Source of the DNA: Desulfuromonas sp.
GTDB lineage: Bacteria; Desulfobacterota; Desulfuromonadia; Desulfuromonadales; Desulfuromonadaceae
Direction of reading: 5' to 3'
DNA length: 64,000 nt
Assembly (NCBI GenBank): GCA_021162745.1
Contig: JAGGYC010000086.1
Span: 1-64,000 of the forward strand
Shown here: piece by piece, positions 1 to 64,000 of the stretch
How positions within the stretch are numbered: position 1 is the first letter of the stretch
Layout: every line of letters begins with the position of its first letter
Position numbers and translations under genes: made by a program
The notes under the pieces: generated by a model
Told to the model about the DNA's origin: nothing
Databases searched by the model: none
What the model saw: only the letters and a program-made list of their open reading frames with translations

Positions 1-1
1 C

Positions 2-109
2 AACAAAGATGATCGTCTGCCTGAGTTCTTCAAGAGCGATCCGGTACCACCGCACAACGCTGTATGGGATTTCACCGACGACGAGATCGACGAATTCTGG
101 AATTTCTAA
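2..109 (+). CDS. Aldehyde:ferredoxin oxidoreductase, C-terminal end (partial)
   Basis: The window opens inside a gene; only the last 35 codons before TAA at 107-109 are visible. The peptide LPEFFKSDPVPPHN followed by VWDFTDDEIDEFWNF matches the usual C-terminus of tungsten/molybdenum-pterin aldehyde:ferredoxin oxidoreductases, which end with a Pro-Pro-His-Asn stretch and a final acidic helix. These enzymes oxidise aldehydes to carboxylic acids with ferredoxin in the cytoplasm. The neighbouring moaA, which makes the pterin cofactor, fits this reading. The catalytic part lies outside the window, so the exact subfamily cannot be told. Confidence 0.72.
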   Translation, partial: NKDDRLPEFFKSDPVPPHNAVWDFTDDEIDEFWNF

Positions 110-132
110 AGAGAGTTGCTGTTCTCTTCTTG

Positions 133-176
133 CCGGGTGTACTCTCTCTCCTCCTTGGGTACACCCGGATTTTTTT
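133..176 (+). terminator. Rho-independent terminator after the aldehyde oxidoreductase gene
   Basis: Perfect 10-bp stem CCGGGTGTAC (133-142) / GTACACCCGG (159-168), a 16-nt loop, then A and a run of seven T (170-176). It starts 23 nt after the stop codon. Confidence 0.9.
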
Positions 177-297
177 CAGATTCGGTTTTCTGGACGGGAC
201 AATGATTAGGTTGTCCGTAGCGTTGGTGGCTGCTCGGGGTGTGTGTTTAATTCAACCGCTTTCAAGTTGAGACTTTCTTGAAAGGGAGTTTTGGGAT

Positions 298-325
298 GTG
301 TCAATCTGACACGTAACGCTTTTTT
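298..325 (+). promoter_or_regulatory. Short hairpin with T-run in the moaA leader
   Basis: GTGTCA (298-303) and TGACAC (307-312) form a 6-bp stem with a 3-nt loop, followed by six T at 320-325, just upstream of moaA. It could be a weak terminator or attenuator, or a small operator. It does not resemble the long Moco riboswitch. Confidence 0.3.
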
Positions 326-342
326 AAAATGAATGGTTCAGT

Positions 343-1323
343 ATGGTTCAGGCACTTTATGATCGATATCAGCGGCGTATCAATTATTTACGACTTTCTG
401 TAACGGATCGCTGTAATTTTCGCTGTGTCTACTGTATGCCCGCCGAGGGGATCGATAAGTGCTCCCATTTTGACATTTTGAGTTACGAAAAACTTTTGAT
501 GGTCGCTGAAGCGGCATTGGATCTTGGTATAGAAAAAATTCGGCTTACGGGTGGTGAACCCCTGATTCGCAAAGGGATACTTCCCTTTATTGATCGGTTG
601 AACGCTCTGCCCCAGTTGAAACAGCTTGCTGTAACGACTAACGGGTTTAACCTGTTAAAGACAGCCGGACCGCTGAAGGATATTGGTATTGAGCGGTTAA
701 ATATCAGTCTGGACAGCTTACAACCGCAACGATTTAAAAAAATCACCCGATTAGGTTCATTTCAACCGGTGTGGGATGGGATACTTCTTGCTGAATCTTT
801 AGGACTCCCTCTCAAGCTCAACATGGTTGTTATGCGAGGGATTAATGATGATGAAATTCTGGATTTTGCCGCCTTGACATTGAGGTATAACTGGTCGGTT
901 CGATTTATCGAATATATGCCTAATTCAGATGGTAGCCCGCATGAACGAGGGCTTTGTGCAGATGAGATTTACCGACGAATCAATACGATTTATCCGCTAG
1001 AGAAGACCGAAAACCAACAACTTTCCGGCCCTGCAACGAACTATCGTATCAAAGGAGCAAAAGGAACCGTCGGAATTATTTCTGCACTGTCTTGTTCTTT
1101 TTGTTCTTCCTGTAATCGAGTGCGTGTCACTTCAACTGGAGTTATGCGTAACTGCCTATTTTCCCATCAGGAAACAGATTTGCGGCCCTATCTGGATTGT
1201 TCAGATTTTGAGGGGCTTAAAGCTGCAATTGCACAGAATGTCGCTAAAAAGCCCCTTGGGCATAATGTTGAGTGGACTGCTGCCGGCCTGCCTGAATTGC
1301 ATATGTCAAAAGTTGGTGGTTAG
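343..1323 (+). CDS. moaA: GTP 3',8-cyclase MoaA
   Basis: Radical SAM enzyme that, with MoaC, converts GTP to cyclic pyranopterin, the first step of molybdopterin (Mo/W cofactor) synthesis. The N-terminal SAM-binding cluster motif CNFRCVYC is at about residues 24-31. A second, C-terminal 4Fe-4S cluster motif appears as CSFCSSC followed by a third Cys in MRNCLF. The protein ends in Gly-Gly, the conserved MoaA tail that is inserted into the active site. The length of 326 residues is normal. The ATG at 343 has no clear Shine-Dalgarno sequence. The gene follows an aldehyde oxidoreductase that would need the pterin cofactor. Confidence 0.95.
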   Translation: MVQALYDRYQRRINYLRLSVTDRCNFRCVYCMPAEGIDKCSHFDILSYEKLLMVAEAALDLGIEKIRLTGGEPLIRKGILPFIDRLNALPQLKQLAVTTNGFNLLKTAGPLKDIGIERLNISLDSLQPQRFKKITRLGSFQPVWDGILLAESLGLPLKLNMVVMRGINDDEILDFAALTLRYNWSVRFIEYMPNSDGSPHERGLCADEIYRRINTIYPLEKTENQQLSGPATNYRIKGAKGTVGIISALSCSFCSSCNRVRVTSTGVMRNCLFSHQETDLRPYLDCSDFEGLKAAIAQNVAKKPLGHNVEWTAAGLPELHMSKVGG

Positions 1324-1399
1324 TTTCAGCTTTAACCGGGGTTATCGATGGATATATCGAGGGCTATTGCCGAGATGAAAAAGACCCAGCGTTTATTTG

Positions 1400-1795
1400 T
1401 TATGAACCAAAGTTCTTGTTTAAAATTCGTTTCCGATATTCAACGATATCCTTACGCAGGGTAGAAAGCTTGGCCATCTTTTCATCAACCTGGTCGATAT
1501 GATGATCAAGTATTTTGATAAGCTCGGGAATTAAAGCCTCTGTTTCTTTTGCGTTTCCGTAAGTTTTATACAGCTGTTGCATCTCTTTGATCGTCAGGCC
1601 GATCTCTTTGAGCTTGAGGATAAATTTAATCCTGCGTACCATATATGGCGTATAGCCACGGTTTGAGCGATCTTGTCGATCGACGGATTTAATGATTCCC
1701 GCTTCTTCCCAGTAGCGCAACGTTCTTGTTGTGATCTGCAATTCTCTGCATAGTTCGCCTATGCTGGCAATCTCTTCTCTTTCTTGACCTTCCAT
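1400..1795 (-). CDS. MerR-family transcriptional regulator, possibly of the LiuR type
   Basis: Small DNA-binding regulator. The N-terminal winged helix-turn-helix reads IGELCRELQITTRTLRYWEEAGII, then a wing with RGYTPYMVRRI, then a coiled-coil dimerisation helix to the C-terminus. No cysteine pair for metal binding is seen, so a metal sensor is unlikely. I place the start at ATG 1795, which has AAGGA upstream; an in-frame ATG at 1813 would add six residues. The gene is convergent with moaA and lies upstream of the acyl-CoA cluster. MerR regulators of the LiuR type control branched-chain and fatty acyl-CoA catabolism in proteobacteria. The palindrome at 1920 and related sites at 2092 and 7721 make this the likely local regulator, but that is inference. 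Confidence 0.8.
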   Translation of the reverse strand: MEGQEREEIASIGELCRELQITTRTLRYWEEAGIIKSVDRQDRSNRGYTPYMVRRIKFILKLKEIGLTIKEMQQLYKTYGNAKETEALIPELIKILDHHIDQVDEKMAKLSTLRKDIVEYRKRILNKNFGS

Positions 1796-1919
1796 TTTTT
1801 CTTTGTCCTTCATCTTCTGTTGTCAGATGTTCAAAAAGTATAATGCCCAACGCATAGTGCAATCGGCCGGGGGGGGAGTCCGTCTGACTGGGTGGCAGGG
1901 TGTGCCAAAATACAATTTC

Positions 1920-1933
1920 TTACGTTAACGTAA
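1920..1933. promoter_or_regulatory. 14-bp palindrome, probable MerR-type operator
   Basis: TTACGTTAACGTAA is a perfect palindrome about 125 bp upstream of the MerR gene start. It shares the ACGTAA half-site with the operators at 2092 and 7721. Autoregulation of the MerR gene from here is plausible. Confidence 0.55.
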
Positions 1934-2091
1934 AAAAAAGTAAAAATCAATAAAATCCACTACAGGACGAGGCTTGTCTTAAGGTAACACTGTTATGTAT
2001 ATGGTGGCCCCGAATAGTCGGTCTTTCTGTTAAAAAGATGCGTTTTAGTTTTTGTTGCTGTCAAAAAAATATAAAAGTGTTATTTTTTCAA

Positions 2092-2120
2092 TTGACATGT
2101 ACGTAAAGGGCATATATCCA
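2092..2120 (+). promoter_or_regulatory. Promoter with overlapping operator upstream of the DUF6125-icmF genes
   Basis: TTGACATGTACGTAAA (2092-2107) is identical to the sequence at 7721 upstream of the thiolase. TTGACA is a consensus -35 box, and the 3' half (ACGTAAA) matches the half-site of the palindrome at 1920. The -10 is weak (TATATC at 2113 or TATCCA at 2115). An AT-rich stretch precedes it. The overlap of -35 box and operator would suit repression. Confidence 0.55.
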
Positions 2121-2253
2121 TAGTGGGTGCCAAGGGTGATTTGTTTGGAATTTCGAGTGGGCAGTAAGCTGGAAGAAAGGCAACAGCGTCTGGCTGTGCT
2201 GGTTCAGGTTTCGTTGCAATCGAAGGGATTGTTTTTTTCAGGGGAGGTTTGTT

Positions 2254-2799
2254 GTGTCCAATGTGAAACGGGTAGGGAGTGAAGGAGTCAGTCTGCTCTA
2301 TGAGTTGAGCAAGGAAGAGCTGGTCAAGATTATTGTCGATGACGCCAAAAACTGGCTGGCCCATGACGGGCTCTGGTTTCAGGCCATTGAGCGCTGCTAC
2401 GGCATGGATGCGGCGGTGGATGCCGACATTGAGGCATGGCGTTACTTTACCGTGATCGAGGCCAAGCGGATCATGGCGCGGTTGGAGATGGAGCCGGGAG
2501 GGGGGATCCCTGCTCTGGTGGAATGTCTCAAGCATCGCTTCTACGCCCGCTTGAATTTGCAGGAATCTATCGAACAGACCGACACACGAGTCGTGTTCAG
2601 GATGCTTGATTGTCGTGTGCAGTCGGCAAGAAAACGGAAGGGATTGGCGGACCACCCCTGTAAATCGGTCGGGGTCGTTGAATATGGAGAGTTCGCGAAA
2701 GCCATCGATCCGCGTATCTCGACCCGCTGTATCGCCTGTCCGCCCGATCCGCACCCCGAGGAGTTCTGGTGCGCTTGGGAATTTACCCTGCAGGACTAG
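2254..2799 (+). CDS. DUF6125-type hypothetical protein
   Basis: A 181-residue soluble protein that I recognise as the DUF6125 type, common beside acyl-CoA genes in deltaproteobacteria. The function is unknown to me. The N-terminal half carries DAKNWLAHDGLWFQAIE and EAWRYFTVIEAKRIM. The C-terminal half has DCRVQSARKRKG, PCKSVG and the Cys-rich RCIACPPDPHPEEFWC, which could bind a metal or an Fe-S cluster. The start is GTG 2254 with a strong GGGGAGG (2241-2247) six bases upstream. It is the first gene downstream of the promoter/operator at 2092 and precedes icmF on the same strand with a gap of about 210 bp. Confidence 0.75.
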   Translation: MSNVKRVGSEGVSLLYELSKEELVKIIVDDAKNWLAHDGLWFQAIERCYGMDAAVDADIEAWRYFTVIEAKRIMARLEMEPGGGIPALVECLKHRFYARLNLQESIEQTDTRVVFRMLDCRVQSARKRKGLADHPCKSVGVVEYGEFAKAIDPRISTRCIACPPDPHPEEFWCAWEFTLQD

Positions 2800-3008
2800 C
2801 CCTGATTTCTTACAAAGATCGTCGCGAGAAGTCAGGTAGTGACCTGGATGCAAGGCATGCGCGGAAAAACATTCGCAGGCATACTTTCAGTCTGTCGAAG
2901 AACGTTTTTCAAGTGTAACGCAGCAGACATGGTGTTTCCGGGCTTCGAAGCAGATTTTTTGTGAGAAATCCGGGCTTAGTTGAATGCATTGAGATAGAGG
3001 AGAGAGTC

Positions 3009-6000
3009 ATGCACCAGAGAATTGAGCCATGCAAGACGACGGATAAACTGCCGACGCATAAATTGCGTTTTGTGACCGCGACCAGCCTGTTTGACGGTCA
3101 CGATGTTTCAATCAATATCGTGCGTAGGATTTTGCAGGCTTCGGGAGTGGAGGTGGTCCATCTTGGCCATAATCGATCGGTGGACGAAATTGTCACCGCT
3201 GCTATCCAGGAAGACGCACACGGTATCAATATCAGCAGTTATCAGGGTGGGCATGTCGAATTCTTCAAGTACACCATGGATATGTTGCGCGAGCGGGATG
3301 CCGGGCATATCAAGGTGTTTGGCGGTGGCGGCGGGGTCATTATCCCAGAGGAGATTGCAGAGATCGAAAGCTACGGCGTGACCAAGATCTTTTCGCCGGA
3401 AGACGGGCGGCGTATGGGATTGCAGGGGATGATTGATTTCATGCTGCAGCAGTGTAATGTCAGTCTGGAGCGGGATCCGGAAGAGGAGCTGCAGAAGCTT
3501 CAGCACCAGGACGTCCGGTCGATCAACACGATTATCTCGTTGGCCGAAGACTCGGTCCATACCGGTAGTGAGGCGGGCTATGCCAAACTGCGCGAGCGGG
3601 TCAAGGGGATGGTCAAACCGGTTCCGGTGGTCGGGTTGACCGGAACCGGCGGGGCCGGCAAGAGTTCCTTGTGTGATGAATTGGTGTTGCGATTTTTGCG
3701 TGATTTTCCGGATAAGAGTGTGGCTATTCTGGCCGTTGATCCGTCCCGCCAGCGAACCGGTGGCGCCCTTCTCGGCGACCGGATCCGGATGAATTCGATC
3801 GCCGGAAAACGGGTCTACATGCGTTCCCTGGCGACCCGGGATTCCCATTCTGAACTGTCGCTGGCCATCAGCGATGCCCTTGATGTGGTCCGCGCTTCCG
3901 GGTTCGACCTGGTGATTGTTGAGACTTCGGGGATCGGTCAGGGGGATGCGTCGGTGGTGCCGATCTGCGATCTCTCCCTCTACGTGATGACCTCCGAGTT
4001 CGGGGCTCCCACCCAGTTGGAGAAGATCGACATGCTCGATTTCGCCGATCTGATCGCCATCAACAAGTTTGAACGCAAGGGGGCAGAGGATGCCCTGCGC
4101 AATGTCAAGAAGCAGTATCGGCGTAACCGCAACCTGTTCGAGTCGCCTGACGAGCAGATTCCGGTCTACGGCACCATCGCTTCGCAGTTCAATGACCCGG
4201 GCGTTTCGGTGCTCTATCTGGCCTTGCTGGCCGGGCTCAATGAGAAAAAGAACCTTGACTGGCAGTCGAAGTTGAAGGTTGAAGACGGCGACAGTCTGAG
4301 CAAAACGGTCATTTCATCCGATCGAATACATTATCTGGGCGAGATTGTCCAGGCCGTACGCAGCTATCGAAAGAAGGTGGTCTCTCAGGGCGCGGTGGCT
4401 TCTACTCTTTATCAGTTGCAGGCGACTATGGATCAACTGGAGGGTGGATCTGCGGCGGCCATCGAGGTGGCCGGGCTGATTGAAAAGAGCACCTCCGAGC
4501 TCCATACCGAGTCGCGGCAGCTGATCGGTTGCTGGGATGAATTGAAACAGGCCTACAGCCAGGATGTGCTGGTGACCAAGGTGCGTGACAAGGAGATTCG
4601 CACCGAACTGTTCAGTACCAGCCTGTCCGGCACCAGAATCCCCAGGGTCTGCCTGCCGCACTATTCCGATCACGGCGACCTGTTGCGCTGGTTGATGCTG
4701 GAGAACCTGCCCGGCTTCTTCCCCTATACGGCAGGGGTGTTTCCGTTCAAGCGGGCCGAAGAGGATCCCAAGCGTCAGTTTGCCGGTGAGGGCAGCCCGG
4801 AACGGACCAACAAGCGTTTCCACTACCTGTGCCAGGATGATGGTGCCAAGCGGTTGTCGACCGCATTCGACAGCGTCACCTTGTACGGGGCCGATCCCGA
4901 CTATCCGCCCGATATCTACGGTAAGGTTGGGGAAAGTGGGGTGTCGATCTGCACTGTCGAGGATATGGCCAAGCTGTTCGATGGTTTCGATTTGTGCGCG
5001 CCGTCCACCAGCGTGTCGATGACCATTAACGGTCCGGCACCGGCCATGCTGGCGATGTTCTTCAACGTCGCCATCACGCAGCAGGTCGAGCAGTTCGAGA
5101 AGCAGTACGGACACAGTCCAGATGTTGACGAATATCAGAAAATCAGGGAGCAGACGCTGCGGGATGTTCGGGGGACGGTCCAGGCAGACATCCTCAAGGA
5201 GGATCAGGGGCAGAATACCTGTCTGTTCTCCATTGATTTTGCTCTGAAGATGATGGGTGATATGCAGCAGTACTTTATTGAGCAGCAGGTGCGCAACTAT
5301 TACTCGGTTTCGATCAGCGGTTATCATATAGCCGAAGCCGGAGCCAACCCGATTACCCAGTTGGCGTTGACCTTGGCGAATGGTTTCACCTATGTCGAGT
5401 ATTACCTGTCGCGCGGCATGTGCATCGACGATTTCGCGCCGAATCTGTCCTTCTTCTTCAGCAACGGGCTGGATCCCGAGTACTCGGTAATCGGCCGGGT
5501 GGCCCGGCGGATATGGGCGGTGGCGATGCGTGACATGTATGGAGCCAACGAGCGCAGCCAGAAGTTGAAGTATCATATCCAGACTTCGGGTCGCTCGCTG
5601 CATGCTCAGGAGATGGCTTTCAATGATATCCGTACCACCCTGCAGGCATTGATCGCTGTCTACGATAATTGTAACTCGCTGCATACCAATGCCTACGACG
5701 AGGCGGTTACCACCCCGACCGAGGAATCGGTGCGACGGGCGATGGCGATCCAGATGATCATTTCCAAGGAATTTGGCCAGGCCAAGAACGAGAACCCGGT
5801 TCAGGGTTCATTCATTATTGAGGAGTTGACCGACCTGGTGGAAGAAGCGGTGATGCTGGAGTTTGAAAATCTGGATCATCGTGGCGGTGTTCTGGGGGCG
5901 ATGGAGACCCAGTATCAGCGCAGCAAGATCCAGGACGAATCGATGCTCTACGAGCATAAGAAGCATAATGGCGAACTGCCGATCGTCGGCGTCAACACCT

Positions 6001-6275
6001 TCCGCAGTCCCAGAGCCGATGAAGAGGGCTATGAAATTCCCGGCGAGTTGGCCAGGGCCACCCCGGAGGAGAAGGAACAGCAGATCGTCAACCTGCGGGC
6101 GTTTCAGGAGAAGCACGAGGTGTCGGCTGCGCAGGCGCTTGAGCGTCTTAAGGAGGTTGCGGTTACGGACGGCAACATCTTTGCCGAATTAATGGAGACC
6201 GTGAAGTACGCGTCACTCGGCCAGATTACCCAAGCCCTGTTCGAAGTCGGTGGTCGTTACCGGAGAAATATGTAG
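3009..6275 (+). CDS. icmF: Fused isobutyryl-CoA mutase IcmF
   Basis: Adenosylcobalamin enzyme interconverting isobutyryl-CoA and n-butyryl-CoA, with its G-protein chaperone built in. Domains from the ATG at 3009: B12-binding domain at about 15-150 with the FDGHD motif (His31 as cobalt ligand); MeaB-like GTPase at about 200-430 with P-loop GTGGAGKSS (212-220) and NKFERKG; mutase (beta/alpha)8 domain at about 540-1085. The order B12-GTPase-mutase separates IcmF from methylmalonyl-CoA mutase, and the active-site stretch reads TAGVFPFKR rather than the Tyr/Arg pattern of methylmalonyl-CoA mutase. ATG 3009 is chosen because GAGGAGAG (2997-3004) precedes it; a GTG at 2961 is also in frame. The 1088-residue length is normal. 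It feeds butyryl-CoA to the downstream beta-oxidation genes. Confidence 0.93.
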
Positions 6276-6323
6276 CTTGGATCTCTTGGGCAGGTTGATT
6301 GTCCTGTGAATGAAATGACTGTG

Positions 6324-6401
6324 GCCCTGTTTGGAGCCGACTTGGTTCCGACAGGGCGAGAGGCGTTGGCTAAGATCGTTTTCTACGATCTGTGGCCAAC
6401 G
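6324..6401. promoter_or_regulatory. Two consecutive hairpins between icmF and the peptidase gene
   Basis: Hairpin 1 pairs GCCCTGT (6324-6330) with ACAGGGC near 6350-6356, with an inner GGAGCC/GGTTCC pairing. Hairpin 2 pairs CGTTGGC (6364-6370) with GCCAACG (6395-6401) and AGATCGT (6373-6379) with ACGATCT (6385-6391). No T-run follows, so mRNA processing or translational control is more likely than termination. Confidence 0.5.
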
Positions 6402-6427
6402 ATATAATGGATGGCGAGGAAATGACC

Positions 6428-7594
6428 ATGATTGCACTCAATGAAATACGGCAACGGATTGCCGCTATGCAGGGAATGTTGGTGGAAAAGGGGCTTGACG
6501 GGGCACTGTTTATTTTTCCGATTGATGTCTACTATTTTACCGGTACCCGGCAGAATGGCACCCTGTGGGTGCCGACGAGCGGAGAGCCGCTGCTGCTGGT
6601 GCGCAAGAGCCTGGAGCGGGCGAGGCAGGACAGTCCGCTGCCCGATATTCGCCCCTTTCCCGCCAGCAGGGAGTTTGCGGCGGTGTTGCCGGAAGGTGCC
6701 GGTAAAATCGGCATGACCTTTGATGTGGCGCCAGCGCAGCAGCTGAATTTCTATAACAAACTGCTGCCGGGACGGGAGCTGGTCGATATCTCTGCCCTGA
6801 ATCGTGAGCTGCGTTCGGTGAAGTCGGCATATGAGATTGAACAGCTTAAGCGCAGCGGGACCGAGTTGAGCTCGATTTTTACCCAGGTGCCGCAGTTTTT
6901 GCAGGCAGGGATGCGAGAACTTGATCTGGCCGCCGAGTTTGAGTACCGTTTGCGCAAGACGGGTAATGAGGGCTATGTCCGCATGCGGGCGTTCAATCAG
7001 GAGCTGTCTCTGGGGCTGGCCGTTTCGACGGGCGGAGCGAGCTATGGATTTTTCGACGGCGCGGTCACCGGTCGGGGACTGTCCAGTGCTTCCCCTCAGG
7101 GGGCGTCGTTGGCTGTGATCCAACGGGATACGCCGGTGTTTATTGATTACACCGGGGTGTTCAACGGTTATATCACCGACATGACCCGCATCTATGTGCT
7201 CGGTGATCTCGATGCGGAGTTGAAGCACGCCTTTGAGGTTTCTCTGTCGATTCAAGAGTATCTGCAACAGGAATTGAAGCCGGGGGCGATTTGCGATGAG
7301 CTGTTTCTGGCCTCGGTTGAGATGGCCAAACAGGCCGGTTTAGAAAGCTGTTACATGGGTATGCCTGGCGAGCAGGCACGCTTTGTCGGGCACGGTGTGG
7401 GGTTGGAGCTGGATGAAATGCCGGTGATTGCGCAAGGATTCAAGGTGCCGCTCAAAGCAGGTAACAGTATCGCCATAGAACCGAAATTTGTCATTCCAGG
7501 CAAGGGGGTTATCGGGATCGAAAACACCTTTGTCGTGACCGCCGCCGGTGGTCTGAGGATTACCGATATCCCGGACGCCGTTACCTATCTCTAG
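6428..7594 (+). CDS. M24-family metallopeptidase (Xaa-Pro aminopeptidase-like)
   Basis: Cytoplasmic 'pita-bread' metallopeptidase, about 388 residues. The N-terminal creatinase-like domain begins MIALNEIRQRIAAMQGML. The catalytic domain keeps all five metal ligands of the family: Asp in FIDYTG, Asp in ITDMTRIY, His in VGHGVGLELDE, Glu in IEPKF and Glu in IGIENTF. Family members remove N-terminal residues next to proline. The ATG at 6428 has GAGGA (6416-6420) seven bases upstream; ATG 6422 and GTG 6392 are in-frame alternatives. Its place inside a fatty-acid cluster is odd; a link to acyl-CoA metabolism is not evident from the sequence. Confidence 0.88.
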   Translation: MIALNEIRQRIAAMQGMLVEKGLDGALFIFPIDVYYFTGTRQNGTLWVPTSGEPLLLVRKSLERARQDSPLPDIRPFPASREFAAVLPEGAGKIGMTFDVAPAQQLNFYNKLLPGRELVDISALNRELRSVKSAYEIEQLKRSGTELSSIFTQVPQFLQAGMRELDLAAEFEYRLRKTGNEGYVRMRAFNQELSLGLAVSTGGASYGFFDGAVTGRGLSSASPQGASLAVIQRDTPVFIDYTGVFNGYITDMTRIYVLGDLDAELKHAFEVSLSIQEYLQQELKPGAICDELFLASVEMAKQAGLESCYMGMPGEQARFVGHGVGLELDEMPVIAQGFKVPLKAGNSIAIEPKFVIPGKGVIGIENTFVVTAAGGLRITDIPDAVTYL

Positions 7595-7615
7595 CCCGTC
7601 ACACAAGCAATCCTG

Positions 7616-7643
7616 ACCGTCGCGGTTTTTTTTGCGCGGCGGT
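7616..7643 (+). terminator. GC-rich hairpin after the peptidase gene
   Basis: ACCGTCGCG (7616-7624) pairs with CGCGGCGGT (7635-7643), with a T-rich loop. The 3' T-run is poor, so termination is possible but not certain. It separates the peptidase from the thiolase promoter. Confidence 0.45.
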
Positions 7644-7720
7644 TCTTGTCTGATCTTCATTTGAAAACCAAACAGATAGATGTCGCTGCTTGTCATAATA
7701 AAATACCGTTTCTTTTTTCA

Positions 7721-7749
7721 TTGACATGTACGTAAACGACATTTACCAT
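7721..7749 (+). promoter_or_regulatory. Promoter with overlapping MerR-type operator upstream of the thiolase operon
   Basis: TTGACA (7721-7726), 17-bp spacer, TACCAT (7744-7749) makes a good sigma70-type promoter. TTGACATGTACGTAAA (7721-7736) is identical to the site at 2092, and both are preceded by a TTTTTTCA stretch. The operator therefore covers the -35 box and the start of the spacer. Confidence 0.65.
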
Positions 7750-7778
7750 TATTGCAACACATTCAGGAGGCATTTGTT

Positions 7779-8960
7779 ATGAGTTCAGATGTTTATGTCG
7801 TTGAAGTAAAAAGAACACCGTTCGGCTCGTTGGGCGGTACGCTGGCGGATGTGCCGGCGCCAGCGCTGGGTACTGTAGTGATCAAGGGGCTGCTGGAGGC
7901 TGCTGCGGTTACTCCGGAGCAGGTTGATGAAGTCGTTATCGGCCAAGTGTTGTCCGCCGGCTGTGGTCAGGCACCGGCGCGGCAGGCAATGAGAGGGGCG
8001 GGGATTCCGGATCACGTGCCTGCCCTGACCATCAACAAGGTCTGCGGCAGCGGGCTGAAGTCGGTGATGCTGGCGGCTGACTCAATCCGGCTCGGTGAGT
8101 CCGGCCTGGTTGTCGCGGGGGGGATGGAGAATATGTCGCAGGCCCCCTACATTCTGCAGAAAGCCCGCAGTGGTTACCGGATGGGCAACGGCGAATTGGT
8201 CGATCTGATGGTCTATGACGGGCTGACCGATCCGTACACTGGTCGCCATATGGGAGTGATCGGAGAGGCCAGCGCAGAGCGCAATGGGTTGAATCGCGAT
8301 GAGCAGGATGGGTTTGCTGCCCGATCCTATCGGCTGGCCCAGTCCGCGATCCAATCCGGCGTTTTTAAAGATGAAATCGTCCCGGTGGTCAAAACGGTCA
8401 GGAAAACCGAGGTTGAGGTGGTCGATGACGAGGAGCCGTTCAAGGTGAATTTCGATAAGCTCACCGCCTTGCGGTCGGTGTTTAAAAAAGAGGGCACCAT
8501 CACAGCCGGCAATGCATCTTCCATTAATGATGGGGCGGCTATGCTGCTGCTGGCCGGTGACGAGGCGCTCAAGCGTTACAACCTGACCCCTAAAGCCCGC
8601 ATCGTGGCGCAGGCCACGGAAAGCCGGCACCCGGATGAGTTTCCGGAGGCCCCCATCGGCGCTATTGCCAAGGTTTGCCGGCGGGCCGGACTGTCCATCG
8701 ACGATATTGATCTATTTGAGATCAACGAGGCATTTGCCTCGGTTCCCCTGTTGGCGATCAAGGCGCACGATATCCCGCTGGACAAGGTCAATGTCAACGG
8801 TGGCGCCTGTGCCATCGGTCATCCGATCGGTGCCAGTGGCGCCAGGTTGGCGGCAACGGTCATTAATGAATTAAACCGTCGTCAGCAGCGTTATGGTCTG
8901 GCCACCCTGTGTATCGGTGGTGGCGAGGCGGTGGCCGTTATTTTTGAACGTATTGCATAA
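7779..8960 (+). CDS. thlA: Acetyl-CoA acetyltransferase (thiolase)
   Basis: Thiolase that cleaves acetoacetyl-CoA with CoA to two acetyl-CoA, or condenses them in reverse. The length of 393 residues is typical. The nucleophilic Cys is in [12 protein letters not shown] (about residue 88). The NEAF motif and the C-terminal [16 protein letters not shown], holding the second Cys and the His, complete the active site. The ATG at 7779 follows CAGGAGG (7764-7770) at eight bases. It is the first gene after the promoter at 7721 and is followed 13 bp later by the hydroxyacyl-CoA dehydrogenase gene, so it is the last step of butyrate oxidation in this cluster. Confidence 0.93.
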
Positions 8961-8973
8961 GGAGGAGCAGGTC

Positions 8974-9822
8974 ATGATCAGCACGCTAGGTGTTCTCGGC
9001 GCAGGCCAGATGGGAAATGGCATTGCTCATATATTTGCACAGTTTGGTTATCAGGTAATTCTGTTTGATATCGCGCCAAGCCAGCTGGAAAAAGCGCTTG
9101 CCACGATTCAGAAGAATCTGGAGCGGCAGGTCAAAAAGGGCGTTATCGACCAGTCCCTGGTAGCGGAGACGATGGGAAGGATCAAGACCACCCAGGAGAT
9201 GGAAGGTCTGGCGTCGGTCGATTTCGCCATCGAAGCGGTGACTGAAAACGAAACGCTCAAACTGGAGATTTTCCGCAAGCTGGACGTTATCCTCAAGCCC
9301 GAGGTTTTTCTGGCTTCCAATACCTCCTCCATTCCGATCACCAAGATCGCTTCGGTTACCGGGCGGCCAGAGAAGGTGATCGGCATGCACTTCATGAATC
9401 CGGTTCCGATGATGGCGCTGGTCGAGATTATCCGTGGTCACGCCACCAGCGACGAGACCTTTGCGGTCACGGTGCAGCTGGTGGAAAAGCTGGAGAAAGA
9501 GGTGGCGGTTTCCCAGGACTACCCCGGATTCATCGTCAACCGGGTGCTGATTCCAATGATCAATGAGGCTATTTTTGCTTTCTACGAGGGGGTCGCCAGC
9601 GCCGAAGACATTGACAAGGGGATGATGCTCGGTACCAACCAGCCGATGGGGCCGTTGACACTGGCGGATTTTATCGGTCTCGATACCGTGCTGGCTATTG
9701 CCGATGTCCTTTACAACGGCTACAAGGATCCCAAATATCGCCCCTGCCCCTTGCTGGTCAAGATGGTCAATGCCGGTTACATGGGCAGGAAATCAGGCCG
9801 TGGGTTCTATAACTACCAGTAG
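8974..9822 (+). CDS. hbd: 3-hydroxybutyryl-CoA dehydrogenase
   Basis: NAD(P)-dependent oxidation of 3-hydroxybutyryl-CoA to acetoacetyl-CoA. The N-terminal Rossmann motif [10 protein letters not shown] is at about residues 9-18. The SNTSS segment and the catalytic His in GMHFMNPVP are present. The C-terminal helical domain has the DYPGFIVNR motif and ends GRGFYNY. The length of 282 residues is that of the stand-alone bacterial enzyme. The ATG at 8974 follows AAGGAGGAG; a longer upstream frame overlaps the thiolase end and is unlikely. It sits between thiolase and crotonase genes. Confidence 0.95.
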
Positions 9823-9837
9823 GCGGGGGGGAGAATC

Positions 9838-10617
9838 ATGGAATTAAGTCAACTGCTTATCGAAAAAAAAGATGGTATTGCGCTGCTGACGATCAATAGT
9901 CCGAAGACCCTCAATGCGCTGAACAGTAAGATGCTGGGGGAGCTGGAATGCGCCCTGTATGAACTGGAGCTGGATGCCGAGGTGAAGGTGGTGATTCTGA
10001 CCGGTGCCGGCAAGGCCTTTGTTGCCGGAGCGGATATCAAGGAGATGGCTCAGATGAGCGCCATGGAGGGGCAACAGTTCAGCCGCAAAGGTCAGCGGCT
10101 CATGCTCTTTATCGACCAGATGACAAAACCAGTGATCGCTGCGGTCAACGGTTATGCCCTCGGCGGCGGTCTGGAGCTCGCCCTGGCCTGCGACTTCATC
10201 TATGCCTGTGTGGAGTCCAAATTCGGCTTTCCGGAAGTCACTCTGGGGGTTATGCCCGGATTCGGCGGCACCCAGAACCTGGCTCGGCGGATCGGGGCGG
10301 CCAAGGCGAATGAGCTGATTTTTACCGGCAAGATGATTGATGCCGCCAAGGCTGAGGGCTGGGGGATCGTCAATGAGCTGTTTGCTGCTGAAGAGTTGAT
10401 GGACAAGGCATTCAAAACCGCGATGCAGATTGCTTCCGTCGCTTCGTTGGCGATCGGTTACGCCAAGGACGCCATTGTTCACGGTCTCGATATGACCAGG
10501 GAAGACGGTTTCAGGTATGAAGCCGCCCTGTTTGGGGTGTTGTTTGCCTCGGAAGACCAGAAAGAGGGAATGGGTGCCTTTGTTGAAAAACGTAAGGCTG
10601 TGTTTAAAGGAGAATAA
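9838..10617 (+). CDS. crt: Enoyl-CoA hydratase / crotonase
   Basis: Hydrates crotonyl-CoA to 3-hydroxybutyryl-CoA. The 259-residue crotonase fold shows the oxyanion-hole segments AGADIKEM and ALGGGLELALACDF and the FPEVTLGVMPGFGGTQ stretch that carries the catalytic Glu. A GGGGGGA ribosome-binding site precedes ATG 9838. It starts 15 bp after hbd, and the operon is then interrupted by the large hairpin element at 10621. Confidence 0.93.
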   Translation: MELSQLLIEKKDGIALLTINSPKTLNALNSKMLGELECALYELELDAEVKVVILTGAGKAFVAGADIKEMAQMSAMEGQQFSRKGQRLMLFIDQMTKPVIAAVNGYALGGGLELALACDFIYACVESKFGFPEVTLGVMPGFGGTQNLARRIGAAKANELIFTGKMIDAAKAEGWGIVNELFAAEELMDKAFKTAMQIASVASLAIGYAKDAIVHGLDMTREDGFRYEAALFGVLFASEDQKEGMGAFVEKRKAVFKGE

Positions 10618-10620
10618 TCG

Positions 10621-10766
10621 GTAACTATTCAGTCCGATACGCTGGCAACGCTCATTCCAAGGGACGTGTCAAGCCCATCCATGGGTACTTAACTGCCGCC
10701 ATCCGGGCGGCAGATACCCTTTCCATGGACGTCGCCAGCGTATCTACAGTTATGCTGAATAGTTAC
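10621..10766. repeat. 146-bp imperfect inverted-repeat element between crt and the acyl-CoA dehydrogenase gene
   Basis: Nested palindromes run from both ends inward: GTAACTATTCAG (10621-10632) / CTGAATAGTTAC (10755-10766); GATACGCTGGC (10636-10646) / GCCAGCGTATC (10734-10744); CCATGG (10679-10684) / CCATGG (10723-10728); GGGTA / TACCC; CTGCCGCC (10693-10700) / GGCGGCAG (10706-10713). The whole stretch could fold into one long hairpin. It starts 3 bp after the crt stop and encodes nothing. It may be a REP/MITE-like insertion or a processing/attenuation structure that sets the ratio of upstream to downstream genes. Confidence 0.85.
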
Positions 10767-10794
10767 AAATAATCGCACGAAGGGAATCAACACC

Positions 10795-11934
10795 ATGAAT
10801 TTTGAACTGAGTCAGGATCACAAGGTACTTCAGGATGCAGTGCGGGATTTTGTCAACAACGAAATCAAGCCGATTGCGATGCAGATCGACGAGGACCACG
10901 CCATCCCCGATGAGCTGGTGCGCAAGATGGCCGAGATGGGCTTTCTCGGCAGCTATCTGCCGGAGGAATACGGCGGCGCCGGGCTCGACATGCTCTCCTA
11001 TGCCATCGTCATTGAAGAGGTCTCAAAGGCTTGTGGTTCAAGTGGCGTGCTGATCTCGGCCCATACCTCGCTGGCCTGCGGTCCCATCGACACCTTCGGC
11101 AGTCATGAGCAGAAGCAGAAGTGGCTTACGCCGTTGAATACCGGTGAGAAAATCGGTTGTATTCTGTTGACTGAACCGGATGCCGGCAGTGATGCCGGCG
11201 CCGTGACCACCAGTTATCGCAAAGAAGGGGATGAATACGTTGTCAATGGCTCAAAGATTTTTATCACCAATGGTGGTTATCTCGGCACCGGCGTGTTGTT
11301 TGCCACCAGCGATAAGTCTCTCCGGCACAAAGGGATCTCGGCCTTTATCGTCGATCTGCAGTCGCCGGGAATTTCGATCCTCAAGAACGAGAACAAGATG
11401 GGCATCCGCGGCACCTATACCACTGCCTTCGCTTTGGACGATGTGCGGATTCCGGCGGAAAATCTGCTCGGCGAAGAGGGGCAGGGCTTCAAGATCGCCA
11501 TGGATACCCTCAACGGCGGTCGGGTCGGTATCGCCGCCCAGGCCCTCGGCATCGCCGAAGGGGCCTTCGAGCGTTCGTTGGACTACTCCAAGGAGCGTAA
11601 GCAGTTCGGCAAGGCTATCAGCGAATTACAGGCCATTCAGTTCAAGCTGGCCGACATGTATTCCCGGATCGAGACCAGCAAGCTGATGACCTACAAGGCG
11701 GCCTGGATGAAGGACGCGAAGCTGGAATATTCCATGGAGTCGGCTCTGTGCAAAATGCTGGCCTCCGAGGCGGCCACCTATGTGACCAAGGAAGCGATCC
11801 AGATTCACGGCGGTTACGGCTTCATCTGTGACTATGAGGTGGAACGGATGTACCGCGATGCCAAGATTACCGAGATCTACGAGGGGACCAATGAGGTCCA
11901 GCGGGTCGTCATCTCGAAACAACTGCTGCGTTAA
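10795..11934 (+). CDS. Short-chain (butyryl-CoA) acyl-CoA dehydrogenase
   Basis: FAD enzyme oxidising butyryl-CoA to crotonyl-CoA and passing electrons to ETF. The length of 379 residues is standard. Seen are the FAD-binding segment [11 protein letters not shown], the ITNGG motif, the RKQFGKAI helix, and the catalytic Glu in YEGTNEVQR near the C-terminus, the position used by short-chain enzymes. The N-terminus ([18 protein letters not shown]) is typical of Bcd/Acd proteins. An AAGGGA ribosome-binding site precedes ATG 10795. The paired ETF genes and the membrane oxidoreductase downstream supply its electron acceptor. Confidence 0.93.
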
Positions 11935-11958
11935 CGCAATCAGAACAGGGTGATGCCG

Positions 11959-13947
11959 ATGCAAATGACACGTGAAATTTATTGGAATGTAGGGCACGCG
12001 GTGGTGTTGCCGATGTATCTGCTGGTGCTGGCGGCGTTCACCATCATGGTTTGGGGATTCTGGGCGCGGCTTGCCGTATGGCGCCAGGGGAAGCCGCTTG
12101 ACCGTTTCGATCGCAAAGGTCTGCGGTTCAAGCGGATGCTTGCCGAGGTGTTCGGCCAGTCACGGGTTGTACGGGTGACGGATGGCGGACTCCCCCACGC
12201 GCTGTTCTTCTGGGGGTTCATGACCCTGTTCGCCGGTACCCTGCTGGTGATGCTGCAGGCCGACTTCATGGCTCCGGTGATGGATATGAACATCCTGAGT
12301 GGATCTTTTTACCTTGGATTTTCTCTGGTCCTCGATCTGGCCGGCCTGGTGGCCATTCTGATGCTGGGTGGTCTTTTTATCCGGCGCTTTTTTTTCAGAC
12401 CCCAGGGGCTGGAGATCGAAACCGGCGATTATTGGATCCATGCGCTGCTGTTTATCACCCTGATCAGCGGGTTTCTGATTGAGGGCGCCCGCATCGCCGC
12501 TACCGAGTTGACGCAGTTCCCGGAACTGGCCCGGTTTTCCCCCGTCGGTCTGTTCGTCGCCGGAATCATGGCGGAGATCTCGCCGGACTCCCTTGCTTTT
12601 TTGCACAAATCGCTCTGGTGGTTGCACTTTGCCCTGGTGCTTGGTTTTATTGCCGCTCTGCCTTACAGCAAGCTGAAGCATATCCTGCTCATCAGTGCCA
12701 ACGCTTTTTTCGCCCCGTTGGAGGAGAAGGGAGCGTTGGCCACCATCGATCTGGAAGATGAAGAGGCGGAGCAGTTCGGTGCCGCCAGGGTTACCGACCT
12801 GAGCTGGAAGGATATTTTTGACACCGATGCCTGCATCGGTTGTAAGCGTTGCCAGGATGTCTGTCCGGCTTATAACACCGACAAACCGCTCTCCCCCATG
12901 CAGTTGGTCAAGCAGATCGGCGAGGTCGCCGCGACCGACAGCGAGGCGGAGTTGGTCGGGATGATCGGTGCGGACGCAATCTGGGCCTGTACCACCTGCG
13001 GGGCCTGCCAGGATATCTGTCCGGCCAACAACGAACATGTCAACAAGGTGATTGAGCTGCGCCGTAACCTGACCTTGATGGAAGGTTCTTTTCCCGGCGA
13101 CGAGGTGCGCACTGCCGTCGGCAATATGGAGGTCAACGGCAATCCGTTCGGCATGGCCTTTGCCTCCCGCGGTGACTGGGCCGAAGGGTTCGAGCTTGCA
13201 CGGCTGGACGATGGTGACGAGGCCGATATCCTCTACTTTGCCGGTTGTTACGCTTCCTTCGACAAACGCAATCAGGATGTGGCCCGCAATTTTATCCAGA
13301 TCTGCAACGCCGCCGGTATCAAGGTAGGGATTCTGGGCAAGGCTGAAAAGTGTTGTGGCGAACCTGCCCGCAAGCTGGGCAATGAATACCTCTACCAGAT
13401 GTTGGCGATGGAGAATATCGAGACGCTCAAGGCCACCGGCGTCACAAAGATCGTCACCACTTGTCCTCACTGTTTCAATACCTTGAGCAGGGACTATCGC
13501 GATCTCGGCTTGGATATCGAGACTGAGCACTACAGTACTTACATCAACAGTCTGTTGCAGGACAGTCGCCTCAAGCTGAACCCGGGCGAAACGCAGCACT
13601 GTACTTACCACGATTCCTGCTATCTGGGCCGCTACAAGGATATCCTCTCCGAGCCGCGGGCGGTACTGAATGCCGCCGGCTGGAAGATTGTGGAAATGGA
13701 TAAATCAGCTTATGACAGCTTTTGTTGCAGCGCCGGCGGCGGTCGAATTCTGGCGGAAGAGAAACTGGGCTCCAAAATCAACGAGGCCCGGGTCGAACAG
13801 GCGGCCGAGACCGGCGCCGGGATACTGGTCAGTAACTGTCCCTTCTGCCTGACCATGTTTGAAGACGGCATCAAGACCGGTGGTTGTGAAGACACCCTCA
13901 GGGTGCGTGATCTGGCAGAAGTCATTGTTGAAAGAATAGGAGGTTGA
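11959..13947 (+). CDS. Membrane Fe-S ETF:(mena)quinone oxidoreductase (EMO-like)
   Basis: Integral membrane protein expected to take electrons from reduced ETF to the quinone pool. The N-terminal ~260 residues hold five or six membrane segments of the NarI/gamma type (for example VVLPMYLLVLAAFTIMVWGF). Next come two 4Fe-4S motifs, CIGCKRCQDVCP and CTTCGACQDICP, then two CCG domains with CCGEPARKLGN, CPHCF, DSCYLGR and CCSAGGG. This architecture is found next to etfBA in syntrophic and iron-reducing bacteria. Several in-frame starts occur at 11950-11965; ATG 11959 has AGGG at eight bases. It begins 24 bp after the acyl-CoA dehydrogenase and ends 2 bp before etfB. Confidence 0.88.
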   Translation: MQMTREIYWNVGHAVVLPMYLLVLAAFTIMVWGFWARLAVWRQGKPLDRFDRKGLRFKRMLAEVFGQSRVVRVTDGGLPHALFFWGFMTLFAGTLLVMLQADFMAPVMDMNILSGSFYLGFSLVLDLAGLVAILMLGGLFIRRFFFRPQGLEIETGDYWIHALLFITLISGFLIEGARIAATELTQFPELARFSPVGLFVAGIMAEISPDSLAFLHKSLWWLHFALVLGFIAALPYSKLKHILLISANAFFAPLEEKGALATIDLEDEEAEQFGAARVTDLSWKDIFDTDACIGCKRCQDVCPAYNTDKPLSPMQLVKQIGEVAATDSEAELVGMIGADAIWACTTCGACQDICPANNEHVNKVIELRRNLTLMEGSFPGDEVRTAVGNMEVNGNPFGMAFASRGDWAEGFELARLDDGDEADILYFAGCYASFDKRNQDVARNFIQICNAAGIKVGILGKAEKCCGEPARKLGNEYLYQMLAMENIETLKATGVTKIVTTCPHCFNTLSRDYRDLGLDIETEHYSTYINSLLQDSRLKLNPGETQHCTYHDSCYLGRYKDILSEPRAVLNAAGWKIVEMDKSAYDSFCCSAGGGRILAEEKLGSKINEARVEQAAETGAGILVSNCPFCLTMFEDGIKTGGCEDTLRVRDLAEVIVERIGG

Positions 13948-13949
13948 GC

Positions 13950-14726
13950 ATGAAGATTCTGGTATGTATCAAGCAAGTTCCCGATATGGAGTCCCGCTTC
14001 AAACCGGCTGCGGACGGTCTGTGGTTCGATGAGACCGATCTGGCTTGGCGGATGAACGAGTATGACGAGTATGCTGTAGAGCAGGCCGTACAGCTGAAGG
14101 AGCAGCTGGGCAAGGAGCCCGAGTTGACCGTCCTCTCCATCGGTTCCGACCGGGTGGTTGAGGCGATCAAGAAAGCCTTGGCCATGGGTGCCGATCGGGC
14201 CACCCATATCCAGGATGCGGCGGCGCAGCAGAAGGATCCATGGCAGATCGCCTCAATTATTACGGCCTATGCCAAGGACAAGGACTTTGACCTGATCTTT
14301 ACCGGCATGCAATCCCAGGACCGCGGTTCCGCTCAGGTGGGTGTGCTGGTCGCGGAATTGCTCGGGATCGCCAGCGCCACTACCGTGGTCGACTTCAGCT
14401 TCGCCGACGGCGTGGTCAGCGTCAAGCGTGAGTTGGAAGGTGGCATTAAGGGGCTGGTCTCCTTGCAGACTCCGGCCCTGGTCACCTGCCAGCTTGGTTT
14501 GAACGTCCCCCGTTATCCGACTCTGCCGAACATCATGAAGGCCAAGAAGAAAGAGATCGAGGCGATTGCCGTCGACAGCCTGTTGAGCGAGCAGGCCATA
14601 GCGCCTACCGCCCAGGTTTATGCGCCGGTTCGCAAAGGGGGCGGTATCGTACTGGAAGGTGACGTGGGTGATATGGTCCAGAATCTGCTGGGCATCCTGA
14701 AAGAGAAGACAGCTGTGGTCGTCTAG
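13950..14726 (+). CDS. etfB: Electron transfer flavoprotein beta subunit
   Basis: Binds AMP (or a second FAD in bifurcating forms) and partners EtfA. The 258-residue protein starts MKILVCIKQVPDMESRF, the usual EtfB opening, and has the DLIFTGMQSQDRGSAQVG and PRYPTLPNIMKAKKK segments. ATG 13950 lies six bases after AGGAGG (13938-13943). It is tightly coupled to the membrane oxidoreductase. A 93-bp gap to etfA contains the 20-bp repeat at 14723. Confidence 0.95.
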   Translation: MKILVCIKQVPDMESRFKPAADGLWFDETDLAWRMNEYDEYAVEQAVQLKEQLGKEPELTVLSIGSDRVVEAIKKALAMGADRATHIQDAAAQQKDPWQIASIITAYAKDKDFDLIFTGMQSQDRGSAQVGVLVAELLGIASATTVVDFSFADGVVSVKRELEGGIKGLVSLQTPALVTCQLGLNVPRYPTLPNIMKAKKKEIEAIAVDSLLSEQAIAPTAQVYAPVRKGGGIVLEGDVGDMVQNLLGILKEKTAVVV

Positions 14727-14742
14727 GAGCCTGTCGGGCTTA
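14723..14742. repeat. 20-bp sequence shared with 43366-43385
   Basis: TCTAGGAGCCTGTCGGGCTT is identical to the sequence at the end of motB. In both places it contains the TAG stop codon of the upstream gene and a small AGCC/GGGCT hairpin. It may be the footprint of a small mobile repeat. Confidence 0.6.
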
Positions 14743-14819
14743 CAATAGCCATTGTGCCAACCGGATAATTTAAGTCGGACAATGTACTCGTACCGGGTGC
14801 ATACATAGGGAGGTATCAG

Positions 14820-15734
14820 ATGAAAGTATTGCTGGTGTGTGAATATCGCGAGGGAAAACTCCTCGATACAAGTTATGAACTGGTTGCCTTTGCCGACACG
14901 TTGGGAGCCGAGAAGGTCGCGGTGCTGGTCGGCGATGAAGCCGCCGTCCCCCAGTTGGATGCTCCGGTTTACCTGGCCGATGTCGCACTCTGCGGCGAGT
15001 ATAACCCGGCGGTCCATAAGGCGGCGGTGCTGGCTGCGGTAGAAAAAGAGCAGCCGGATTACATTGTTTTCAGCCATTCCTCCTATGGTTGGGATTTGGC
15101 ACCGCGGGTGGCAGTGGCTCTCAAGGTCGGCCAGGTGACCGAGGTGGTGGGGATTGTCGACGGCGACTTTGAGGTCGGCTGTTGCAACGCCAAGATGCGT
15201 CGAAAAGTCAAGCCGACGACCGCCCGGGCGGTACTGACTCTGCAGGCTGGTGCTTTTGCCGCCGTCGCACCGCAGGCTGCGCCGCGTGTTGAACGGCTGG
15301 AGGTTGCGATCGATGGTCAGGGGCTTACCTTTGTCGGCTATGAAGCGGCGGAGGTCAAGGTTGTGGACCTGACCAAGGCCGAGGTGATTGTCACCGCCGG
15401 TCGTGGCGTCGGCAAGAAGGACAATATTTCGCTCATCGCCGATCTGGCGAAGGCGATGGGGGGTGAACTGGGAGCCAGCCGACCGGTGGTCGATGCTGAA
15501 TGGGTGGAACACAGTCATCAGGTCGGCACCACCGGGCAGAGCGTGTCGCCAAAACTGTACGTAGCCTGCGGTGTCTCCGGAGCGATTCAACACCTGGCCG
15601 GGATGAAGAAGTCCGACTTCGTGGTGGCGATCAACAAAGATAAGGATGCGCCGATCGGTGAAATGGCTGACGTGCTGGTGGTGGCCGATGTTCTGCAGTT
15701 TGTGCCGGTTTTAACGGCACAATTGCAGGGGTAG
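14820..15734 (+). CDS. etfA: Electron transfer flavoprotein alpha subunit
   Basis: FAD-carrying subunit of ETF, cytoplasmic, taking electrons from the acyl-CoA dehydrogenase. The C-terminal FAD domain is clear: AGRGVGKKDN, GASRPVVDAEW, VGTTGQSVSPKLYVACGVSGAIQH and AINKDKDAPIGEMADVLVV. The length of 304 residues is slightly short but normal for this group. No ferredoxin domain is fused. GGGAGG (14809-14814) precedes ATG 14820. It is the last gene of the acyl-CoA cluster. Confidence 0.95.
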   Translation: MKVLLVCEYREGKLLDTSYELVAFADTLGAEKVAVLVGDEAAVPQLDAPVYLADVALCGEYNPAVHKAAVLAAVEKEQPDYIVFSHSSYGWDLAPRVAVALKVGQVTEVVGIVDGDFEVGCCNAKMRRKVKPTTARAVLTLQAGAFAAVAPQAAPRVERLEVAIDGQGLTFVGYEAAEVKVVDLTKAEVIVTAGRGVGKKDNISLIADLAKAMGGELGASRPVVDAEWVEHSHQVGTTGQSVSPKLYVACGVSGAIQHLAGMKKSDFVVAINKDKDAPIGEMADVLVVADVLQFVPVLTAQLQG

Positions 15735-15930
15735 GGGGCTGTAAAGGATTCTGGGCTGGAAGAATTCGTCTGCAGCAATATTTGCCGGATCGTTGGCTGG
15801 GGAGTTCACGAGGAATATAAAAAACAGTACGTTGTAAATCTTTGCGGTGGCAGGAATTTACCGGAGCCCGCCATGAAACCACCGTAAAACCGTCACGAGC
15901 GGTATTAAGTATCGGTGTGGACAAAATAAA

Positions 15931-15968
15931 AGGGGATCTGCTGTAAACAGCAGATCCCCTTAATGTTT
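15931..15968 (-). terminator. Strong terminator of the tRNA-Arg gene (possibly bidirectional)
   Basis: Perfect 13-bp stem AGGGGATCTGCTG (15931-15943) / CAGCAGATCCCCT (15948-15960) with a 4-nt loop. On the minus strand it is followed by TTTTATTTT, directly downstream of the tRNA. On the plus strand a run of five T (15966-15970) follows shortly after, so it may also stop transcripts from etfA. Confidence 0.88.
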
Positions 15969-15971
15969 TTA

Positions 15972-16048
15972 TGGTGCGCGATGCAAGATTCGAACCTGCG
16001 ACCTTTGGCTTCGGAGGCCAATGCTCTATCCAGCTGAGCTAATCGCGC
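15972..16048 (-). tRNA. tRNA-Arg (anticodon CCG)
   Basis: 77-nt cloverleaf on the minus strand. Acceptor stem GCGCGAT/ATCGCGC, D-arm with AGCTCAGCTGGATAGAGC, anticodon stem TTGGC/GCCAA around loop CTCCGAA (anticodon CCG, reading CGG), and T-arm with GGTTCGAATC. Discriminator A and an encoded CCA end are present. A terminator follows at once. Confidence 0.96.
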
Positions 16049-16126
16049 ATAGAGGCAAGTGTATAGCGTATCGTGTGATGAATTGCAACTGCTAACTTGT
16101 TTTGCTCTGGTGAAGCGTGTGGTTCA

Positions 16127-17560
16127 TTAAAGGCTGGACTGATCCTCGAATTGCGTCATGGCTTTATCGAGTTGTTTTTTTTTGATCTTTTCCAACAGGG
16201 TGGTGCGTTTCAGGTTGAGCAGTTCTGCAGCTTCTTTTTTATTGCCGCCGGTTTGCATCAGGGCTTGAAGGATCAATCGATCTTCAAATTCACTGACGCG
16301 TGAATTGAAATCCGTGGTGCCACCCTCGCTGGTTTGGCTGAGTAGTGATGGGGCGACCTCCTCGTGAAGATACTTTTCCGGCAGATCTCTGGGGGTGACG
16401 ATTTCGCCCATATGTAAAATCGACAACCGTTGCACAAGGTTTTCCAGTTCTCTTACATTGCCCGGCCACGGATAGCGGGTCAAGCAGGCCAGTGCTTGTT
16501 CGGAATAGCTGAATAGACTACGTTTTTTGCTGGTGCAAAAACGGCTGGTGAAAGTGTCGAGCAGCAGTGGAACATCGTCTCGCCGTTCTCGAAGTGGCGG
16601 AATTTGTAGCGGGATAACATTGAGACGATAATAGAGATCCTCGCGGAAGGTTCCTTTGGCAACCGCTTCATCCAGATTGCGGTGTGTTGCCGCGACGATC
16701 CGTACATCGACTTTAATACTTTTGACGCTACCGACGGGCTCAAATTCTTTTTCTTGAATAACCCTGAGCAGTTTGGCTTGAAGAGAAGGCTTCATGTCGC
16801 CTATCTCATCAAGGAACAGGGTGCCGCCCTCGGCATATTGCAATCGCCCTTTTTTGTTGTTGATTGCGCCGGTGAATGCCCCTTTTTCATAGCCGAACAG
16901 CTCGCTTTCGAGGAGTTCATCGGGGATTGCCGCGCAGTTGAGGGGAACAAAGTTTGCCATATGGCGTGGGCTGAGGCGATGAACCGCTTTGGCGACCAGT
17001 TCTTTGCCCGTGCCGCTTTCACCCTGGATTAAAATGGTGCTGTCGGCATCGTCGGCCAGACGTTTGATCAATGAAAACAGATGCTGCATCGACTCAGACC
17101 GACCGATGATGTGTGAAAAACCGTTTTCAACGGCGGGTTTCGGGCATGGGGCTGTCTGTTGTAACAGATGATACTGGAGAGCACGCCGGGCAATCTTAAT
17201 GGTTTCCTGCGCTGTTGTTGGAGCATGAAGATAGAAGTGAGCACCGGATTGGAGGATGTCGCGGGTGCTGATGACCGTTTCCTCTGGAATAAGCAGAACG
17301 GTCGATACATGGGGTGCCATGGTGCTTAACTGCTGACTGAGCTCAATGGCGCCGTTATCCGTTGCCGACAATTGGTTGAACACCAGCGAAACGGGGTGTT
17401 GCTGTATCAATTGAAGGGCCTGTGAAAGCGTGTCGGCTTCAATGAAATTGGCAGAAATTTCAGCGCGCAGCAGGTCATGGAGAGCTGCTCTTGTCGTGCT
17501 ATTGCTGTCAAACAAAAGAATGTGGGACACGGCTTTTCCAGAGAGTTGAACGGTTAACAC
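16127..17560 (-). CDS. Sigma54-dependent regulator with degenerate receiver (FleQ/FlrC-like)
   Basis: Enhancer-binding protein of 477 residues. Residues ~12-130 resemble a receiver, but the phospho-acceptor Asp is Asn (LVFNQL) and the Lys/Thr switch residues are missing, as in FleQ-type regulators. The AAA+ domain (~145-385) has Walker A GESGTGKE, the sigma54-contact motif GAFTGA, Walker [11 protein letters not shown] and the R-finger region [11 protein letters not shown] Fis-type helix-turn-helix lies at ~430-465 ([16 protein letters not shown]). The start is GTG 17560; a second GTG ten codons in is possible. As the last gene of the chemotaxis operon and near a sigma54 promoter at 27759, it is the likely master regulator of the flagellar genes, though the direct target is inferred. 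Confidence 0.85.
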
Positions 17561-17599
17561 AGATAGAAAAACGAACTCTCATTGTCGCTGTTTGAGGGC

Positions 17600-19408
17600 T
17601 TAATGGCAAGTTGTTTTAAGGTTTGACGTGACTTTTTCGCGAATCTCTTTGTCGCTGGCCGGGGTGAGGATAATGTCTGTTGCCCCATAACGGACGGCTT
17701 TGATGACGTTGGTGCGGGTCCATTGTGGACCTGCAACGATTAATGGTTGTTGCGCCGGGATTTCAGAGCGTAATTTGATCATATGGGCAAAGCTCTGCTC
17801 ATCGACTTCTGACATTAGCAGAAAGGCAGCAATGATTGTGTATTGACGCAGAGTGTTGAAGCTGTCGCCAGTGGTGAGTTGGATGGCCGAGTGCTCGAAT
17901 GTGTCAAGGCTGTTGGCGAATAAGGCTGTCTGTTCTTGGTCGTCACCGACAATCACGACAATGGTTTCTTTTTCAGCAGCTTGTTGTTGCGGGATTTTGC
18001 CATCTATTGTTGCTTGTTGCTGTGGGGCTCTGTTTATGGAGGCTGCCGACGTTTCCCCTCCCGTTTGCGGGGGCGCCTTGGCTGCAGCGGTTGGTTCTTC
18101 TGGAACAGGTTCCCCCCAGCTGCTTTCGACCGGTCGTGGCGCGATATGTAAAATATCAACGGGGCATAGAAAACTGAGATCGCCTAAATCGTAAGCATCA
18201 CAACTCAGCGAGCCGGAGACCTGATAGTATTCTCCATCGGGAAAGGGCTCTATTGTATCGATTTTCACTTTTGTCGGTGTGAAAATCGTCATTTCCCCTT
18301 TTTGGAGGTGTAATTTGCGCGGATACATCTCATCGAAGTTTTGTACCAGGCCACCACTGACGATGTTGGCGACCTCGCCAAAGGCATCATCGATATCCTC
18401 GCTGAGCTCTCCTGTCTGGATTTGCTTTTCGATCTCAGCACTTGGCAGCATAATCATGGTACCGCCAAGGTAGATCGCATCTTTTAAGTCGGTGATGAAG
18501 TATCCGGTTCCCGAGCTATCGCCGGTGATAATCATTTCAGCGGCGATGGCTTTTTTGCCGGGGCGGGAAAAGTATTCCTGTTTGGAGACATAGCGGGTGG
18601 TGATATTCTCCAACGCAAGTTCAAGACCGAGCATGCCGCCGATCTCTTCGACGCATTGGCTGATCGAGGCCTTGAGAACGCGGTTTACAGTGGAACTGTC
18701 GATATAATCTGTTGGGGTTTCAGCTTCCGCAAGGGGGCTGTCGTCTTCGCCGGCCTGCGAGGGAACCTCTTCTCCATTCTCCTCGATCTCGGCGAGTGTT
18801 TCGGCAACGGGTTCCTCAACCGCTTCGGGCACAGGTTGCGTGCCGAGGCCTAACAGCTGAGCCGGGATGACAACCTCGAGATTTTTGAGCTCGAAACCTT
18901 CGAGAGACATGGCGCAGCTGGAGTGGAAATATTCACCGGGCGGGAAAGGTTGGTCGGCAGCTGGATCGAGTTGTGACGGGACAAAGTCAGCGACCGTCGT
19001 CCGTTTGAAGTGCAGTTTGTCCGGGTACATGTCGAGAAACACAGAGGTGTAAACGCCGGCAATAATATTGGCAACTTCGCCGTAGGCATCAGCCTCTTCG
19101 CCCTCAAAGGTGCGTAACTTGCAGTTTTCTTCTATTTGATCTTTGGGCAGCATGATCAGCGTACCACCCAGGACAACAGAGTCTTTCAGGTCGCTGATTA
19201 TAAATGCATCACCGGTCTGATCGCCGGAGACGACCATGGTCGAAAGGACAGATCGACCACGGCTGATAGCAAAAAGATCCTCCTTGGTGAGGACATTCAT
19301 GCGGTGCTCGGATAGCTTAATCGGCGACCCGAGAAGGGCACCGATTTCATCCGCCAGTTGTTCTAAAATGGTGTTGAAAACACTTTCAACAACAGCTGAG
19401 ACCGCCAC
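17600..19408 (-). CDS. Tandem CheX/CheC-like phosphatase domains fused to a pseudo-receiver
   Basis: A 602-residue cytoplasmic protein with three parts. Domain A (~1-190) has DAYGEVANIIAG; domain B (~235-415) has DAFGEVANIVSG. Both keep the Glu-x2-Asn pair that CheC/CheX/FliY phosphatases use to hydrolyse CheY-P. Each has an FIISDLKD or FITDLKD segment and a LGGT(L/M)IMLP segment, so B is a duplicate of A. A Pro/Ala/Glu-rich linker (~415-480) leads to a C-terminal receiver-like fold that keeps the acidic pair (GDDQEQ) but lacks the phospho-acceptor Asp and the conserved Lys. GTG 19408 is the start. It lies 8 bp after a stand-alone cheX. The likely role is CheY-P removal or a scaffold for it. 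I know of no exact named counterpart. Confidence 0.75.
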   Translation of the reverse strand: MAVSAVVESVFNTILEQLADEIGALLGSPIKLSEHRMNVLTKEDLFAISRGRSVLSTMVVSGDQTGDAFIISDLKDSVVLGGTLIMLPKDQIEENCKLRTFEGEEADAYGEVANIIAGVYTSVFLDMYPDKLHFKRTTVADFVPSQLDPAADQPFPPGEYFHSSCAMSLEGFELKNLEVVIPAQLLGLGTQPVPEAVEEPVAETLAEIEENGEEVPSQAGEDDSPLAEAETPTDYIDSSTVNRVLKASISQCVEEIGGMLGLELALENITTRYVSKQEYFSRPGKKAIAAEMIITGDSSGTGYFITDLKDAIYLGGTMIMLPSAEIEKQIQTGELSEDIDDAFGEVANIVSGGLVQNFDEMYPRKLHLQKGEMTIFTPTKVKIDTIEPFPDGEYYQVSGSLSCDAYDLGDLSFLCPVDILHIAPRPVESSWGEPVPEEPTAAAKAPPQTGGETSAASINRAPQQQATIDGKIPQQQAAEKETIVVIVGDDQEQTALFANSLDTFEHSAIQLTTGDSFNTLRQYTIIAAFLLMSEVDEQSFAHMIKLRSEIPAQQPLIVAGPQWTRTNVIKAVRYGATDIILTPASDKEIREKVTSNLKTTCH

Positions 19409-19416
19409 AGATGTAC

Positions 19417-19896
19417 CTACTTAGGAGTTTTTAGTTTCAGTTCGACAAGAAATTCACCTTCATCAAGATAGAAGGGAACCGTTGTCCAGGCAGCATCGTC
19501 CATTCCGCTGACACGGTAGGAGCGACCAGCAAGAACCGTTGGTATGGCAAGGTTAACCTGAGTGCCAAGTTCAGTAAAGCCATCTTTGATTCCACCGAGA
19601 ATCATGTTGGCGATTTCACCGATCGTATCTTTGACGTCTGCATCGACTTCGTAAACATCTATTCCCAGTAATGCACTGGTGATGGCAAAGGCGATCTCTT
19701 CCGGGCAGTGGATCGTCAGCATCCCCTGCACATCGCCGGCAAAACCAAGCATCGCCGAAATACTGTTTTTGAAGCTGTAAACTTTTTCAGACAGGCAAAT
19801 TCCGGGTGTCAGCGGCATCATTAACATGGTGTCGAAAACAGCCTGAGTACTGTCAATTATTTGTTGCTGAAGATCTAAATCCACACAAATCTCCAT
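19417..19896 (-). CDS. cheX: CheX-family CheY-P phosphatase
   Basis: A 159-residue single-domain protein. The central helix DTIGEIANMILGGIK carries the Glu-x2-Asn catalytic pair of CheX. The flanking strands (GMLTIHCPEE and GEFLVELKLK) give the CheX fold, which normally works as a dimer. It is 51% or so similar by eye to the next cheX upstream (20016) in layout, for example PGxxLxxxVxSFK and GMLxIHxP; I have not aligned them. It probably acts on one of the two CheY proteins of the operon. Confidence 0.82.
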   Translation of the reverse strand: MEICVDLDLQQQIIDSTQAVFDTMLMMPLTPGICLSEKVYSFKNSISAMLGFAGDVQGMLTIHCPEEIAFAITSALLGIDVYEVDADVKDTIGEIANMILGGIKDGFTELGTQVNLAIPTVLAGRSYRVSGMDDAAWTTVPFYLDEGEFLVELKLKTPK

Positions 19897-19960
19897 TTCT
19901 GGAAGAGGTGATACTGAACAAGGTGCTCTGATACTGCAGCCTGCTGTGGTACGAATTTAA

Positions 19961-20002
19961 ATGCAGCCATCCTGCTTTCTGTTTGGTGCAGAATGGCTAC
20001 AT
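19961..20002. promoter_or_regulatory. Hairpin between two cheX genes
   Basis: ATGCAGCCATCCTGC (19961-19975) pairs with GCAGAATGGCTACAT (19988-20002), 13 of 15 positions, with a 12-nt loop. It lies in the 119-bp gap between the cheX genes. No T-run follows on the minus strand, so mRNA stabilisation or partial attenuation is more likely than termination. Confidence 0.55.
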
Positions 20003-20015
20003 CTGTGGTGTTGAA

Positions 20016-20474
20016 TCAGCAACTCTTAAGCTGTAGTTCGACCAAAAACTCGCCGGAATCAACGGTAAAGGGAACAACAACCCAGTCTGCATCGGCGACA
20101 CAGTCCATGCTGTATTCTTCACCGTGGATACAGGAAGGGATTGATACCGTCACATTTTTCCCCGCCTCATCCAGAACCATTTTGATGTTGCCGGCCAGCA
20201 TGTTTGCTAATTCGCCGATGGCATCGGTGACATCCTCATTCACTTCATCAACGTCCATGCCGAGAAAACTACTGGTAATTGCTTTGGCAACGGCATCGGG
20301 GGTGTGGATAGCCAGCATCCCCTGGCATGCGCCTGCAAGACCGATAACGCCGGAAACAGAGCATTTGAAGCTGTGAACACTTTTTTCAAGAGGATCACCT
20401 GGGGTGATATCCAGCATGATCATGGTCTCAAAGATCTCTATTGTTGCTTCGGTGATGTTTTTTTGTAGATCCAA
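20016..20474 (-). CDS. cheX: CheX-family CheY-P phosphatase
   Basis: A 152-residue CheX-fold protein with the catalytic helix DAIGELANMLAGNIK (Glu-x2-Asn). The opening half, with TPGDPLEKSVHSFKCSVSGVIG, and the last strand GEFLVELQLKSC parallel the neighbour at 19417, so the two are probably an old tandem duplication. AGGAGG-like sequence (minus strand of CCTCCT at 20481-20486) precedes the ATG. It lies between cheY (20539) and the second cheX. Confidence 0.82.
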   Translation of the reverse strand: MDLQKNITEATIEIFETMIMLDITPGDPLEKSVHSFKCSVSGVIGLAGACQGMLAIHTPDAVAKAITSSFLGMDVDEVNEDVTDAIGELANMLAGNIKMVLDEAGKNVTVSIPSCIHGEEYSMDCVADADWVVVPFTVDSGEFLVELQLKSC

Positions 20475-20538
20475 ACCGTTCCTCCTGGTTGATTAATTGA
20501 TGAGCTGATTACCTTTTATGTAATCGAGGTCATCTGAA

Positions 20539-20910
20539 CTAAATCAGCCCACCAATTACTTCCTGGATTTTGTCAGGAGTAAACGGCTTTTTGATGTTGC
20601 CCGCAGCGCCCAGTGCTTTGGCTTCACCGATAATGTCTGATCCGCCTTCGGTGGTGATCATGACCACGGGAATGGCTGCAATGGCAGCAATCTCTTTTTT
20701 CTGGCGCAGAAACTCGATGCCATCCATGTTCGGCATATTGATATCGCTTAAAATCATATCAACGGTTTCCTTTTCAAGAAGATTAAGCGCTTCCTGCCCG
20801 TCTGCGGCTTCGAGGATTTCATCAAAATCCAGTCCGGCCTGACGCAGGGAGCGGGAGACAATTTTCCTCATTGTGCTTGAATCGTCAATGACTAAAACTC
20901 TTTTACCCAT
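20539..20910 (-). CDS. cheY: CheY response regulator
   Basis: A 123-residue single-domain receiver with all key residues: acid pocket VIDDSST, phospho-acceptor Asp in SDINMPNMDG (about residue 56), Thr in MITTEGG and Lys in IKKPFTP. It would be phosphorylated by CheA and bind FliM at the motor, or act as a phosphate sink. The sequence 64 bp to the next gene contains no obvious terminator. Confidence 0.93.
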   Translation of the reverse strand: MGKRVLVIDDSSTMRKIVSRSLRQAGLDFDEILEAADGQEALNLLEKETVDMILSDINMPNMDGIEFLRQKKEIAAIAAIPVVMITTEGGSDIIGEAKALGAAGNIKKPFTPDKIQEVIGGLI

Positions 20911-20937
20911 GGGGATTTTCCTTTCTGTACAATCTGT

Positions 20938-21429
20938 TTAATTGTTGTTGAGTATAATTGAAAGATCCGTATCGTCGGCCATTGTGATCTCGACGATGAG
21001 CGGATATTCTTCAGCCAAGTAGTAATAAGTAAAACGTTTTGCTTCTGGCGCATCATCCACAACCTCGGTCAGTTCCGGCAGATTCAGTGAAAAGGTTTGA
21101 TCTGCGGGTAGGGTCTCGGTCATGAATCGCCCTGCCAGGGTATTGAGTATTTCGGCAAGCAGATCACCGATCAGCTGATCGGTGATCTCTTCTCGATCCA
21201 TGATATACATGGTTTCGACAATCTGCACCAGTAATTCCCGCGACATTTCGAGTCTCATCTCAAGAAGGACAGGTTTTGTGATAAGCAGGTTGGCGTTGAG
21301 TCGCTCTCCCTCAATCTCCGTACACTCCTGCTTGGAGCTGCCATCAACGCTGATAAAGGCCATGTTTTCGAGGGTTTCTTCGAGAACGCAGGTTATTTTT
21401 TCCTGTAAAAACTGGCTGTGTTCGTTCAT
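20938..21429 (-). CDS. Divergent CheX-like phosphatase
   Basis: A 163-residue protein flanked by two cheY genes. The helix DLLAEILNTLAGRFM keeps Glu-x2-Asn, and the preceding MSRELLVQIVETMY and the final strand YPLIVEITMAD fit the CheC/CheX fold. It is clearly more distant from the other two cheX genes. The second half has an acidic TEVVDDAPEAKRF segment. It begins one base after the end of the second cheY gene and would serve that receiver, but this is inference. Confidence 0.7.
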   Translation of the reverse strand: MNEHSQFLQEKITCVLEETLENMAFISVDGSSKQECTEIEGERLNANLLITKPVLLEMRLEMSRELLVQIVETMYIMDREEITDQLIGDLLAEILNTLAGRFMTETLPADQTFSLNLPELTEVVDDAPEAKRFTYYYLAEEYPLIVEITMADDTDLSIILNNN

Positions 21430-21430
21430 G

Positions 21431-21814
21431 TCAGACCTCCTCTTTGTTCAGTAGGGGGGTCAACACGTCACTGAGGATGGCAGGATTGACAGGTTTGTTG
21501 ATAACCGCAAAGGCGCCCATTTCCAGCAATTGTTCCGATTTTGCCTGGTTCCCGGCGCTGGTAATGATAAGCACGGGCAGATCGACCAGTTTAGGGCTGG
21601 CTTTAACCCAGCGCAGCAGGGCTTCGCCATCCATAACCGGCATGTTGAGATCACTCACCAGCAGGTCAGTTGCTTGCTGTTTGACAAGGGCAAGACCCTC
21701 TTTGCCGTTTTCAGCTTCGGCAAATTCGGCATCTGCCAGACCGATGATTTCCAGGCAGCGTTTGATCATCATGCGGGCTGTTCCTGAGTCGTCGGCGATC
21801 ACTATCCGTTTCAT
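21431..21814 (-). CDS. CheY-like response regulator
   Basis: A 127-residue receiver with complete phosphorylation site: ADDSGT, Asp in VSDLNMPVMDG, Thr/Ser in IITSAGN and Lys in INKPVNP. Its start overlaps the HDOD gene stop as ATGA, so the two are translationally coupled. It differs enough from the cheY at 20539 to suggest a separate target or a sink role. Confidence 0.9.
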   Translation of the reverse strand: MKRIVIADDSGTARMMIKRCLEIIGLADAEFAEAENGKEGLALVKQQATDLLVSDLNMPVMDGEALLRWVKASPKLVDLPVLIITSAGNQAKSEQLLEMGAFAVINKPVNPAILSDVLTPLLNKEEV

Positions 21815-22689
21815 ATCTGTGTCTCCTTTGTGTCAGTCATCGCGTTGTTAAGTGTGTCAAAGGATTCGTTGACTTCAAGCATTACCAGTGCGATTTGTTC
21901 TGACGTCAGGTCAAAAAAGTCGGTGTAGTTTTTATCTAGGTGATATTGCAGGGAATCTGAAGCTTGACTGCCACACATCATGGCAATGATACAGGCCAGG
22001 TGAACCGCATAAACGAGCAATTGATGTTCTTGCGGCGCGTCTGCCGGGTTGTGATGGTAGCGGATGGCCATCTGCAGTGACTCGGGCAGGTCCCAATTCT
22101 TTGCCAGCTCAAAGCCCGCTTCGGTATGGTCGATACCAACAAGTTCCCGTTCACCCGCCAGGTAATCGCCAACTTCATGGCTGTCAATGCCGATCAGGAC
22201 ATCGTTGGCGCTGTTGGATAAAAAATCGGACAGCACCGCTTTGCCGACGGCATGGAGAATCCCGGCGGTAAAGGCGACATCTGCATTGAGGGGCTGGGTG
22301 GCATAGCGGGCAATTTCACGTGCCGCGATTGCCGTGCGTAAATCATGATTCCATAGTTCACTTTTGGGTCCTTCGTAGCCGGCCAGTTCTTTATGGAATA
22401 ACGCTGAAGCGCTATCGCCCAGGGCAATACCGGCGATGGTTCGATCGCCCAGGTAGGAGATGGCCCGGTCGATTGTGCTGACTTGATAGGCCAGGCCATA
22501 GGCGACAGAGTTGACGATTTTTAAAACCCTGGCGGTGAGGGCGGAATCGCATTTGACGATATCGATCACATCTTGAATGTCATGGTCTTCCCGGGCCGTA
22601 ACCTGCAGCAGTTGTGATGCGCTGGGGGAGAGTAATGGTACGTTTTGAATGGCCTTAAGAATCTCTTCTCTGGTGGCACGTTGTTTCAT
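21811..22689 (-). CDS. HDOD-domain signalling protein
   Basis: A 292-residue protein with one HDOD domain over ~10-210: LPLLSP-like opening NVPLLSPSASQLLQV, CDSALTARVLKIVNSVAYGL, ISYLGDRTIAGIAL and GILHAVGKAVL. The family lacks the catalytic HD pair and acts as a signalling adaptor. ATG 22689 (minus) follows AGGGGAG and is preferred over longer frames that run into cheD. HDOD proteins inside che operons occur in several deltaproteobacteria. The direct partner is not known; the coupled CheY is the best candidate. Confidence 0.85.
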   Translation of the reverse strand: MKQRATREEILKAIQNVPLLSPSASQLLQVTAREDHDIQDVIDIVKCDSALTARVLKIVNSVAYGLAYQVSTIDRAISYLGDRTIAGIALGDSASALFHKELAGYEGPKSELWNHDLRTAIAAREIARYATQPLNADVAFTAGILHAVGKAVLSDFLSNSANDVLIGIDSHEVGDYLAGERELVGIDHTEAGFELAKNWDLPESLQMAIRYHHNPADAPQEHQLLVYAVHLACIIAMMCGSQASDSLQYHLDKNYTDFFDLTSEQIALVMLEVNESFDTLNNAMTDTKETQI

Positions 22690-22702
22690 CGTATTTCTCC
22701 CC

Positions 22703-23191
22703 TTATAGTTTCCAGTCGCCGCGCCCGGGAGAGGAGATGGTAACCTCCCCTGTGGCGAGGGAAACTGATACGGTACGACTGTAGGTTGCGCCAAGATCTT
22801 CGGCAACAGGGCCCAAGGCATATTTCCAGAGTGTTTTTTTTACGGCAAGTGCGTTGCGTTTTCCGATATTGAAGGTGTTGTTGGGGTCCATGATCTTGGC
22901 CCCTCCCGCCAGCTTGACAATGAATCCGCGGCCGCGGGGGTCACAACCCATACCGGCCATCTGTTGCAGCAGGGCGGGGATGCCGGTGTCGGCAAAATAA
23001 CCGGGGCGGGTCTTGACCTTCTCCGGATTGATTTTTGATTCGGGTAAGGCAACGTGAACCATGCCGACGGTGCGAGTTTTAGGGCACATCAGAATGACGG
23101 CAATACAGGAACCGAGAGCAAATGTTTTAACAATGTCAGCGGAAGATTTGGAGGCGCCGAATTCGCCAACGCCAAGAATCAAATTGCTCAT
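22703..23191 (-). CDS. cheD: CheD, chemoreceptor glutamine deamidase
   Basis: A 162-residue CheD. Catalytic Cys in ALGSCIAV (about residue 29) and His in GMVHVALPES are in place, with the KLAGGAKIM and NIGKRNA motifs. CheD deamidates receptor glutamines and in many species is regulated by CheC-type phosphatases, of which this operon has several. It starts 4 bp after cheB. Confidence 0.92.
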   Translation of the reverse strand: MSNLILGVGEFGASKSSADIVKTFALGSCIAVILMCPKTRTVGMVHVALPESKINPEKVKTRPGYFADTGIPALLQQMAGMGCDPRGRGFIVKLAGGAKIMDPNNTFNIGKRNALAVKKTLWKYALGPVAEDLGATYSRTVSVSLATGEVTISSPGRGDWKL

Positions 23192-23195
23192 ACGC

Positions 23196-24251
23196 TTATT
23201 TCTCCGTCAGCAGTGAGATCACTTGAGATGCAATGCGGTCGATGGGGAACAGTTTTTCAGCTCCCCCTTTTTCGTAAGCAACTTTGGGCATACCAAAAAC
23301 AACAGAGGTTGCTTCGTCCTGGGCAATGTTGCGTGCGCCGGCTTCGCGCATGGCCAGCATCCCTTTTGCGCCGTCTGAACCCATGCCGGTGAGCATGACA
23401 CCGACGGCGTTACGGCCAACATGCTTGGCGACGGAATGCATCATCACGTCAACCGAGGGGCAGTGGCCGCTGACTTTTTCTCCTGCGGCACATTTAACCT
23501 GATAGATCCCACCAGAGCGGACAACCTCCATCTGTAGCGCTCCGGGAGCAACGAGGATAAGCCCTGGACGGATACGGTCGCCGTGCTCAGCTTCCTTGAC
23601 TTCCATGGCGCAGAGCTGGTTGAGTCGTTCAGAGAACATTTTTGTAAAGCCTGGCGGCATGTGTTGGACGATCACAACGCCGGGCATGGTGGCCGGGAAC
23701 TGCATTACCACTTTTTTTATCGCTTCGGTGCCACCGGTTGAGGCGCCGATGGCAACCACCTTGTCGGTTGATTCAGCCAATGCCCGTGTGGTCCCGTTGG
23801 CGATGGAACGGCGCATCTCGACCCGTTTGTTTTTCCAATGGGAAACATTGGCTGTCGAGGCGATTTTCACCTTGGCGCGGAGTTCCATCAGCATGGCGTT
23901 GAGGCCTTGGGCTACATTGGTGGTCGGCTTGGTGACAAAGTCGACAGCGCCCGCTTCCAGGGCTTCCATGGTGATCTGCTTGCCCTTTTGCGTCAAGGAA
24001 CTGACCATGACGATGGGGAGAGGGTATTGAGGCATCAGTTTGCGCAAAAACTCCACACCGTCCATGCGTGGCATTTCGACATCAAGGGTGAGAACGTCCG
24101 GTTTGAGTTGAACAATCTTGTCCCGGGCCGCGTAGGGGTCAGCGGCAGAGCCAACCACGGTGATCCCCGGATCCAGGGCCAGACCGTTGGTCAAAATCTG
24201 GCGTACCAGGGCGGAATCATCAACAACAAGGACACGAATCTGTTTGGCCAT
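23196..24251 (-). CDS. cheB: CheB, chemoreceptor methylesterase / deamidase
   Basis: A 351-residue protein with an N-terminal receiver (VVDDSAL, Asp in LDVEMPRMDG, VSSLTQKG, VTKP) and a C-terminal methylesterase. The Ser-His-Asp triad appears as GASTGGTE, QHMPPGFT and MGSDGAKG. CheA phosphorylation relieves receiver inhibition. It abuts cheR with no gap. Confidence 0.95.
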   Translation of the reverse strand: MAKQIRVLVVDDSALVRQILTNGLALDPGITVVGSAADPYAARDKIVQLKPDVLTLDVEMPRMDGVEFLRKLMPQYPLPIVMVSSLTQKGKQITMEALEAGAVDFVTKPTTNVAQGLNAMLMELRAKVKIASTANVSHWKNKRVEMRRSIANGTTRALAESTDKVVAIGASTGGTEAIKKVVMQFPATMPGVVIVQHMPPGFTKMFSERLNQLCAMEVKEAEHGDRIRPGLILVAPGALQMEVVRSGGIYQVKCAAGEKVSGHCPSVDVMMHSVAKHVGRNAVGVMLTGMGSDGAKGMLAMREAGARNIAQDEATSVVFGMPKVAYEKGGAEKLFPIDRIASQVISLLTEK

Positions 24252-25136
24252 TTATGTGGTTCCTTTTTGGTAGGCGGCTGGCATCAGGTAGCGGAAGAAC
24301 TGGCTGTCACGGCCAAGGGTTTCCGAGTGGCCAATAAAAAAGTAGCCATTGGGTTCCATACTGTGATGGAACCGCTGCACCAACGCATTACGGGTTTGCT
24401 GATCGAAATAGATCATGACATTGCGACAGAAAATGATCTGAAACGGTTTTTTGAACGGAAATGTTTTATTCATTAAGTTGAAGCGGCGAAAGGTGACCTC
24501 GTCGCGAATTTTATCCACCACTTGCATGCGTCCATCGGCAAGGCGGGTGAAGTACTTGCGTTGCAGGGCCTCCGGCAATGAGGCAACCTTGTCTGCGGCA
24601 TAGATCCCCTGGCTTGCGGTCGATAAAACCCGCTCCGAAATGTCGGTGGCTAAGATCCCGGCGTCCCAATGGCCGTATTGTGATCCCAGATATTCATGCA
24701 TGAGCATCAGCAGGGTGTAGGGTTCTTCGCCGGTTGAACAGCCGGCACACCAGACGCGCAAATCCTTACGGTTTTGCTTTTTTAATTGCTCGCAGATGGC
24801 GGGTAATGCTGTGTTTGAGAAATAGTCAAAATGGTCTTTTTCGCGATTGAAATAAGTATAGTTGGTCGAGACCAGATTGATCAGGTCGCTGACCGCTTTA
24901 CCCGTTGTGTCGGTGTCAAGATGGTTGTAATAGTCCTGAAACGTTCCCATCTTGTTGGAACGCAACATCTTTTGTAGCCGTCCCACCAGCAATGAGCGCT
25001 TCTCATCGGTCAGATTGATGCCGAAGCGGTCATAAATCAGTCGCCGCAAGGCATCGAACTCCTTATCGGTGATCGTCATCATGGTGGCATTACGCGTGAT
25101 CGTTTGAGTCAAACTGTTTTTATCCGTTGAGGTCAT
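24252..25136 (-). CDS. cheR: CheR, chemoreceptor methyltransferase
   Basis: SAM-dependent methylation of receptor glutamates. The 294-residue protein has the CheR N-terminal helical domain (DKEFDALRRLIYDRFGI) and a C-terminal Rossmann methyltransferase domain with WCAGCSTGEEPYT, ATDISERVL and FCRNVMIYFD. An in-frame ATG 18 codons in (25082) could be the real start. It lies between cheA (24-bp gap) and cheB (adjacent). Confidence 0.94.
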   Translation of the reverse strand: MTSTDKNSLTQTITRNATMMTITDKEFDALRRLIYDRFGINLTDEKRSLLVGRLQKMLRSNKMGTFQDYYNHLDTDTTGKAVSDLINLVSTNYTYFNREKDHFDYFSNTALPAICEQLKKQNRKDLRVWCAGCSTGEEPYTLLMLMHEYLGSQYGHWDAGILATDISERVLSTASQGIYAADKVASLPEALQRKYFTRLADGRMQVVDKIRDEVTFRRFNLMNKTFPFKKPFQIIFCRNVMIYFDQQTRNALVQRFHHSMEPNGYFFIGHSETLGRDSQFFRYLMPAAYQKGTT

Positions 25137-25160
25137 ATCTTCGTCACTATTGTATCAGGG

Positions 25161-27428
25161 CTATTTTAAATCAACGAGATTGCCGACGTCGAGGATGAGG
25201 CTGACATCGCCGTTGCCGAGGATAGTGCAGCCTGAACAGCCGCGGACGTTGCCGATGTATTCAGAGAGCCCTTTGATGACGGTCTGTTGTTGACCGAGGA
25301 TTTCGTCCACCATCAGACAAACACTGCGGCCCTGATATTCGAGAACGATCAAGATCGAATCAATCAGATCCGAGTGATCTGGGGGAGTGTCCAACAGCTC
25401 GTGAAGACGGACCACCGGGAAGAAGCTCTCCCGTACCCGTACCAGTTCCTCCGCGTCCGGTGTAATGGTGACGGCCTCGGGTTGCGGGCGGAACGCCTCC
25501 TTGATGGATAAAATCGGTACGATGCAGCGGGAGTCACCCACCCGTACCAGCATGCCATCGATAATCGCCAGGGTCAGAGGGATGCGTAGCTTGATGATTG
25601 TCCCCTGGCCGGGGACACTGTCGACATCGACCTTACCCTTGATCTTTTCAAGATTCTGTTTGACGACATCCATGCCGACGCCGCGACCGGAGATGTCGGT
25701 AATTTTTTCTGCGGTGGAGAATCCCGGCTGAAAGATCATATTGTAGATCTCTTTGTCGGTAAGGTCCGAGCCATCGCCCTCAATGAGGCCATTTTGAATC
25801 GCCTTAGCGAGGATTTTCTCTTTGTTTAATCCGCGACCATCATCTTCAAGGGTGATCCAGACTTCCCCCTCCTCATGGCAGGCACTGAGGTGAACCGTTC
25901 CTGTTTCGCTTTTGCCGGCGGCAATCCGTTCCTCGGGGGGCTCGAGGCCATGGTCCATGGAATTACGCAAGATGTGGACCAGGGGGTCGGTGATGGTTTC
26001 AATGACGGTCTTGTCGACCTCTGTCCCTTCTCCGGTCAATTTCAGGTCCACTTTTTTACCCGACTTGACTGAAAGGTCGTGAACCAGGCGGATCATACGG
26101 CGGAACAATCCCGAAACCGGGATCATGCGGATAATCATCGCCATCTCTTGAAGCTCTCGAACCAGCTTGCCCATCTGCTGAGCTGCTTTATTGAAACTTT
26201 CCAGTTCCATGCCGTCGAGATCCGGGTTGTGGATGAGCATGTTTTCGGCAATAACCAGTTCGCCAATCAGGTTGATCAAGTTGTCGAGCTTCTCCAGGTC
26301 GACACGGATATCCTGGCGCTTGATTGCCGCTGCCTTGGGTTTTTTCTTTGGTTTTGGCGTTGCTTTCTTGACCTGGTTCTGAGACGAGAGCGCTTGGCTG
26401 ATCTGCTCTTCAGAGGCCTTGCCCATGTCAACCAACAGGTCGCCAAGGGGTTTTTTCTGCTGGTTGAGGGCCTGTTCGATCGTCTCTTTTTCGACCACCC
26501 CTTTTTCGATCAGTACTTCGCCGAGACGGGGGGCGGGCAGGGTTTTCAGCGCTTCAATGTGGGCGTCGATCTCTTCGATCAAATCCTTACCGTTTTCAAC
26601 CAGAGAGCTCAGCCCGTCCTTCAGGGCATCCACGGCTAGAAGCATGGTTTCAAAGGGGTTGTCTGTGGCAAATGATCCGCCGCTTTTGATAATGTCGAGG
26701 ACGTTTTCAATCTGATGGCTGAGCTTTTCAAGGTTCATGTAGCCAAAGAAACCGCTATTGCCCTTAAAACTGTGCATGCTGCGGAAAATTGTCGCAACAT
26801 GGTCTTGGCTTTCAGGTTCTTTTTCCCAGGCGAGTAAGCCCTGCTCTGTCGTTTCGAGCAATTCATCCGCTTCCTGAACAAAACGTTCGACCATATCAGG
26901 AGTGATCTCGAGAGTCAGGTCGTCTGTAACTTCAATTTGCGCAGGGTCAAGCTCTTGCGGGGTTTCGCCTTCAGGACTGACTGTTTGTTTTGCATCGGTT
27001 TCAGCTTCTTCCGCTGGCGTGGCTGGAGCCTCCATGGCCTGGTGGAACTGGTCGGCCATCACCTTGCCCTGTTCCTCCACCCCCTCATCATTGAAGTTTT
27101 CGTCAACCCAGTCGAGAGCTTCCTTGGTGAAGTCGCAGCATTCGCATAGCAGGGTAACGTGCTCAGGGAGTAAAGTCATTTTTCCTGAACGTACCATGTC
27201 GAGCAAGCTCTCGGCCGCGTGAGCCACACTGGTGATATGGTTGAATTCAAGGAAACCGGCACTGCCTTTCATGGAATGGAACAGGCGAAAGACGGCATTG
27301 ATGGTTTCGTTGTCCGTGTTTTGCCCAAGCTCGATGATCGTCGGTTCGAGTTGCTCGATCATATCGCGGCTTTCCTGGACAAACTCCTGGATGATTTCTA
27401 TTTGATCACTGCTCAGCTCATCTGTCAT
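25161..27428 (-). CDS. cheA: CheA histidine kinase with two Hpt domains and a MshEN-like module
   Basis: A 755-residue chemotaxis kinase. Hpt1 has LFHSMKGSAGF (His51). Hpt2 has SMHSFKGNSGF (His219). Both phospho-histidines are present. Residues 301-350 hold two repeats, RLGEVLIEKG and PLGDLLVDMG, each followed by a helix ending in ALxxQ, like the MshEN fold; they sit where the P2 CheY-binding domain usually is. Dimerisation (~375-440), HATPase (N-box HILRNSMDHGLE, DDGRGLN, GRGVGMDVVK) and CheW-like regulatory domain (~620-755) follow. It opens the che operon. No cheW gene lies nearby, so the receptor complex must use one encoded elsewhere. Confidence 0.94.
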   Translation of the reverse strand: MTDELSSDQIEIIQEFVQESRDMIEQLEPTIIELGQNTDNETINAVFRLFHSMKGSAGFLEFNHITSVAHAAESLLDMVRSGKMTLLPEHVTLLCECCDFTKEALDWVDENFNDEGVEEQGKVMADQFHQAMEAPATPAEEAETDAKQTVSPEGETPQELDPAQIEVTDDLTLEITPDMVERFVQEADELLETTEQGLLAWEKEPESQDHVATIFRSMHSFKGNSGFFGYMNLEKLSHQIENVLDIIKSGGSFATDNPFETMLLAVDALKDGLSSLVENGKDLIEEIDAHIEALKTLPAPRLGEVLIEKGVVEKETIEQALNQQKKPLGDLLVDMGKASEEQISQALSSQNQVKKATPKPKKKPKAAAIKRQDIRVDLEKLDNLINLIGELVIAENMLIHNPDLDGMELESFNKAAQQMGKLVRELQEMAMIIRMIPVSGLFRRMIRLVHDLSVKSGKKVDLKLTGEGTEVDKTVIETITDPLVHILRNSMDHGLEPPEERIAAGKSETGTVHLSACHEEGEVWITLEDDGRGLNKEKILAKAIQNGLIEGDGSDLTDKEIYNMIFQPGFSTAEKITDISGRGVGMDVVKQNLEKIKGKVDVDSVPGQGTIIKLRIPLTLAIIDGMLVRVGDSRCIVPILSIKEAFRPQPEAVTITPDAEELVRVRESFFPVVRLHELLDTPPDHSDLIDSILIVLEYQGRSVCLMVDEILGQQQTVIKGLSEYIGNVRGCSGCTILGNGDVSLILDVGNLVDLK

Positions 27429-27758
27429 GGCGTCTTCAGTTCTCCGTATGGGAATGGTTGCTGGTGCACTAGTTAATTAAGTCAATACTCGAATTATCTT
27501 AAATTCTCAGGGTGCCAAACCGGATTGTTGGGACATGCTCTGCTCATTAAGTTAGTATGTTGCATTGGTTTGGTGTCGATAGAATATTATAAGTTGCGCA
27601 ATTATAGTGCAAAAAATGAAAATTCTGAACAGGTTTTTCCCTATTCCACTGTCAAAAAAATGACTTTGTTCTTTTGGTTGGCTGGTGAGGTGTCGGTTTT
27701 TTGATTTTTTGCTCCTTGGTGAGGTGCCTAATAGGCCAATTTCTCGCCCTTAGACAGG
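27429..27758. other. Divergent intergenic region between cheA and the flagellar operon
   Basis: About 330 bp, AT-rich, no gene. It must carry the cheA promoter (minus strand) and upstream activator sites for the sigma54 promoter at 27759. A minus-strand TGGCAC at about 27512-27517 has no matching -12 element, so I do not call a second sigma54 promoter. Confidence 0.5.
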
Positions 27759-27774
27759 TGGCTCGTTTTTTGCA
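27759..27774 (+). promoter_or_regulatory. Sigma54 promoter of the flg/fli operon
   Basis: TGGCTCGTTTTTTGCA matches the -24/-12 consensus TGGCACG-N4-TTGCA with one mismatch and exact spacing. Transcription would start near 27785, just ahead of AAGGAGG at 27786. The sigma54 regulator at 16127 is a natural activator. Confidence 0.78.
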
Positions 27775-27796
27775 TTAAATGTATGAAGGAGGCGTT

Positions 27797-30265
27797 TTGC
27801 CGTTTTTTAATTTTTCTAAAAGAATCAGCGATTTTATAGGTTTGCGTTTGAATATTTTGCTTGGCATATCCCGGTTTTTGTTGTGCCTGTGTCTTGTTGC
27901 GCTACTGCCAAGCGTGGTACTGGCTCAAGATCACTTCACCCTGCAACAGGTGCGTAAGCAAGACGAGGTGAATGTCACCCGCTTTATTCTTGAATTTGAT
28001 CGATTGCCGGAATTTGCCGTTAAAACGTCGGGGCAACGTCTGGAAATCATGCTCAAGGATACGGTTGCGAAGTTGACATTGCGCTTGCCTTTGGAAGACG
28101 AGCGGCTGGTGAGAACTCTGGTTGGGCAGTCGAAAAAAAAGCTGATGTTGTCGTTATTGCTGCGGCGACCGCCCTATTTTGTCAATGCCGTTAAAGAGGT
28201 CAAAAGTCAGCGGTTGCTCATTGATGTTCATTGGCGGGACTCACAAAGCAGCAGCCGGCCGGCGATAGCCAGGCGGTTGCCTGGACAGCTTTCGGTGCAG
28301 GGCCGAGGCGCTGTCTGTAGCCATAGTATCGATTCAAAATATCGAGGAGACTGGGTTCGTTTCTTTCGTGAGTATGAACGTCCGCTTCACTTACAGGCCC
28401 CTTTACGTTATACGATGGTGCCATTCCCAGGTCTGCAAGTGCTGGGGCCTGTCGATGATGTCCTGCCCCTCGAGGTTGCAGAGCTGGCGGCTCGCAACGA
28501 GTGGCAGGCGGCAATTTCCGCCCTGCAGAGCATTGGTTATGAAGCTGCAAGTGGTGATCAGTTCTCCCGTTTTTTGTTGCTGTTGGCTGAATTGAACTTG
28601 CGTGGTGAAAATTATGCTAAGGCAGAACGTCTTATTCGCAAGGCTCGTGGTCTCTTTTCAGATGAAAATGCTGATTTGGTCGCTTTTTCTGATCTGCTGC
28701 AGACCTACCTTGCTACCCGTCAGCTCAGTGATCCCTACCGGTTGATGGCAGATCTGGCATTGCGTACTGACTATAGCGATTCCGATGCACTTCGTCCCTA
28801 TACGGAACTACTGTATGCCGAGGTTGCTTTGACGACCGGACATATCAAACAGGCGCAACCCATTCTCGAAGAGGGATTGATGCGAGGTGTCGGTGACCTG
28901 GTTAACGCTTATCAGCGGCGATTGGCCGATGTTGATTACGCCCAAGGGAACTATCGCGGAGCTCTGGAGCGCTATCACGGTCTGGGCGGGCAGCTGGCGG
29001 AGGCCCCATTCTCGTTGGCGTCATTTGCGATCTGTTTATATCGTGTGGGTGATTATGATGGTGCCGTGGCGCAGCTGAAGATCCTGGTTGCGCAACTCGA
29101 AGACGTGGAACAGCGGGATCTGGTCCGTTATGCCATGGCGATGGCACTGATCCGGCGCGGCGATGGTGGCCCCGGTTACGATCTGCTGCATCAGATTATA
29201 CCCGGGACACAGGGGGCAGTGCTGGCGAAGGCGAAAATTGCAGATTTAAGTATGGAGGTCGATGACTTTCATAGTCGTCAACGCGGGTTGCGTGATTATG
29301 CTGAGTTGGCTGAGATGATGGTAACGCGTGAGGGGCGTAGCGAAATGCAGTTTAAACATGCCCTGAGCCAGTATTTGCTTGGCCGGCGACTGGAAGCCGT
29401 TGAAGAGGTCCGGGACTTTCTTAAGGCGGATCGGATGACCGAGTTGGCGGGTCATGCCCAGGCGTTGTTGGCAGAAATCCTACCTGACTTGATTCATGGT
29501 CTGGTGGCTGAAAAAAAGTATTTCAGCGCCTTGGTCCTGGTTGAACAGAACCGGGAATTGTTGGTTGCCAGTCAACGTGATTTTACGTTTCTGGTTGAGT
29601 TGGGGCGGATTTTCTCCCGTTTGGAATTTTCTGAACGTGCCGTCCGCTTATATCTGTATTTGCTCGACTATGCTGGGAGTGAAGAGCGGACCTCTCAGGT
29701 TTATGTTCCTTTACTCGAAGCATTAATGCAACAGCAATCCTATGACCGAGTGATCGCATATGCCGATAAGTATCAGGAAAATTATTCTGCTGGCGAGCAA
29801 TGGCCCGACGTGTATTTGTTGAAAATTAAGGCCATGCTTGAGCTGATGCCCGAAGACGACGTCTATGCTGAATTGAGGCGCGCCGGTCGTCCTCGTTCTG
29901 AGGCGCTGAATCGACTGATCGCTACATTGGCCTGGAAGAGGGGCCACATTGATGTCGCACGCAGCAGCATTAATGCTGTTGTTGGCGACGATCTGGAAAT
30001 GGCTTCATCGGTGGATCTGATGTTTCAGGCGGAAATGTTGTATGCCGAGAAGCAGGACAGTGAAGCATTGCAGCGTTATCGCCTGCTCCAGACCGATGAA
30101 AATTATTGCGACCAGGCCAGATATCGTGGGGCGATGATTTTGTTGCGGCAGCAAAAACGGCAACAGGGATTAAAACTTTTACGGGAACTGGTCGAAAAAG
30201 GAAGTGATTCCCAATGGCGGGTTTTTGCACAAGAAACACTTCAGATTGAACGCTTTGATCGATGA
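27797..30265 (+). CDS. Secreted TPR-rich protein at the head of the flagellar operon
   Basis: About 822 residues, function not recognised. The start is taken as TTG 27797 because AAGGAGG (27786-27792) lies just upstream and the sigma54 start site would fall after the ATG at 27779. An N-terminal signal peptide with hydrophobic core FLLCLCLVALLPSVVLA ends near residue 40. A beta-rich segment follows (VTRFILEFDRLPEFAV to LLIDVHW) that resembles the AMIN domain. The rest (~220-820) is helical TPR-like repeats, for example ENYAKAERLIRKARGLF and GNYRGALERYHGLGG. It ends 11 bp before flgB, so a role in periplasmic flagellar assembly or motor stability is likely but unproven. Confidence 0.7.
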   Translation: MPFFNFSKRISDFIGLRLNILLGISRFLLCLCLVALLPSVVLAQDHFTLQQVRKQDEVNVTRFILEFDRLPEFAVKTSGQRLEIMLKDTVAKLTLRLPLEDERLVRTLVGQSKKKLMLSLLLRRPPYFVNAVKEVKSQRLLIDVHWRDSQSSSRPAIARRLPGQLSVQGRGAVCSHSIDSKYRGDWVRFFREYERPLHLQAPLRYTMVPFPGLQVLGPVDDVLPLEVAELAARNEWQAAISALQSIGYEAASGDQFSRFLLLLAELNLRGENYAKAERLIRKARGLFSDENADLVAFSDLLQTYLATRQLSDPYRLMADLALRTDYSDSDALRPYTELLYAEVALTTGHIKQAQPILEEGLMRGVGDLVNAYQRRLADVDYAQGNYRGALERYHGLGGQLAEAPFSLASFAICLYRVGDYDGAVAQLKILVAQLEDVEQRDLVRYAMAMALIRRGDGGPGYDLLHQIIPGTQGAVLAKAKIADLSMEVDDFHSRQRGLRDYAELAEMMVTREGRSEMQFKHALSQYLLGRRLEAVEEVRDFLKADRMTELAGHAQALLAEILPDLIHGLVAEKKYFSALVLVEQNRELLVASQRDFTFLVELGRIFSRLEFSERAVRLYLYLLDYAGSEERTSQVYVPLLEALMQQQSYDRVIAYADKYQENYSAGEQWPDVYLLKIKAMLELMPEDDVYAELRRAGRPRSEALNRLIATLAWKRGHIDVARSSINAVVGDDLEMASSVDLMFQAEMLYAEKQDSEALQRYRLLQTDENYCDQARYRGAMILLRQQKRQQGLKLLRELVEKGSDSQWRVFAQETLQIERFDR

Positions 30266-30276
30266 GAGGATAGATG

Positions 30277-30687
30277 ATGGCAAATTCAGGAATCATGGAT
30301 CAGGCCTCACTGGTACTGAAAAAGTCACTTGACTTACGCCTGCGCAACCAACAGATCATCGCCGCCAATGTCGCCAATGCGCAGACGCCGGGTTATCAGG
30401 CACGCCGTTTTCAATTTGAAGATGCGCTGCAGCAGGCTGTAACGGGGAGTGGGTACGATGTTGTCACCACCCATCCACGGCATATATCCAGCCATGGTGG
30501 TTCCATTGGCAACGTGATGGGAACTATTCGCGAGGTGCGCGATAGTAGTGGTATCGGCGATGGCAATACCGTCGATGTCGATCAGGAGATGGTTCAATTG
30601 GCCGAAAATCAGATTATGTACGAGGCCACAGCCCAGCTGCTGAGTAAAAAAATGGCTATTATCAAGTACGTGGTGCAGGGTAACTAG
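30277..30687 (+). CDS. flgB: Flagellar proximal rod protein FlgB
   Basis: A ~136-residue rod subunit, exported by the flagellar type III system. It shows the conserved N-terminal ANVANAQTPGYQARRF motif and a C-terminal coiled coil ending LLSKKMAIIKYVVQGN. ATG 30277 is spaced six bases from GAGAGGA; ATG 30274 also fits. It is followed 10 bp later by flgC. Confidence 0.95.
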   Translation: MANSGIMDQASLVLKKSLDLRLRNQQIIAANVANAQTPGYQARRFQFEDALQQAVTGSGYDVVTTHPRHISSHGGSIGNVMGTIREVRDSSGIGDGNTVDVDQEMVQLAENQIMYEATAQLLSKKMAIIKYVVQGN

Positions 30688-30697
30688 GGGGTAGGTT

Positions 30698-31129
30698 ATG
30701 GATATCTTCACATCGTTAAATATCAGTGCCTCGGCGCTCAAAGCGCAACGTATTCGACTGGATACCATTAGTTCTAATATGGCCAACGCCGAAACGACCC
30801 GCACGCCCGAGGGTGGGCCTTATAAAAGGAAGATGGTGGTGTTTGAACCTCAGCAGATGTCGTTTTCAGACCACTTGTCGGCCCGGGAGAAGAAAGCGCT
30901 AAGCGGAGTGCGGGTGAGTCAAATCGCCGTCGATAATAGTGAGCCTCGACTGGTGTTTGACCCTGCCCATCCTGATGCCAACAACGAGGGTTATGTTGCT
31001 ATGCCGGACATTGATATCCTTAAAGAGACGACAGATATGATGTTGGCGACGCGTGCGTACGAGGCCAATATCACGACGATAAAATCAGCGAAACGGATGG
31101 CGCTTAAAGCCCTTGAAATCGGAAAATAG
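30698..31129 (+). CDS. flgC: Flagellar rod protein FlgC
   Basis: A 143-residue rod subunit. The N-terminal SSNMANAETTRTPEGGPYKRK and the C-terminal VDILKETTDMMLATRAYEANITTIKSAKRM-type helix (here DIDILKETTDMML) are typical. It sits in the standard flgB-flgC-fliE order. Confidence 0.96.
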   Translation: MDIFTSLNISASALKAQRIRLDTISSNMANAETTRTPEGGPYKRKMVVFEPQQMSFSDHLSAREKKALSGVRVSQIAVDNSEPRLVFDPAHPDANNEGYVAMPDIDILKETTDMMLATRAYEANITTIKSAKRMALKALEIGK

Positions 31130-31142
31130 CGAGGTGTAGACC

Positions 31143-31436
31143 ATGAAAGATATCTCCATTGATACTCATCTGAAATCGATGATGCCAACATTGAGCGCAC
31201 CGCAGAGTCGCCCGGACAGTGGTTTTGCTGATTTGCTTACCAAAGCAATCGATGAAACGAATGATGCGCAGTTGACGGCGGATAAAGCGGTGACAGATTT
31301 GAGTACAGGCAAAGCAGATAACCTCCACGAAGTGATGTTGTCCATGGAGGAAGCCGATATCTCCATGCGTATGTTGGTTCAAATGAGAAATAAGGTTGTT
31401 GAAGCCTATCAGGAAATTATTCGGATGCAGGTGTGA
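31143..31436 (+). CDS. fliE: Flagellar hook-basal body protein FliE
   Basis: A 97-residue adaptor between the MS ring and the rod. The C-terminus RNKVVEAYQEIIRMQV and the central GKADNLHEVMLSMEEADISMRMLVQ are the family signature. Confidence 0.95.
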   Translation: MKDISIDTHLKSMMPTLSAPQSRPDSGFADLLTKAIDETNDAQLTADKAVTDLSTGKADNLHEVMLSMEEADISMRMLVQMRNKVVEAYQEIIRMQV

Positions 31437-31494
31437 CAGCTTGTTTTTTGGTTGGCAAGACGTAATGGGAATTTGGGCGGAGAGATAAATACAC

Positions 31495-33066
31495 ATGGCT
31501 GATGACATCAGGGGAAATGCTTTTGCCGCAATGAAGAACTGGTCTCTGTCACGCAAGATCAGTCTTGTGGCAGTCGCGCTGTTTTCATTGACGCTGTTTG
31601 CGCTGATCATACTGCAGGCACGGCATACGGATTATCAGTTGTTGTTTGCCAACTTGTCGGAAAACGACGCGTCGGCGATTGTCACCTGGCTAAAAGATCG
31701 TAAGATGCCCTACGAATTGCAGGGCGGAGGACGGTCGATCTATGTCTCGTCTGAAAATGTGTATGAAACGCGTCTAGAACTCGCTGGTTCCGGACTGCCA
31801 CAGGGCGGCGGGATCGGGTTTGAAATTTTTGACAAGCAAAGTTTGGGTATAACCGACTTTGTCCAGAAGGTGAACTATTTAAGGGCCATGCAGGGGGAGC
31901 TGTCGCGAACCGTTGCCTCCCTCTCCCCGGTTGCCGCAGCGCGCGTGCATCTGGCATTGCCGCAAAAGCGACTGTTCAAGAGTGAGCAGCAACATGTGAC
32001 GGCTTCAATCATTGTCAAACTAGTGCCCGGTCTGAAGCTCAAAGAGTCTCAGGTGCAGGGGATTGTTAATCTTGTCGCCGGCAGTGTTGAAGGGTTGGAG
32101 TCTGAATACGTCACGGTGGTTGATGCTTCGGGGACGGTGCTGTCGAAAAAACAGGAGGAGGGGCTGAGTGGGCCGATGACTCCGGGCATGCTGCAATATC
32201 AGCGAGCCGTCGAGCGCCAGATGGAGAACCGTGCCCAAGCGATGCTTGATCGAGCGTTAGGAATGGCAAATTCTCTGGTGAAAGTGACTGCCTTGCTGGA
32301 TTTTGCTCAGGTGGAAAAACTCGAAGAGCTGTACGATCCGAAAAGTGCTGTGCCGCGCAGTGAACAGCTGCAGGAACAGAAGGATGACAGTGGGAGTGCT
32401 GGCGGTGGCGTCCCTGGTGTGCAGTCAAATCTGGGCGCAGGAGGACCTGGCGGTGGCGGCAGCGCAGCAAACAGTAGCAGCAGTGCAGAAACAACCAATT
32501 ATGAAATCAGTAAGGTGGTAAACCGGACGGTTGCACCGGTCGGAACAATTCAACATCTGTCTGTTTCTGTATTGGTCGCAGATACAATGTCAAAGGAATC
32601 CGGGGAAGATGGGGAAGAGATCTCGAAGTTGGTTCCTCGTACCGAGCAAGAGTTGCGGACCATTGAAAAAATGATTCAGACTGCATTGGGGATTGATAAA
32701 ACACGCGGCGATCAGCTGAATGTGGTCTCAATGCCTTTTGCGGATGAATTTTATACAACGCCGGAACTGCCTGAACCGACGTTAAAGGATAACCTTTATA
32801 CCTATATGCCGTTGGTTAAGTATTTCCTTGCTGGTTTAGGGGCGCTGCTGATGTATTTTCTGCTGGTCCGACCGACGATAAAGACCCTACGCGAAGAGGC
32901 GACCGTCCAGCACTTTAAAACCGTCAAGGAATTGGAGTCAGAAATGGCCTCAGGGCGAAGCTCGACGGTGCAACTCGATCCTACCGAACAGTTGCGGCAG
33001 AATATACTTAAAGCCGAACATTCACCTTCAGAGGTGATCCGAACTTGGATGAATGATGAAGAATAA
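31495..33066 (+). CDS. fliF: Flagellar MS-ring protein FliF
   Basis: A 523-residue inner-membrane ring protein. TM1 is at about residues 22-42 (ISLVAVALFSLTLFALIIL) and TM2 near 435-455 (LVKYFLAGLGALLMYFLLV). The periplasmic YscJ-like domain has NLSENDASAIVTWL and RVHLALPQKRLF. A Gly/Ser-rich low-complexity stretch (~295-335) lies in the periplasmic loop. The C-terminal tail (RTWMNDEE) binds FliG. Confidence 0.96.
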   Translation: MADDIRGNAFAAMKNWSLSRKISLVAVALFSLTLFALIILQARHTDYQLLFANLSENDASAIVTWLKDRKMPYELQGGGRSIYVSSENVYETRLELAGSGLPQGGGIGFEIFDKQSLGITDFVQKVNYLRAMQGELSRTVASLSPVAAARVHLALPQKRLFKSEQQHVTASIIVKLVPGLKLKESQVQGIVNLVAGSVEGLESEYVTVVDASGTVLSKKQEEGLSGPMTPGMLQYQRAVERQMENRAQAMLDRALGMANSLVKVTALLDFAQVEKLEELYDPKSAVPRSEQLQEQKDDSGSAGGGVPGVQSNLGAGGPGGGGSAANSSSSAETTNYEISKVVNRTVAPVGTIQHLSVSVLVADTMSKESGEDGEEISKLVPRTEQELRTIEKMIQTALGIDKTRGDQLNVVSMPFADEFYTTPELPEPTLKDNLYTYMPLVKYFLAGLGALLMYFLLVRPTIKTLREEATVQHFKTVKELESEMASGRSSTVQLDPTEQLRQNILKAEHSPSEVIRTWMNDEE

Positions 33067-33077
33067 CGGAGATATGT

Positions 33078-34091
33078 GTGGACGCATTACAGTTTAACCG
33101 TATGTCAGGCTTGGAAAAAGCCGCTGTTTTGCTGATGTGTCTTGGAGAATCGGCGACAGCGAAGGTTTTTTCGGATCTGGAAGAAAATGAGATCAGATTA
33201 CTGACGCGTATTATGATCGGCATTGATCATATCTCGGCGGAATTAGCGAATGATGTCATGGCCGAGTTCCAGCATGCTCAGAAGAAAAACCCCGGCATGT
33301 ATATCAAGAGTGAAGAATTTGTCCGTAATGCCATTGCCGGCAGCGGCGATGATCGGGGTGAACAGCTGGTGAATGAGATTCTCAGTGGTGTTGAATCACG
33401 TCCACTGGAAACGATTGCGACCATGAATCCACGCATGGTCGCCAGTTTGCTGGAAAACGAGCATCCGCAGACCTTGGCACTGATTCTGTCCACCCAGCGC
33501 TCGGACCATACCAGTAAGGTGTTAAAGTTTTTGCCCGATGAGGTGGCGGGTGATGTGATGTATCGCATTGCCAAGATTGATAAGGTTGCGCCTGAGGTCC
33601 TTGCTCAGATTGAAGAAGCATTGCGTCGCGAGATCGGTGGTGTCAGCAAGAAAGAGCAGCAGGACGTTGGTGGTGTCGACAAGGTGGTCGATATCCTTGG
33701 GCGTATGGAAAAAGGTTCCGACCGGATGATTGTCGATAGTATTGAAGTTACCGATCCTGAGTTGGCAGAGGCCATCCGCAAGAAGATGTTCACCTTTGGA
33801 GATCTGGTTGGTATCGATGGCCGGGCGATGCAGATGATCCTGCGCGAGATCAACAACGATACGTTGACGATGGCACTTAAAACGGCTACGGACGAATTGA
33901 AAAATATGATTTTTGGTAATATTTCCAATCGAGCTGCTGAGATGATTCAGGAAGATCTTGAGGCGATGGGTCCGGTACGGTTATCGGACGTTGAGGCGAT
34001 GCAGCAGACGATTGTCAAACTCGCTCTGAAGCTGGAAGAAGAGGGGCAGATTGTGATACCAGGACGTGGGGCCGGCGATGTCCTCGTCTAA
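33078..34091 (+). CDS. fliG: Flagellar motor switch protein FliG
   Basis: A 337-residue rotor protein. It has the N-terminal KAAVLLMCLGE, the middle EHPQTLALILS (EHPQ motif) and the charged C-terminal torque helix region (MFTFGDLVGIDGRAMQMILREI). The start is GTG 33078. FliH begins inside its last codons. Confidence 0.97.
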   Translation: MDALQFNRMSGLEKAAVLLMCLGESATAKVFSDLEENEIRLLTRIMIGIDHISAELANDVMAEFQHAQKKNPGMYIKSEEFVRNAIAGSGDDRGEQLVNEILSGVESRPLETIATMNPRMVASLLENEHPQTLALILSTQRSDHTSKVLKFLPDEVAGDVMYRIAKIDKVAPEVLAQIEEALRREIGGVSKKEQQDVGGVDKVVDILGRMEKGSDRMIVDSIEVTDPELAEAIRKKMFTFGDLVGIDGRAMQMILREINNDTLTMALKTATDELKNMIFGNISNRAAEMIQEDLEAMGPVRLSDVEAMQQTIVKLALKLEEEGQIVIPGRGAGDVLV

Positions 34092-34773
34092 GATTATCCG
34101 CGATGCGGACGTTGTCTGTCACTCTGTGGTGATGTCCAGCCTTGAGGATGTCCATGGGTTTCAGGCCGGCAGTTTTGTTGTTGCGGACGGGGCCGCTGAG
34201 GTTGTTGTCAAAACGACTACTCAACAAGACGAGCAGATTGATCAGGGGGGCGTTGTTGAGCCTGATATTAATGTTGAAGCATTGCGTCAGCAGGCGTTTG
34301 CCGAAGGGCGTCAGGCAGGATTTGATGAGGCGGAAGCACAGCTCGGCACCTTGACGCAGTCTCTGGCTGCGGCCTGTACTGAACTGAGCACTCTGCGGCA
34401 AAAAATGCTCGAACGCAGTCGTGAGGATATGCTGCGGCTGGTGTTGGCGGTGGCTGAGCGGATTGTCCTGGTTGAGCTTGTCGTTCATCGTGATGCCGTT
34501 AATCGTACGGTTCAGCAGGCCATTCAGGCCGCAGTTAGCGCTGAGGAGTTTCATATCAAGATCAACCCTGACGACATGCAGATGGTTCAGGAGCATAAAC
34601 CGCTGTTTATCGCTAGCTTGAGCGGCTTGAGCAATATTGAGTTTGTTCCTGATCCAACGGTGACCGCAGGAGGTTGTATGCTTGAATCGCCCAAGGGGCG
34701 GGTAGACGCGACCATCGAGGCTCAACTCGATGAGATTGCCCGGAACTTACGCGAGGCGCTAGAGGAAGGCTGA
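34078..34773 (+). CDS. fliH: Flagellar export ATPase regulator FliH
   Basis: About 231 residues. It has an Ala/Gln/Glu-rich helical middle (ALRQQAFAEGRQAGFDEAEA) and a C-terminal V-ATPase E-like domain (RLVLAVAERIVLVEL, INPDDMQMV, GGCMLESPKGRVDATIEAQL). It binds and restrains FliI. ATG 34078 overlaps the end of fliG by 14 bp; its stop overlaps the fliI start. Confidence 0.93.
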   Translation: MSSSKIIRDADVVCHSVVMSSLEDVHGFQAGSFVVADGAAEVVVKTTTQQDEQIDQGGVVEPDINVEALRQQAFAEGRQAGFDEAEAQLGTLTQSLAAACTELSTLRQKMLERSREDMLRLVLAVAERIVLVELVVHRDAVNRTVQQAIQAAVSAEEFHIKINPDDMQMVQEHKPLFIASLSGLSNIEFVPDPTVTAGGCMLESPKGRVDATIEAQLDEIARNLREALEEG

Positions 34774-36098
34774 TGGCAAACCTCGAATCACGGATAAGGG
34801 ACTGTAAAACCCTGCGGGTATGGGGCAAGGTCACCAAGATCGTTGGATTGGTGGTCGAAGGCTACTGTCCAACCGCCTCGGTCGGTACGCTGTGCGAAAT
34901 TCAACCCCTCGACGGCAGCGAGGCCGTTGCTGCTGAAGTGGTTGGTTTTCGCGAAGGGCTGGCCTTGCTGATGCCCCTGGGTGAACTGCGTGGATTGGGT
35001 CCCGGCAGCCTTATTCGGGTGCTGCGCAGTAGTGCCAGTATGGCCGTGGGGGAAGCTCTGCTCGGCCGGGTTGTCGATGCCATGGGCCATCCTATTGATA
35101 GTTTGCCTGAGCCTGTTCTTGATCGTGAGATGCCGGTCTATTCATTGCCGCCGGGACCGATGCAACGGCGTAAGATCGCCGAACCACTGGATCTGGGCGT
35201 GCGGGCGATTAATGGCTTGCTCACCTGCGGGCGAGGCCAGCGGATGGGGATCATGGCCGGTTCAGGCGTCGGTAAAAGTGTTCTGCTTGGGACCATGGCG
35301 AAACATTCGCAGTCTGATATAAACGTGATTGCCCTGATTGGCGAGCGTGGACGTGAGGTGCGCGAATTTATTGAGCGCGATCTCGGCGAAGAGGGTTTGG
35401 CCCGTTCCGTGGTGCTGGTTGCGACCTCCGACCAATCACCGTTGTTGAGGATGCGTGGTGCTTTTGTCGCCACCACCCTGGCCGAATATTTCTGTCAGCA
35501 GGGGCACAATGTGCTGTTGATGATGGACTCAGTAACCCGCTTCGCCATGGCGATGCGTGAGGTTGGGCTTGCCATTGGCGAGCCACCAACCACCAAAGGT
35601 TATACCCCGTCGGTCTTTGCTACCCTGCCCAAGTTGCTGGAACGAGCCGGTAGCTTTAAAGGACAGGGCAGCATCACCGGTCTTTATACCGTGCTTGTCG
35701 AAGGTGATGATATGAACGAGCCTATCGCCGACGCTGTCCGTTCCATCCTCGATGGTCACATCGTTTTATCACGAGCTCTGGCGGCCAAAAATCATTATCC
35801 CTGTATCGATATCCTCCACTCTGCCAGCCGCGTTATGCGCGATATTGTGACCGATGAGCATGTTCAGTGTGGCGCGAAGATCCGTGAAATTCTGGCCACC
35901 CACAAAGAAGCCGAGGATCTGATCAATATCGGCGCCTATGTTTCCGGAAGCAATGATAAAATCGATTATGCGATTTCGAGAATTGACGCTGTTAATGAGT
36001 TTTTGTGTCAGGGAATGAATGAGCGTGATGATCTCGCTGGAACGTTGGCGGCGATGAACGCATTGGTCCTCGATCGCCGTGCTGAGCACCGCGAATAA
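34773..36098 (+). CDS. fliI: Flagellum-specific ATPase FliI
   Basis: A 441-residue F1-beta-like ATPase of the export apparatus. Walker A is AGSGVGKSVLLG; Walker B region is VLLMMDSVTRFA; ERGREVREFIE and the PPTTKGYTPSVFA segment are conserved. The ATG overlaps the fliH stop (TGATG). Confidence 0.97.
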   Translation: MANLESRIRDCKTLRVWGKVTKIVGLVVEGYCPTASVGTLCEIQPLDGSEAVAAEVVGFREGLALLMPLGELRGLGPGSLIRVLRSSASMAVGEALLGRVVDAMGHPIDSLPEPVLDREMPVYSLPPGPMQRRKIAEPLDLGVRAINGLLTCGRGQRMGIMAGSGVGKSVLLGTMAKHSQSDINVIALIGERGREVREFIERDLGEEGLARSVVLVATSDQSPLLRMRGAFVATTLAEYFCQQGHNVLLMMDSVTRFAMAMREVGLAIGEPPTTKGYTPSVFATLPKLLERAGSFKGQGSITGLYTVLVEGDDMNEPIADAVRSILDGHIVLSRALAAKNHYPCIDILHSASRVMRDIVTDEHVQCGAKIREILATHKEAEDLINIGAYVSGSNDKIDYAISRIDAVNEFLCQGMNERDDLAGTLAAMNALVLDRRAEHRE

Positions 36099-36244
36099 AT
36101 CCTGAAGTAATTCCCCTTATTTTTTTGCCCTCAGCGACCGAAGAGTAACAAAACGGTTCCTCTTTGTTGTCGACGTACGTCTTGTTCGTGTCAGGTTTTG
36201 CCACCGTCGTCAAGTCTGCGGACCTCCTATGGATGGATTGAGCA

Positions 36245-36685
36245 ATGAAACCATTTAAATTACAAGTTGTCCTGGAGCATCGCCAGCGGCTGGAAGATCA
36301 GGCCCGGCAGGGCTTGGCCAATGCGGTTCAGCAAGAACGTCAGGTGGTGGTGGAGATCGCACAACACACTCAAGAACTTGCCGAGACCAGTCGTGATTAT
36401 GAACAGCGACAGTTGCAAGGGATGGATGCGCGGGAGTTTATCCTCTATGAAAATCAGCTCAACCATAAACGGCAACTGTTGATTGATCTGGAAAAAAAAT
36501 TACATACCACTCAGCAGCAGGTGCTGGCGAGCCGTAAAGCACTGGGTGATGCGAGCAGAGATAAAAAATTGTTGGAGAAACTTAAGGAGAAAAAGGCGAT
36601 TGAGGAAAAACAGAAGCTGCAACGCCTTGAGATGGCACAGCTTGATGAAGTGGCAATTATGTTCCGTGATGAGGATGGAAAATGA
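36245..36685 (+). CDS. fliJ: Flagellar export chaperone FliJ
   Basis: A 146-residue, almost wholly coiled-coil protein that stimulates FliI. It starts MKPFKLQVVLEHRQRLEDQAR, the usual FliJ opening. It overlaps the next gene by 4 bp (ATGA). A 146-bp gap to fliI shows no clear feature. Confidence 0.9.
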   Translation: MKPFKLQVVLEHRQRLEDQARQGLANAVQQERQVVVEIAQHTQELAETSRDYEQRQLQGMDAREFILYENQLNHKRQLLIDLEKKLHTTQQQVLASRKALGDASRDKKLLEKLKEKKAIEEKQKLQRLEMAQLDEVAIMFRDEDGK

Positions 36686-37185
36686 AGATAATCCGTGGTG
36701 TATTCATCGTGTTGAGTCTGTTGGTCGTGATTCACGGCAGTGGTGAAGCCGTTGAGGACTTCCAGGCGCTGGATACCGAGATAAGCTCGGTTGAGGAGCG
36801 GCGGCTGATTGTTAAGTTCAAGGAACAACAACAGAAAAACAAACAGCAGCTTGTGGCACTGGAAAAGGAAAAAATAGAGCTAAACCTGCTCCGAACCGAG
36901 GTCGATAAGAGGCTGGACGCGTTGACGTTGCTGCGGCGTGAAATTCAAGGGCTGCTCGAAGAAAAGGATGCCCGGGAATTGGAAAAAGTGGCTGAGCTCA
37001 GTCAGATGTACAACAGGATGGAGTCCGTTCGAGCCGCTCAGATTATCAGCGAGCTTGATCGCGAACTGGCCATCGGCATTCTCTCGGGAATGAAGGCGAA
37101 GAGTGCCGGCAAGGTGCTGGCGAATATCGGCGGAGAAAAAGCTGCTGAACTCAGTACCGCATATTCAACGCTCAAAGAAGACTAA
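36682..37185 (+). CDS. MotE-like periplasmic flagellar protein (MgtE-N fold)
   Basis: A 167-residue protein. An N-terminal signal/anchor segment (IIRGVFIVLSLLVVIHGSGEA) leads to a long coiled coil (~30-110) and a C-terminal MgtE-N-like helical domain (ARAAQIISELD-like SVRAAQIISELDRELAI, MKAKSAGKVLANIGGEKA). This layout matches MotE, a flagellar-motor periplasmic scaffold known in epsilonproteobacteria, often placed between fliJ and fliK. It is translationally coupled to fliJ. Confidence 0.82.
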   Translation: MKIIRGVFIVLSLLVVIHGSGEAVEDFQALDTEISSVEERRLIVKFKEQQQKNKQQLVALEKEKIELNLLRTEVDKRLDALTLLRREIQGLLEEKDARELEKVAELSQMYNRMESVRAAQIISELDRELAIGILSGMKAKSAGKVLANIGGEKAAELSTAYSTLKED

Positions 37186-37204
37186 ACGAAAGGAGGTGGG
37201 GTAG

Positions 37205-38698
37205 ATGCAAGCAATGCCGATAGTTAATCAACCAATGCCATCGCCACCAAAGGTTGCCGGCAAAGAGTTTGGCAAGGAATCTGGCAAGGAATCTGGCAAG
37301 GTATCTGGCAAGGTATCTGGCAAGGTATCTGGCAAGGTATCTGGCAAGGAATCTGGCAAGGTATCTGGCAAAGAGTTTTTGCCGATGCTGGATCAAGCGG
37401 CGGCAAAGGGTCAGGATGATGTCGATCTGGCTGGTGCGGCAATGGTTAGCGATGCAGTGGTTGTGGAATCCGTCGAACCGGCTACGGCGGATCTTCTGGC
37501 AGGGGCTTTTGCTGCTGAACCTGTTGAGGCGATGACCGCTTCGGCACCCCTGACCGTGGTTGCCGCCGACAACAGCGAGCCATTGGTTGCTGATCTTGGG
37601 CAGCCGTCGTTAGTGCCTGGTCTGGTTGATGATGTAGTGACAGGGCAACAACCGTTAGTTGAAGCACGATCCGCCAATGCTCAAGTTGCCACGCGACAAT
37701 CTCAACAGCACGCAGCTGATGTTGCAAACGTTGTTGCAGAACAGGTTGCGACCAGCCAGTTGAAAAATGAGATGATTGCCCCGAGTGTGATAAGGGGTGA
37801 GGTGGTTCAGGCTGTGTCTGATGATTTACAGCAGCAGGTTAAAGATCCTCTCGCGCTGCCGGTTACTGTTGTCGAAGATTTTGAGGCCGAGGTTCCGCAG
37901 GCGGATAAAAAGATTACCGATCCACGCTTTGCCGATCTGCTCAATAAGCCGGATGTTGAAACGGCTTTGCGCCAAAGGCAGGCTCCTGTTAAGGCTGCTG
38001 CGGTTGCGGCTGTGCCGTCAGGAATGTCGAGCGAGGTGGCGGCAACAGGAACGGTAGCGACTGAGAGTGGCGAAGCTGTCGCTAATGCTTTGGCGATGGG
38101 AGAGGGTCAAGATCATGGTGGGTCGGCTGAAGCACTGATGAATCGACCGGCCATGGATGTGTCTCAGGCATCCCATCATGCCGCTGCGGCAGCGCATAAT
38201 CATGCTGCGCCAACCTCGGCAGTGAATTTCGATGAGGCCGTGATCAGTTTGCGCAATGGTGTGACGGTTCCAGAAAGCCGTATCGTTGACCAGACCCTTG
38301 AACATCTGTCGATCCATGCCCGTGGTGACAGTAGTGCAGTGACTGTGAAACTGCACCCTGAAGAGTTGGGGGAGTTGCAGTTGCGAATGGTGATGGAGGG
38401 TGATCAACTCAAGGTTCATCTTCAGGCGCAAAATCAACAGGTTCAAGATGTACTGGAACGACACTTTCCGCGTCTGCGCGATGCCTTGCAGGAGCAGGGG
38501 CTGACTGTTGAAGATTTCCAGGTCAGTGTCGATTCAGGCAATCAGGAACAGCAGCAGTCGGCAGCGGGACAGGACGGTTCCTCGTGGGCAGCTGATCAAT
38601 TCTTCGCGTCAATGGATGACGCTGTTGTTGAACAGGTTGCTGAGGTCGCGAGCGTGGCATCAAACGTCGGTGGTCGTGGTATCAGTGTGCGGATTTAG
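37205..38698 (+). CDS. fliK: Flagellar hook-length control protein FliK
   Basis: A 497-residue molecular ruler that sets hook length and switches export specificity. The C-terminal switch domain (~360-470) is well conserved: VTVKLHPEELGELQLRM, LKVHLQAQNQQVQDVLERHFPRLRDALQEQGL. The N-terminal two thirds are Ala/Val/Gln-rich and low in complexity. Residues ~19-58 are ten GK(E/V)(S/F) units coded by a 12-bp tandem repeat. AAGGAGGTGG precedes ATG 37205. Confidence 0.93.
   Translation: MQAMPIVNQPMPSPPKVAGKEFGKESGKESGKVSGKVSGKVSGKVSGKESGKVSGKEFLPMLDQAAAKGQDDVDLAGAAMVSDAVVVESVEPATADLLAGAFAAEPVEAMTASAPLTVVAADNSEPLVADLGQPSLVPGLVDDVVTGQQPLVEARSANAQVATRQSQQHAADVANVVAEQVATSQLKNEMIAPSVIRGEVVQAVSDDLQQQVKDPLALPVTVVEDFEAEVPQADKKITDPRFADLLNKPDVETALRQRQAPVKAAAVAAVPSGMSSEVAATGTVATESGEAVANALAMGEGQDHGGSAEALMNRPAMDVSQASHHAAAAAHNHAAPTSAVNFDEAVISLRNGVTVPESRIVDQTLEHLSIHARGDSSAVTVKLHPEELGELQLRMVMEGDQLKVHLQAQNQQVQDVLERHFPRLRDALQEQGLTVEDFQVSVDSGNQEQQQSAAGQDGSSWAADQFFASMDDAVVEQVAEVASVASNVGGRGISVRI
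37259..37378 (+). repeat. In-frame 12-bp tandem repeat (10 units) in fliK
   Basis: Ten consecutive 12-bp units: GGCAAAGAGTTT, then GGCAAGGAATCT x2, GGCAAGGTATCT x4, GGCAAGGAATCT, GGCAAGGTATCT, and GGCAAAGAGTTT. Each encodes Gly-Lys-Glu/Val-Ser/Phe. Units differ by one to a few bases, so slipped-strand change of copy number would keep the frame. Confidence 0.97.
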
Positions 38699-38716
38699 AT
38701 CCGCAGGAGGTAACTT

Positions 38717-39382
38717 ATGGCAGATGTAGCAAGTGTTTCAAATGCGTCAACAGGAGCGGCGTTGTCCTCAGCATTGTCCAGCGGGCCAACCTCGCTGGGT
38801 AAGGAAGACTTCCTGACGCTGATGGTGGAACAACTGAAGAATCAGGATCCGATGAACCCTGCGGATGCGACGGAATTTACCGCCCAGTTGGCTCAGTTCA
38901 GTTCGCTGGAACAGCTGTTTAATATCAATGATAACCTCGAAAGTATGGGCGATACCACGGGCGAGGTACAACGCTTATCGGCTCTGGCTCTTATCGGTAC
39001 TGAGGTGGTGACAACATCGTCCGGGTTCACCTTTAACGGTTCACCTTTGAAGCTGGGCTATGATCTTGACGCGCCCGCCAGTGAAGGCAGTCTGTATATC
39101 CGTGACGCGGCGGGCAATACTGTGGGTAGCTTCCCGTTGTCAGACATGGATGCCGGACGTGGTTTTGTCGAGTGGGACGGCACCGATGGCAACGGTAATA
39201 CTCTGATTGAGGGAACGTACACCCTGGGTGTCTCCGCGTTTAACGGTGATGACGCCGTGGCGGTGACCCCGCTGATTCGCAGCCGGGTTATAGGGGTTGA
39301 TCTGGTCGATGGCGGCGATATGCTGGTCACCGATTCGGGGGACTTCCGCCTTGCCGATGTTGAAAGTGTGCGCGGCTATTAA
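38717..39382 (+). CDS. flgD: Flagellar hook cap protein FlgD
   Basis: A 221-residue hook scaffolding protein. N-terminal LGKEDFLTLMVEQLKNQDPMNPADATEF is the family signature. The C-terminal part has the FlgD Ig/tudor-like folds (WDGTDGNGNTLIEGTYTLGV). AGGAGG precedes ATG 38717. Confidence 0.96.
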   Translation: MADVASVSNASTGAALSSALSSGPTSLGKEDFLTLMVEQLKNQDPMNPADATEFTAQLAQFSSLEQLFNINDNLESMGDTTGEVQRLSALALIGTEVVTTSSGFTFNGSPLKLGYDLDAPASEGSLYIRDAAGNTVGSFPLSDMDAGRGFVEWDGTDGNGNTLIEGTYTLGVSAFNGDDAVAVTPLIRSRVIGVDLVDGGDMLVTDSGDFRLADVESVRGY

Positions 39383-39394
39383 GGAGGAGATGGC

Positions 39395-39778
39395 ATGACC
39401 GATAAACTGTTTATTCTGCCGCAGCCGGTTCAGGGGCCGACAGCAAAAAAAACTGTCGTAACAGGCAACAAACAGAGCAGTGGTCCGACTTTTGGACAAT
39501 TTCTCGATGCCAGCATGAATGGCGGTGGCGTGCGGTTTTCCAAGCACGCTACGTTGCGGATGCAGAGCCGGGGGATACAAATGAGTGCAACAGATCTCGG
39601 CAGGCTAAACCAGGCGGTCAAAATGGCCGATGAAAAAGGGAGCCGGGATTCACTGGTGTTGCTCGACAGTACGGCACTGGTGGTCAGTGTCAAGGACAAT
39701 ACGGTGGTCACCGTTGCCGACAAGGAACAGCTCAAGGGAAACGTATTTACCAATATCGATAGCGCAGTTATCGCTTAA
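39395..39778 (+). CDS. TIGR02530-type flagellar operon protein
   Basis: A 127-residue small protein typically found between flgD and flgE. Its core FSKHATLRMQSRGIQM and the end with VVSVKDNTVVTVADKEQLKGNVFTNIDSAV match the family by memory. The function is not firmly established; hook assembly is likely from its position. Confidence 0.85.
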   Translation: MTDKLFILPQPVQGPTAKKTVVTGNKQSSGPTFGQFLDASMNGGGVRFSKHATLRMQSRGIQMSATDLGRLNQAVKMADEKGSRDSLVLLDSTALVVSVKDNTVVTVADKEQLKGNVFTNIDSAVIA

Positions 39779-39850
39779 CCGGACCGGTCCTCGTGTAGGG
39801 GGTCCGCGGGATGCCAATCGTCTGTGGCATATCCAAGGGAGATTAAAATT

Positions 39851-41596
39851 ATGGGAATCCAAAGCTCGTTGTACAGTGGCGTAAGTGGTCTGAATGCCAA
39901 TGGTAATGCTCTGACCGTGCTGGGTAACAACATTGCCAACAGTAACACCATCGGCTTCAAGGCCAGTCGTACGGTTTTTTCCGATCTGCTGTCGGCAGAG
40001 ATCGCCGGTTCCGGCGGCACCTCACAGGTGGGTCGTGGTGCTGGTCTGTCCACAGTGGATAATATCTTCAGTCAGGGCACCTTTGAGTCGACGGAATCCA
40101 ATACCGACCTGGCTATAGAAGGCCCCGGTTTCTTCATGGTCAGTAATCCGAACGAAGCGAGTGTCAACTATACTCGTGCCGGGGCGTTCCGCTTTGATGA
40201 GACCGGAACCCTGGTCAGTCCCGAGGGTTATGCGGTGCAGGGATATATGCTCAATGACGAGGGTGAGACCGTGGGTGATATCACCAATGTACAGATTGAG
40301 ACCCGCTCTTTCTCGCCGGCCAATCCAACCAGCAAGCTCTCCTTGGCCACCAATCTCAATGCCAACGACACTTATCTGGGGACAACAGGGGACGGTGTGT
40401 CGCCGTTTGATGTTGCAGATCCGGCGGATTCCAGTAATTATGCCTCCTCGGTGCGCATTTTTGATTCGTTAGGACGCGAGCATCTGGCAACCACCTATTT
40501 CAATAAGCTGGACCCGGCCGATAATCCATCCGGTGTCATGCAATGGGAAGCCCATACCGTAGTAGCAGAATCTGAGGTGGAGGGCCCGGCTCAGATTGCT
40601 GCTGATGATGCGAATTTGGCGGCGGCAAAAGCGGTTGTCGCAACCCTGGTGGGAGATCTGGATACGGCAAATGAAGATTTGGCGGATGCTGATGCAGCGT
40701 TGGCTGCAGCCAACGCTGCTGTCGCTGCAGATGATGGCTCAGATCCCGTAGTGACTGCAGCTCTTGTTGCTGCTCAGGCTACTGCTGTGGCTGATCAGAC
40801 AGCAGCGGCTGTGGCGCAAGCCACAGCTCAGACCACATATGACGCCGACTATCCTGGTGCTGCTGAAGAACTGGCTCTGGCTGAAACGGCAGCTTCGGAC
40901 TGGGTTGAGGTCGGGCGCAGTATCCTCTCCTTTGATACCGGTGGTCGCCTGGTTAATGTCAAGGAGATTAATGGCAGTATTGCCGATGGCCCATCGGATA
41001 ATGCTGATCGAGGTTACGATGCCGATGGCGACCTCTACCTCAGCAGTGTTCCGGGCGGTGGATATCCCCTGACCACCGATGTGGATGAGAGGGATCCACA
41101 GCCGACGGTCAGCACCGCCGAAGACGCGTTGAGTTGGGTGAATGAGTCTGACGATACTCAGCAGTTAGCCATCACCTTCGGCGCCACCCAGTATTCCAGT
41201 GAATCGGATGTGATTTCGCAGTCTCAGGATGGCTATGCCACCGGTACGTTGGTCAGTTTGACGGTGGATAATGATGGTAATATTCTCGGTAACTACTCCA
41301 ATGGCGAACCGCGCAAACTGGCCAAGATTGCTTTGGCGAAATTCTCCAACCCGCAAGGGCTGGTGAAAGTAGGCAACAACATGTTTCAGTCTTCCGATAA
41401 TTCGGGAACACCGATCGTTGGTACCGTCGGCTCCGGTGTCGGTAAGATCTTTACCAACTCCCTGGAGATGTCCAACGTCGATCTGGCACAGGAATTCGTC
41501 AAGATGATTACCACCCAGCGTGGCTTCCAGGCCAACTCCAAGATTATTACCACCACGGACGAGCTGCTCGGTGAGTTGATCAATCTTAAGCGTTAG
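39851..41596 (+). CDS. flgE: Flagellar hook protein FlgE with long Ala-rich insertion
   Basis: A 581-residue hook subunit. The conserved N-terminal LYSGVSGLNANGNALTVLGNNIAN and C-terminal LEMSNVDLAQEFVKMITTQRGFQANSKII form the D0 coiled coil. Residues ~245-350 (nt ~40580-40905) are an Ala/Asp/Val-rich insertion that breaks the usual link between WEAHTVVAES and SDWVEVGRSILSFDTGG; it looks like a helical hairpin. ATG 39851 follows AAGGGAGA; a frame 27 bases upstream is unlikely. Confidence 0.94.
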   Translation: MGIQSSLYSGVSGLNANGNALTVLGNNIANSNTIGFKASRTVFSDLLSAEIAGSGGTSQVGRGAGLSTVDNIFSQGTFESTESNTDLAIEGPGFFMVSNPNEASVNYTRAGAFRFDETGTLVSPEGYAVQGYMLNDEGETVGDITNVQIETRSFSPANPTSKLSLATNLNANDTYLGTTGDGVSPFDVADPADSSNYASSVRIFDSLGREHLATTYFNKLDPADNPSGVMQWEAHTVVAESEVEGPAQIAADDANLAAAKAVVATLVGDLDTANEDLADADAALAAANAAVAADDGSDPVVTAALVAAQATAVADQTAAAVAQATAQTTYDADYPGAAEELALAETAASDWVEVGRSILSFDTGGRLVNVKEINGSIADGPSDNADRGYDADGDLYLSSVPGGGYPLTTDVDERDPQPTVSTAEDALSWVNESDDTQQLAITFGATQYSSESDVISQSQDGYATGTLVSLTVDNDGNILGNYSNGEPRKLAKIALAKFSNPQGLVKVGNNMFQSSDNSGTPIVGTVGSGVGKIFTNSLEMSNVDLAQEFVKMITTQRGFQANSKIITTTDELLGELINLKR

Positions 41597-41630
41597 CGCA
41601 GTCTGGCTGTGACTATTTTTGAACTTCATA

Positions 41631-41669
41631 ATGCCGAAAAAATTCGTTACGGGTTTTTTCGGCATTTTT
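41631..41669 (+). terminator. Terminator after flgE
   Basis: 12-bp perfect stem ATGCCGAAAAAA (41631-41642) / TTTTTTCGGCAT (41654-41665), an 11-nt loop, then T-run to 41669. It ends the first large flagellar operon. Confidence 0.9.
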
Positions 41670-41822
41670 ATGTTTGTCTTGGCTGCTAAGAGGGGGATTA
41701 GCTGTTTCATCTGAGGCGATAACGGTGTAAAATACAGGATTGTTAATCGTTTACTCTGCTTGGCGACCGTTTATGCATGGGGCACGCTGCGGAAAATAAC
41801 TGCAAAGGGTTGAAGACGTTTT

Positions 41823-42593
41823 ATGGATATTTCAACAATACTGGGTGCTGTCGCTGCGTTTGGCTTAATGATTGCCGCCATGATGAATGGTGGCTCCATA
41901 CTGCTGTTCATTGATCCTGCCTCACTGATGATTGTCGGCGGCGGTACGATTGGATCGACTTTGATCCATTACCCTTTTAAAGAATTTTTCCGTGCCATCG
42001 CCGTCGCCAAGAAAACCCTCTTTCACAAAGACCAGGTTCCAGGTGATATTATCGGTCAGTTGATTGAGTATGCCGGTAAGGCACGTAAGGAAGGAATCCT
42101 GTCGTTGCAGTCTGTCATGTCCCAGGTTGAAGATCCTTTTTTCCTTAAAGGGTTGCAGATGGCCGTTGACGGTCAGGAACCTGAGGCCCTTAAAGAGATG
42201 ATGGAACGTGAGTTGGAGTACGTTCAGGAACGTCATGAAAGTGGTGCCGAAATTTTTACCACCATGGCTGCCTATGCGCCGGCCATGGGGATGATCGGCA
42301 CCCTGATCGGTCTGGTGCAGATGCTGCAGACCATGGACGACCCGTCCTCCATCGGTCCGGCGATGGCGGTGGCATTGTTGACCACTTTTTATGGTGCGGT
42401 GGCTGCCAACGTGTTGTTTACCCCCATGTCCGGGAAGCTCAAGCATCGTTCAGCGTCTGAGATGTTGTGCAAGACCCTGATTGCTGAAGGGATGAACTCG
42501 ATCCTCGCCGGAGAAAACCCGCGGGTCATGGAACAGCGACTCCACGCTTTTGTCGCACCGAATTTGCGCGAAAGCAATTTTAATAAAAAATAA
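41823..42593 (+). CDS. motA: Motor stator protein MotA
   Basis: A 256-residue stator subunit with four membrane segments. The signature EIFTTMAAYAPAMGMIGTLIGLV, with TM3, and the cytoplasmic loop with charged residues facing FliG are present. It lies between the flgE terminator and motB. The Shine-Dalgarno is poor. Confidence 0.95.
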   Translation: MDISTILGAVAAFGLMIAAMMNGGSILLFIDPASLMIVGGGTIGSTLIHYPFKEFFRAIAVAKKTLFHKDQVPGDIIGQLIEYAGKARKEGILSLQSVMSQVEDPFFLKGLQMAVDGQEPEALKEMMERELEYVQERHESGAEIFTTMAAYAPAMGMIGTLIGLVQMLQTMDDPSSIGPAMAVALLTTFYGAVAANVLFTPMSGKLKHRSASEMLCKTLIAEGMNSILAGENPRVMEQRLHAFVAPNLRESNFNKK

Positions 42594-42629
42594 TGGCTTG
42601 TTGGCAAGATCAAGGTCGCGGAGACTGCG

Positions 42630-43370
42630 GTGGCGAAAAAACCAAAAAAACAACCTGAAGGAGCTCCAGCGTGGATGGTGACTTATAGTGACTTGGTCAC
42701 CCTGCTGCTGACATTCTTTGTCCTGTTGTTATCCATGGCCAATATGGATGATATCAAATTCAGTCAGGCTGCGGGATCTCTCCAGGGCGCTTTCGGGGTG
42801 TTCGGCGGCATGGATCGCAAGGAGATCTCTGCGCCGGCAGTGGTTGAAATTACCCCTATCCATGACGATATGGTGCAGCGCATATATACACGGATCGTGA
42901 CCCAGATGAATCGTTTACGTCTTGATCCGTCCATCAAGCTGGTCAAGGATCGCGGAGCGGTGATTCTGCAGATCAATGAGTCTATCTTGTTTCGAGCCGG
43001 ATCTGCCGAGTTAAAACCGACAGCACTGCCGGTGCTGGCAAAAGTTGCCGGTTTGATTCGGCCATTGCCCCTACAAGCGCGGATAGAAGGACATACGGAT
43101 GATATCCCCTTTAGTCGTAAGGACATGAGTAACTGGGATCTGTCTGTTGGACGCTCAATTTCAGTGCTGAAATATTTCCAGGCCAATGATCTGTTTCCCC
43201 TCGACCGGATGTCGGCCGTTGGCTATGGGGCTGAAAAACCCCTGGTTCCCAATGATACGCCGGAAAACAGGGCAAAGAACAGGCGTGTTGAGTTTGTTCT
43301 TGAAAGCTTGGGGGATTACAGGGAACAGTTACCCTATTTAATTGATGCCAATGAACAGTTGCCTTTCTAG
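42630..43370 (+). CDS. motB: Motor stator protein MotB
   Basis: A 246-residue stator anchor. The N-terminal membrane segment MVTYSDLVTLLLTFFVLLLS holds the ion-binding Asp (SDL). The C-terminal OmpA-like peptidoglycan-binding domain has IEGHTDDIPF and SAVGYGAEKPLVPN. The LLLTFFVLLLS pattern is seen in both proton- and sodium-type stators, so ion use cannot be told. The start is GTG 42630. Its stop lies in the 20-bp repeat shared with etfB. Confidence 0.95.
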   Translation: MAKKPKKQPEGAPAWMVTYSDLVTLLLTFFVLLLSMANMDDIKFSQAAGSLQGAFGVFGGMDRKEISAPAVVEITPIHDDMVQRIYTRIVTQMNRLRLDPSIKLVKDRGAVILQINESILFRAGSAELKPTALPVLAKVAGLIRPLPLQARIEGHTDDIPFSRKDMSNWDLSVGRSISVLKYFQANDLFPLDRMSAVGYGAEKPLVPNDTPENRAKNRRVEFVLESLGDYREQLPYLIDANEQLPF

Positions 43371-43385
43371 GAGCCTGTCGGGCTT
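43366..43385. repeat. 20-bp sequence shared with 14723-14742
   Basis: Second copy of TCTAGGAGCCTGTCGGGCTT, again carrying the stop codon of the gene it follows (motB). Confidence 0.6.
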
Positions 43386-43446
43386 TGCGGTTGATGCTGA
43401 TGTCCCCAGCCTTTTGTTTGAATTTGATCTGATTGGAAATTACCCT

Positions 43447-43465
43447 TTTTAGATAGAATCTAAAA
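43447..43465. promoter_or_regulatory. Short palindrome upstream of fliL
   Basis: TTTTAGAT (43447-43454) and ATCTAAAA (43458-43465) around AGA, 23 bp upstream of the fliL start. It could be an operator or part of a promoter; I see no matching sigma54 or sigma28 element. Confidence 0.4.
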
Positions 43466-43487
43466 GTTTTAAAGGAGAATGCCGGTT

Positions 43488-43976
43488 ATGGCAGACGATG
43501 AAAAGAAAGAAGGTAGTGGCGGCAACCGCAAAATGATGCTGTTTGTAATCATCGGTGTGGTTGTGCTGGTTGGTGCGGTCGGTGTGGCCGCGTATCTGCT
43601 TGGCTCCCGTTCTGCACAGAATGCCGCCCCCTCTGAAGATGCACAGGTTGAAGAGACGGCCAAGGCAGAAGGTGTCGGGCCGATGATTGATATTACCGAT
43701 TTTATCATCAACATCCTCGACAAAAACGAAACACGTTATCTCAAGGCTGCCATCACGTTGGAGCTCGACGATGAGGCGACTGTCGCCGAAGTTAATGAAC
43801 GGATGCCACAAATCAGGGATTCGGTGCTGTTGCTTGTCGGGAATAAGACCTTTGCCGAGCTCAACGATCTACAGGGGAAGCTGCAATTGAGGGCAGAGAT
43901 TATTGTCTGTCTGAATAAGTTGCTGAAAAAAGGTAAGGTCAAGGGGATCTACTTCACCGAATTTGTTGTGCAATAG
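43488..43976 (+). CDS. fliL: Flagellar basal body-associated protein FliL
   Basis: A 162-residue single-span inner-membrane protein that supports the stator. The TM is near the N-terminus (MMLFVIIGVVVLVGAVGVAAYLL). The periplasmic part has LDKNETRYLKAAITLELDD and ends KGIYFTEFVVQ. ATG 43488 lies 10 bp after AAAGGAG; the ATG at 43479 is too close to it. Confidence 0.93.
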   Translation: MADDEKKEGSGGNRKMMLFVIIGVVVLVGAVGVAAYLLGSRSAQNAAPSEDAQVEETAKAEGVGPMIDITDFIINILDKNETRYLKAAITLELDDEATVAEVNERMPQIRDSVLLLVGNKTFAELNDLQGKLQLRAEIIVCLNKLLKKGKVKGIYFTEFVVQ

Positions 43977-43985
43977 GGGGCTTTC

Positions 43986-44972
43986 TTGGAGCGTATTCTC
44001 TCCAAAAATGAAATAGCCGAGCTCCTTTCGGCAGTCAAAGACGGTTCGATTGATGCCGAACTGGACTCAGACGTTGATGTTGGTGAACAGCCTCGTTCGA
44101 TTGCTGGGTACAGCTTGGTTCAAAATAAGGGGCAGTCGGGGCTTCGTCTGGCAAATTTCGATATTTTGCTCGATGCGTTTGCGCGCAATCTCTCCTTTTC
44201 TCTCTCGAATCGACTCCAGCGTGCGGTCAGCGTGTTACGTGACACTATTTCGGCGATGGAGTACGAAACGCTTATTCATGAATGCAGCAATCATCAACTC
44301 TATGGAATTATTGGTCTCGATCCACTAAAAAAAAATGGATTATTGATCTTTGATGCCAACATCTCCTTTACGCAGATCGAGATTATGCTCGGTGGTGGAA
44401 GTGAACACGCGGCTGAAATTCCCAGCCGAGGGCTGACCACCATTGAGATGAACCTGATCAAAGACGTAATCAGCGAAAGCTGCCAGGAGTTGAATAAGTC
44501 GTTTGGTTCAATCGAGACCCTGGCCTCTGAACTTATTCGTGTTGAAAGCAATCCGCGACTTGTTACCATTGTCCCTTCAGATACCGAGATGATGGTTGCC
44601 ACATTTAAAATTAAGATTAATGACGTAACCGGATTGATGCGCTTGGCAATCCCTTATTCCTCCCTTGATCCGATCCGGGAAAAACTGAAAAGTGAATTGG
44701 GAGCAACGAGCCCAGGTGGTCAATGGGGAGGCTATTTTGCCGATGAGATTGAGCAGATGGAAGTTTCTGTCTCTGCTCAACTGTCTGAAATCACATTGAA
44801 TGTCCGTGAGATCCTCGATCTTCGAGTTGGGGATATCTTGCAGCTGGAATGCCCCCCTGATCATCCTGTGAAATTACAGGTTGAGGGCAGAACAAAATTT
44901 ACCGGTCTTGCCGGGTTGCGCGACGGAAAGAAAGCTATCCGCATCCTTGGTCGCCAAAATATAAGGAGTTAA
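43986..44972 (+). CDS. fliM: Flagellar motor switch protein FliM
   Basis: A 328-residue C-ring protein. The N-terminal ILSKNEIAELLSAV is the CheY-P binding peptide. The middle CheC-like domain has SLSNRLQRAVSV and GLTTIEMNLIKDVI; the C-terminal SpoA domain includes EITLNVREILDLRVGDIL. The start is TTG 43986 with GGGGG five bases upstream. Confidence 0.95.
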   Translation: MERILSKNEIAELLSAVKDGSIDAELDSDVDVGEQPRSIAGYSLVQNKGQSGLRLANFDILLDAFARNLSFSLSNRLQRAVSVLRDTISAMEYETLIHECSNHQLYGIIGLDPLKKNGLLIFDANISFTQIEIMLGGGSEHAAEIPSRGLTTIEMNLIKDVISESCQELNKSFGSIETLASELIRVESNPRLVTIVPSDTEMMVATFKIKINDVTGLMRLAIPYSSLDPIREKLKSELGATSPGGQWGGYFADEIEQMEVSVSAQLSEITLNVREILDLRVGDILQLECPPDHPVKLQVEGRTKFTGLAGLRDGKKAIRILGRQNIRS

Positions 44973-44976
44973 CGGC

Positions 44977-45300
44977 ATGGATGAAACCGCTGTCTCGACG
45001 GCCCCAGTTGCTGATGATGTTGCCTCTCATCAGGAGGAATTGAAAAACCTGGATCTGTTACTTGATATTCCTCTCGATGTCTCTATTGAGGTCGGACGGT
45101 CTAAAATCCTCGTCCGTGATCTGCTGCAGATGGACGAAGGTTATGTGATTGAATTGGGTAAAAACGCCAGTGAACCACTGGATGTTTACGTCAATTCACG
45201 GTTAATTGCCCGAGGGGAAGTGGTTCTGGTCGATGATAAACTCGGGTTGCGCTTGACGGATGTTGTCAGCCCCGCGGAACGCATTGAAAAACTGGCATAA
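44977..45300 (+). CDS. fliN: Flagellar motor switch protein FliN
   Basis: A 107-residue C-ring/export protein, a single SpoA domain: LDIPLDVSIEVGRSKILVRDLL, PLDVYVNSRLIARGEVVLVDDKLGLRLTDVV. It follows fliM by 4 bp. Confidence 0.96.
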   Translation: MDETAVSTAPVADDVASHQEELKNLDLLLDIPLDVSIEVGRSKILVRDLLQMDEGYVIELGKNASEPLDVYVNSRLIARGEVVLVDDKLGLRLTDVVSPAERIEKLA

Positions 45301-45304
45301 TGTT

Positions 45305-45688
45305 TTGAAAACAGCATTTTTTAGTTTGATGATGGCGCTGGCACCTATACTGGTATGGGCTGCTGATCCAGCTGACCTTGAATTGGTGCCGATGAGCCTT
45401 AAAGTGATGGCGGCTTTGGCTGTCGTGCTCGGATTGGTTTTGATCCTCTATGCATTGTTACGTCGAGGGGGCCGCTGGCTCCCCTCAGGTCAAAACAGTG
45501 CGATTAAATTGATAGAGGTTCGCCATCTGGCACCGAAAAAAATACTTTACCTTGTTGAGGTCAACAATTCGACGTTGTTGCTGGGCGCAACGGCAGAGCG
45601 TCTGGAAGCCCTTGCCGAATGGCCGCAACAACCCGGTGGTGATTTTGAAAAGGTTCTGAACGCGCAGAAGACGCAGGAGGAACAATGA
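45305..45688 (+). CDS. fliO: Flagellar export protein FliO
   Basis: About 127 residues. TTG 45305 gives an N-terminal signal-like segment (KTAFFSLMMALAPILVWAA) followed by a second hydrophobic span (VMAALAVVLGLVLILYALL) and the FliO core IKLIEVRHLAPKKILYLVEVNNSTLLLGAT. Another possible start is ATG 45329. No strong ribosome-binding site is visible. It overlaps fliP by 4 bp. Confidence 0.85.
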   Translation: MKTAFFSLMMALAPILVWAADPADLELVPMSLKVMAALAVVLGLVLILYALLRRGGRWLPSGQNSAIKLIEVRHLAPKKILYLVEVNNSTLLLGATAERLEALAEWPQQPGGDFEKVLNAQKTQEEQ

Positions 45689-46431
45689 TTTGTCGCGTCA
45701 GCGGGATTCTGCTTGCCTTTTCTGTATTGCTTTTTCCCGCCATGGGTTTTGCCATCGATCTACCCACTATAACGCTCGGAGTGGCGAGCGCCTCGACGCC
45801 GAATGAAGTGTCAACAGCGGTGCAGATACTGCTGGTTCTGACCGTCCTGTCTGTTGCACCGGCTATTTTGCTGATGACAACGGCTTTTGTTCGCGTAGTT
45901 GTTGTGTTGTCCTTTGTTCGCCAGGCTATGGGCACACAGCAGATGCCCCCCAACCAGGTGATTGTAGGTCTTTCTCTCTTTCTGACTTTTTTTATTATGT
46001 CGCCGGTCTACAATGTTGTGAACGAGCAAGCTGTTCAACCGTATCTCAATGGTAAAATTGATCAGCAGCAGGCGTTGGAAAAAGCAGTCAATCCGATCCG
46101 CGATTTTATGTTTTCGCAAACACGGGAAAAGGATCTGGCATTACTGATTGATATCTCCGGAGATCAACAACCGGAAACCGTTGAGAATGTTTCGACAACG
46201 ACCTTGATTCCGGCTTTTATGCTTTCGGAGCTGAATCGCGCTTTTCAGATCGGCTTCATGATCTATATTCCATTTCTGGTGATCGACATGGTTGTCGCAT
46301 CCGTACTCATGTCGATGGGGATGATGATGCTACCGCCGCCGATTATCTCCTTGCCGTTCAAGTTGTTGTTGTTTGTGTTGGTGGATGGTTGGGGGCTGGT
46401 TGTTGGCTCGTTGGTTAAAAGTTTTTTCTAA
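45685..46431 (+). CDS. fliP: Flagellar export gate protein FliP
   Basis: A 248-residue export-gate protein. It has a cleavable signal peptide (VSGILLAFSVLLFPAMGFA) and the motifs MTTAFVRVVVVLSFVRQAMGTQQMPPNQ and YIPFLVIDMVVASVLMSMGMMMLPP. GGAGG precedes the ATG, which overlaps fliO. Confidence 0.97.
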   Translation: MICRVSGILLAFSVLLFPAMGFAIDLPTITLGVASASTPNEVSTAVQILLVLTVLSVAPAILLMTTAFVRVVVVLSFVRQAMGTQQMPPNQVIVGLSLFLTFFIMSPVYNVVNEQAVQPYLNGKIDQQQALEKAVNPIRDFMFSQTREKDLALLIDISGDQQPETVENVSTTTLIPAFMLSELNRAFQIGFMIYIPFLVIDMVVASVLMSMGMMMLPPPIISLPFKLLLFVLVDGWGLVVGSLVKSFF

Positions 46432-46488
46432 TAGAGCACTAGGTCGTAACGGATACTTCGATGCGATACTGTGTCAAAGGGGCTCAGC

Positions 46489-46758
46489 ATGTCACCTGAA
46501 TTTGTCATTGATCTGGGAAGAAATGCCGTTAAGACGGTATTGATGATCTCATCGCCCATGTTGTTGTCCGGGTTGATTATCGGTCTGCTGGTGAGTATTT
46601 TTCAGGCGGCGACGCAGATCAATGAACAGACGATGACGTTTATTCCGAAAATTGTCGCCGTTCTGGTGGCATTGATCCTGTTCGCCCCGTGGATTATTCG
46701 CGTTATGCTGGCATTTACACAAAATGTGTTCCAGGGCATCTCTCTGGTTGGAGGCTAG
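46489..46758 (+). CDS. fliQ: Flagellar export gate protein FliQ
   Basis: An 89-residue protein with two membrane spans (VLMISSPMLLSGLIIGLLVSIF and IVAVLVALILFAPWIIRVM) and the QAATQINEQTMTFIPK link. ATG 46489, six bases after AAAGGGG, gives the standard length; a GTG at 46471 would add six residues. Confidence 0.95.
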   Translation: MSPEFVIDLGRNAVKTVLMISSPMLLSGLIIGLLVSIFQAATQINEQTMTFIPKIVAVLVALILFAPWIIRVMLAFTQNVFQGISLVGG

Positions 46759-46764
46759 TGGTCT

Positions 46765-47547
46765 GTGGAACTGCTGTTAGTTCCCGTTGACAAGATTCAG
46801 GTCGCGTTGATCTGTCTGGCGCGTGTTGCCGCGATCTTTGGCAGTATGCCGATCTTCGGTAGCGCCCAGACCCCTGCGCGGGTGAAGACGATTCTGGCCC
46901 TGCTGGTTACCGTTCTTATTCTTCCTGCCGTTGAACCCACGCTTCCCACCCATTCCTTTGCTCCGATATCCCTGGGCTTGCTGGTTGCCAATGAGGCCAT
47001 GCTCGGTATTATGATGGGATTTATTGCCCGCTTGATTTTTACCGCTGTGGAATTCGGCGGCACGATTGTCGGTTATCAGATGGGCTTCGCCGCGGCCAAT
47101 GTCTATGATCCCCAGAATCAGCGCCAGGTGTCGTTGATCTCACAATTCCAAAATGTTTTTGCAATCCTGGCATTTCTGGCACTCGATGTGCATCACATCT
47201 TTATCCAAGTGCTGGTTGACTCCTATCGGATGTTGCCGCCGGGGTTGCTCGATTTTTCCGGCGAGGCGGTCCCTTTTATTATGGAATTGACCGGGAACAT
47301 GTTTGTGTTGGCCATCCGCTTCAGTGCACCGATCCTTGCTGTACTGTTATTGTCGGGCCTAGTTCTGGGTATTCTGGCACGTGTATTCCCGCAACTGAAT
47401 GTCTTTATGTTGTCGTTTCCAATTAATATCGGCATGGCCTTTGTCATTATCGGTTTAACCATGAATATGGTTGTTGCCTTGCTTGGGCGCGAGTTTGCCC
47501 AGCTGCCGGAGCAGTTTGAGCAGTTACTGCTTCTTTTGCGCGGGTAA
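46765..47547 (+). CDS. fliR: Flagellar export gate protein FliR
   Basis: A 260-residue membrane protein with six predicted spans. Seen are VARVAAIFGSMPIFGS-like LARVAAIFGSMPIFGS, MGFIARLIFTAVEFGG and MGFAAANVYDPQNQ. The start is GTG 46765. A repeat element separates it from flhB. Confidence 0.95.
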   Translation: MELLLVPVDKIQVALICLARVAAIFGSMPIFGSAQTPARVKTILALLVTVLILPAVEPTLPTHSFAPISLGLLVANEAMLGIMMGFIARLIFTAVEFGGTIVGYQMGFAAANVYDPQNQRQVSLISQFQNVFAILAFLALDVHHIFIQVLVDSYRMLPPGLLDFSGEAVPFIMELTGNMFVLAIRFSAPILAVLLLSGLVLGILARVFPQLNVFMLSFPINIGMAFVIIGLTMNMVVALLGREFAQLPEQFEQLLLLLRG

Positions 47548-47567
47548 ATGCCCTGTAAGTCAAAGGC

Positions 47568-47727
47568 AATCTCGCGCCAAGCCGCAGAGAACGCTGAGAG
47601 CGCAGGGAAGATCAAGGTCAAAATCGTGTTTTTTGGTTTAGACCTTAACCCTGAGTTTCCGTTTTTGACTTTGCTTTTCTCCGCGATCTCTGCGTCTTGA
47701 GAGAACGAAGTGAACGGGCGCGAGAAT
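47568..47727 (+). repeat. TIR-bounded non-coding repeat element, copy A (between fliR and flhB)
   Basis: About 160 bp bounded by inverted ends TCTCGCGCC (47570-47578) and GGCGCGAGA (47717-47725). Inside are the diagnostic strings GATCTCTGCGTCTTGAG and GAACGAAGTGAACGGGCG shared with copies B and C, plus AGAGCGCAGG near the left end. No coding frame is credible. Confidence 0.85.
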
Positions 47728-47787
47728 GGGTTTAAACTGTTACTTACTTGACGAAGTACCGCATTGAATATCGCAAGGGCAATAGAG

Positions 47788-47817
47788 ATGAATATCGCGC
47801 GAGCAATAGATGGCTGA
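47788..47817 (+). other. Possible 9-codon leader ORF overlapping the flhB start
   Basis: ATG 47788 with AAGGG (47775-47779) eight bases upstream would encode MNIARAIDG and stop at TGA 47815-47817, just inside flhB. flhB itself has no good Shine-Dalgarno, so re-initiation or coupling is possible. It lies in a 24-bp imperfect direct repeat (47766-47789 and 47790-47813). Confidence 0.35.
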
Positions 47818-48871
47818 GGATTCGGGTCAGGAAAGAACTGAACAGGCCACCGCCAAACGCCGCGAAGACTTTCGCAAAAAAGGGCAGGTGGCCCAGAGCA
47901 AAGAGGTCAACACAGCGGCATTGCTGACCATTTCGCTGCTGATGTGGTATTTCTATGCCGGATCGTTCTGGGATCAGCTCTCCTGGCTGGTGAGGCACTT
48001 TTGGGAGCAGTGTGGCAACTTTGCCGTGACACCGCAGTCGGTCGTTCAGGTGTTGATCTTCGTCATGCAGAAGGGTGCCAAGTTGTTGGCACCACTGTTC
48101 TTGATGGTGTTGATTGTCGGCTTCTTTTCCAGTTTATTGCAGATCGGCTGGCTGTTTACCGGCAAGCCATTGATGCCCGATTTGTCGAAGCTCGACCCGA
48201 TCAAGGGTTCAGCTAAATTTGTCTCAAAACGATCATTGGTCGAGCTGATCAAGTCGCTGTCCAAGGTGGTGCTGGTCGGTTATGTTGCCTATAAGACTGT
48301 GTTTAGCGAATTTGAAAATGCGCTGTATCTGGTCGATATGGACATTATTGAAACCCTTGCTTACGTTGGTCGTGTTGCCTCGGCGGTGTTGTTTAAATGC
48401 TGTGGGGTTATGTTGTTGCTCGCTCTTCTCGATTTCATGTTTGTGCGATGGGAACTGGAAGAGAAGATGAAGATGACCAAACAGGAGCAAAAAGAGGAAT
48501 TCAAAGAGAGTGAGGGTGACCCACATCTCAAAGCGCGTGTTCGTTCGTTGCAACAGGAGATGGCGCGTAATCGTATGATGGCAGAGGTGCCAAAAGCTGA
48601 TGTCGTTATCACCAACCCGACCCACTTATCCATCGCCATTCGCTATGAACAGGGGAAGATGGATGCACCGACGATTGTGGCCAAGGGCGCGGATAACCTG
48701 GCGATGAAGATTCGTGAGATTGCCCGCGAAAATGATGTGCCGATGGTTGAAAATATTGCCGTGGCACGCGCACTCTACAAGGTTGACGTTGGGGCCGTTG
48801 TCCCTGAACAGATGTTCAAGGCGGTGGCGGAAATTTTGGCGTATGTTTACGGCCTTCAACGGCGGCGTTAG
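47810..48871 (+). CDS. flhB: Flagellar export switch protein FlhB
   Basis: A 353-residue protein with four membrane spans and the autocleavage motif Asn-Pro-Thr-His at about residues 269-272 (VVITNPTHLSIA). It starts MAEDSGQERTEQATAKRREDFRKKGQ, the standard opening, so ATG 47810 is right even with a weak ribosome-binding site. It works with FliK on the substrate switch. Confidence 0.96.
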   Translation: MAEDSGQERTEQATAKRREDFRKKGQVAQSKEVNTAALLTISLLMWYFYAGSFWDQLSWLVRHFWEQCGNFAVTPQSVVQVLIFVMQKGAKLLAPLFLMVLIVGFFSSLLQIGWLFTGKPLMPDLSKLDPIKGSAKFVSKRSLVELIKSLSKVVLVGYVAYKTVFSEFENALYLVDMDIIETLAYVGRVASAVLFKCCGVMLLLALLDFMFVRWELEEKMKMTKQEQKEEFKESEGDPHLKARVRSLQQEMARNRMMAEVPKADVVITNPTHLSIAIRYEQGKMDAPTIVAKGADNLAMKIREIARENDVPMVENIAVARALYKVDVGAVVPEQMFKAVAEILAYVYGLQRRR

Positions 48872-48885
48872 GTATTCAGGATATT

Positions 48886-50982
48886 ATGCTCGAAAGTATA
48901 ACCGAAAATAAATGGGCCAAAATCCTGGTCCGTAGCGACATTCTGGTGTCGGTCGGACTGGTTGCGGTTCTGATGCTGATGATTATCCCGGTACCGCCGA
49001 TACTGCTGGATATTTTTCTGTCGCTGAATATTACCATTGCCCTGTTGATTCTGATTATCAGCCTTTATACGGCGCGGTCGGTTGAATTTGCCGTATTCCC
49101 AGCCGTATTGTTATCGACCACTCTGTTTCGATTGTCCCTCAATGTTGCCTCGACCCGATTAATTCTCCTCCATGGTGAAGAGGGCCCCAGTGCCGCCGGT
49201 TCGGTGATTATGTCTTTCGGCCAGTTCGTTGTCGGCGGAAATTATGTCGTCGGGCTGGTGATTTTTATTATCCTGGTGTTGATCAACTTTATGGTTATCA
49301 CCAAAGGTGCCGGTCGCGTTGCCGAGGTTGCCGCCCGTTTTACTCTCGATGCCATGCCGGGTAAGCAGATGGCGATTGATGCCGATCTCAATGCCGGACT
49401 GATTAACGATCAGGAAGCGAAACAGCGTCGTGCCGATATTTCCAATGAGGCCGATTTTTATGGTGCCATGGATGGTGCCAGCAAGTTTGTCCGTGGTGAT
49501 GCTATTGCCGGCATTATTATCACCCTGATCAACATCGGTGCCGGTTTTGTCATCGGCGTGGTGCAAAAGGGGATGCCGGCCATGGAGGCGGCGCAAAACT
49601 ATACCATTCTTACCGTTGGTGACGGTCTGGTGGGGCAGATCCCGGCCCTGATCATCTCGACGGCGGCCGGTATCCTGGTGACACGGACAACCGGAACCGG
49701 CGACTTCGGTAGTGACCTCAAGGCGCAATTCAGCGCTCATGCCCAGGCGGTGTGGGTAGTTTCGGCTATCTTGCTTGCGTTTGCGTTGATTCCCGGCTTG
49801 CCGACGGTTCCCTTCATGATTATGTCTGCGTTGCTTGCGGCAACGGCGCACCGGATGCAAAAAAACAGCGAGCAGGAGCGCATTGCAGCAGAAACAATCG
49901 AGATGGAGGAGCGGCCGGCCGCTGCGGCGCCGGAAGATAACTATGATGAGATGCTCAATGTCGATCTGTTGGAACTTGAGGTCGGTTACGGGCTGATTCC
50001 TTTTGTCGATGCCGGGCAGGACGGAGAGTTGTTGGATCGTATTCGCTCAATCCGCAAACAGTTTGCCCTCGATTCCGGCTTTATCGTGCCACCGGTTCAT
50101 ATCAAGGATAATCTGCAACTTAAACCCAACGAATACAGTTTCATGTTCAAAGGGGTACGGGTTGCCGGTGCTGAAATGCTGCCCGGACATTATATGGCGA
50201 TGAACCCCGGCATGGCGACGGAGGTGATCAAGGGGGTGGCGACGGAGGAACCGGCCTTTGGCCTACCCGCCACCTGGATATCCGAAGATAAAAAAGAACG
50301 GGCTCAAATTGCCGGCTATACCGTTGTTGACTGCACGACGGTGATGGCAACGCACATCAGTGAAATCATAAAACGCTACGCCCATGAGCTGCTTGGCCGT
50401 CAAGAGGTACAGAACTTGCTAGATAACTTAAAGAAGAGTTATCCGAAGCTGGTCGAGGACCTGATTCCAGATCAATTGAACCTGGGCTTGATCATGCGTG
50501 TTTTGCAAAACTTGTTGCGTGAGGACGTGTCGATTCGCGACTTGCGGACGATACTGGAAACGCTGGCAGATCATGCACCATCCGTCGCTGATCCAGATCT
50601 GTTGACTGAGCACGTTCGTAGCGCGCTAGCCCGCTCTATAAGTGGCAAGTACGCCCAGGCTGACGATGTGCTGGCGGTGATGACTCTTGATCGTCAGATC
50701 GAAGAAACGATTCACCAATCGCTACAGCGAACAGATCATGGTGGCAGCTATCTGGCACTTGAACCGCGACAGGCTCAAGGGCTTCTCGACGCGATCGGCG
50801 AACAGATTCAGCAGTTCAGTGGCGGTATGTCACCAGTGCTGCTTTGTTCGCCAACAATCCGTCCACATGTCAAAAAACTGACTGAGCGTTACCTGCCCAG
50901 TCTGGTTGTAATCTCTCATAATGAGATTGCCGCCCATTTAAAAGTCAGGTCTCTTGGGACTGTGAGGGTCGATGCAAGTTAG
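48886..50982 (+). CDS. flhA: Flagellar export gate protein FlhA
   Basis: A 698-residue protein with about eight N-terminal membrane spans, the FHIPEP segment (here VEFAVFPAVLLSTTLFRLSLNVASTR and FTLDAMPGKQMAIDADL) and a cytoplasmic C-terminal domain (~345-698). Its end overlaps the flhF start by 11 bp. Confidence 0.97.
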   Translation: MLESITENKWAKILVRSDILVSVGLVAVLMLMIIPVPPILLDIFLSLNITIALLILIISLYTARSVEFAVFPAVLLSTTLFRLSLNVASTRLILLHGEEGPSAAGSVIMSFGQFVVGGNYVVGLVIFIILVLINFMVITKGAGRVAEVAARFTLDAMPGKQMAIDADLNAGLINDQEAKQRRADISNEADFYGAMDGASKFVRGDAIAGIIITLINIGAGFVIGVVQKGMPAMEAAQNYTILTVGDGLVGQIPALIISTAAGILVTRTTGTGDFGSDLKAQFSAHAQAVWVVSAILLAFALIPGLPTVPFMIMSALLAATAHRMQKNSEQERIAAETIEMEERPAAAAPEDNYDEMLNVDLLELEVGYGLIPFVDAGQDGELLDRIRSIRKQFALDSGFIVPPVHIKDNLQLKPNEYSFMFKGVRVAGAEMLPGHYMAMNPGMATEVIKGVATEEPAFGLPATWISEDKKERAQIAGYTVVDCTTVMATHISEIIKRYAHELLGRQEVQNLLDNLKKSYPKLVEDLIPDQLNLGLIMRVLQNLLREDVSIRDLRTILETLADHAPSVADPDLLTEHVRSALARSISGKYAQADDVLAVMTLDRQIEETIHQSLQRTDHGGSYLALEPRQAQGLLDAIGEQIQQFSGGMSPVLLCSPTIRPHVKKLTERYLPSLVVISHNEIAAHLKVRSLGTVRVDAS

Positions 50983-52336
50983 GGTTTTTGAATCAGAAGA
51001 TATGGATTCGGCATTACGGATGATCAAGGAAGCTCTTGGTCCGGATGCGCTGATTTTATCTTCGCGAACGGTACGTAAAGGCGGTATGGGTTTGTTTGGC
51101 AAACCGTTGCTGGAAGTTACTGCGGCCATCGACCCTAACTCTGATGCGGCAACGGATGAGATCCCGTCCACAGTGAGAACCTCAGTTAAAGCGACGGCGA
51201 GGAGTTCAGCGAGGGGTGTGGCGGATGATGATCTCAGCTATGAGGATGTCTGGCGCACCTCGACGGAACGCCCTGAATTCAGCGACCCGCGGCCCAATCC
51301 ATACGCTCGGGCGGCATCAATGAGAACGCCCGGTTCCGGGCGTTCTGTTGATTCGTTACACTCGGAAATGGGTGAACTCAAAGAACTTGGGGTTCGCTCT
51401 GTCGATTCATTACGCTCCGAAGTGGGGGCGTTGAAAGATCTTGTCAGTTCGCTGGTCAAAGACCTTCCCGGCCAGATCGAAAAAGCGACCCATACAAAAC
51501 TGCAGCCGATAGCTGTTCCGGTGGTTAATCGCTTTGCCACCATGTCAGCAGTCGATCAACAGATTCATGATGGCTTGACCCGTTTAGGCATAGAGGCTGA
51601 GGCCGCATCAACCATTGCTCACTATGCTTCCAGCCAGCTCACCGCCCGACAGATTGCCGATTCGGCAGTGCTCAATGCTTTTTTTGCCAAGACCATTGCT
51701 GAACTGGTGCAAACCACCGGAACGATCTTGCCCGAACCCGGACAGACGAAGCGCATTGCCCTGATCGGTCCGACCGGCGTCGGCAAAACGACGACGATTG
51801 CCAAGCTGGCGGCTGCCTATCTGCTCGCCGGTGGCAAGCGGGTGGCGTTGGTGACTATCGATACCTATCGTATCGCTGCGGTTGAGCAACTTAAGGTCTA
51901 TGGCGAGATTATGAACCTTCCTGTCGAGGTGGTGATGAGTGCCGATCAGCTACGTGAAGTGTTGGCGCGCCACAGCAATAAGGATTTGATCCTTATCGAT
52001 ACCGCCGGTCGTAGCCCGAAGGATTCGGTGAGTTTGCAGGAACTACAGGATTTTCTTGATGTTGATCCCGATATTGAGGCTCATCTGGTGTTGTCGGCAA
52101 CGACCCGTGAGCGAGCCCTGTACGAAACCTATAACCGTTTCAACGCATTGTCGCCCAGCAGCCTGCTGATGACCAAGCTCGACGAATGCGACAGCCTCGG
52201 TGTTTTGCTCAATATTCATTTGCGCAACAACTGCCCCTTGTCATATCTGGCCAATGGTCAGAAAGTTCCCGAGGATCTCATGTTGGCCACCGCCGAATTG
52301 GTCAGTTCCATGATTCTCGAGAACAGTGAAGGATGA
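50972..52336 (+). CDS. flhF: SRP-like GTPase FlhF
   Basis: A 454-residue GTPase that sets the flagellar pole and number with FlhG. The N-terminal B domain begins MQVRVFESEDMDSALRMIKEALGPDALILSSR. The G domain has the P-loop GPTGVGKTTTIAKLA, DTYRIAAVEQL, DTAGRSPKD and TKLDE. Residues ~124-159 are two copies of an 18-residue RSVDSLxSExGxLKxL unit. It is next to flhG, the usual polar-flagella arrangement. Confidence 0.95.
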   Translation: MQVRVFESEDMDSALRMIKEALGPDALILSSRTVRKGGMGLFGKPLLEVTAAIDPNSDAATDEIPSTVRTSVKATARSSARGVADDDLSYEDVWRTSTERPEFSDPRPNPYARAASMRTPGSGRSVDSLHSEMGELKELGVRSVDSLRSEVGALKDLVSSLVKDLPGQIEKATHTKLQPIAVPVVNRFATMSAVDQQIHDGLTRLGIEAEAASTIAHYASSQLTARQIADSAVLNAFFAKTIAELVQTTGTILPEPGQTKRIALIGPTGVGKTTTIAKLAAAYLLAGGKRVALVTIDTYRIAAVEQLKVYGEIMNLPVEVVMSADQLREVLARHSNKDLILIDTAGRSPKDSVSLQELQDFLDVDPDIEAHLVLSATTRERALYETYNRFNALSPSSLLMTKLDECDSLGVLLNIHLRNNCPLSYLANGQKVPEDLMLATAELVSSMILENSEG

Positions 52337-52344
52337 TTTAGATT

Positions 52345-53253
52345 ATGGATGTCACAAATGAGCATGCCGATCAGGCGGATACTCTACGCTCTTTAAGCGA
52401 TCGTATGGGTGATATGCCACGGATGAATGCCGGCAGCAATAAGATGGCTCGTGTTTTATCTGTTACCAGTGGCAAAGGCGGCGTTGGTAAAACTGCGATT
52501 GTCTCCAACATAGCTGTTGCGCTGGGTCGGATGGGGAAACAAGTCTTGATTATTGATGCCGACCTCGGTCTGGCAAATATTGATGTCGTGTTTGGTTTGG
52601 CGCCGCGTTATAACCTCAATCATTTCTTCTCGGGGCAGCAAAGTCTGGCGTCGATTCTGGTCGACGGCCCGCCGGGGGTGCAGATTCTCCCTGCCGGATC
52701 AGGTGTCCAGCAGTTCACCCGCCTGGAAGCCAGTCATAAAATTCGTTTTCTCGATGACCTTGAGACGTTGCCGGGTGACTACGATATTGTATTGATCGAT
52801 ACCGAAGCGGGTATTTCGGAAAATGTGACCTATTTCAATCAGGCCGCACAGGACATACTGGTTGTCACTACCCCTGAGCCAACGGCCATTACCGATGCCT
52901 ATGCCCTGATGAAGCTGTTGTCTTCTCAGTATCATGAAAAACGTTTCAATCTGATTGTTAATTCCGTGCGCCATTCAGATGAGGCGCTGGATGTCTATCG
53001 TAAGTTGACCATGGTTTCAAACCGTTATCTGGATATCTCCATCGACTTTATGGGCGGTATCCCCTTTGATCGCAAGATGTACGAATCGGTACGGCGGCAA
53101 AAGGTGATGGTCGAGATGTATCCGGGACATAAGGTCAGTGTGGCGTTTGAAAAACTGGCCAGTAATCTTATCGCTGATAATCAACACAACGAACCCAAGG
53201 GGTCGTTGCAGTTCTTCTGGAAACGTCTTCTTTCTTTGGGAAGCGGTACCTAG
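52345..53253 (+). CDS. flhG: MinD-like ATPase FlhG (FleN)
   Basis: A 302-residue regulator of flagellar number. The N-terminal ADQADTLRSL matches the DQAxxLR activation helix that stimulates FlhF. The deviant Walker A is SGKGGVGKTAI; DADLGLANIDVVFGL and DTEAGISENV follow. Some FlhG/FleN proteins also restrain the FleQ activator, and a FleQ-like protein is in the window. Confidence 0.94.
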   Translation: MDVTNEHADQADTLRSLSDRMGDMPRMNAGSNKMARVLSVTSGKGGVGKTAIVSNIAVALGRMGKQVLIIDADLGLANIDVVFGLAPRYNLNHFFSGQQSLASILVDGPPGVQILPAGSGVQQFTRLEASHKIRFLDDLETLPGDYDIVLIDTEAGISENVTYFNQAAQDILVVTTPEPTAITDAYALMKLLSSQYHEKRFNLIVNSVRHSDEALDVYRKLTMVSNRYLDISIDFMGGIPFDRKMYESVRRQKVMVEMYPGHKVSVAFEKLASNLIADNQHNEPKGSLQFFWKRLLSLGSGT

Positions 53254-53255
53254 CG

Positions 53256-53990
53256 ATGAATGCCCCCTACGGATATCAGCCGACAGTAGGCCAGGATAAA
53301 AATGAGCTGGTCAAGGCACATATGCCGTTGGTGCGCCTTGTCGTTGAGCGGATGCGTGCTCAGGTTCCCGGTTTTGTCACCAAGGACGATATGACCAGTG
53401 CTGCTATGATGGGGTTGATGGATGCCGCCGGTCGTTTTGATGCCTCACGCGGCATCATGTTTAAAACCTTTGCTGAACGGCGGATTCGCGGAGCTATCTA
53501 CGATGAGATCCGCAAAATGGACTGGTTCTCTCGTTCGTTGCGCGAAAAGCAGGGGCGGATCGGTAAAACCATTTCGGCTATGGAGCATCGCCTCGGCCGT
53601 ACACCCGATGAGGATGAGGTGGCTGCCGAGCTTAACCTGAGCATCGACGATTATCGCCATATGCTGAATCAGGTCTGTCACCTTGGTTGCGTCAGTCTTA
53701 ACGAAACCTTGGATGAGCGTGATGACGGGCGTTGTTTTATCGATATGCTGGCCGATGATTCGCCAACGGTACAGCAGCAGATGGAACAGAGCGAGATTGC
53801 AGTAGATCTTGCCGCTCAGCTGGAAAAACTTTCTGAAAAAGAGCGCTTGGTTGTGTCTCTCTATTATTATGAAGAGTTGACGCAAAAGGAGATTGCGGAG
53901 GTTTTGGATCTCACCGAAGGTCGGATCTCCCAGCTCCACAGTCAGGCGCTGGTTAAACTGAAAGTTAAACTCTCCAGGAGGCAGTCCTAG
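53256..53990 (+). CDS. fliA: Flagellar sigma factor FliA (sigma28)
   Basis: A 244-residue sigma factor for late flagellar genes. Region 2 has KTFAERRIRGAIYDEIRKMDWFSRSLR; region 4 has LTQKEIAEVLDLTEGRISQLHSQALVKLK. It follows flhG by 2 bp. Its anti-sigma factor flgM lies at 60525. Confidence 0.96.
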   Translation: MNAPYGYQPTVGQDKNELVKAHMPLVRLVVERMRAQVPGFVTKDDMTSAAMMGLMDAAGRFDASRGIMFKTFAERRIRGAIYDEIRKMDWFSRSLREKQGRIGKTISAMEHRLGRTPDEDEVAAELNLSIDDYRHMLNQVCHLGCVSLNETLDERDDGRCFIDMLADDSPTVQQQMEQSEIAVDLAAQLEKLSEKERLVVSLYYYEELTQKEIAEVLDLTEGRISQLHSQALVKLKVKLSRRQS

Positions 53991-54147
53991 AATACGTGCT
54001 GTAGCGAGAAATCGGTTGGTCTTGGACAGGTTTTCGTAGGTTTGAGAGCGAATAGCCCTGCTATTTGTCGAAAACATACGGGAATATGGATCGATCAGAC
54101 GGTTTCGTAGTCGGCTCTTGTATTCTAGGACAGTCTCCTATACCACG

Positions 54148-54594
54148 GTGATCAATGTGCAGCAGACCCTTCATACCCTGATAGATAGCCTGTTTAACTT
54201 TACCCAGTTACCATTATTGCTGGTCTCGGTGATGATGTTGCTGTTCGCCGTCTCCTTGCTGCGCCAGCAGCGCCGCATCCGCTTTGAAATCCAGCGCCGC
54301 GAAGAGGCTGACCGACAACTGCTCAATGCTTTGCAACGCATTACCAAACTCGAAGATAGTCTTGACCCGTCTTCCTCCCAGTCGTCCACCTTTGAGCGCA
54401 GTCTCGATCACGCCGAACTGAAGAGTCGTTTACAGACCCCCGTGACATCCGGTAATGCGCCCGACAAATATCGTCATGTGGCCTCACTGGCACAGCAGGG
54501 GATGTCAGATCAACAGATTGCCGAGGTATTGAACATCTCAGTGCCTGAAGCCACTCAGTTGGTTTCATTGTCGCGTATCGCCCGCAACGATTAA
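54148..54594 (+). CDS. Membrane-anchored DUF6115/SwrB-like protein after fliA
   Basis: About 148 residues from GTG 54148 (an in-frame TTG at 54118 would add ten; no clear ribosome-binding site decides). One N-terminal membrane span (LPLLLVSVMMLLFAVSLL) is followed by a coiled coil (~35-70) and a C-terminal HTH-like segment KYRHVASLAQQGMSDQQIAEVLNISVPEATQLVSL. The layout and the place right after the motility sigma gene recall SwrB of Bacillus subtilis, which promotes basal-body maturation, and the DUF2802/DUF6115 families. Homology is a guess from pattern only. Confidence 0.6.
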   Translation: MINVQQTLHTLIDSLFNFTQLPLLLVSVMMLLFAVSLLRQQRRIRFEIQRREEADRQLLNALQRITKLEDSLDPSSSQSSTFERSLDHAELKSRLQTPVTSGNAPDKYRHVASLAQQGMSDQQIAEVLNISVPEATQLVSLSRIARND

Positions 54595-54672
54595 ATACCC
54601 TCCTTCTTTATTTCTCCCTGCTGTATCCCTTTTTGTATCAACGTTAATCAGTATCGACTATGGCACTTCTCA

Positions 54673-54700
54673 ATTGCTCACAACGACCTTTGTGAGCAAT
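54673..54700. promoter_or_regulatory. Perfect 11-bp palindrome upstream of flgF
   Basis: ATTGCTCACAA (54673-54683) and TTGTGAGCAAT (54690-54700) with a 6-bp gap. It lies 6 bp upstream of the sigma28-like -35 element. No T-run follows. It can be an operator or an inefficient terminator hairpin. Confidence 0.6.
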
Positions 54701-54706
54701 CCGGGC

Positions 54707-54734
54707 TAAACTTTCGTTGCACTGTTGTCGATAT
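54707..54734 (+). promoter_or_regulatory. Sigma28-type promoter upstream of flgF
   Basis: TAAACTTT-N12-GTCGATAT resembles the FliA consensus TAAAGTTT-N11-GCCGATAA, with 7 of 8 and 6 of 8 matches and one extra spacer base. It lies 33 bp ahead of the flgF ATG. Confidence 0.55.
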
Positions 54735-54767
54735 GTCAGGTAACGAATGATCAATCAGGAGTTTGAG

Positions 54768-55490
54768 ATGAGTTCAGGAATCTATGCAGCCCTCAGCGGC
54801 GCCATTTGTAAAATGCAATCGGTTGAGATTGCGACCAACAATCTCGCTAATGCGAATAGTAATGGCTACAAGAGGGAACGTTTGAGCTTTAGCTCAGTGC
54901 TGGATGATGCCACGCAGGCGCAAAGCAGTGGTGGGATCAACTACGTTTACACCGGCAGTAGCAAGACTGATTTCGAGCAAGGGATCATGGCCGAAACTAA
55001 AAACGATCTCGATGTCGGGATCAACGGTGAAGGCTATTTCAAAATCCGTAGTGAGGGTAAAATCTACTATACCCGTTTGGGGAATTTTGATCGCCGGGGC
55101 GACGGTACCCTGGTGACTCGAACTGGAGATGCAGTTTTGAGTGCCGAAGGGAAGCCGATTGTTCTCCCTGAAGGGCCGATAACCATTGATGAACAGGGCT
55201 CGATTCTCAGTGCTGAAGGTGAGGTCGGGCGGCTGAGTGTTTTCGCCCCGGACGAAAATCTGTTGACTAAACAGGGGCAGTGTCGGATGGCCTACAGCGG
55301 TGACGAAAAGACCGTGATGGTGAGCGAGGGGGCACAACTGATGCAAGGCCATCAGGAACAGTCCAATGTCCAGTCGATGGAAGAGACCATTACGATGATG
55401 ACCAGCATGCGTGCTTTTGAGAGCTATCAGAAGGCGATGAAAAATTATTTCACCATCGATTCCAAGGCCGCTGAGATCGGTTCTCTCTAG
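54768..55490 (+). CDS. flgF: Flagellar rod protein FlgF
   Basis: A 240-residue proximal rod protein. It starts MSSGIYAALSGAICKMQSVEIATNNLANANSNGYKRE, and ends with the QSNVQSMEETITMMTSMRAFESYQKAM helix. ATG 54768 is seven bases from AGGAG; ATG 54747 is less likely. Confidence 0.94.
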   Translation: MSSGIYAALSGAICKMQSVEIATNNLANANSNGYKRERLSFSSVLDDATQAQSSGGINYVYTGSSKTDFEQGIMAETKNDLDVGINGEGYFKIRSEGKIYYTRLGNFDRRGDGTLVTRTGDAVLSAEGKPIVLPEGPITIDEQGSILSAEGEVGRLSVFAPDENLLTKQGQCRMAYSGDEKTVMVSEGAQLMQGHQEQSNVQSMEETITMMTSMRAFESYQKAMKNYFTIDSKAAEIGSL

Positions 55491-55559
55491 GATCGATCCG
55501 TACTTAATAATTTACTGAATTAACAACATAAAGTAACACGCGCAGACAGGAGCAGGGAT

Positions 55560-56345
55560 ATGATCAGAGCATTGTGGACGGCGGCAACGGGGATGGCTTC
55601 TCAGCAGATGAACATTGATGTCATCGCCAACAACCTGGCCAATGTAAACACCAGTGGTTTCAAGAAAAGTCGTGCCGATTTTCAGGAACTGCTCTATCAG
55701 GTCAGTAAGACACCGGGTAGTTCCACCTCTGCCGATACCGTATCGCCGACCGGAATTCAGGTCGGCCTCGGTTCACGTACCGCTGCGGTACAGAAAGTAT
55801 TCAGCGTTGGTGACATGATGCAGACCGAGAATGAGTTGGATATGGCGATAGAAGGGCGTGGCTTCTTTCAGGTCGATATGCCTGATGGCACCACCTCGTA
55901 TACCCGCTCCGGCGCCTTGAAAAAAGATGGCGATGGTCGTCTGACAACCTCGGAAGGCTATCTGCTGACACCGCAGATTGTTATCCCTGAAAATACCACC
56001 AGTATTTCCATCGGTCAGGACGGTACCGTCGATGTCTTTCTCGATGGCGAGTCAAGCTCAACCCAGATCGGTGTTATAGAGTTGGCCGTGTTCAGTAATG
56101 AATCGGGTTTGCGCAGCCTGGGTCGTAACCTGTATGCCGAAACGGTCTCTTCCGGTACCGCGATCACCGGTGTGCCGGGTGAAAGCGGTATGGGCACCTT
56201 GTCTCAAGGTTATCTTGAAGGATCGAATGTCAGCGTCATGGAGGAGATGGTCAACATGATTGCCGGTCAGCGTGCCTACGAGGTCAACTCCAAGGCGATC
56301 AAGACTGCCGATGAGATTTTGCAGATGACCAACAACCTGGTGTAG
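55560..56345 (+). CDS. flgG: Flagellar distal rod protein FlgG
   Basis: A 261-residue distal rod subunit: MIRALWTAATGMASQQMNIDVIANNLANVNTSGFKKSRADFQELLYQ and C-terminal GSNVSVMEEMVNMIAGQRAYEVNSKAIKTADEI. The length and the rod-specific FQELLYQ stretch separate it from FlgF and FlgE. Confidence 0.97.
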   Translation: MIRALWTAATGMASQQMNIDVIANNLANVNTSGFKKSRADFQELLYQVSKTPGSSTSADTVSPTGIQVGLGSRTAAVQKVFSVGDMMQTENELDMAIEGRGFFQVDMPDGTTSYTRSGALKKDGDGRLTTSEGYLLTPQIVIPENTTSISIGQDGTVDVFLDGESSSTQIGVIELAVFSNESGLRSLGRNLYAETVSSGTAITGVPGESGMGTLSQGYLEGSNVSVMEEMVNMIAGQRAYEVNSKAIKTADEILQMTNNLV

Positions 56346-56357
56346 GGGTGAAATAAT

Positions 56358-57323
56358 TTGTCTGTCGCAGGGAAAAGGTATGAACTTGCCGTACTACTGT
56401 GTTGCCTGGTCGCACTGCTTCTTAGCAGTACGGCCGTACGGGCTGAGCAGATCACTCTAAAGTCCCATGCCGTGGTGCGTGGTGCGCAGATCACCTTGGG
56501 TCTGGTCGCCGAAATTTCACCGCCATCGTCACAGCTTTCAGCAAAAAGGTTGGCTCGTGCACCCAAGCCTGCCCAGACTGTCGTTCTCAAGCGAGAGCAG
56601 ATTGAGCGGGCACTACGACAAAACGGCGTGGATGTTACCAAACTGAGCTGGGCGGGGGCGAAAAGTGTCCGTGTTGAAGGCTCCAGTCAGACCATTACCG
56701 CCGACAGTGTCCAGCAGCAGATTGATACTTTTTTGCGTAACGCTGAGGCGCGTCGCCCTGATGTAACCTTTGCCTTTACCCCGTTTTCGCCGCCACAACC
56801 ATTCATTTTGCCTGCGGGCTCCATACAGATTGAGGTCATTCCTGCGGTACGTGATATTGTCGGTAGCCGTCATTTTACCTTGGTCTATCGGGTCAACGGT
56901 CGTACGGTGAAAAATCTTGCTGTTCGAGGCAAGTTGCTGGTTGAGGCCGATGTGGTTGTCGCTCAGCAACCGTTACGACGTGGTGCCATCATCTCTGAGC
57001 GTGACGTTGATGTCACAACGCTGGATATCAGCCGCCTGCGCGATCCGCTATTCAGCCTGGCCGATGTCGTTGGCAAGCGGGTGGCACGCAGTGTGCGGGC
57101 CGGTCAGGTGATCGAACGAAAAAATGTTGAATTTCCTCCGCTGGTGAAAAAAGGGGCGTTTGTCCGAATTGTCGCCCGCCGTGGCGCCATGCTGTTAACG
57201 GCTATCGGTATCGCCCGTCAGGATGGACAACTCGAAGAGATTATTCGTGTGCAAAACAGTCGTTCAAATAAAGAGATCCGGGCCCGGGTTGTTGGCCCCG
57301 ACCAGGTTGAAGTGGAGTTTTGA
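56358..57323 (+). CDS. flgA: P-ring assembly chaperone FlgA
   Basis: A 321-residue periplasmic protein with a signal peptide (ELAVLLCCLVALLLSSTAVRA) from the TTG start at 56358. The C-terminal SAF-like domain has PLRRGAIISERDV, VVGKRVARSVRAGQVI and GDQVxVEF-like ending. It helps FlgI form the P ring. It lies 1 bp before flgH. Confidence 0.93.
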   Translation: MSVAGKRYELAVLLCCLVALLLSSTAVRAEQITLKSHAVVRGAQITLGLVAEISPPSSQLSAKRLARAPKPAQTVVLKREQIERALRQNGVDVTKLSWAGAKSVRVEGSSQTITADSVQQQIDTFLRNAEARRPDVTFAFTPFSPPQPFILPAGSIQIEVIPAVRDIVGSRHFTLVYRVNGRTVKNLAVRGKLLVEADVVVAQQPLRRGAIISERDVDVTTLDISRLRDPLFSLADVVGKRVARSVRAGQVIERKNVEFPPLVKKGAFVRIVARRGAMLLTAIGIARQDGQLEEIIRVQNSRSNKEIRARVVGPDQVEVEF

Positions 57324-57324
57324 G

Positions 57325-58023
57325 ATGAAAATGTCTCTCTATCGTATCGTCGTACTGATTATTGCTGTTTCGGTTCTGGAGGCCTGTGCCCCCGTTCAGC
57401 ACTCTGTGTCTGAGACCATGGCTCCGGTGACCGTTGAACAGCCGGTGATCGAAGCCCCTGTACCAACGACACCAGGCTCGTTGTGGACAACCGGTAATGG
57501 CAGTCTGTTTATCGATAATCGCGCCGGTCGTGTTGGCGATATTCTCACCGTGGCGATCTATGAGAGAGCCGAAGCCAGCAAGGAAGCGACCACATCCACC
57601 GGTCGCTCCACATCTGCCAGTGCCGACATTACCAAATTGTTTGGTCTGGAGTCCAACATCGCCGGCTTGGGCGGTGCCGATCCGACAAATCTGATCAGTG
57701 CCGGTTATAGCAACGATTTTCAGGGCTCTGGATCCACCACTCGCAAAGAGGATCTGGTGGCCACCCTTACCACCCGTGTGGTGGAAGTGTTGCCCAACGG
57801 AACCCTGCGTATCTCCGGCAGCAAGAGCGTGACGGTGAATCATGAACAACAGTTGATCCATTTGAGCGGTATTGTCCGTCAGCAAGATATTTCACCTGCC
57901 AATCTGATTGATTCAAAATATGTCCTCGATGCCAATATCGTTTACACGGGTAAAGGGGTGATCGACGACAAACAGAAGCCGGGTTGGTTATTGCGCCTGC
58001 TGGATAACGTGAGTCCGTTTTAG
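57325..58023 (+). CDS. flgH: Flagellar L-ring lipoprotein FlgH
   Basis: A 232-residue outer-membrane lipoprotein. The lipobox VLEAC gives Cys19 or so as the lipidated residue. The core PGSLW, NRAGRVGDILTVAI, RTREDLVATLTTRVVEVLPNG (here TTRKEDLVATLTTRV) and VNHEQQLIHLSGIVRQQDI are typical. ATG 57325 begins one base after flgA; longer frames overlap flgA. Confidence 0.95.
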   Translation: MKMSLYRIVVLIIAVSVLEACAPVQHSVSETMAPVTVEQPVIEAPVPTTPGSLWTTGNGSLFIDNRAGRVGDILTVAIYERAEASKEATTSTGRSTSASADITKLFGLESNIAGLGGADPTNLISAGYSNDFQGSGSTTRKEDLVATLTTRVVEVLPNGTLRISGSKSVTVNHEQQLIHLSGIVRQQDISPANLIDSKYVLDANIVYTGKGVIDDKQKPGWLLRLLDNVSPF

Positions 58024-58408
58024 GTGTTTTTGTGCGCCCAAGTTTTCCGTTTGTCGCCGCTGAACGCCATGAGCTTTGTCGGTTGGGTTAGCGCAGCGCA
58101 ACACAACACAACACAACTGTTGATAAAACCAAGGTCAAGTTCGCGGGTCTCGCCCCGCAGGCGACGTACTTTTTGCCAAGCCCAAAAAAGTAAGCAAAAA
58201 TGGCTTTTGAAACAAAAGTAACCAACCGTGGCGTGCAACGGTTTCAGGGTGCGCACGGCGTGGCTGCCCGAGCTGCGAGGGCGGGCCTGATCCCTTGCGG
58301 CCCGCATGACTTTGATAGATGATATTTCATCATGAACGTGGTGGGGCAATTTAGTTTAACTTGATACAACTAATCACACAGGAGCCATCCTGTCGTATGG
58401 AGAACACC
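58024..58408. repeat. Intergenic repeat region between flgH and flgI
   Basis: About 385 bp that break the flgHI pair. It carries an (ACAAC)n microsatellite near 58099-58118, a GCGGG/CCCGC hairpin (58143-58158), an imperfect palindrome TACTTTTTG/CAAAAAAGTA (58167-58175, 58183-58192) and GC-rich, AT-rich blocks. The unit GCGACGTACTTTTTGCC resembles the well-known dispersed intergenic repeat GCGACCTACTTTCTTTGCC of many proteobacteria, but I cannot confirm the family here. Confidence 0.6.
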
Positions 58409-59509
58409 ATGAAAACGGTTAAGCTGATTATTCCCATGCTGGTTGTGGTCGTGCTTTGTCAGCCTGCATGGGCCAGCCGGATCAAGGATCTGGCCGATAT
58501 TGAAGGTGTGCGGAATAACCAGCTGGTGGGCTATGGTCTGGTGGTTGGTCTTAACGGCACCGGCGACAGTTCCAGCACGGAATTTACCGTCCAGTCACTG
58601 GTGAACATGATGGAACGCCTCGGCATGCGAATTGATCGCGACAATGTCAAGGTGGACAATGTTGCCGCCGTCATGGTGACGGCCAAATTGCCCCCCTTTG
58701 CCAAAGCCGGTAGTTCCATCGATGTGCTGGCCTCCTCTATTGGTGATGCCGACAGTCTGGTCGGTGGCACCCTGCTGCTGACGCCGCTTAAAGGCCCTGA
58801 TGGGCAAGTCTATGCCGTGGCTCAGGGGCCGTTAGCCGTCGGTGCACTGTCGTTCGGTGGCAAAGCAGCCAAGGTACAGAAAAACCACCCCACCGTTGGA
58901 CGTATTCCCGGCGGGGCATTGGTGGAACGGGAAGTTCCGTTTCAACTGCCGCAAAACCGGGCATTGAATTATCGTCTGCGCAGTGCCGATTTTACCACCG
59001 TCACCCGGATGGCCGGCGTGATCAACCAGCACTTTGGCCAACCCCTGGCCAAGCCGCTGGATAGTGGTTCGCTACAGATTCTGGTGGCGGATCAATATGC
59101 CAACTCGCTGGTTGAATTTATTGCTCGCATCGAACATCTTGAAGTGCAGCCCGATATGGCAGCCAAGATTATTGTCAACGAGCGCAGCGGCACCATTGTC
59201 ATGGGTGAGAATGTTCGCCTGTCGACCGTTGCCGTGTCACACGGTAATCTCAATCTGATCATCAGCGAGAGTGCCCAGGTCTCACAGCCCGGAGCATTGG
59301 CTCGCAAAGGCGACACTGTTGAGGTGCCGGAAACCGATTTGGCTGTCTCCGAGGACAAGGGCAATCTGGTTGTGTTGCCCATGGGTGTCAGTATTGGCGA
59401 TGTGGCTCGTGCCCTCAATGCCATTGGTGCCACACCCCGTGACCTGATTGCTATCTTCCAGGCCATCAAAGCGGCAGGGGCATTGCACGCCGAACTTGAG
59501 GTGCTGTAG
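58409..59509 (+). CDS. flgI: Flagellar P-ring protein FlgI
   Basis: A 366-residue periplasmic ring protein with a signal peptide (LIIPMLVVVVLCQPAWA). Its body has RIKDLADIEGVRNNQLVGYGLVVGLNGTGDSS, LLLTPLKGPDGQVYAVAQGPL and IVMGENVRLSTVAVSHGNL. ATG 58409 is six bases after GGAG; ATG 58397 is in frame. Confidence 0.96.
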   Translation: MKTVKLIIPMLVVVVLCQPAWASRIKDLADIEGVRNNQLVGYGLVVGLNGTGDSSSTEFTVQSLVNMMERLGMRIDRDNVKVDNVAAVMVTAKLPPFAKAGSSIDVLASSIGDADSLVGGTLLLTPLKGPDGQVYAVAQGPLAVGALSFGGKAAKVQKNHPTVGRIPGGALVEREVPFQLPQNRALNYRLRSADFTTVTRMAGVINQHFGQPLAKPLDSGSLQILVADQYANSLVEFIARIEHLEVQPDMAAKIIVNERSGTIVMGENVRLSTVAVSHGNLNLIISESAQVSQPGALARKGDTVEVPETDLAVSEDKGNLVVLPMGVSIGDVARALNAIGATPRDLIAIFQAIKAAGALHAELEVL

Positions 59510-59540
59510 GGCACAGGGATGAAACCCTGAGGGTCAAAAC

Positions 59541-59686
59541 ATATTTCGCGCAGAGAGCGCAGGGCCCGCAGAGAAGGTCAAGATCAAAAAGCGTGTTTTT
59601 GGTTAGACCCTAACCCCGAATTCTTGGTTTTGCATTTCTCTGCGATCTCTGCGTCTTGAGAGAACGAAGTGAACGGGCGCGAGAAT
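59541..59686 (+). repeat. TIR-bounded non-coding repeat element, copy B (between flgI and flgJ)
   Basis: About 146 bp, same orientation as copy A. The left end TTTCGCGC is eroded; the right end GGGCGCGAGAAT (to 59686) is intact. The strings GATCTCTGCGTCTTGAG and GAACGAAGTGAACGGGCG are identical to copy A. Confidence 0.83.
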
Positions 59687-59797
59687 AGTTTTGATCCTTA
59701 TCCCCTGTATCCCTGTAAAAAATTAAAGATCTCTCGCCACAGGTCGATAAGATCAACAGCATGGTGCTCTAATATTGAATAACCAGCGAGGATGGCT

Positions 59798-60100
59798 ATG
59801 AATCTGCAAGTTGACCCACGGATGTATATCAACCAAGGTACGTCTTTGGAACATAGTGCAGCGGCCAGAAGCGACCAGCGTCTCGAACAGACCTGCGCGG
59901 AGTTTGAAGCGGTGATGGTGCAGATGATGTTTAAAGCCATGCGCGGCTCGGAACCAGAGGATGGCCTGCTCGAAAAAGATATGGCCAGCGAAGTCTACCG
60001 CGATCTGTTTGACGGTGAAGTTGCCCGTGATATGGCGCACAATCAGAGCATGGGGATCGGTTTGCACCTCTATCAGCAATTACAGGCAGGACCGCGCTAA
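59798..60100 (+). CDS. flgJ: Rod-binding protein FlgJ (N-terminal-type only)
   Basis: A 100-residue protein equal to the rod-binding N-terminal half of enteric FlgJ: LEQTCAEFEAVMVQMMFKAMRGSEPEDGLLEKDMASEVYRDLFDGEVARDMAHNQSMGIGLHLYQQL. The peptidoglycan hydrolase half is absent, as in many deltaproteobacteria, so another muramidase must open the wall. Confidence 0.92.
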   Translation: MNLQVDPRMYINQGTSLEHSAAARSDQRLEQTCAEFEAVMVQMMFKAMRGSEPEDGLLEKDMASEVYRDLFDGEVARDMAHNQSMGIGLHLYQQLQAGPR

Positions 60101-60177
60101 CCCTATCCCCTCCTTCCCAAATTGTCTCCTTAGCCCCCCTGGTTTTTTTGTTTTACCGAACCCTGAAAGTCAAAATC

Positions 60178-60367
60178 ATTCTCGCGCCCGTTCACTTCGT
60201 TCACTCAAGACGCAGAGCTCGCAGAGAAGAGCAAAGTCTAAACCGGAAATTCTGGATTAAGGTCTGAGCTGAAAACAAGAGCTTGGCCTCGGTTTTGATT
60301 TTTTCAGCGGACTCTGCGCTCTCTACGCGAGGCTGCTTTTGACCTTCTTTGCGGCTTGGCGCGAGAT
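60178..60367 (-). repeat. TIR-bounded non-coding repeat element, copy C (between flgJ and flgM)
   Basis: About 190 bp in opposite orientation to A and B. Ends are ATTCTCGCGCC (60178-60188) and GGCGCGAGAT (60358-60367). It contains CGTTCACTTCGTTC and CTCAAGACGCAGAG, the reverse complement of the shared core, and GCGGCTTGGCGCGAGA, the reverse complement of the left end of copy A. It is a little longer than the others. Confidence 0.85.
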
Positions 60368-60524
60368 AGATTTTTGTAAAAAGTTTTCCCTAAAGTTATT
60401 GCTGCCATTGGACGATATGTGTTCCATGGGAAGTTTTTTCTAGCGTATTTTTCTAAATAGAAACGTGGCACCAGTATCCGTTTCTTGAATAGTTCAAGTT
60501 TTTTTATACAAATAGGTGGACGAT

Positions 60525-60899
60525 ATGACGATGAGAATTGGTGGCGACAAGGGTCTGATTCAACAGGGGGCGGTCAAAAAGACGCAGCAGCAGCAGGATG
60601 TCAAAGGTTCTGCCAAGACCTCTACGACAGACAAGGTGAGCTTTTCTTCGGTACTGCAGCAGGCCAGTCAGACTCAACCGACGGCTGCTCCAATGCCAAC
60701 CCCGTCTCTTGAGGGCCTGCGGGCTCCCGTTTTGAACACTCCGGCCTATGTGCAGGATGTGGCAGAGGCGCAGGAGACTGAGCGAGCTTCCAAGGTGGCG
60801 GAACTCAAGCAGCAGGTGGCCGAAGGCTCCTATCAGCCTGACTTGAAAAAAGTCGCTACCAGCTTACTCAAGTTTATTGCTGAAGGGCGCCAGGTATGA
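60525..60899 (+). CDS. flgM: Anti-sigma28 factor FlgM
   Basis: A 124-residue protein, mostly disordered in the N-terminal half, with the FlgM sigma28-binding C-terminus SKVAELKQQVAEGSYQPDLKKVATSLLKFIAEGRQV. It binds FliA until the hook-basal body is complete. ATG 60525 is five bases after AGGTGG; a GTG at 60516 is less likely. It overlaps flgN by 4 bp. Confidence 0.9.
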   Translation: MTMRIGGDKGLIQQGAVKKTQQQQDVKGSAKTSTTDKVSFSSVLQQASQTQPTAAPMPTPSLEGLRAPVLNTPAYVQDVAEAQETERASKVAELKQQVAEGSYQPDLKKVATSLLKFIAEGRQV

Positions 60900-61246
60900 C
60901 ACAGACCACTCACGAACAGCTGCAAGCCTTGTATGATGTGATCATTGAAGAGCGCGAGTTCGCCAAAGCGCTGGAGATCGATGCCCTGCAAGACGCCACT
61001 CTCCGTAAGGAGGAGTTGCTGGCGCAGCTCGATCTGCCGGGGGAACTTGCCCCGGAAGATCGTCAGTTGGCCGATACTATCCGTTTTGAAAATCGCCGCA
61101 ATGCTTACCTGTTGTGGTCGGCCCTGAACTGGATTCGTGAATCAATGGAATTTTTTGGTCGGAAAACCTCACCTGATTCCTATAACCCCACCGGTCATCT
61201 GGTGGCAAAAGGGAATGGCGGACGCCTGCTGTCCGGGAGGATCTAA
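60896..61246 (+). CDS. flgN: Flagellar export chaperone FlgN
   Basis: A 116-residue helical chaperone for FlgK and FlgL. The middle KEELLAQLDLPGELA and the end with YNPTGHLVAKGNGGRLLSGRI fit the family. It lies directly before flgK (TAATG overlap). Confidence 0.87.
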   Translation: MTQTTHEQLQALYDVIIEEREFAKALEIDALQDATLRKEELLAQLDLPGELAPEDRQLADTIRFENRRNAYLLWSALNWIRESMEFFGRKTSPDSYNPTGHLVAKGNGGRLLSGRI

Positions 61247-62907
61247 TGGGTTTAGCCGCAGCACTCAATACAGGTAAAACCAGCCTGTTTACCAATCAGA
61301 AGGCGATTGAGATCGCCGGCAATAATATTGCCAATGTCAATACTGAAGGCTATTCACGGCAAAAGGCGGTTTTCTCTGATTTTCCGTCGTTGCAGTTCGG
61401 CAGTTTCTTTGTCGGTCAGGGTGTCAAGATCACCGACATCACCCGTGAGTATGACGTGTTTGTCAACGAACAACTGCTCGACAAGAGTCAGATGCTCGGT
61501 GGCGAGGATGCCAAAGCCATCCCGTTGGCCGAGCTCGAACGGGTGTTCAGCGTCGGCGAAGAAAACCTGGCCACCGAGATCGATCGCTTTTTTGATGCCT
61601 GGCAGGGGTTATCGACCAATCCCAGTGGCCAGGTTGAGCGCGATATTGTTATCCAGCGCGGTGAGTTGCTGGCTTCGTCATTCAATAGCGTCGCTCGCGA
61701 TCTCGACAATGTCAGCAGCAATATCAATGAGATCGTGCTGTCCGAGGTCGATGGTGTCAACCTGAAGTTGACGCAGGTCGCCGACCTGAATAGCCGGATT
61801 CAGACCATTGAAGCCAATGGCCAATCGGCCAACTCGTTTCGTGATCAGCGCGATGTCCTGCTTCAGGAGTTGAGTTATACCCTGGGTGTCCAGTCCTATG
61901 AGGAGCCTACCGGTGCCGTCAATATCCAGTTGCCCGGTGGTCTACCGCTGGTGCAGAACGGTAGTGCGCTGCAACTTGAGGCCATTTCTCAGGGTGATGC
62001 TCTGAGTCTGCAGTTGAATGTCGGCGAAAGTTCATTTGATGTTACCGGCAAGAACCTGGGTGGAAAATTCGCGGGCTTGCTGGAGCTGCGGGATGAGTTT
62101 ATCCCCTCGCTCAAGAAAGACCTCGATCTCACCGCCTACGAGATGGTGCAGACGGTTAACGAGCAACATGCCCTTGGCACTGGTCTCGATGGATCCACCG
62201 GGGTAGCGTTCTTCAATAACCCCGGCAATCACACCAGTCAGAGCTATGTTGATCCAAATTTAGCTACGGCATTTAATGCCGGCGATATCCAGATTGATGT
62301 GGACGGCGTCAAAAATACCATTTCGTTTGCAGGCCCAGGTTCACTGAACGATCTGGCCACCACCATTAATGGTGCCGCCGTCGGCGTTACGGCAACCGTC
62401 AACCTGCAGGACAACGGCGATTCGGTGTTGATTCTGACCCCAGATACCGCCGGCCAGAGCGTTCAGCTCGATATGTCCGCTATTGAAGGCGCTTATGAGA
62501 GTCCGGAATTCAGTATGCCGAATATCAGCGATCTGATCTCCATGTCGTTGCGGGATACCGCCAAGGTTGCTGCCGGTAATAGCAGTGCACCAGGTGACAA
62601 TATCAACGCTCTCGCGATCTCAGCCTTTAAGGATGCCAATGCCGTCAATGGCGAGGATACCTTTGTCAGTTTTTACGGCAAGATGGCCGCCAGTGTCGGC
62701 ATCGAGGCCGGGCAGAATCGCCTCTCCCAGAGCGGTGCTCAGGATTCATTGACCCAGCTGAAAAACATGCGTGATGGAAAAGCCGGTGTGTCCATCGAAG
62801 AGGAGATGATCAGCCTGATCAAGTACCAGCGTGGCTTTGAGGCCTCCGCTAAACTGTTGTCCACGGTGGATGAGATGATGGTCACTGTTCTCAGTATTAA
62901 GAGGTAA
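61246..62907 (+). CDS. flgK: Flagellar hook-associated protein 1 FlgK
   Basis: A 553-residue hook-filament junction protein. N-terminal LAAALNTGKTSLFTNQKAIEIAGNNIANVNTEGYSRQ and C-terminal GVSIEEEMISLIKYQRGFEASAKLLSTVDEMMVTVLSI form the D0/D1 helices. A YADLNSRIQ-like helix and a long central domain (~250-460) follow. Confidence 0.95.
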   Translation: MGLAAALNTGKTSLFTNQKAIEIAGNNIANVNTEGYSRQKAVFSDFPSLQFGSFFVGQGVKITDITREYDVFVNEQLLDKSQMLGGEDAKAIPLAELERVFSVGEENLATEIDRFFDAWQGLSTNPSGQVERDIVIQRGELLASSFNSVARDLDNVSSNINEIVLSEVDGVNLKLTQVADLNSRIQTIEANGQSANSFRDQRDVLLQELSYTLGVQSYEEPTGAVNIQLPGGLPLVQNGSALQLEAISQGDALSLQLNVGESSFDVTGKNLGGKFAGLLELRDEFIPSLKKDLDLTAYEMVQTVNEQHALGTGLDGSTGVAFFNNPGNHTSQSYVDPNLATAFNAGDIQIDVDGVKNTISFAGPGSLNDLATTINGAAVGVTATVNLQDNGDSVLILTPDTAGQSVQLDMSAIEGAYESPEFSMPNISDLISMSLRDTAKVAAGNSSAPGDNINALAISAFKDANAVNGEDTFVSFYGKMAASVGIEAGQNRLSQSGAQDSLTQLKNMRDGKAGVSIEEEMISLIKYQRGFEASAKLLSTVDEMMVTVLSIKR

Positions 62908-62912
62908 ACGTT

Positions 62913-64000
62913 ATGAAATCGACTCAAGCGACCACTTATCGTACCTTGAATGCTGAGCTGGGAAGTATCAGCAACAAGCTCGAAGATCTGCGCACCCAGG
63001 CGGCAACGGGCAAAAAGATCAATCGGCCCTCCGATGACCCGGCAGCGATCCGTCCGGTATTGTCGGCCCGCACCCAAATTCGTGCCACCGACCGTTTTAT
63101 CAGCTCCATGTCCACCTCTCTGGATCGACTGGACAATCAGGATACCTATCTCGCTCAGGTGGAAAATTTGCTGGTCAGTGCCAAAGAGACCACCATTAAT
63201 GCCATCAATGGTGCCATGAGCGATGCCGATCTTGAAACCTTGGCCGATAAAATCGGTTACCTCAAAACCGAGATGCTCAGTGTCGCCAATGCCCAGGTTG
63301 GTGGGCAGTACATCTTCGCCGGTTTTCAGGAAGATACACGCCCCTTCACCGAAAGCGGTGATCAGGTGGTGTACAACGGTGATTCCAATGTGAAAAAACT
63401 GGAAACAGCCCCCGGTGAATATGTGCAGACCAATCTCAATGGTGCTGAACTGTTCATGGGCATGAGTGACAGCGATGGTGATGGTATTTTGGAACAGACC
63501 GGACTTAACATGTTTGACCTGCTGACGAATCTTGAGCGCGCCATTCGCGGTGAAAGTGGACAGGTCCTCGATCCTGCCGGTAATGTCGTATCTCTCGATT
63601 CCGGCGCTGTCGACGGTTTAGGCGATCCGATCCTGCTCGAATATGATGGTCAGCCGGTCAATCTGCAGCCGATGATCAATACCCATGGTGAAGCACTGAC
63701 CATTGCCGATTATAATGCGTTACCCGATGTTACGCCGATTACGGCGTATGACGGCTCCGCTGTTGCCGACACCTCGCAACCGGTCTACCTGCACAGCGAT
63801 GGCAGCATTGCCCTCGTCGACACGGCAGGGCTGCCGATCCTATCTGATACTGGCGGTGCCGCTGTGCTCGATGGTGGCGGCAGCACGGTTTCGCTGTTGG
63901 TTGGTGGTGAGCCGGTGCAGTATACCGAAGTCCCCGGCCTCGACGATATGTTGACCACACTGGAAACAGCAGCCGATCACAATCGTAGCGCCCGTGGCCG
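62913..64000 (+). CDS. flgL: Flagellar hook-associated protein 3 FlgL (partial, cut by window end)
   Basis: The open frame from ATG 62913 runs to the end with no stop (362 codons seen). N-terminal STQATTYRTLNAELGSISNKLEDLRTQAATGKKINRPSDDP is the FlgL/flagellin D0 signature, and NAQVGGQYIFAGFQEDTRPF follows. An EF-hand-like DSDGDGILE (Asp186 on) lies in the variable domain. It is already longer than the ~317 residues of enteric FlgL, so the middle domain is enlarged. AGAGG precedes the ATG. Confidence 0.92.
   Translation, partial: MKSTQATTYRTLNAELGSISNKLEDLRTQAATGKKINRPSDDPAAIRPVLSARTQIRATDRFISSMSTSLDRLDNQDTYLAQVENLLVSAKETTINAINGAMSDADLETLADKIGYLKTEMLSVANAQVGGQYIFAGFQEDTRPFTESGDQVVYNGDSNVKKLETAPGEYVQTNLNGAELFMGMSDSDGDGILEQTGLNMFDLLTNLERAIRGESGQVLDPAGNVVSLDSGAVDGLGDPILLEYDGQPVNLQPMINTHGEALTIADYNALPDVTPITAYDGSAVADTSQPVYLHSDGSIALVDTAGLPILSDTGGAAVLDGGGSTVSLLVGGEPVQYTEVPGLDDMLTTLETAADHNRSARG

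Follow-up and report, generated by a model that had tools for sequence, protein, structure and literature searches.

A conserved flagellum-linked chemotaxis operon in Desulfuromonas with five CheC/CheX-fold domains, two of them fused to a pseudo-receiver

Models of chemotaxis usually include one eraser of the phosphate carried by CheY (CheY-P). The window analysed here, a stretch of 64,000 nucleotides from a Desulfuromonas sp. contig (JAGGYC010000086.1, assembly GCA_021162745.1), contains a conserved operon, linked to the flagellum, in which two CheYs are accompanied by five intact eraser domains, which makes it a case for why cells need several, and lets one ask whether the erasure of CheY-P is specific to a CheY or to a place. 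All genes of the operon are on the minus strand, and their positions, taken from the ORF translations, are those of the original prediction. The operon and its neighbours are as follows.

16127..17560, minus strand: sigma-54 activator adjoining the operon (Pfam Sigma54_activat, 244.3 bits; synteny)
17600..19408, minus strand: CheXXR, a fused protein of 602 aa with domains D1 and D2 and a pseudo-receiver (AF2, Foldseek, invariant residues)
19417..19896, minus strand: CheX3, a stand-alone CheX with GEIAN (Pfam CheX, 85.9 bits; E94/N97 invariant in 41/41)
20016..20474, minus strand: CheX2, a stand-alone CheX with GELAN (Pfam CheX, 91 bits; E88/N91 invariant)
20539..20910, minus strand: CheYb, a canonical CheY (Pfam Response_reg, 93.7 bits; DD, D56 and K108 invariant in 57/57)
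20938..21429, minus strand: CheXdiv, a divergent CheX with AEILN (Pfam CheX, 32.3 bits; AF2; E93/N96 invariant in 55/55)
21431..21814, minus strand: CheYa, a canonical CheY (Pfam Response_reg, 79 bits; D9, D55 and K107 invariant in 56/56)
21811..22689, minus strand: HDOD-domain protein (Pfam HDOD, 160.5 bits)
22703..23191, minus strand: CheD (Pfam CheD, 90.8 bits)
23196..24251, minus strand: CheB, receiver and methylesterase (ORF translation, syntenic homologues)
24252..25136, minus strand: CheR (ORF translation, syntenic homologues)
25161..27428, minus strand: CheA, with two Hpt stretches and dimerisation, ATPase and CheW domains (Pfam)
30274..53253, plus strand: flagellar gene block, divergent from the operon (Pfam on sampled genes)

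Among the sampled genes of the flagellar block, Pfam identified a rod protein, FliF, FliG, FliK, FliM, FlhA and a ParA-type ATPase. The sigma-54 activator is on the same strand as the operon in the window and, by synteny, on the opposite strand in most other families; read by eye, its receiver is seemingly degenerate, with VFNQLSATD at the expected phospho-Asp, and resembles FleQ/FlrA-type flagellar regulators. In CheA, LGE/LGDxLxxxG...EQAL-like repeats, a motif that Pfam leaves unnamed, lie between the Hpt stretches and the kinase core.

As the original prediction had proposed by eye, there are five domains of CheC/CheX fold in the region 17600-21814, of which CheXXR contains two and the other three are stand-alone proteins. 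With the Pfam CheX cut-off at 27 bits, the matches were strong for CheX2 and CheX3 and close to the cut-off for CheXdiv and CheXXR (28.2 bits across two stretches), and for the latter two proteins the fold was found with AF2 models of single chains and Foldseek. The CheXdiv model (46-row alignment) had a pLDDT of 90.6, and its significant PDB matches were exclusively CheX, CheC, FliY and FliM, including 3h4y (E 2.5e-8), CheX 6vpw and the CheX-CheY complex 3hzh. In the CheXXR model (pLDDT 86, 39-row alignment), both D1 (aa 1-190) and D2 (aa 235-425) have the CheC/FliY/FliM/CheX fold, and they are followed by linkers of low AF2 confidence (~aa 193-230 and ~aa 430-478). Since a sequence search of the 602-aa protein against solved structures returned weak receiver matches only, its phosphatase folds rest on the models and the weak Pfam matches. 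The best Foldseek matches of D1 and D2 were FliY, CheC and the FliM middle domain, and with ~190 aa each the fused domains are predicted to be, by fold, at least as near to these as to CheX.

The Glu-x2-Asn pair, first read in the five domains as GEVAN, GEVAN, GEIAN, GELAN and AEILN, was kept without exception across the homologues aligned for each domain, with row counts that include the window's own sequence: E111/N114 of D1 and E345/N348 of D2 in 39/39 rows each, and the pair of CheX2 in 62/62 readable rows (63 rows, one gapped). The same holds for fused homologues with a single domain (23/23 rows, one of which is the window's D2), and in the CheXdiv family (46 rows, 163 residues) the catalytic Glu and Asn are two of the eight invariant columns. 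The first helix of D1 and D2, where CheC and FliY carry a first active site, has an EIG motif from which the Asn that such a site would need is missing; E21 of D1 is invariant, position 24 is A/S/V/G/T in 39/39 rows, and Asn occurs at position 258 of D2 in no aligned row. Neither domain thus has a further, CheC-type Glu-x2-Asn in its first helix, and D1 and D2 have one intact site each. An artefact of motif reading was ruled out by the predicted folds and the conservation.

These proteins share with CheX of T. maritima and B. burgdorferi the CheC/CheX fold, the Glu-x2-Asn helix and the che operon context; however, the operon of the window has several such proteins and a tandem pair fused to a pseudo-receiver, and where Gly usually precedes the catalytic Glu, CheXdiv has Ala and the position varies among its relatives. 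CheX is a homodimer with one active site per chain; CheC has two per chain, unlike the fused domains, and CheXXR differs from FliY in ending in a receiver fold instead of a C-terminal FliN-like domain.

Both stand-alone CheYs were correctly recognized as such, with DD, phospho-Asp and Lys all kept and one D-to-E exchange in the acidic pair of CheYa. The C-terminus of CheXXR (aa 480-600) has the receiver fold in the AF2 model, and Foldseek matched it to 2qxy, a response regulator of T. maritima, with E 5.9e-6. The position of the Lys is T/M/L/S/I in 39/39 rows, and beta3 has an acidic residue in none of the 39 rows; in the profile alignment to CheYb, the phospho-Asp is opposite E534, a mixed column with D in 7/39, so that no register yields a conserved Asp. 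The part described beforehand as receiver-like and lacking phospho-Asp and Lys is therefore a genuine pseudo-receiver, that is, a receiver fold without the Lys or a conserved phospho-Asp. In two families (f22 and f24) the Lys is still present in the fused receiver, which suggests a stepwise decay from a true receiver.

The conservation of the pseudo-receiver, calculated by secondary structure with surface and core pooled, was 0.73-0.90 in alpha3-beta4-alpha4-beta5 versus 0.39-0.44 in alpha1-beta2-alpha2, and W563, T564, R565, V568, A571, Y574, G575, D578, I579 and P583 are invariant. Judged from the alignment, selection appears to maintain the beta4-alpha4-beta5 face (WTR...DI..P). The pseudo-receiver of FrzS docks SgmX via its alpha3-beta4-alpha4 surface (PMC12632262), and because the conserved face of CheXXR overlaps this docking face, a role in docking or sensing is preferred here. 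In family f61, a CBS pair occupies the receiver slot of a fused CheX-like protein (L147:10020-11183), whose gene adjoins CheX, CheY and CheA, as expected for a swappable regulatory domain; the conserved side and this swap both fit a docking or regulatory domain, and we infer such a role for the pseudo-receiver. Like FrzS-type pseudo-receivers, it has a receiver fold without the phosphotransfer residues; unlike them, it is fused to phosphatase-type domains of the kind that acts on receivers. The main text of a 2025 review of pseudo-receivers, in which their activation mechanisms are termed a mystery, mentions neither CheX nor CheC (PMC12632262), and the fused protein provides a pseudo-receiver role that can be tested.

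The distribution was followed in 136 genomes of the order and in a sample of the phylum; one scan of genome contigs for close relatives, which alone reached beyond the phylum, found only three. A match to CheXXR was present in 85/136 genomes of the order (weak match only in G134), and the gene order of the operon was kept in nearly all loci read. An oddity local to one genome was ruled out by this synteny, and the CheX-CheX-REC architecture is not local but order-wide. FliM and CheXXR were both present in 78 of the 136 genomes and both absent in 49, with CheXXR only in 7 and FliM only in 2 (Fisher p ~9e-27, a value that ignores relatedness). The fused family recurs in further families and other classes of the phylum sample, as a single-domain CheX-pseudoREC beside CheYb and CheX (f22, f24), in the double CheX-CheX-pseudoREC form (f38, f121) or with a weaker receiver (f50). 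As one part of the overall explanation favored below, this is probably the operon for flagellar chemotaxis in Desulfuromonas-type bacteria, in which the part that erases CheY phosphate has been expanded.

The FliM of the window (43986-44972) and, for the most part, those of other genomes that encode the fused protein have far lower Pfam FliM scores than most flagellated relatives (E ~1e-20 to 1e-41; ~1e-47 to 1e-53 in f22/f24). Within f50 and f61, the members with the fused protein have a low-scoring FliM, and those without it include standard FliM (E ~1e-55 to 1e-60); the pattern suggests that the che module moves along with the flagellum. In the gene trees, the CheX2 and CheX3 genes of f38 and f121, which belong to other classes (L132-L137), nest within clades of the Desulfuromonas order, the pattern that a transfer of the module would leave.

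A comparative study from 2021 reported a che cluster adjoining the flagellar genes in two Desulfuromonas strains, AOP6 and 2873, with cheA, cheB, cheR, cheC, cheD and cheX, and termed it a unique cluster type (PMC8235581). From its content and position, this cluster would be the same operon; that study gives gene counts only, and reports no CheX-CheX-pseudo-receiver fusion, catalytic conservation or linked modules. The question of novelty attached to the architecture thus has a divided answer, with the arrangement common and conserved across the order and a flagellum-linked cluster with cheX and cheC listed in 2021, whereas the searchable literature yielded no description of CheX in fusion with a receiver or pseudo-receiver.

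Two modules emerge from the gene content, one with CheYa and CheXdiv (module A) and another with CheYb, one or two CheX and CheX-(CheX)-pseudoREC (module B). Of 54 operons in which CheB and CheD could be seen, 51 have CheYa together with CheXdiv and three have neither; the one never occurs without the other, and the CheB tree indicates two independent co-losses. Outside the order and in other classes the two are also jointly absent, with CheYb still accompanied by CheX and the fused protein. The wider core consists of CheYb, the fused protein and one or more stand-alone CheX; the few exceptions are located at contig ends or in L136. The idea that different phosphatases match different receivers thus gains circumstantial backing, as the linked retention of CheYa and CheXdiv fits dedicated phosphatases; the pairing is read from gene neighbourhood and the two co-losses, a number too small for a phylogenetic test to reach significance. 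The numbers of stand-alone CheX and of fused domains were two and two in 35 operons, one and one in 15, and mixed in four, a suggestive coupling that comes from very few independent changes. Partners of the CheC/CheX domains might also include the receiver of CheB or CheD, and CheX2 and CheX3 may represent plain redundancy or a heterodimer.

CheX and CheC act by placing Glu and Asn in the active site of phosphorylated CheY, driving hydrolysis. Here it is proposed, with somewhat better than even confidence, that the operon encodes active CheY-P phosphatases divided between the two CheYs, with a pseudo-receiver that would serve for docking or regulation; its recruiting or locking of phosphatases, as suggested in the original prediction, is a conjecture. 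Each phosphatase domain would insert its Glu and Asn into the active site of CheY-P and cause hydrolysis, with CheXdiv serving CheYa, and CheX2, CheX3 and the fused protein serving CheYb. The pseudo-receiver would accept no phosphate, and its beta4-alpha4-beta5 side would dock the double phosphatase on a partner or sense an input, by which the erasure of CheYb-P could be confined to a particular place or condition.

A sharper form of this explanation, whose confidence overlaps with that of the general one and which by itself has perhaps one chance in four, is that the fused protein is a phosphatase localised at the motor or pole, analogous to FliY, whose CheC-like domains would erase CheY-P at the switch or pole and in which the pseudo-receiver replaces the FliN-like anchor. 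The Foldseek matches of D1 and D2 to FliY, CheC and the FliM middle domain, the tight link to FliM and to the block of flagellar genes, and the work of the FrzS pseudo-receiver in polar recruitment (PMC12632262) speak for it; however, CheXXR has no FliN-like or known motor-binding domain. It is rather unlikely that the fused protein is chiefly a scaffold or buffer, with D1 and D2 binding CheYb-P or CheX2/CheX3 heterodimers and a CheY-mimicking pseudo-receiver occupying or capping the phosphatases and so limiting dephosphorylation instead of carrying it out. A receiver fold could bind CheX domains, and the mostly matching numbers of stand-alone and fused domains are in line with it, but those numbers reflect few independent changes, and the invariant Glu and Asn of D1 and D2, and also of the single-domain forms, argue for catalysis. 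A redundant expansion, in which near-equivalent CheX enzymes raise the phosphatase dose unmatched to particular CheYs, is similarly improbable, for while CheX2 and CheX3 are clear paralogues and a sixth CheX exists elsewhere in the genome, each family is deeply and separately conserved, a single CheX2/CheX3 split is maintained over the order, and CheYa is retained linked with CheXdiv.

In the tree of D1 and D2 the domains group by family and not by position, being sisters in f7, f8, f9, f16 and f38/f121 (in f1 the tree was unresolved), and forcing all D1 together cost 109.8 log units (AU p 5e-5). A single ancient tandem duplication was ruled out by this AU test, with CheX2/CheX3 as internal control; in the same operons these ancient paralogues show one clean split, kept across the order, so the pattern of D1 and D2 is unlikely to be an artefact of the method. 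The tandem either originated repeatedly from single-domain ancestors or its repeats were homogenised in each lineage, and single-domain fused forms exist today alongside the tandem ones. The grouping by lineage suggests an advantage in having a pair of active sites on a single docking domain. A more specific version, less likely than not, is that of matched erasers, with one CheX dedicated to CheYa and, for CheYb, a bivalent phosphatase that docks by its pseudo-receiver; selection would have rebuilt the tandem of the latter in at least five separate in-frame duplications, starting from an ancestor with one domain. Elsewhere in the genome, the sixth CheX (L002:1366-1836) resembles CheX2 closely, with 222 bits, and L153:1294-2109 encodes a two-motif CheC.
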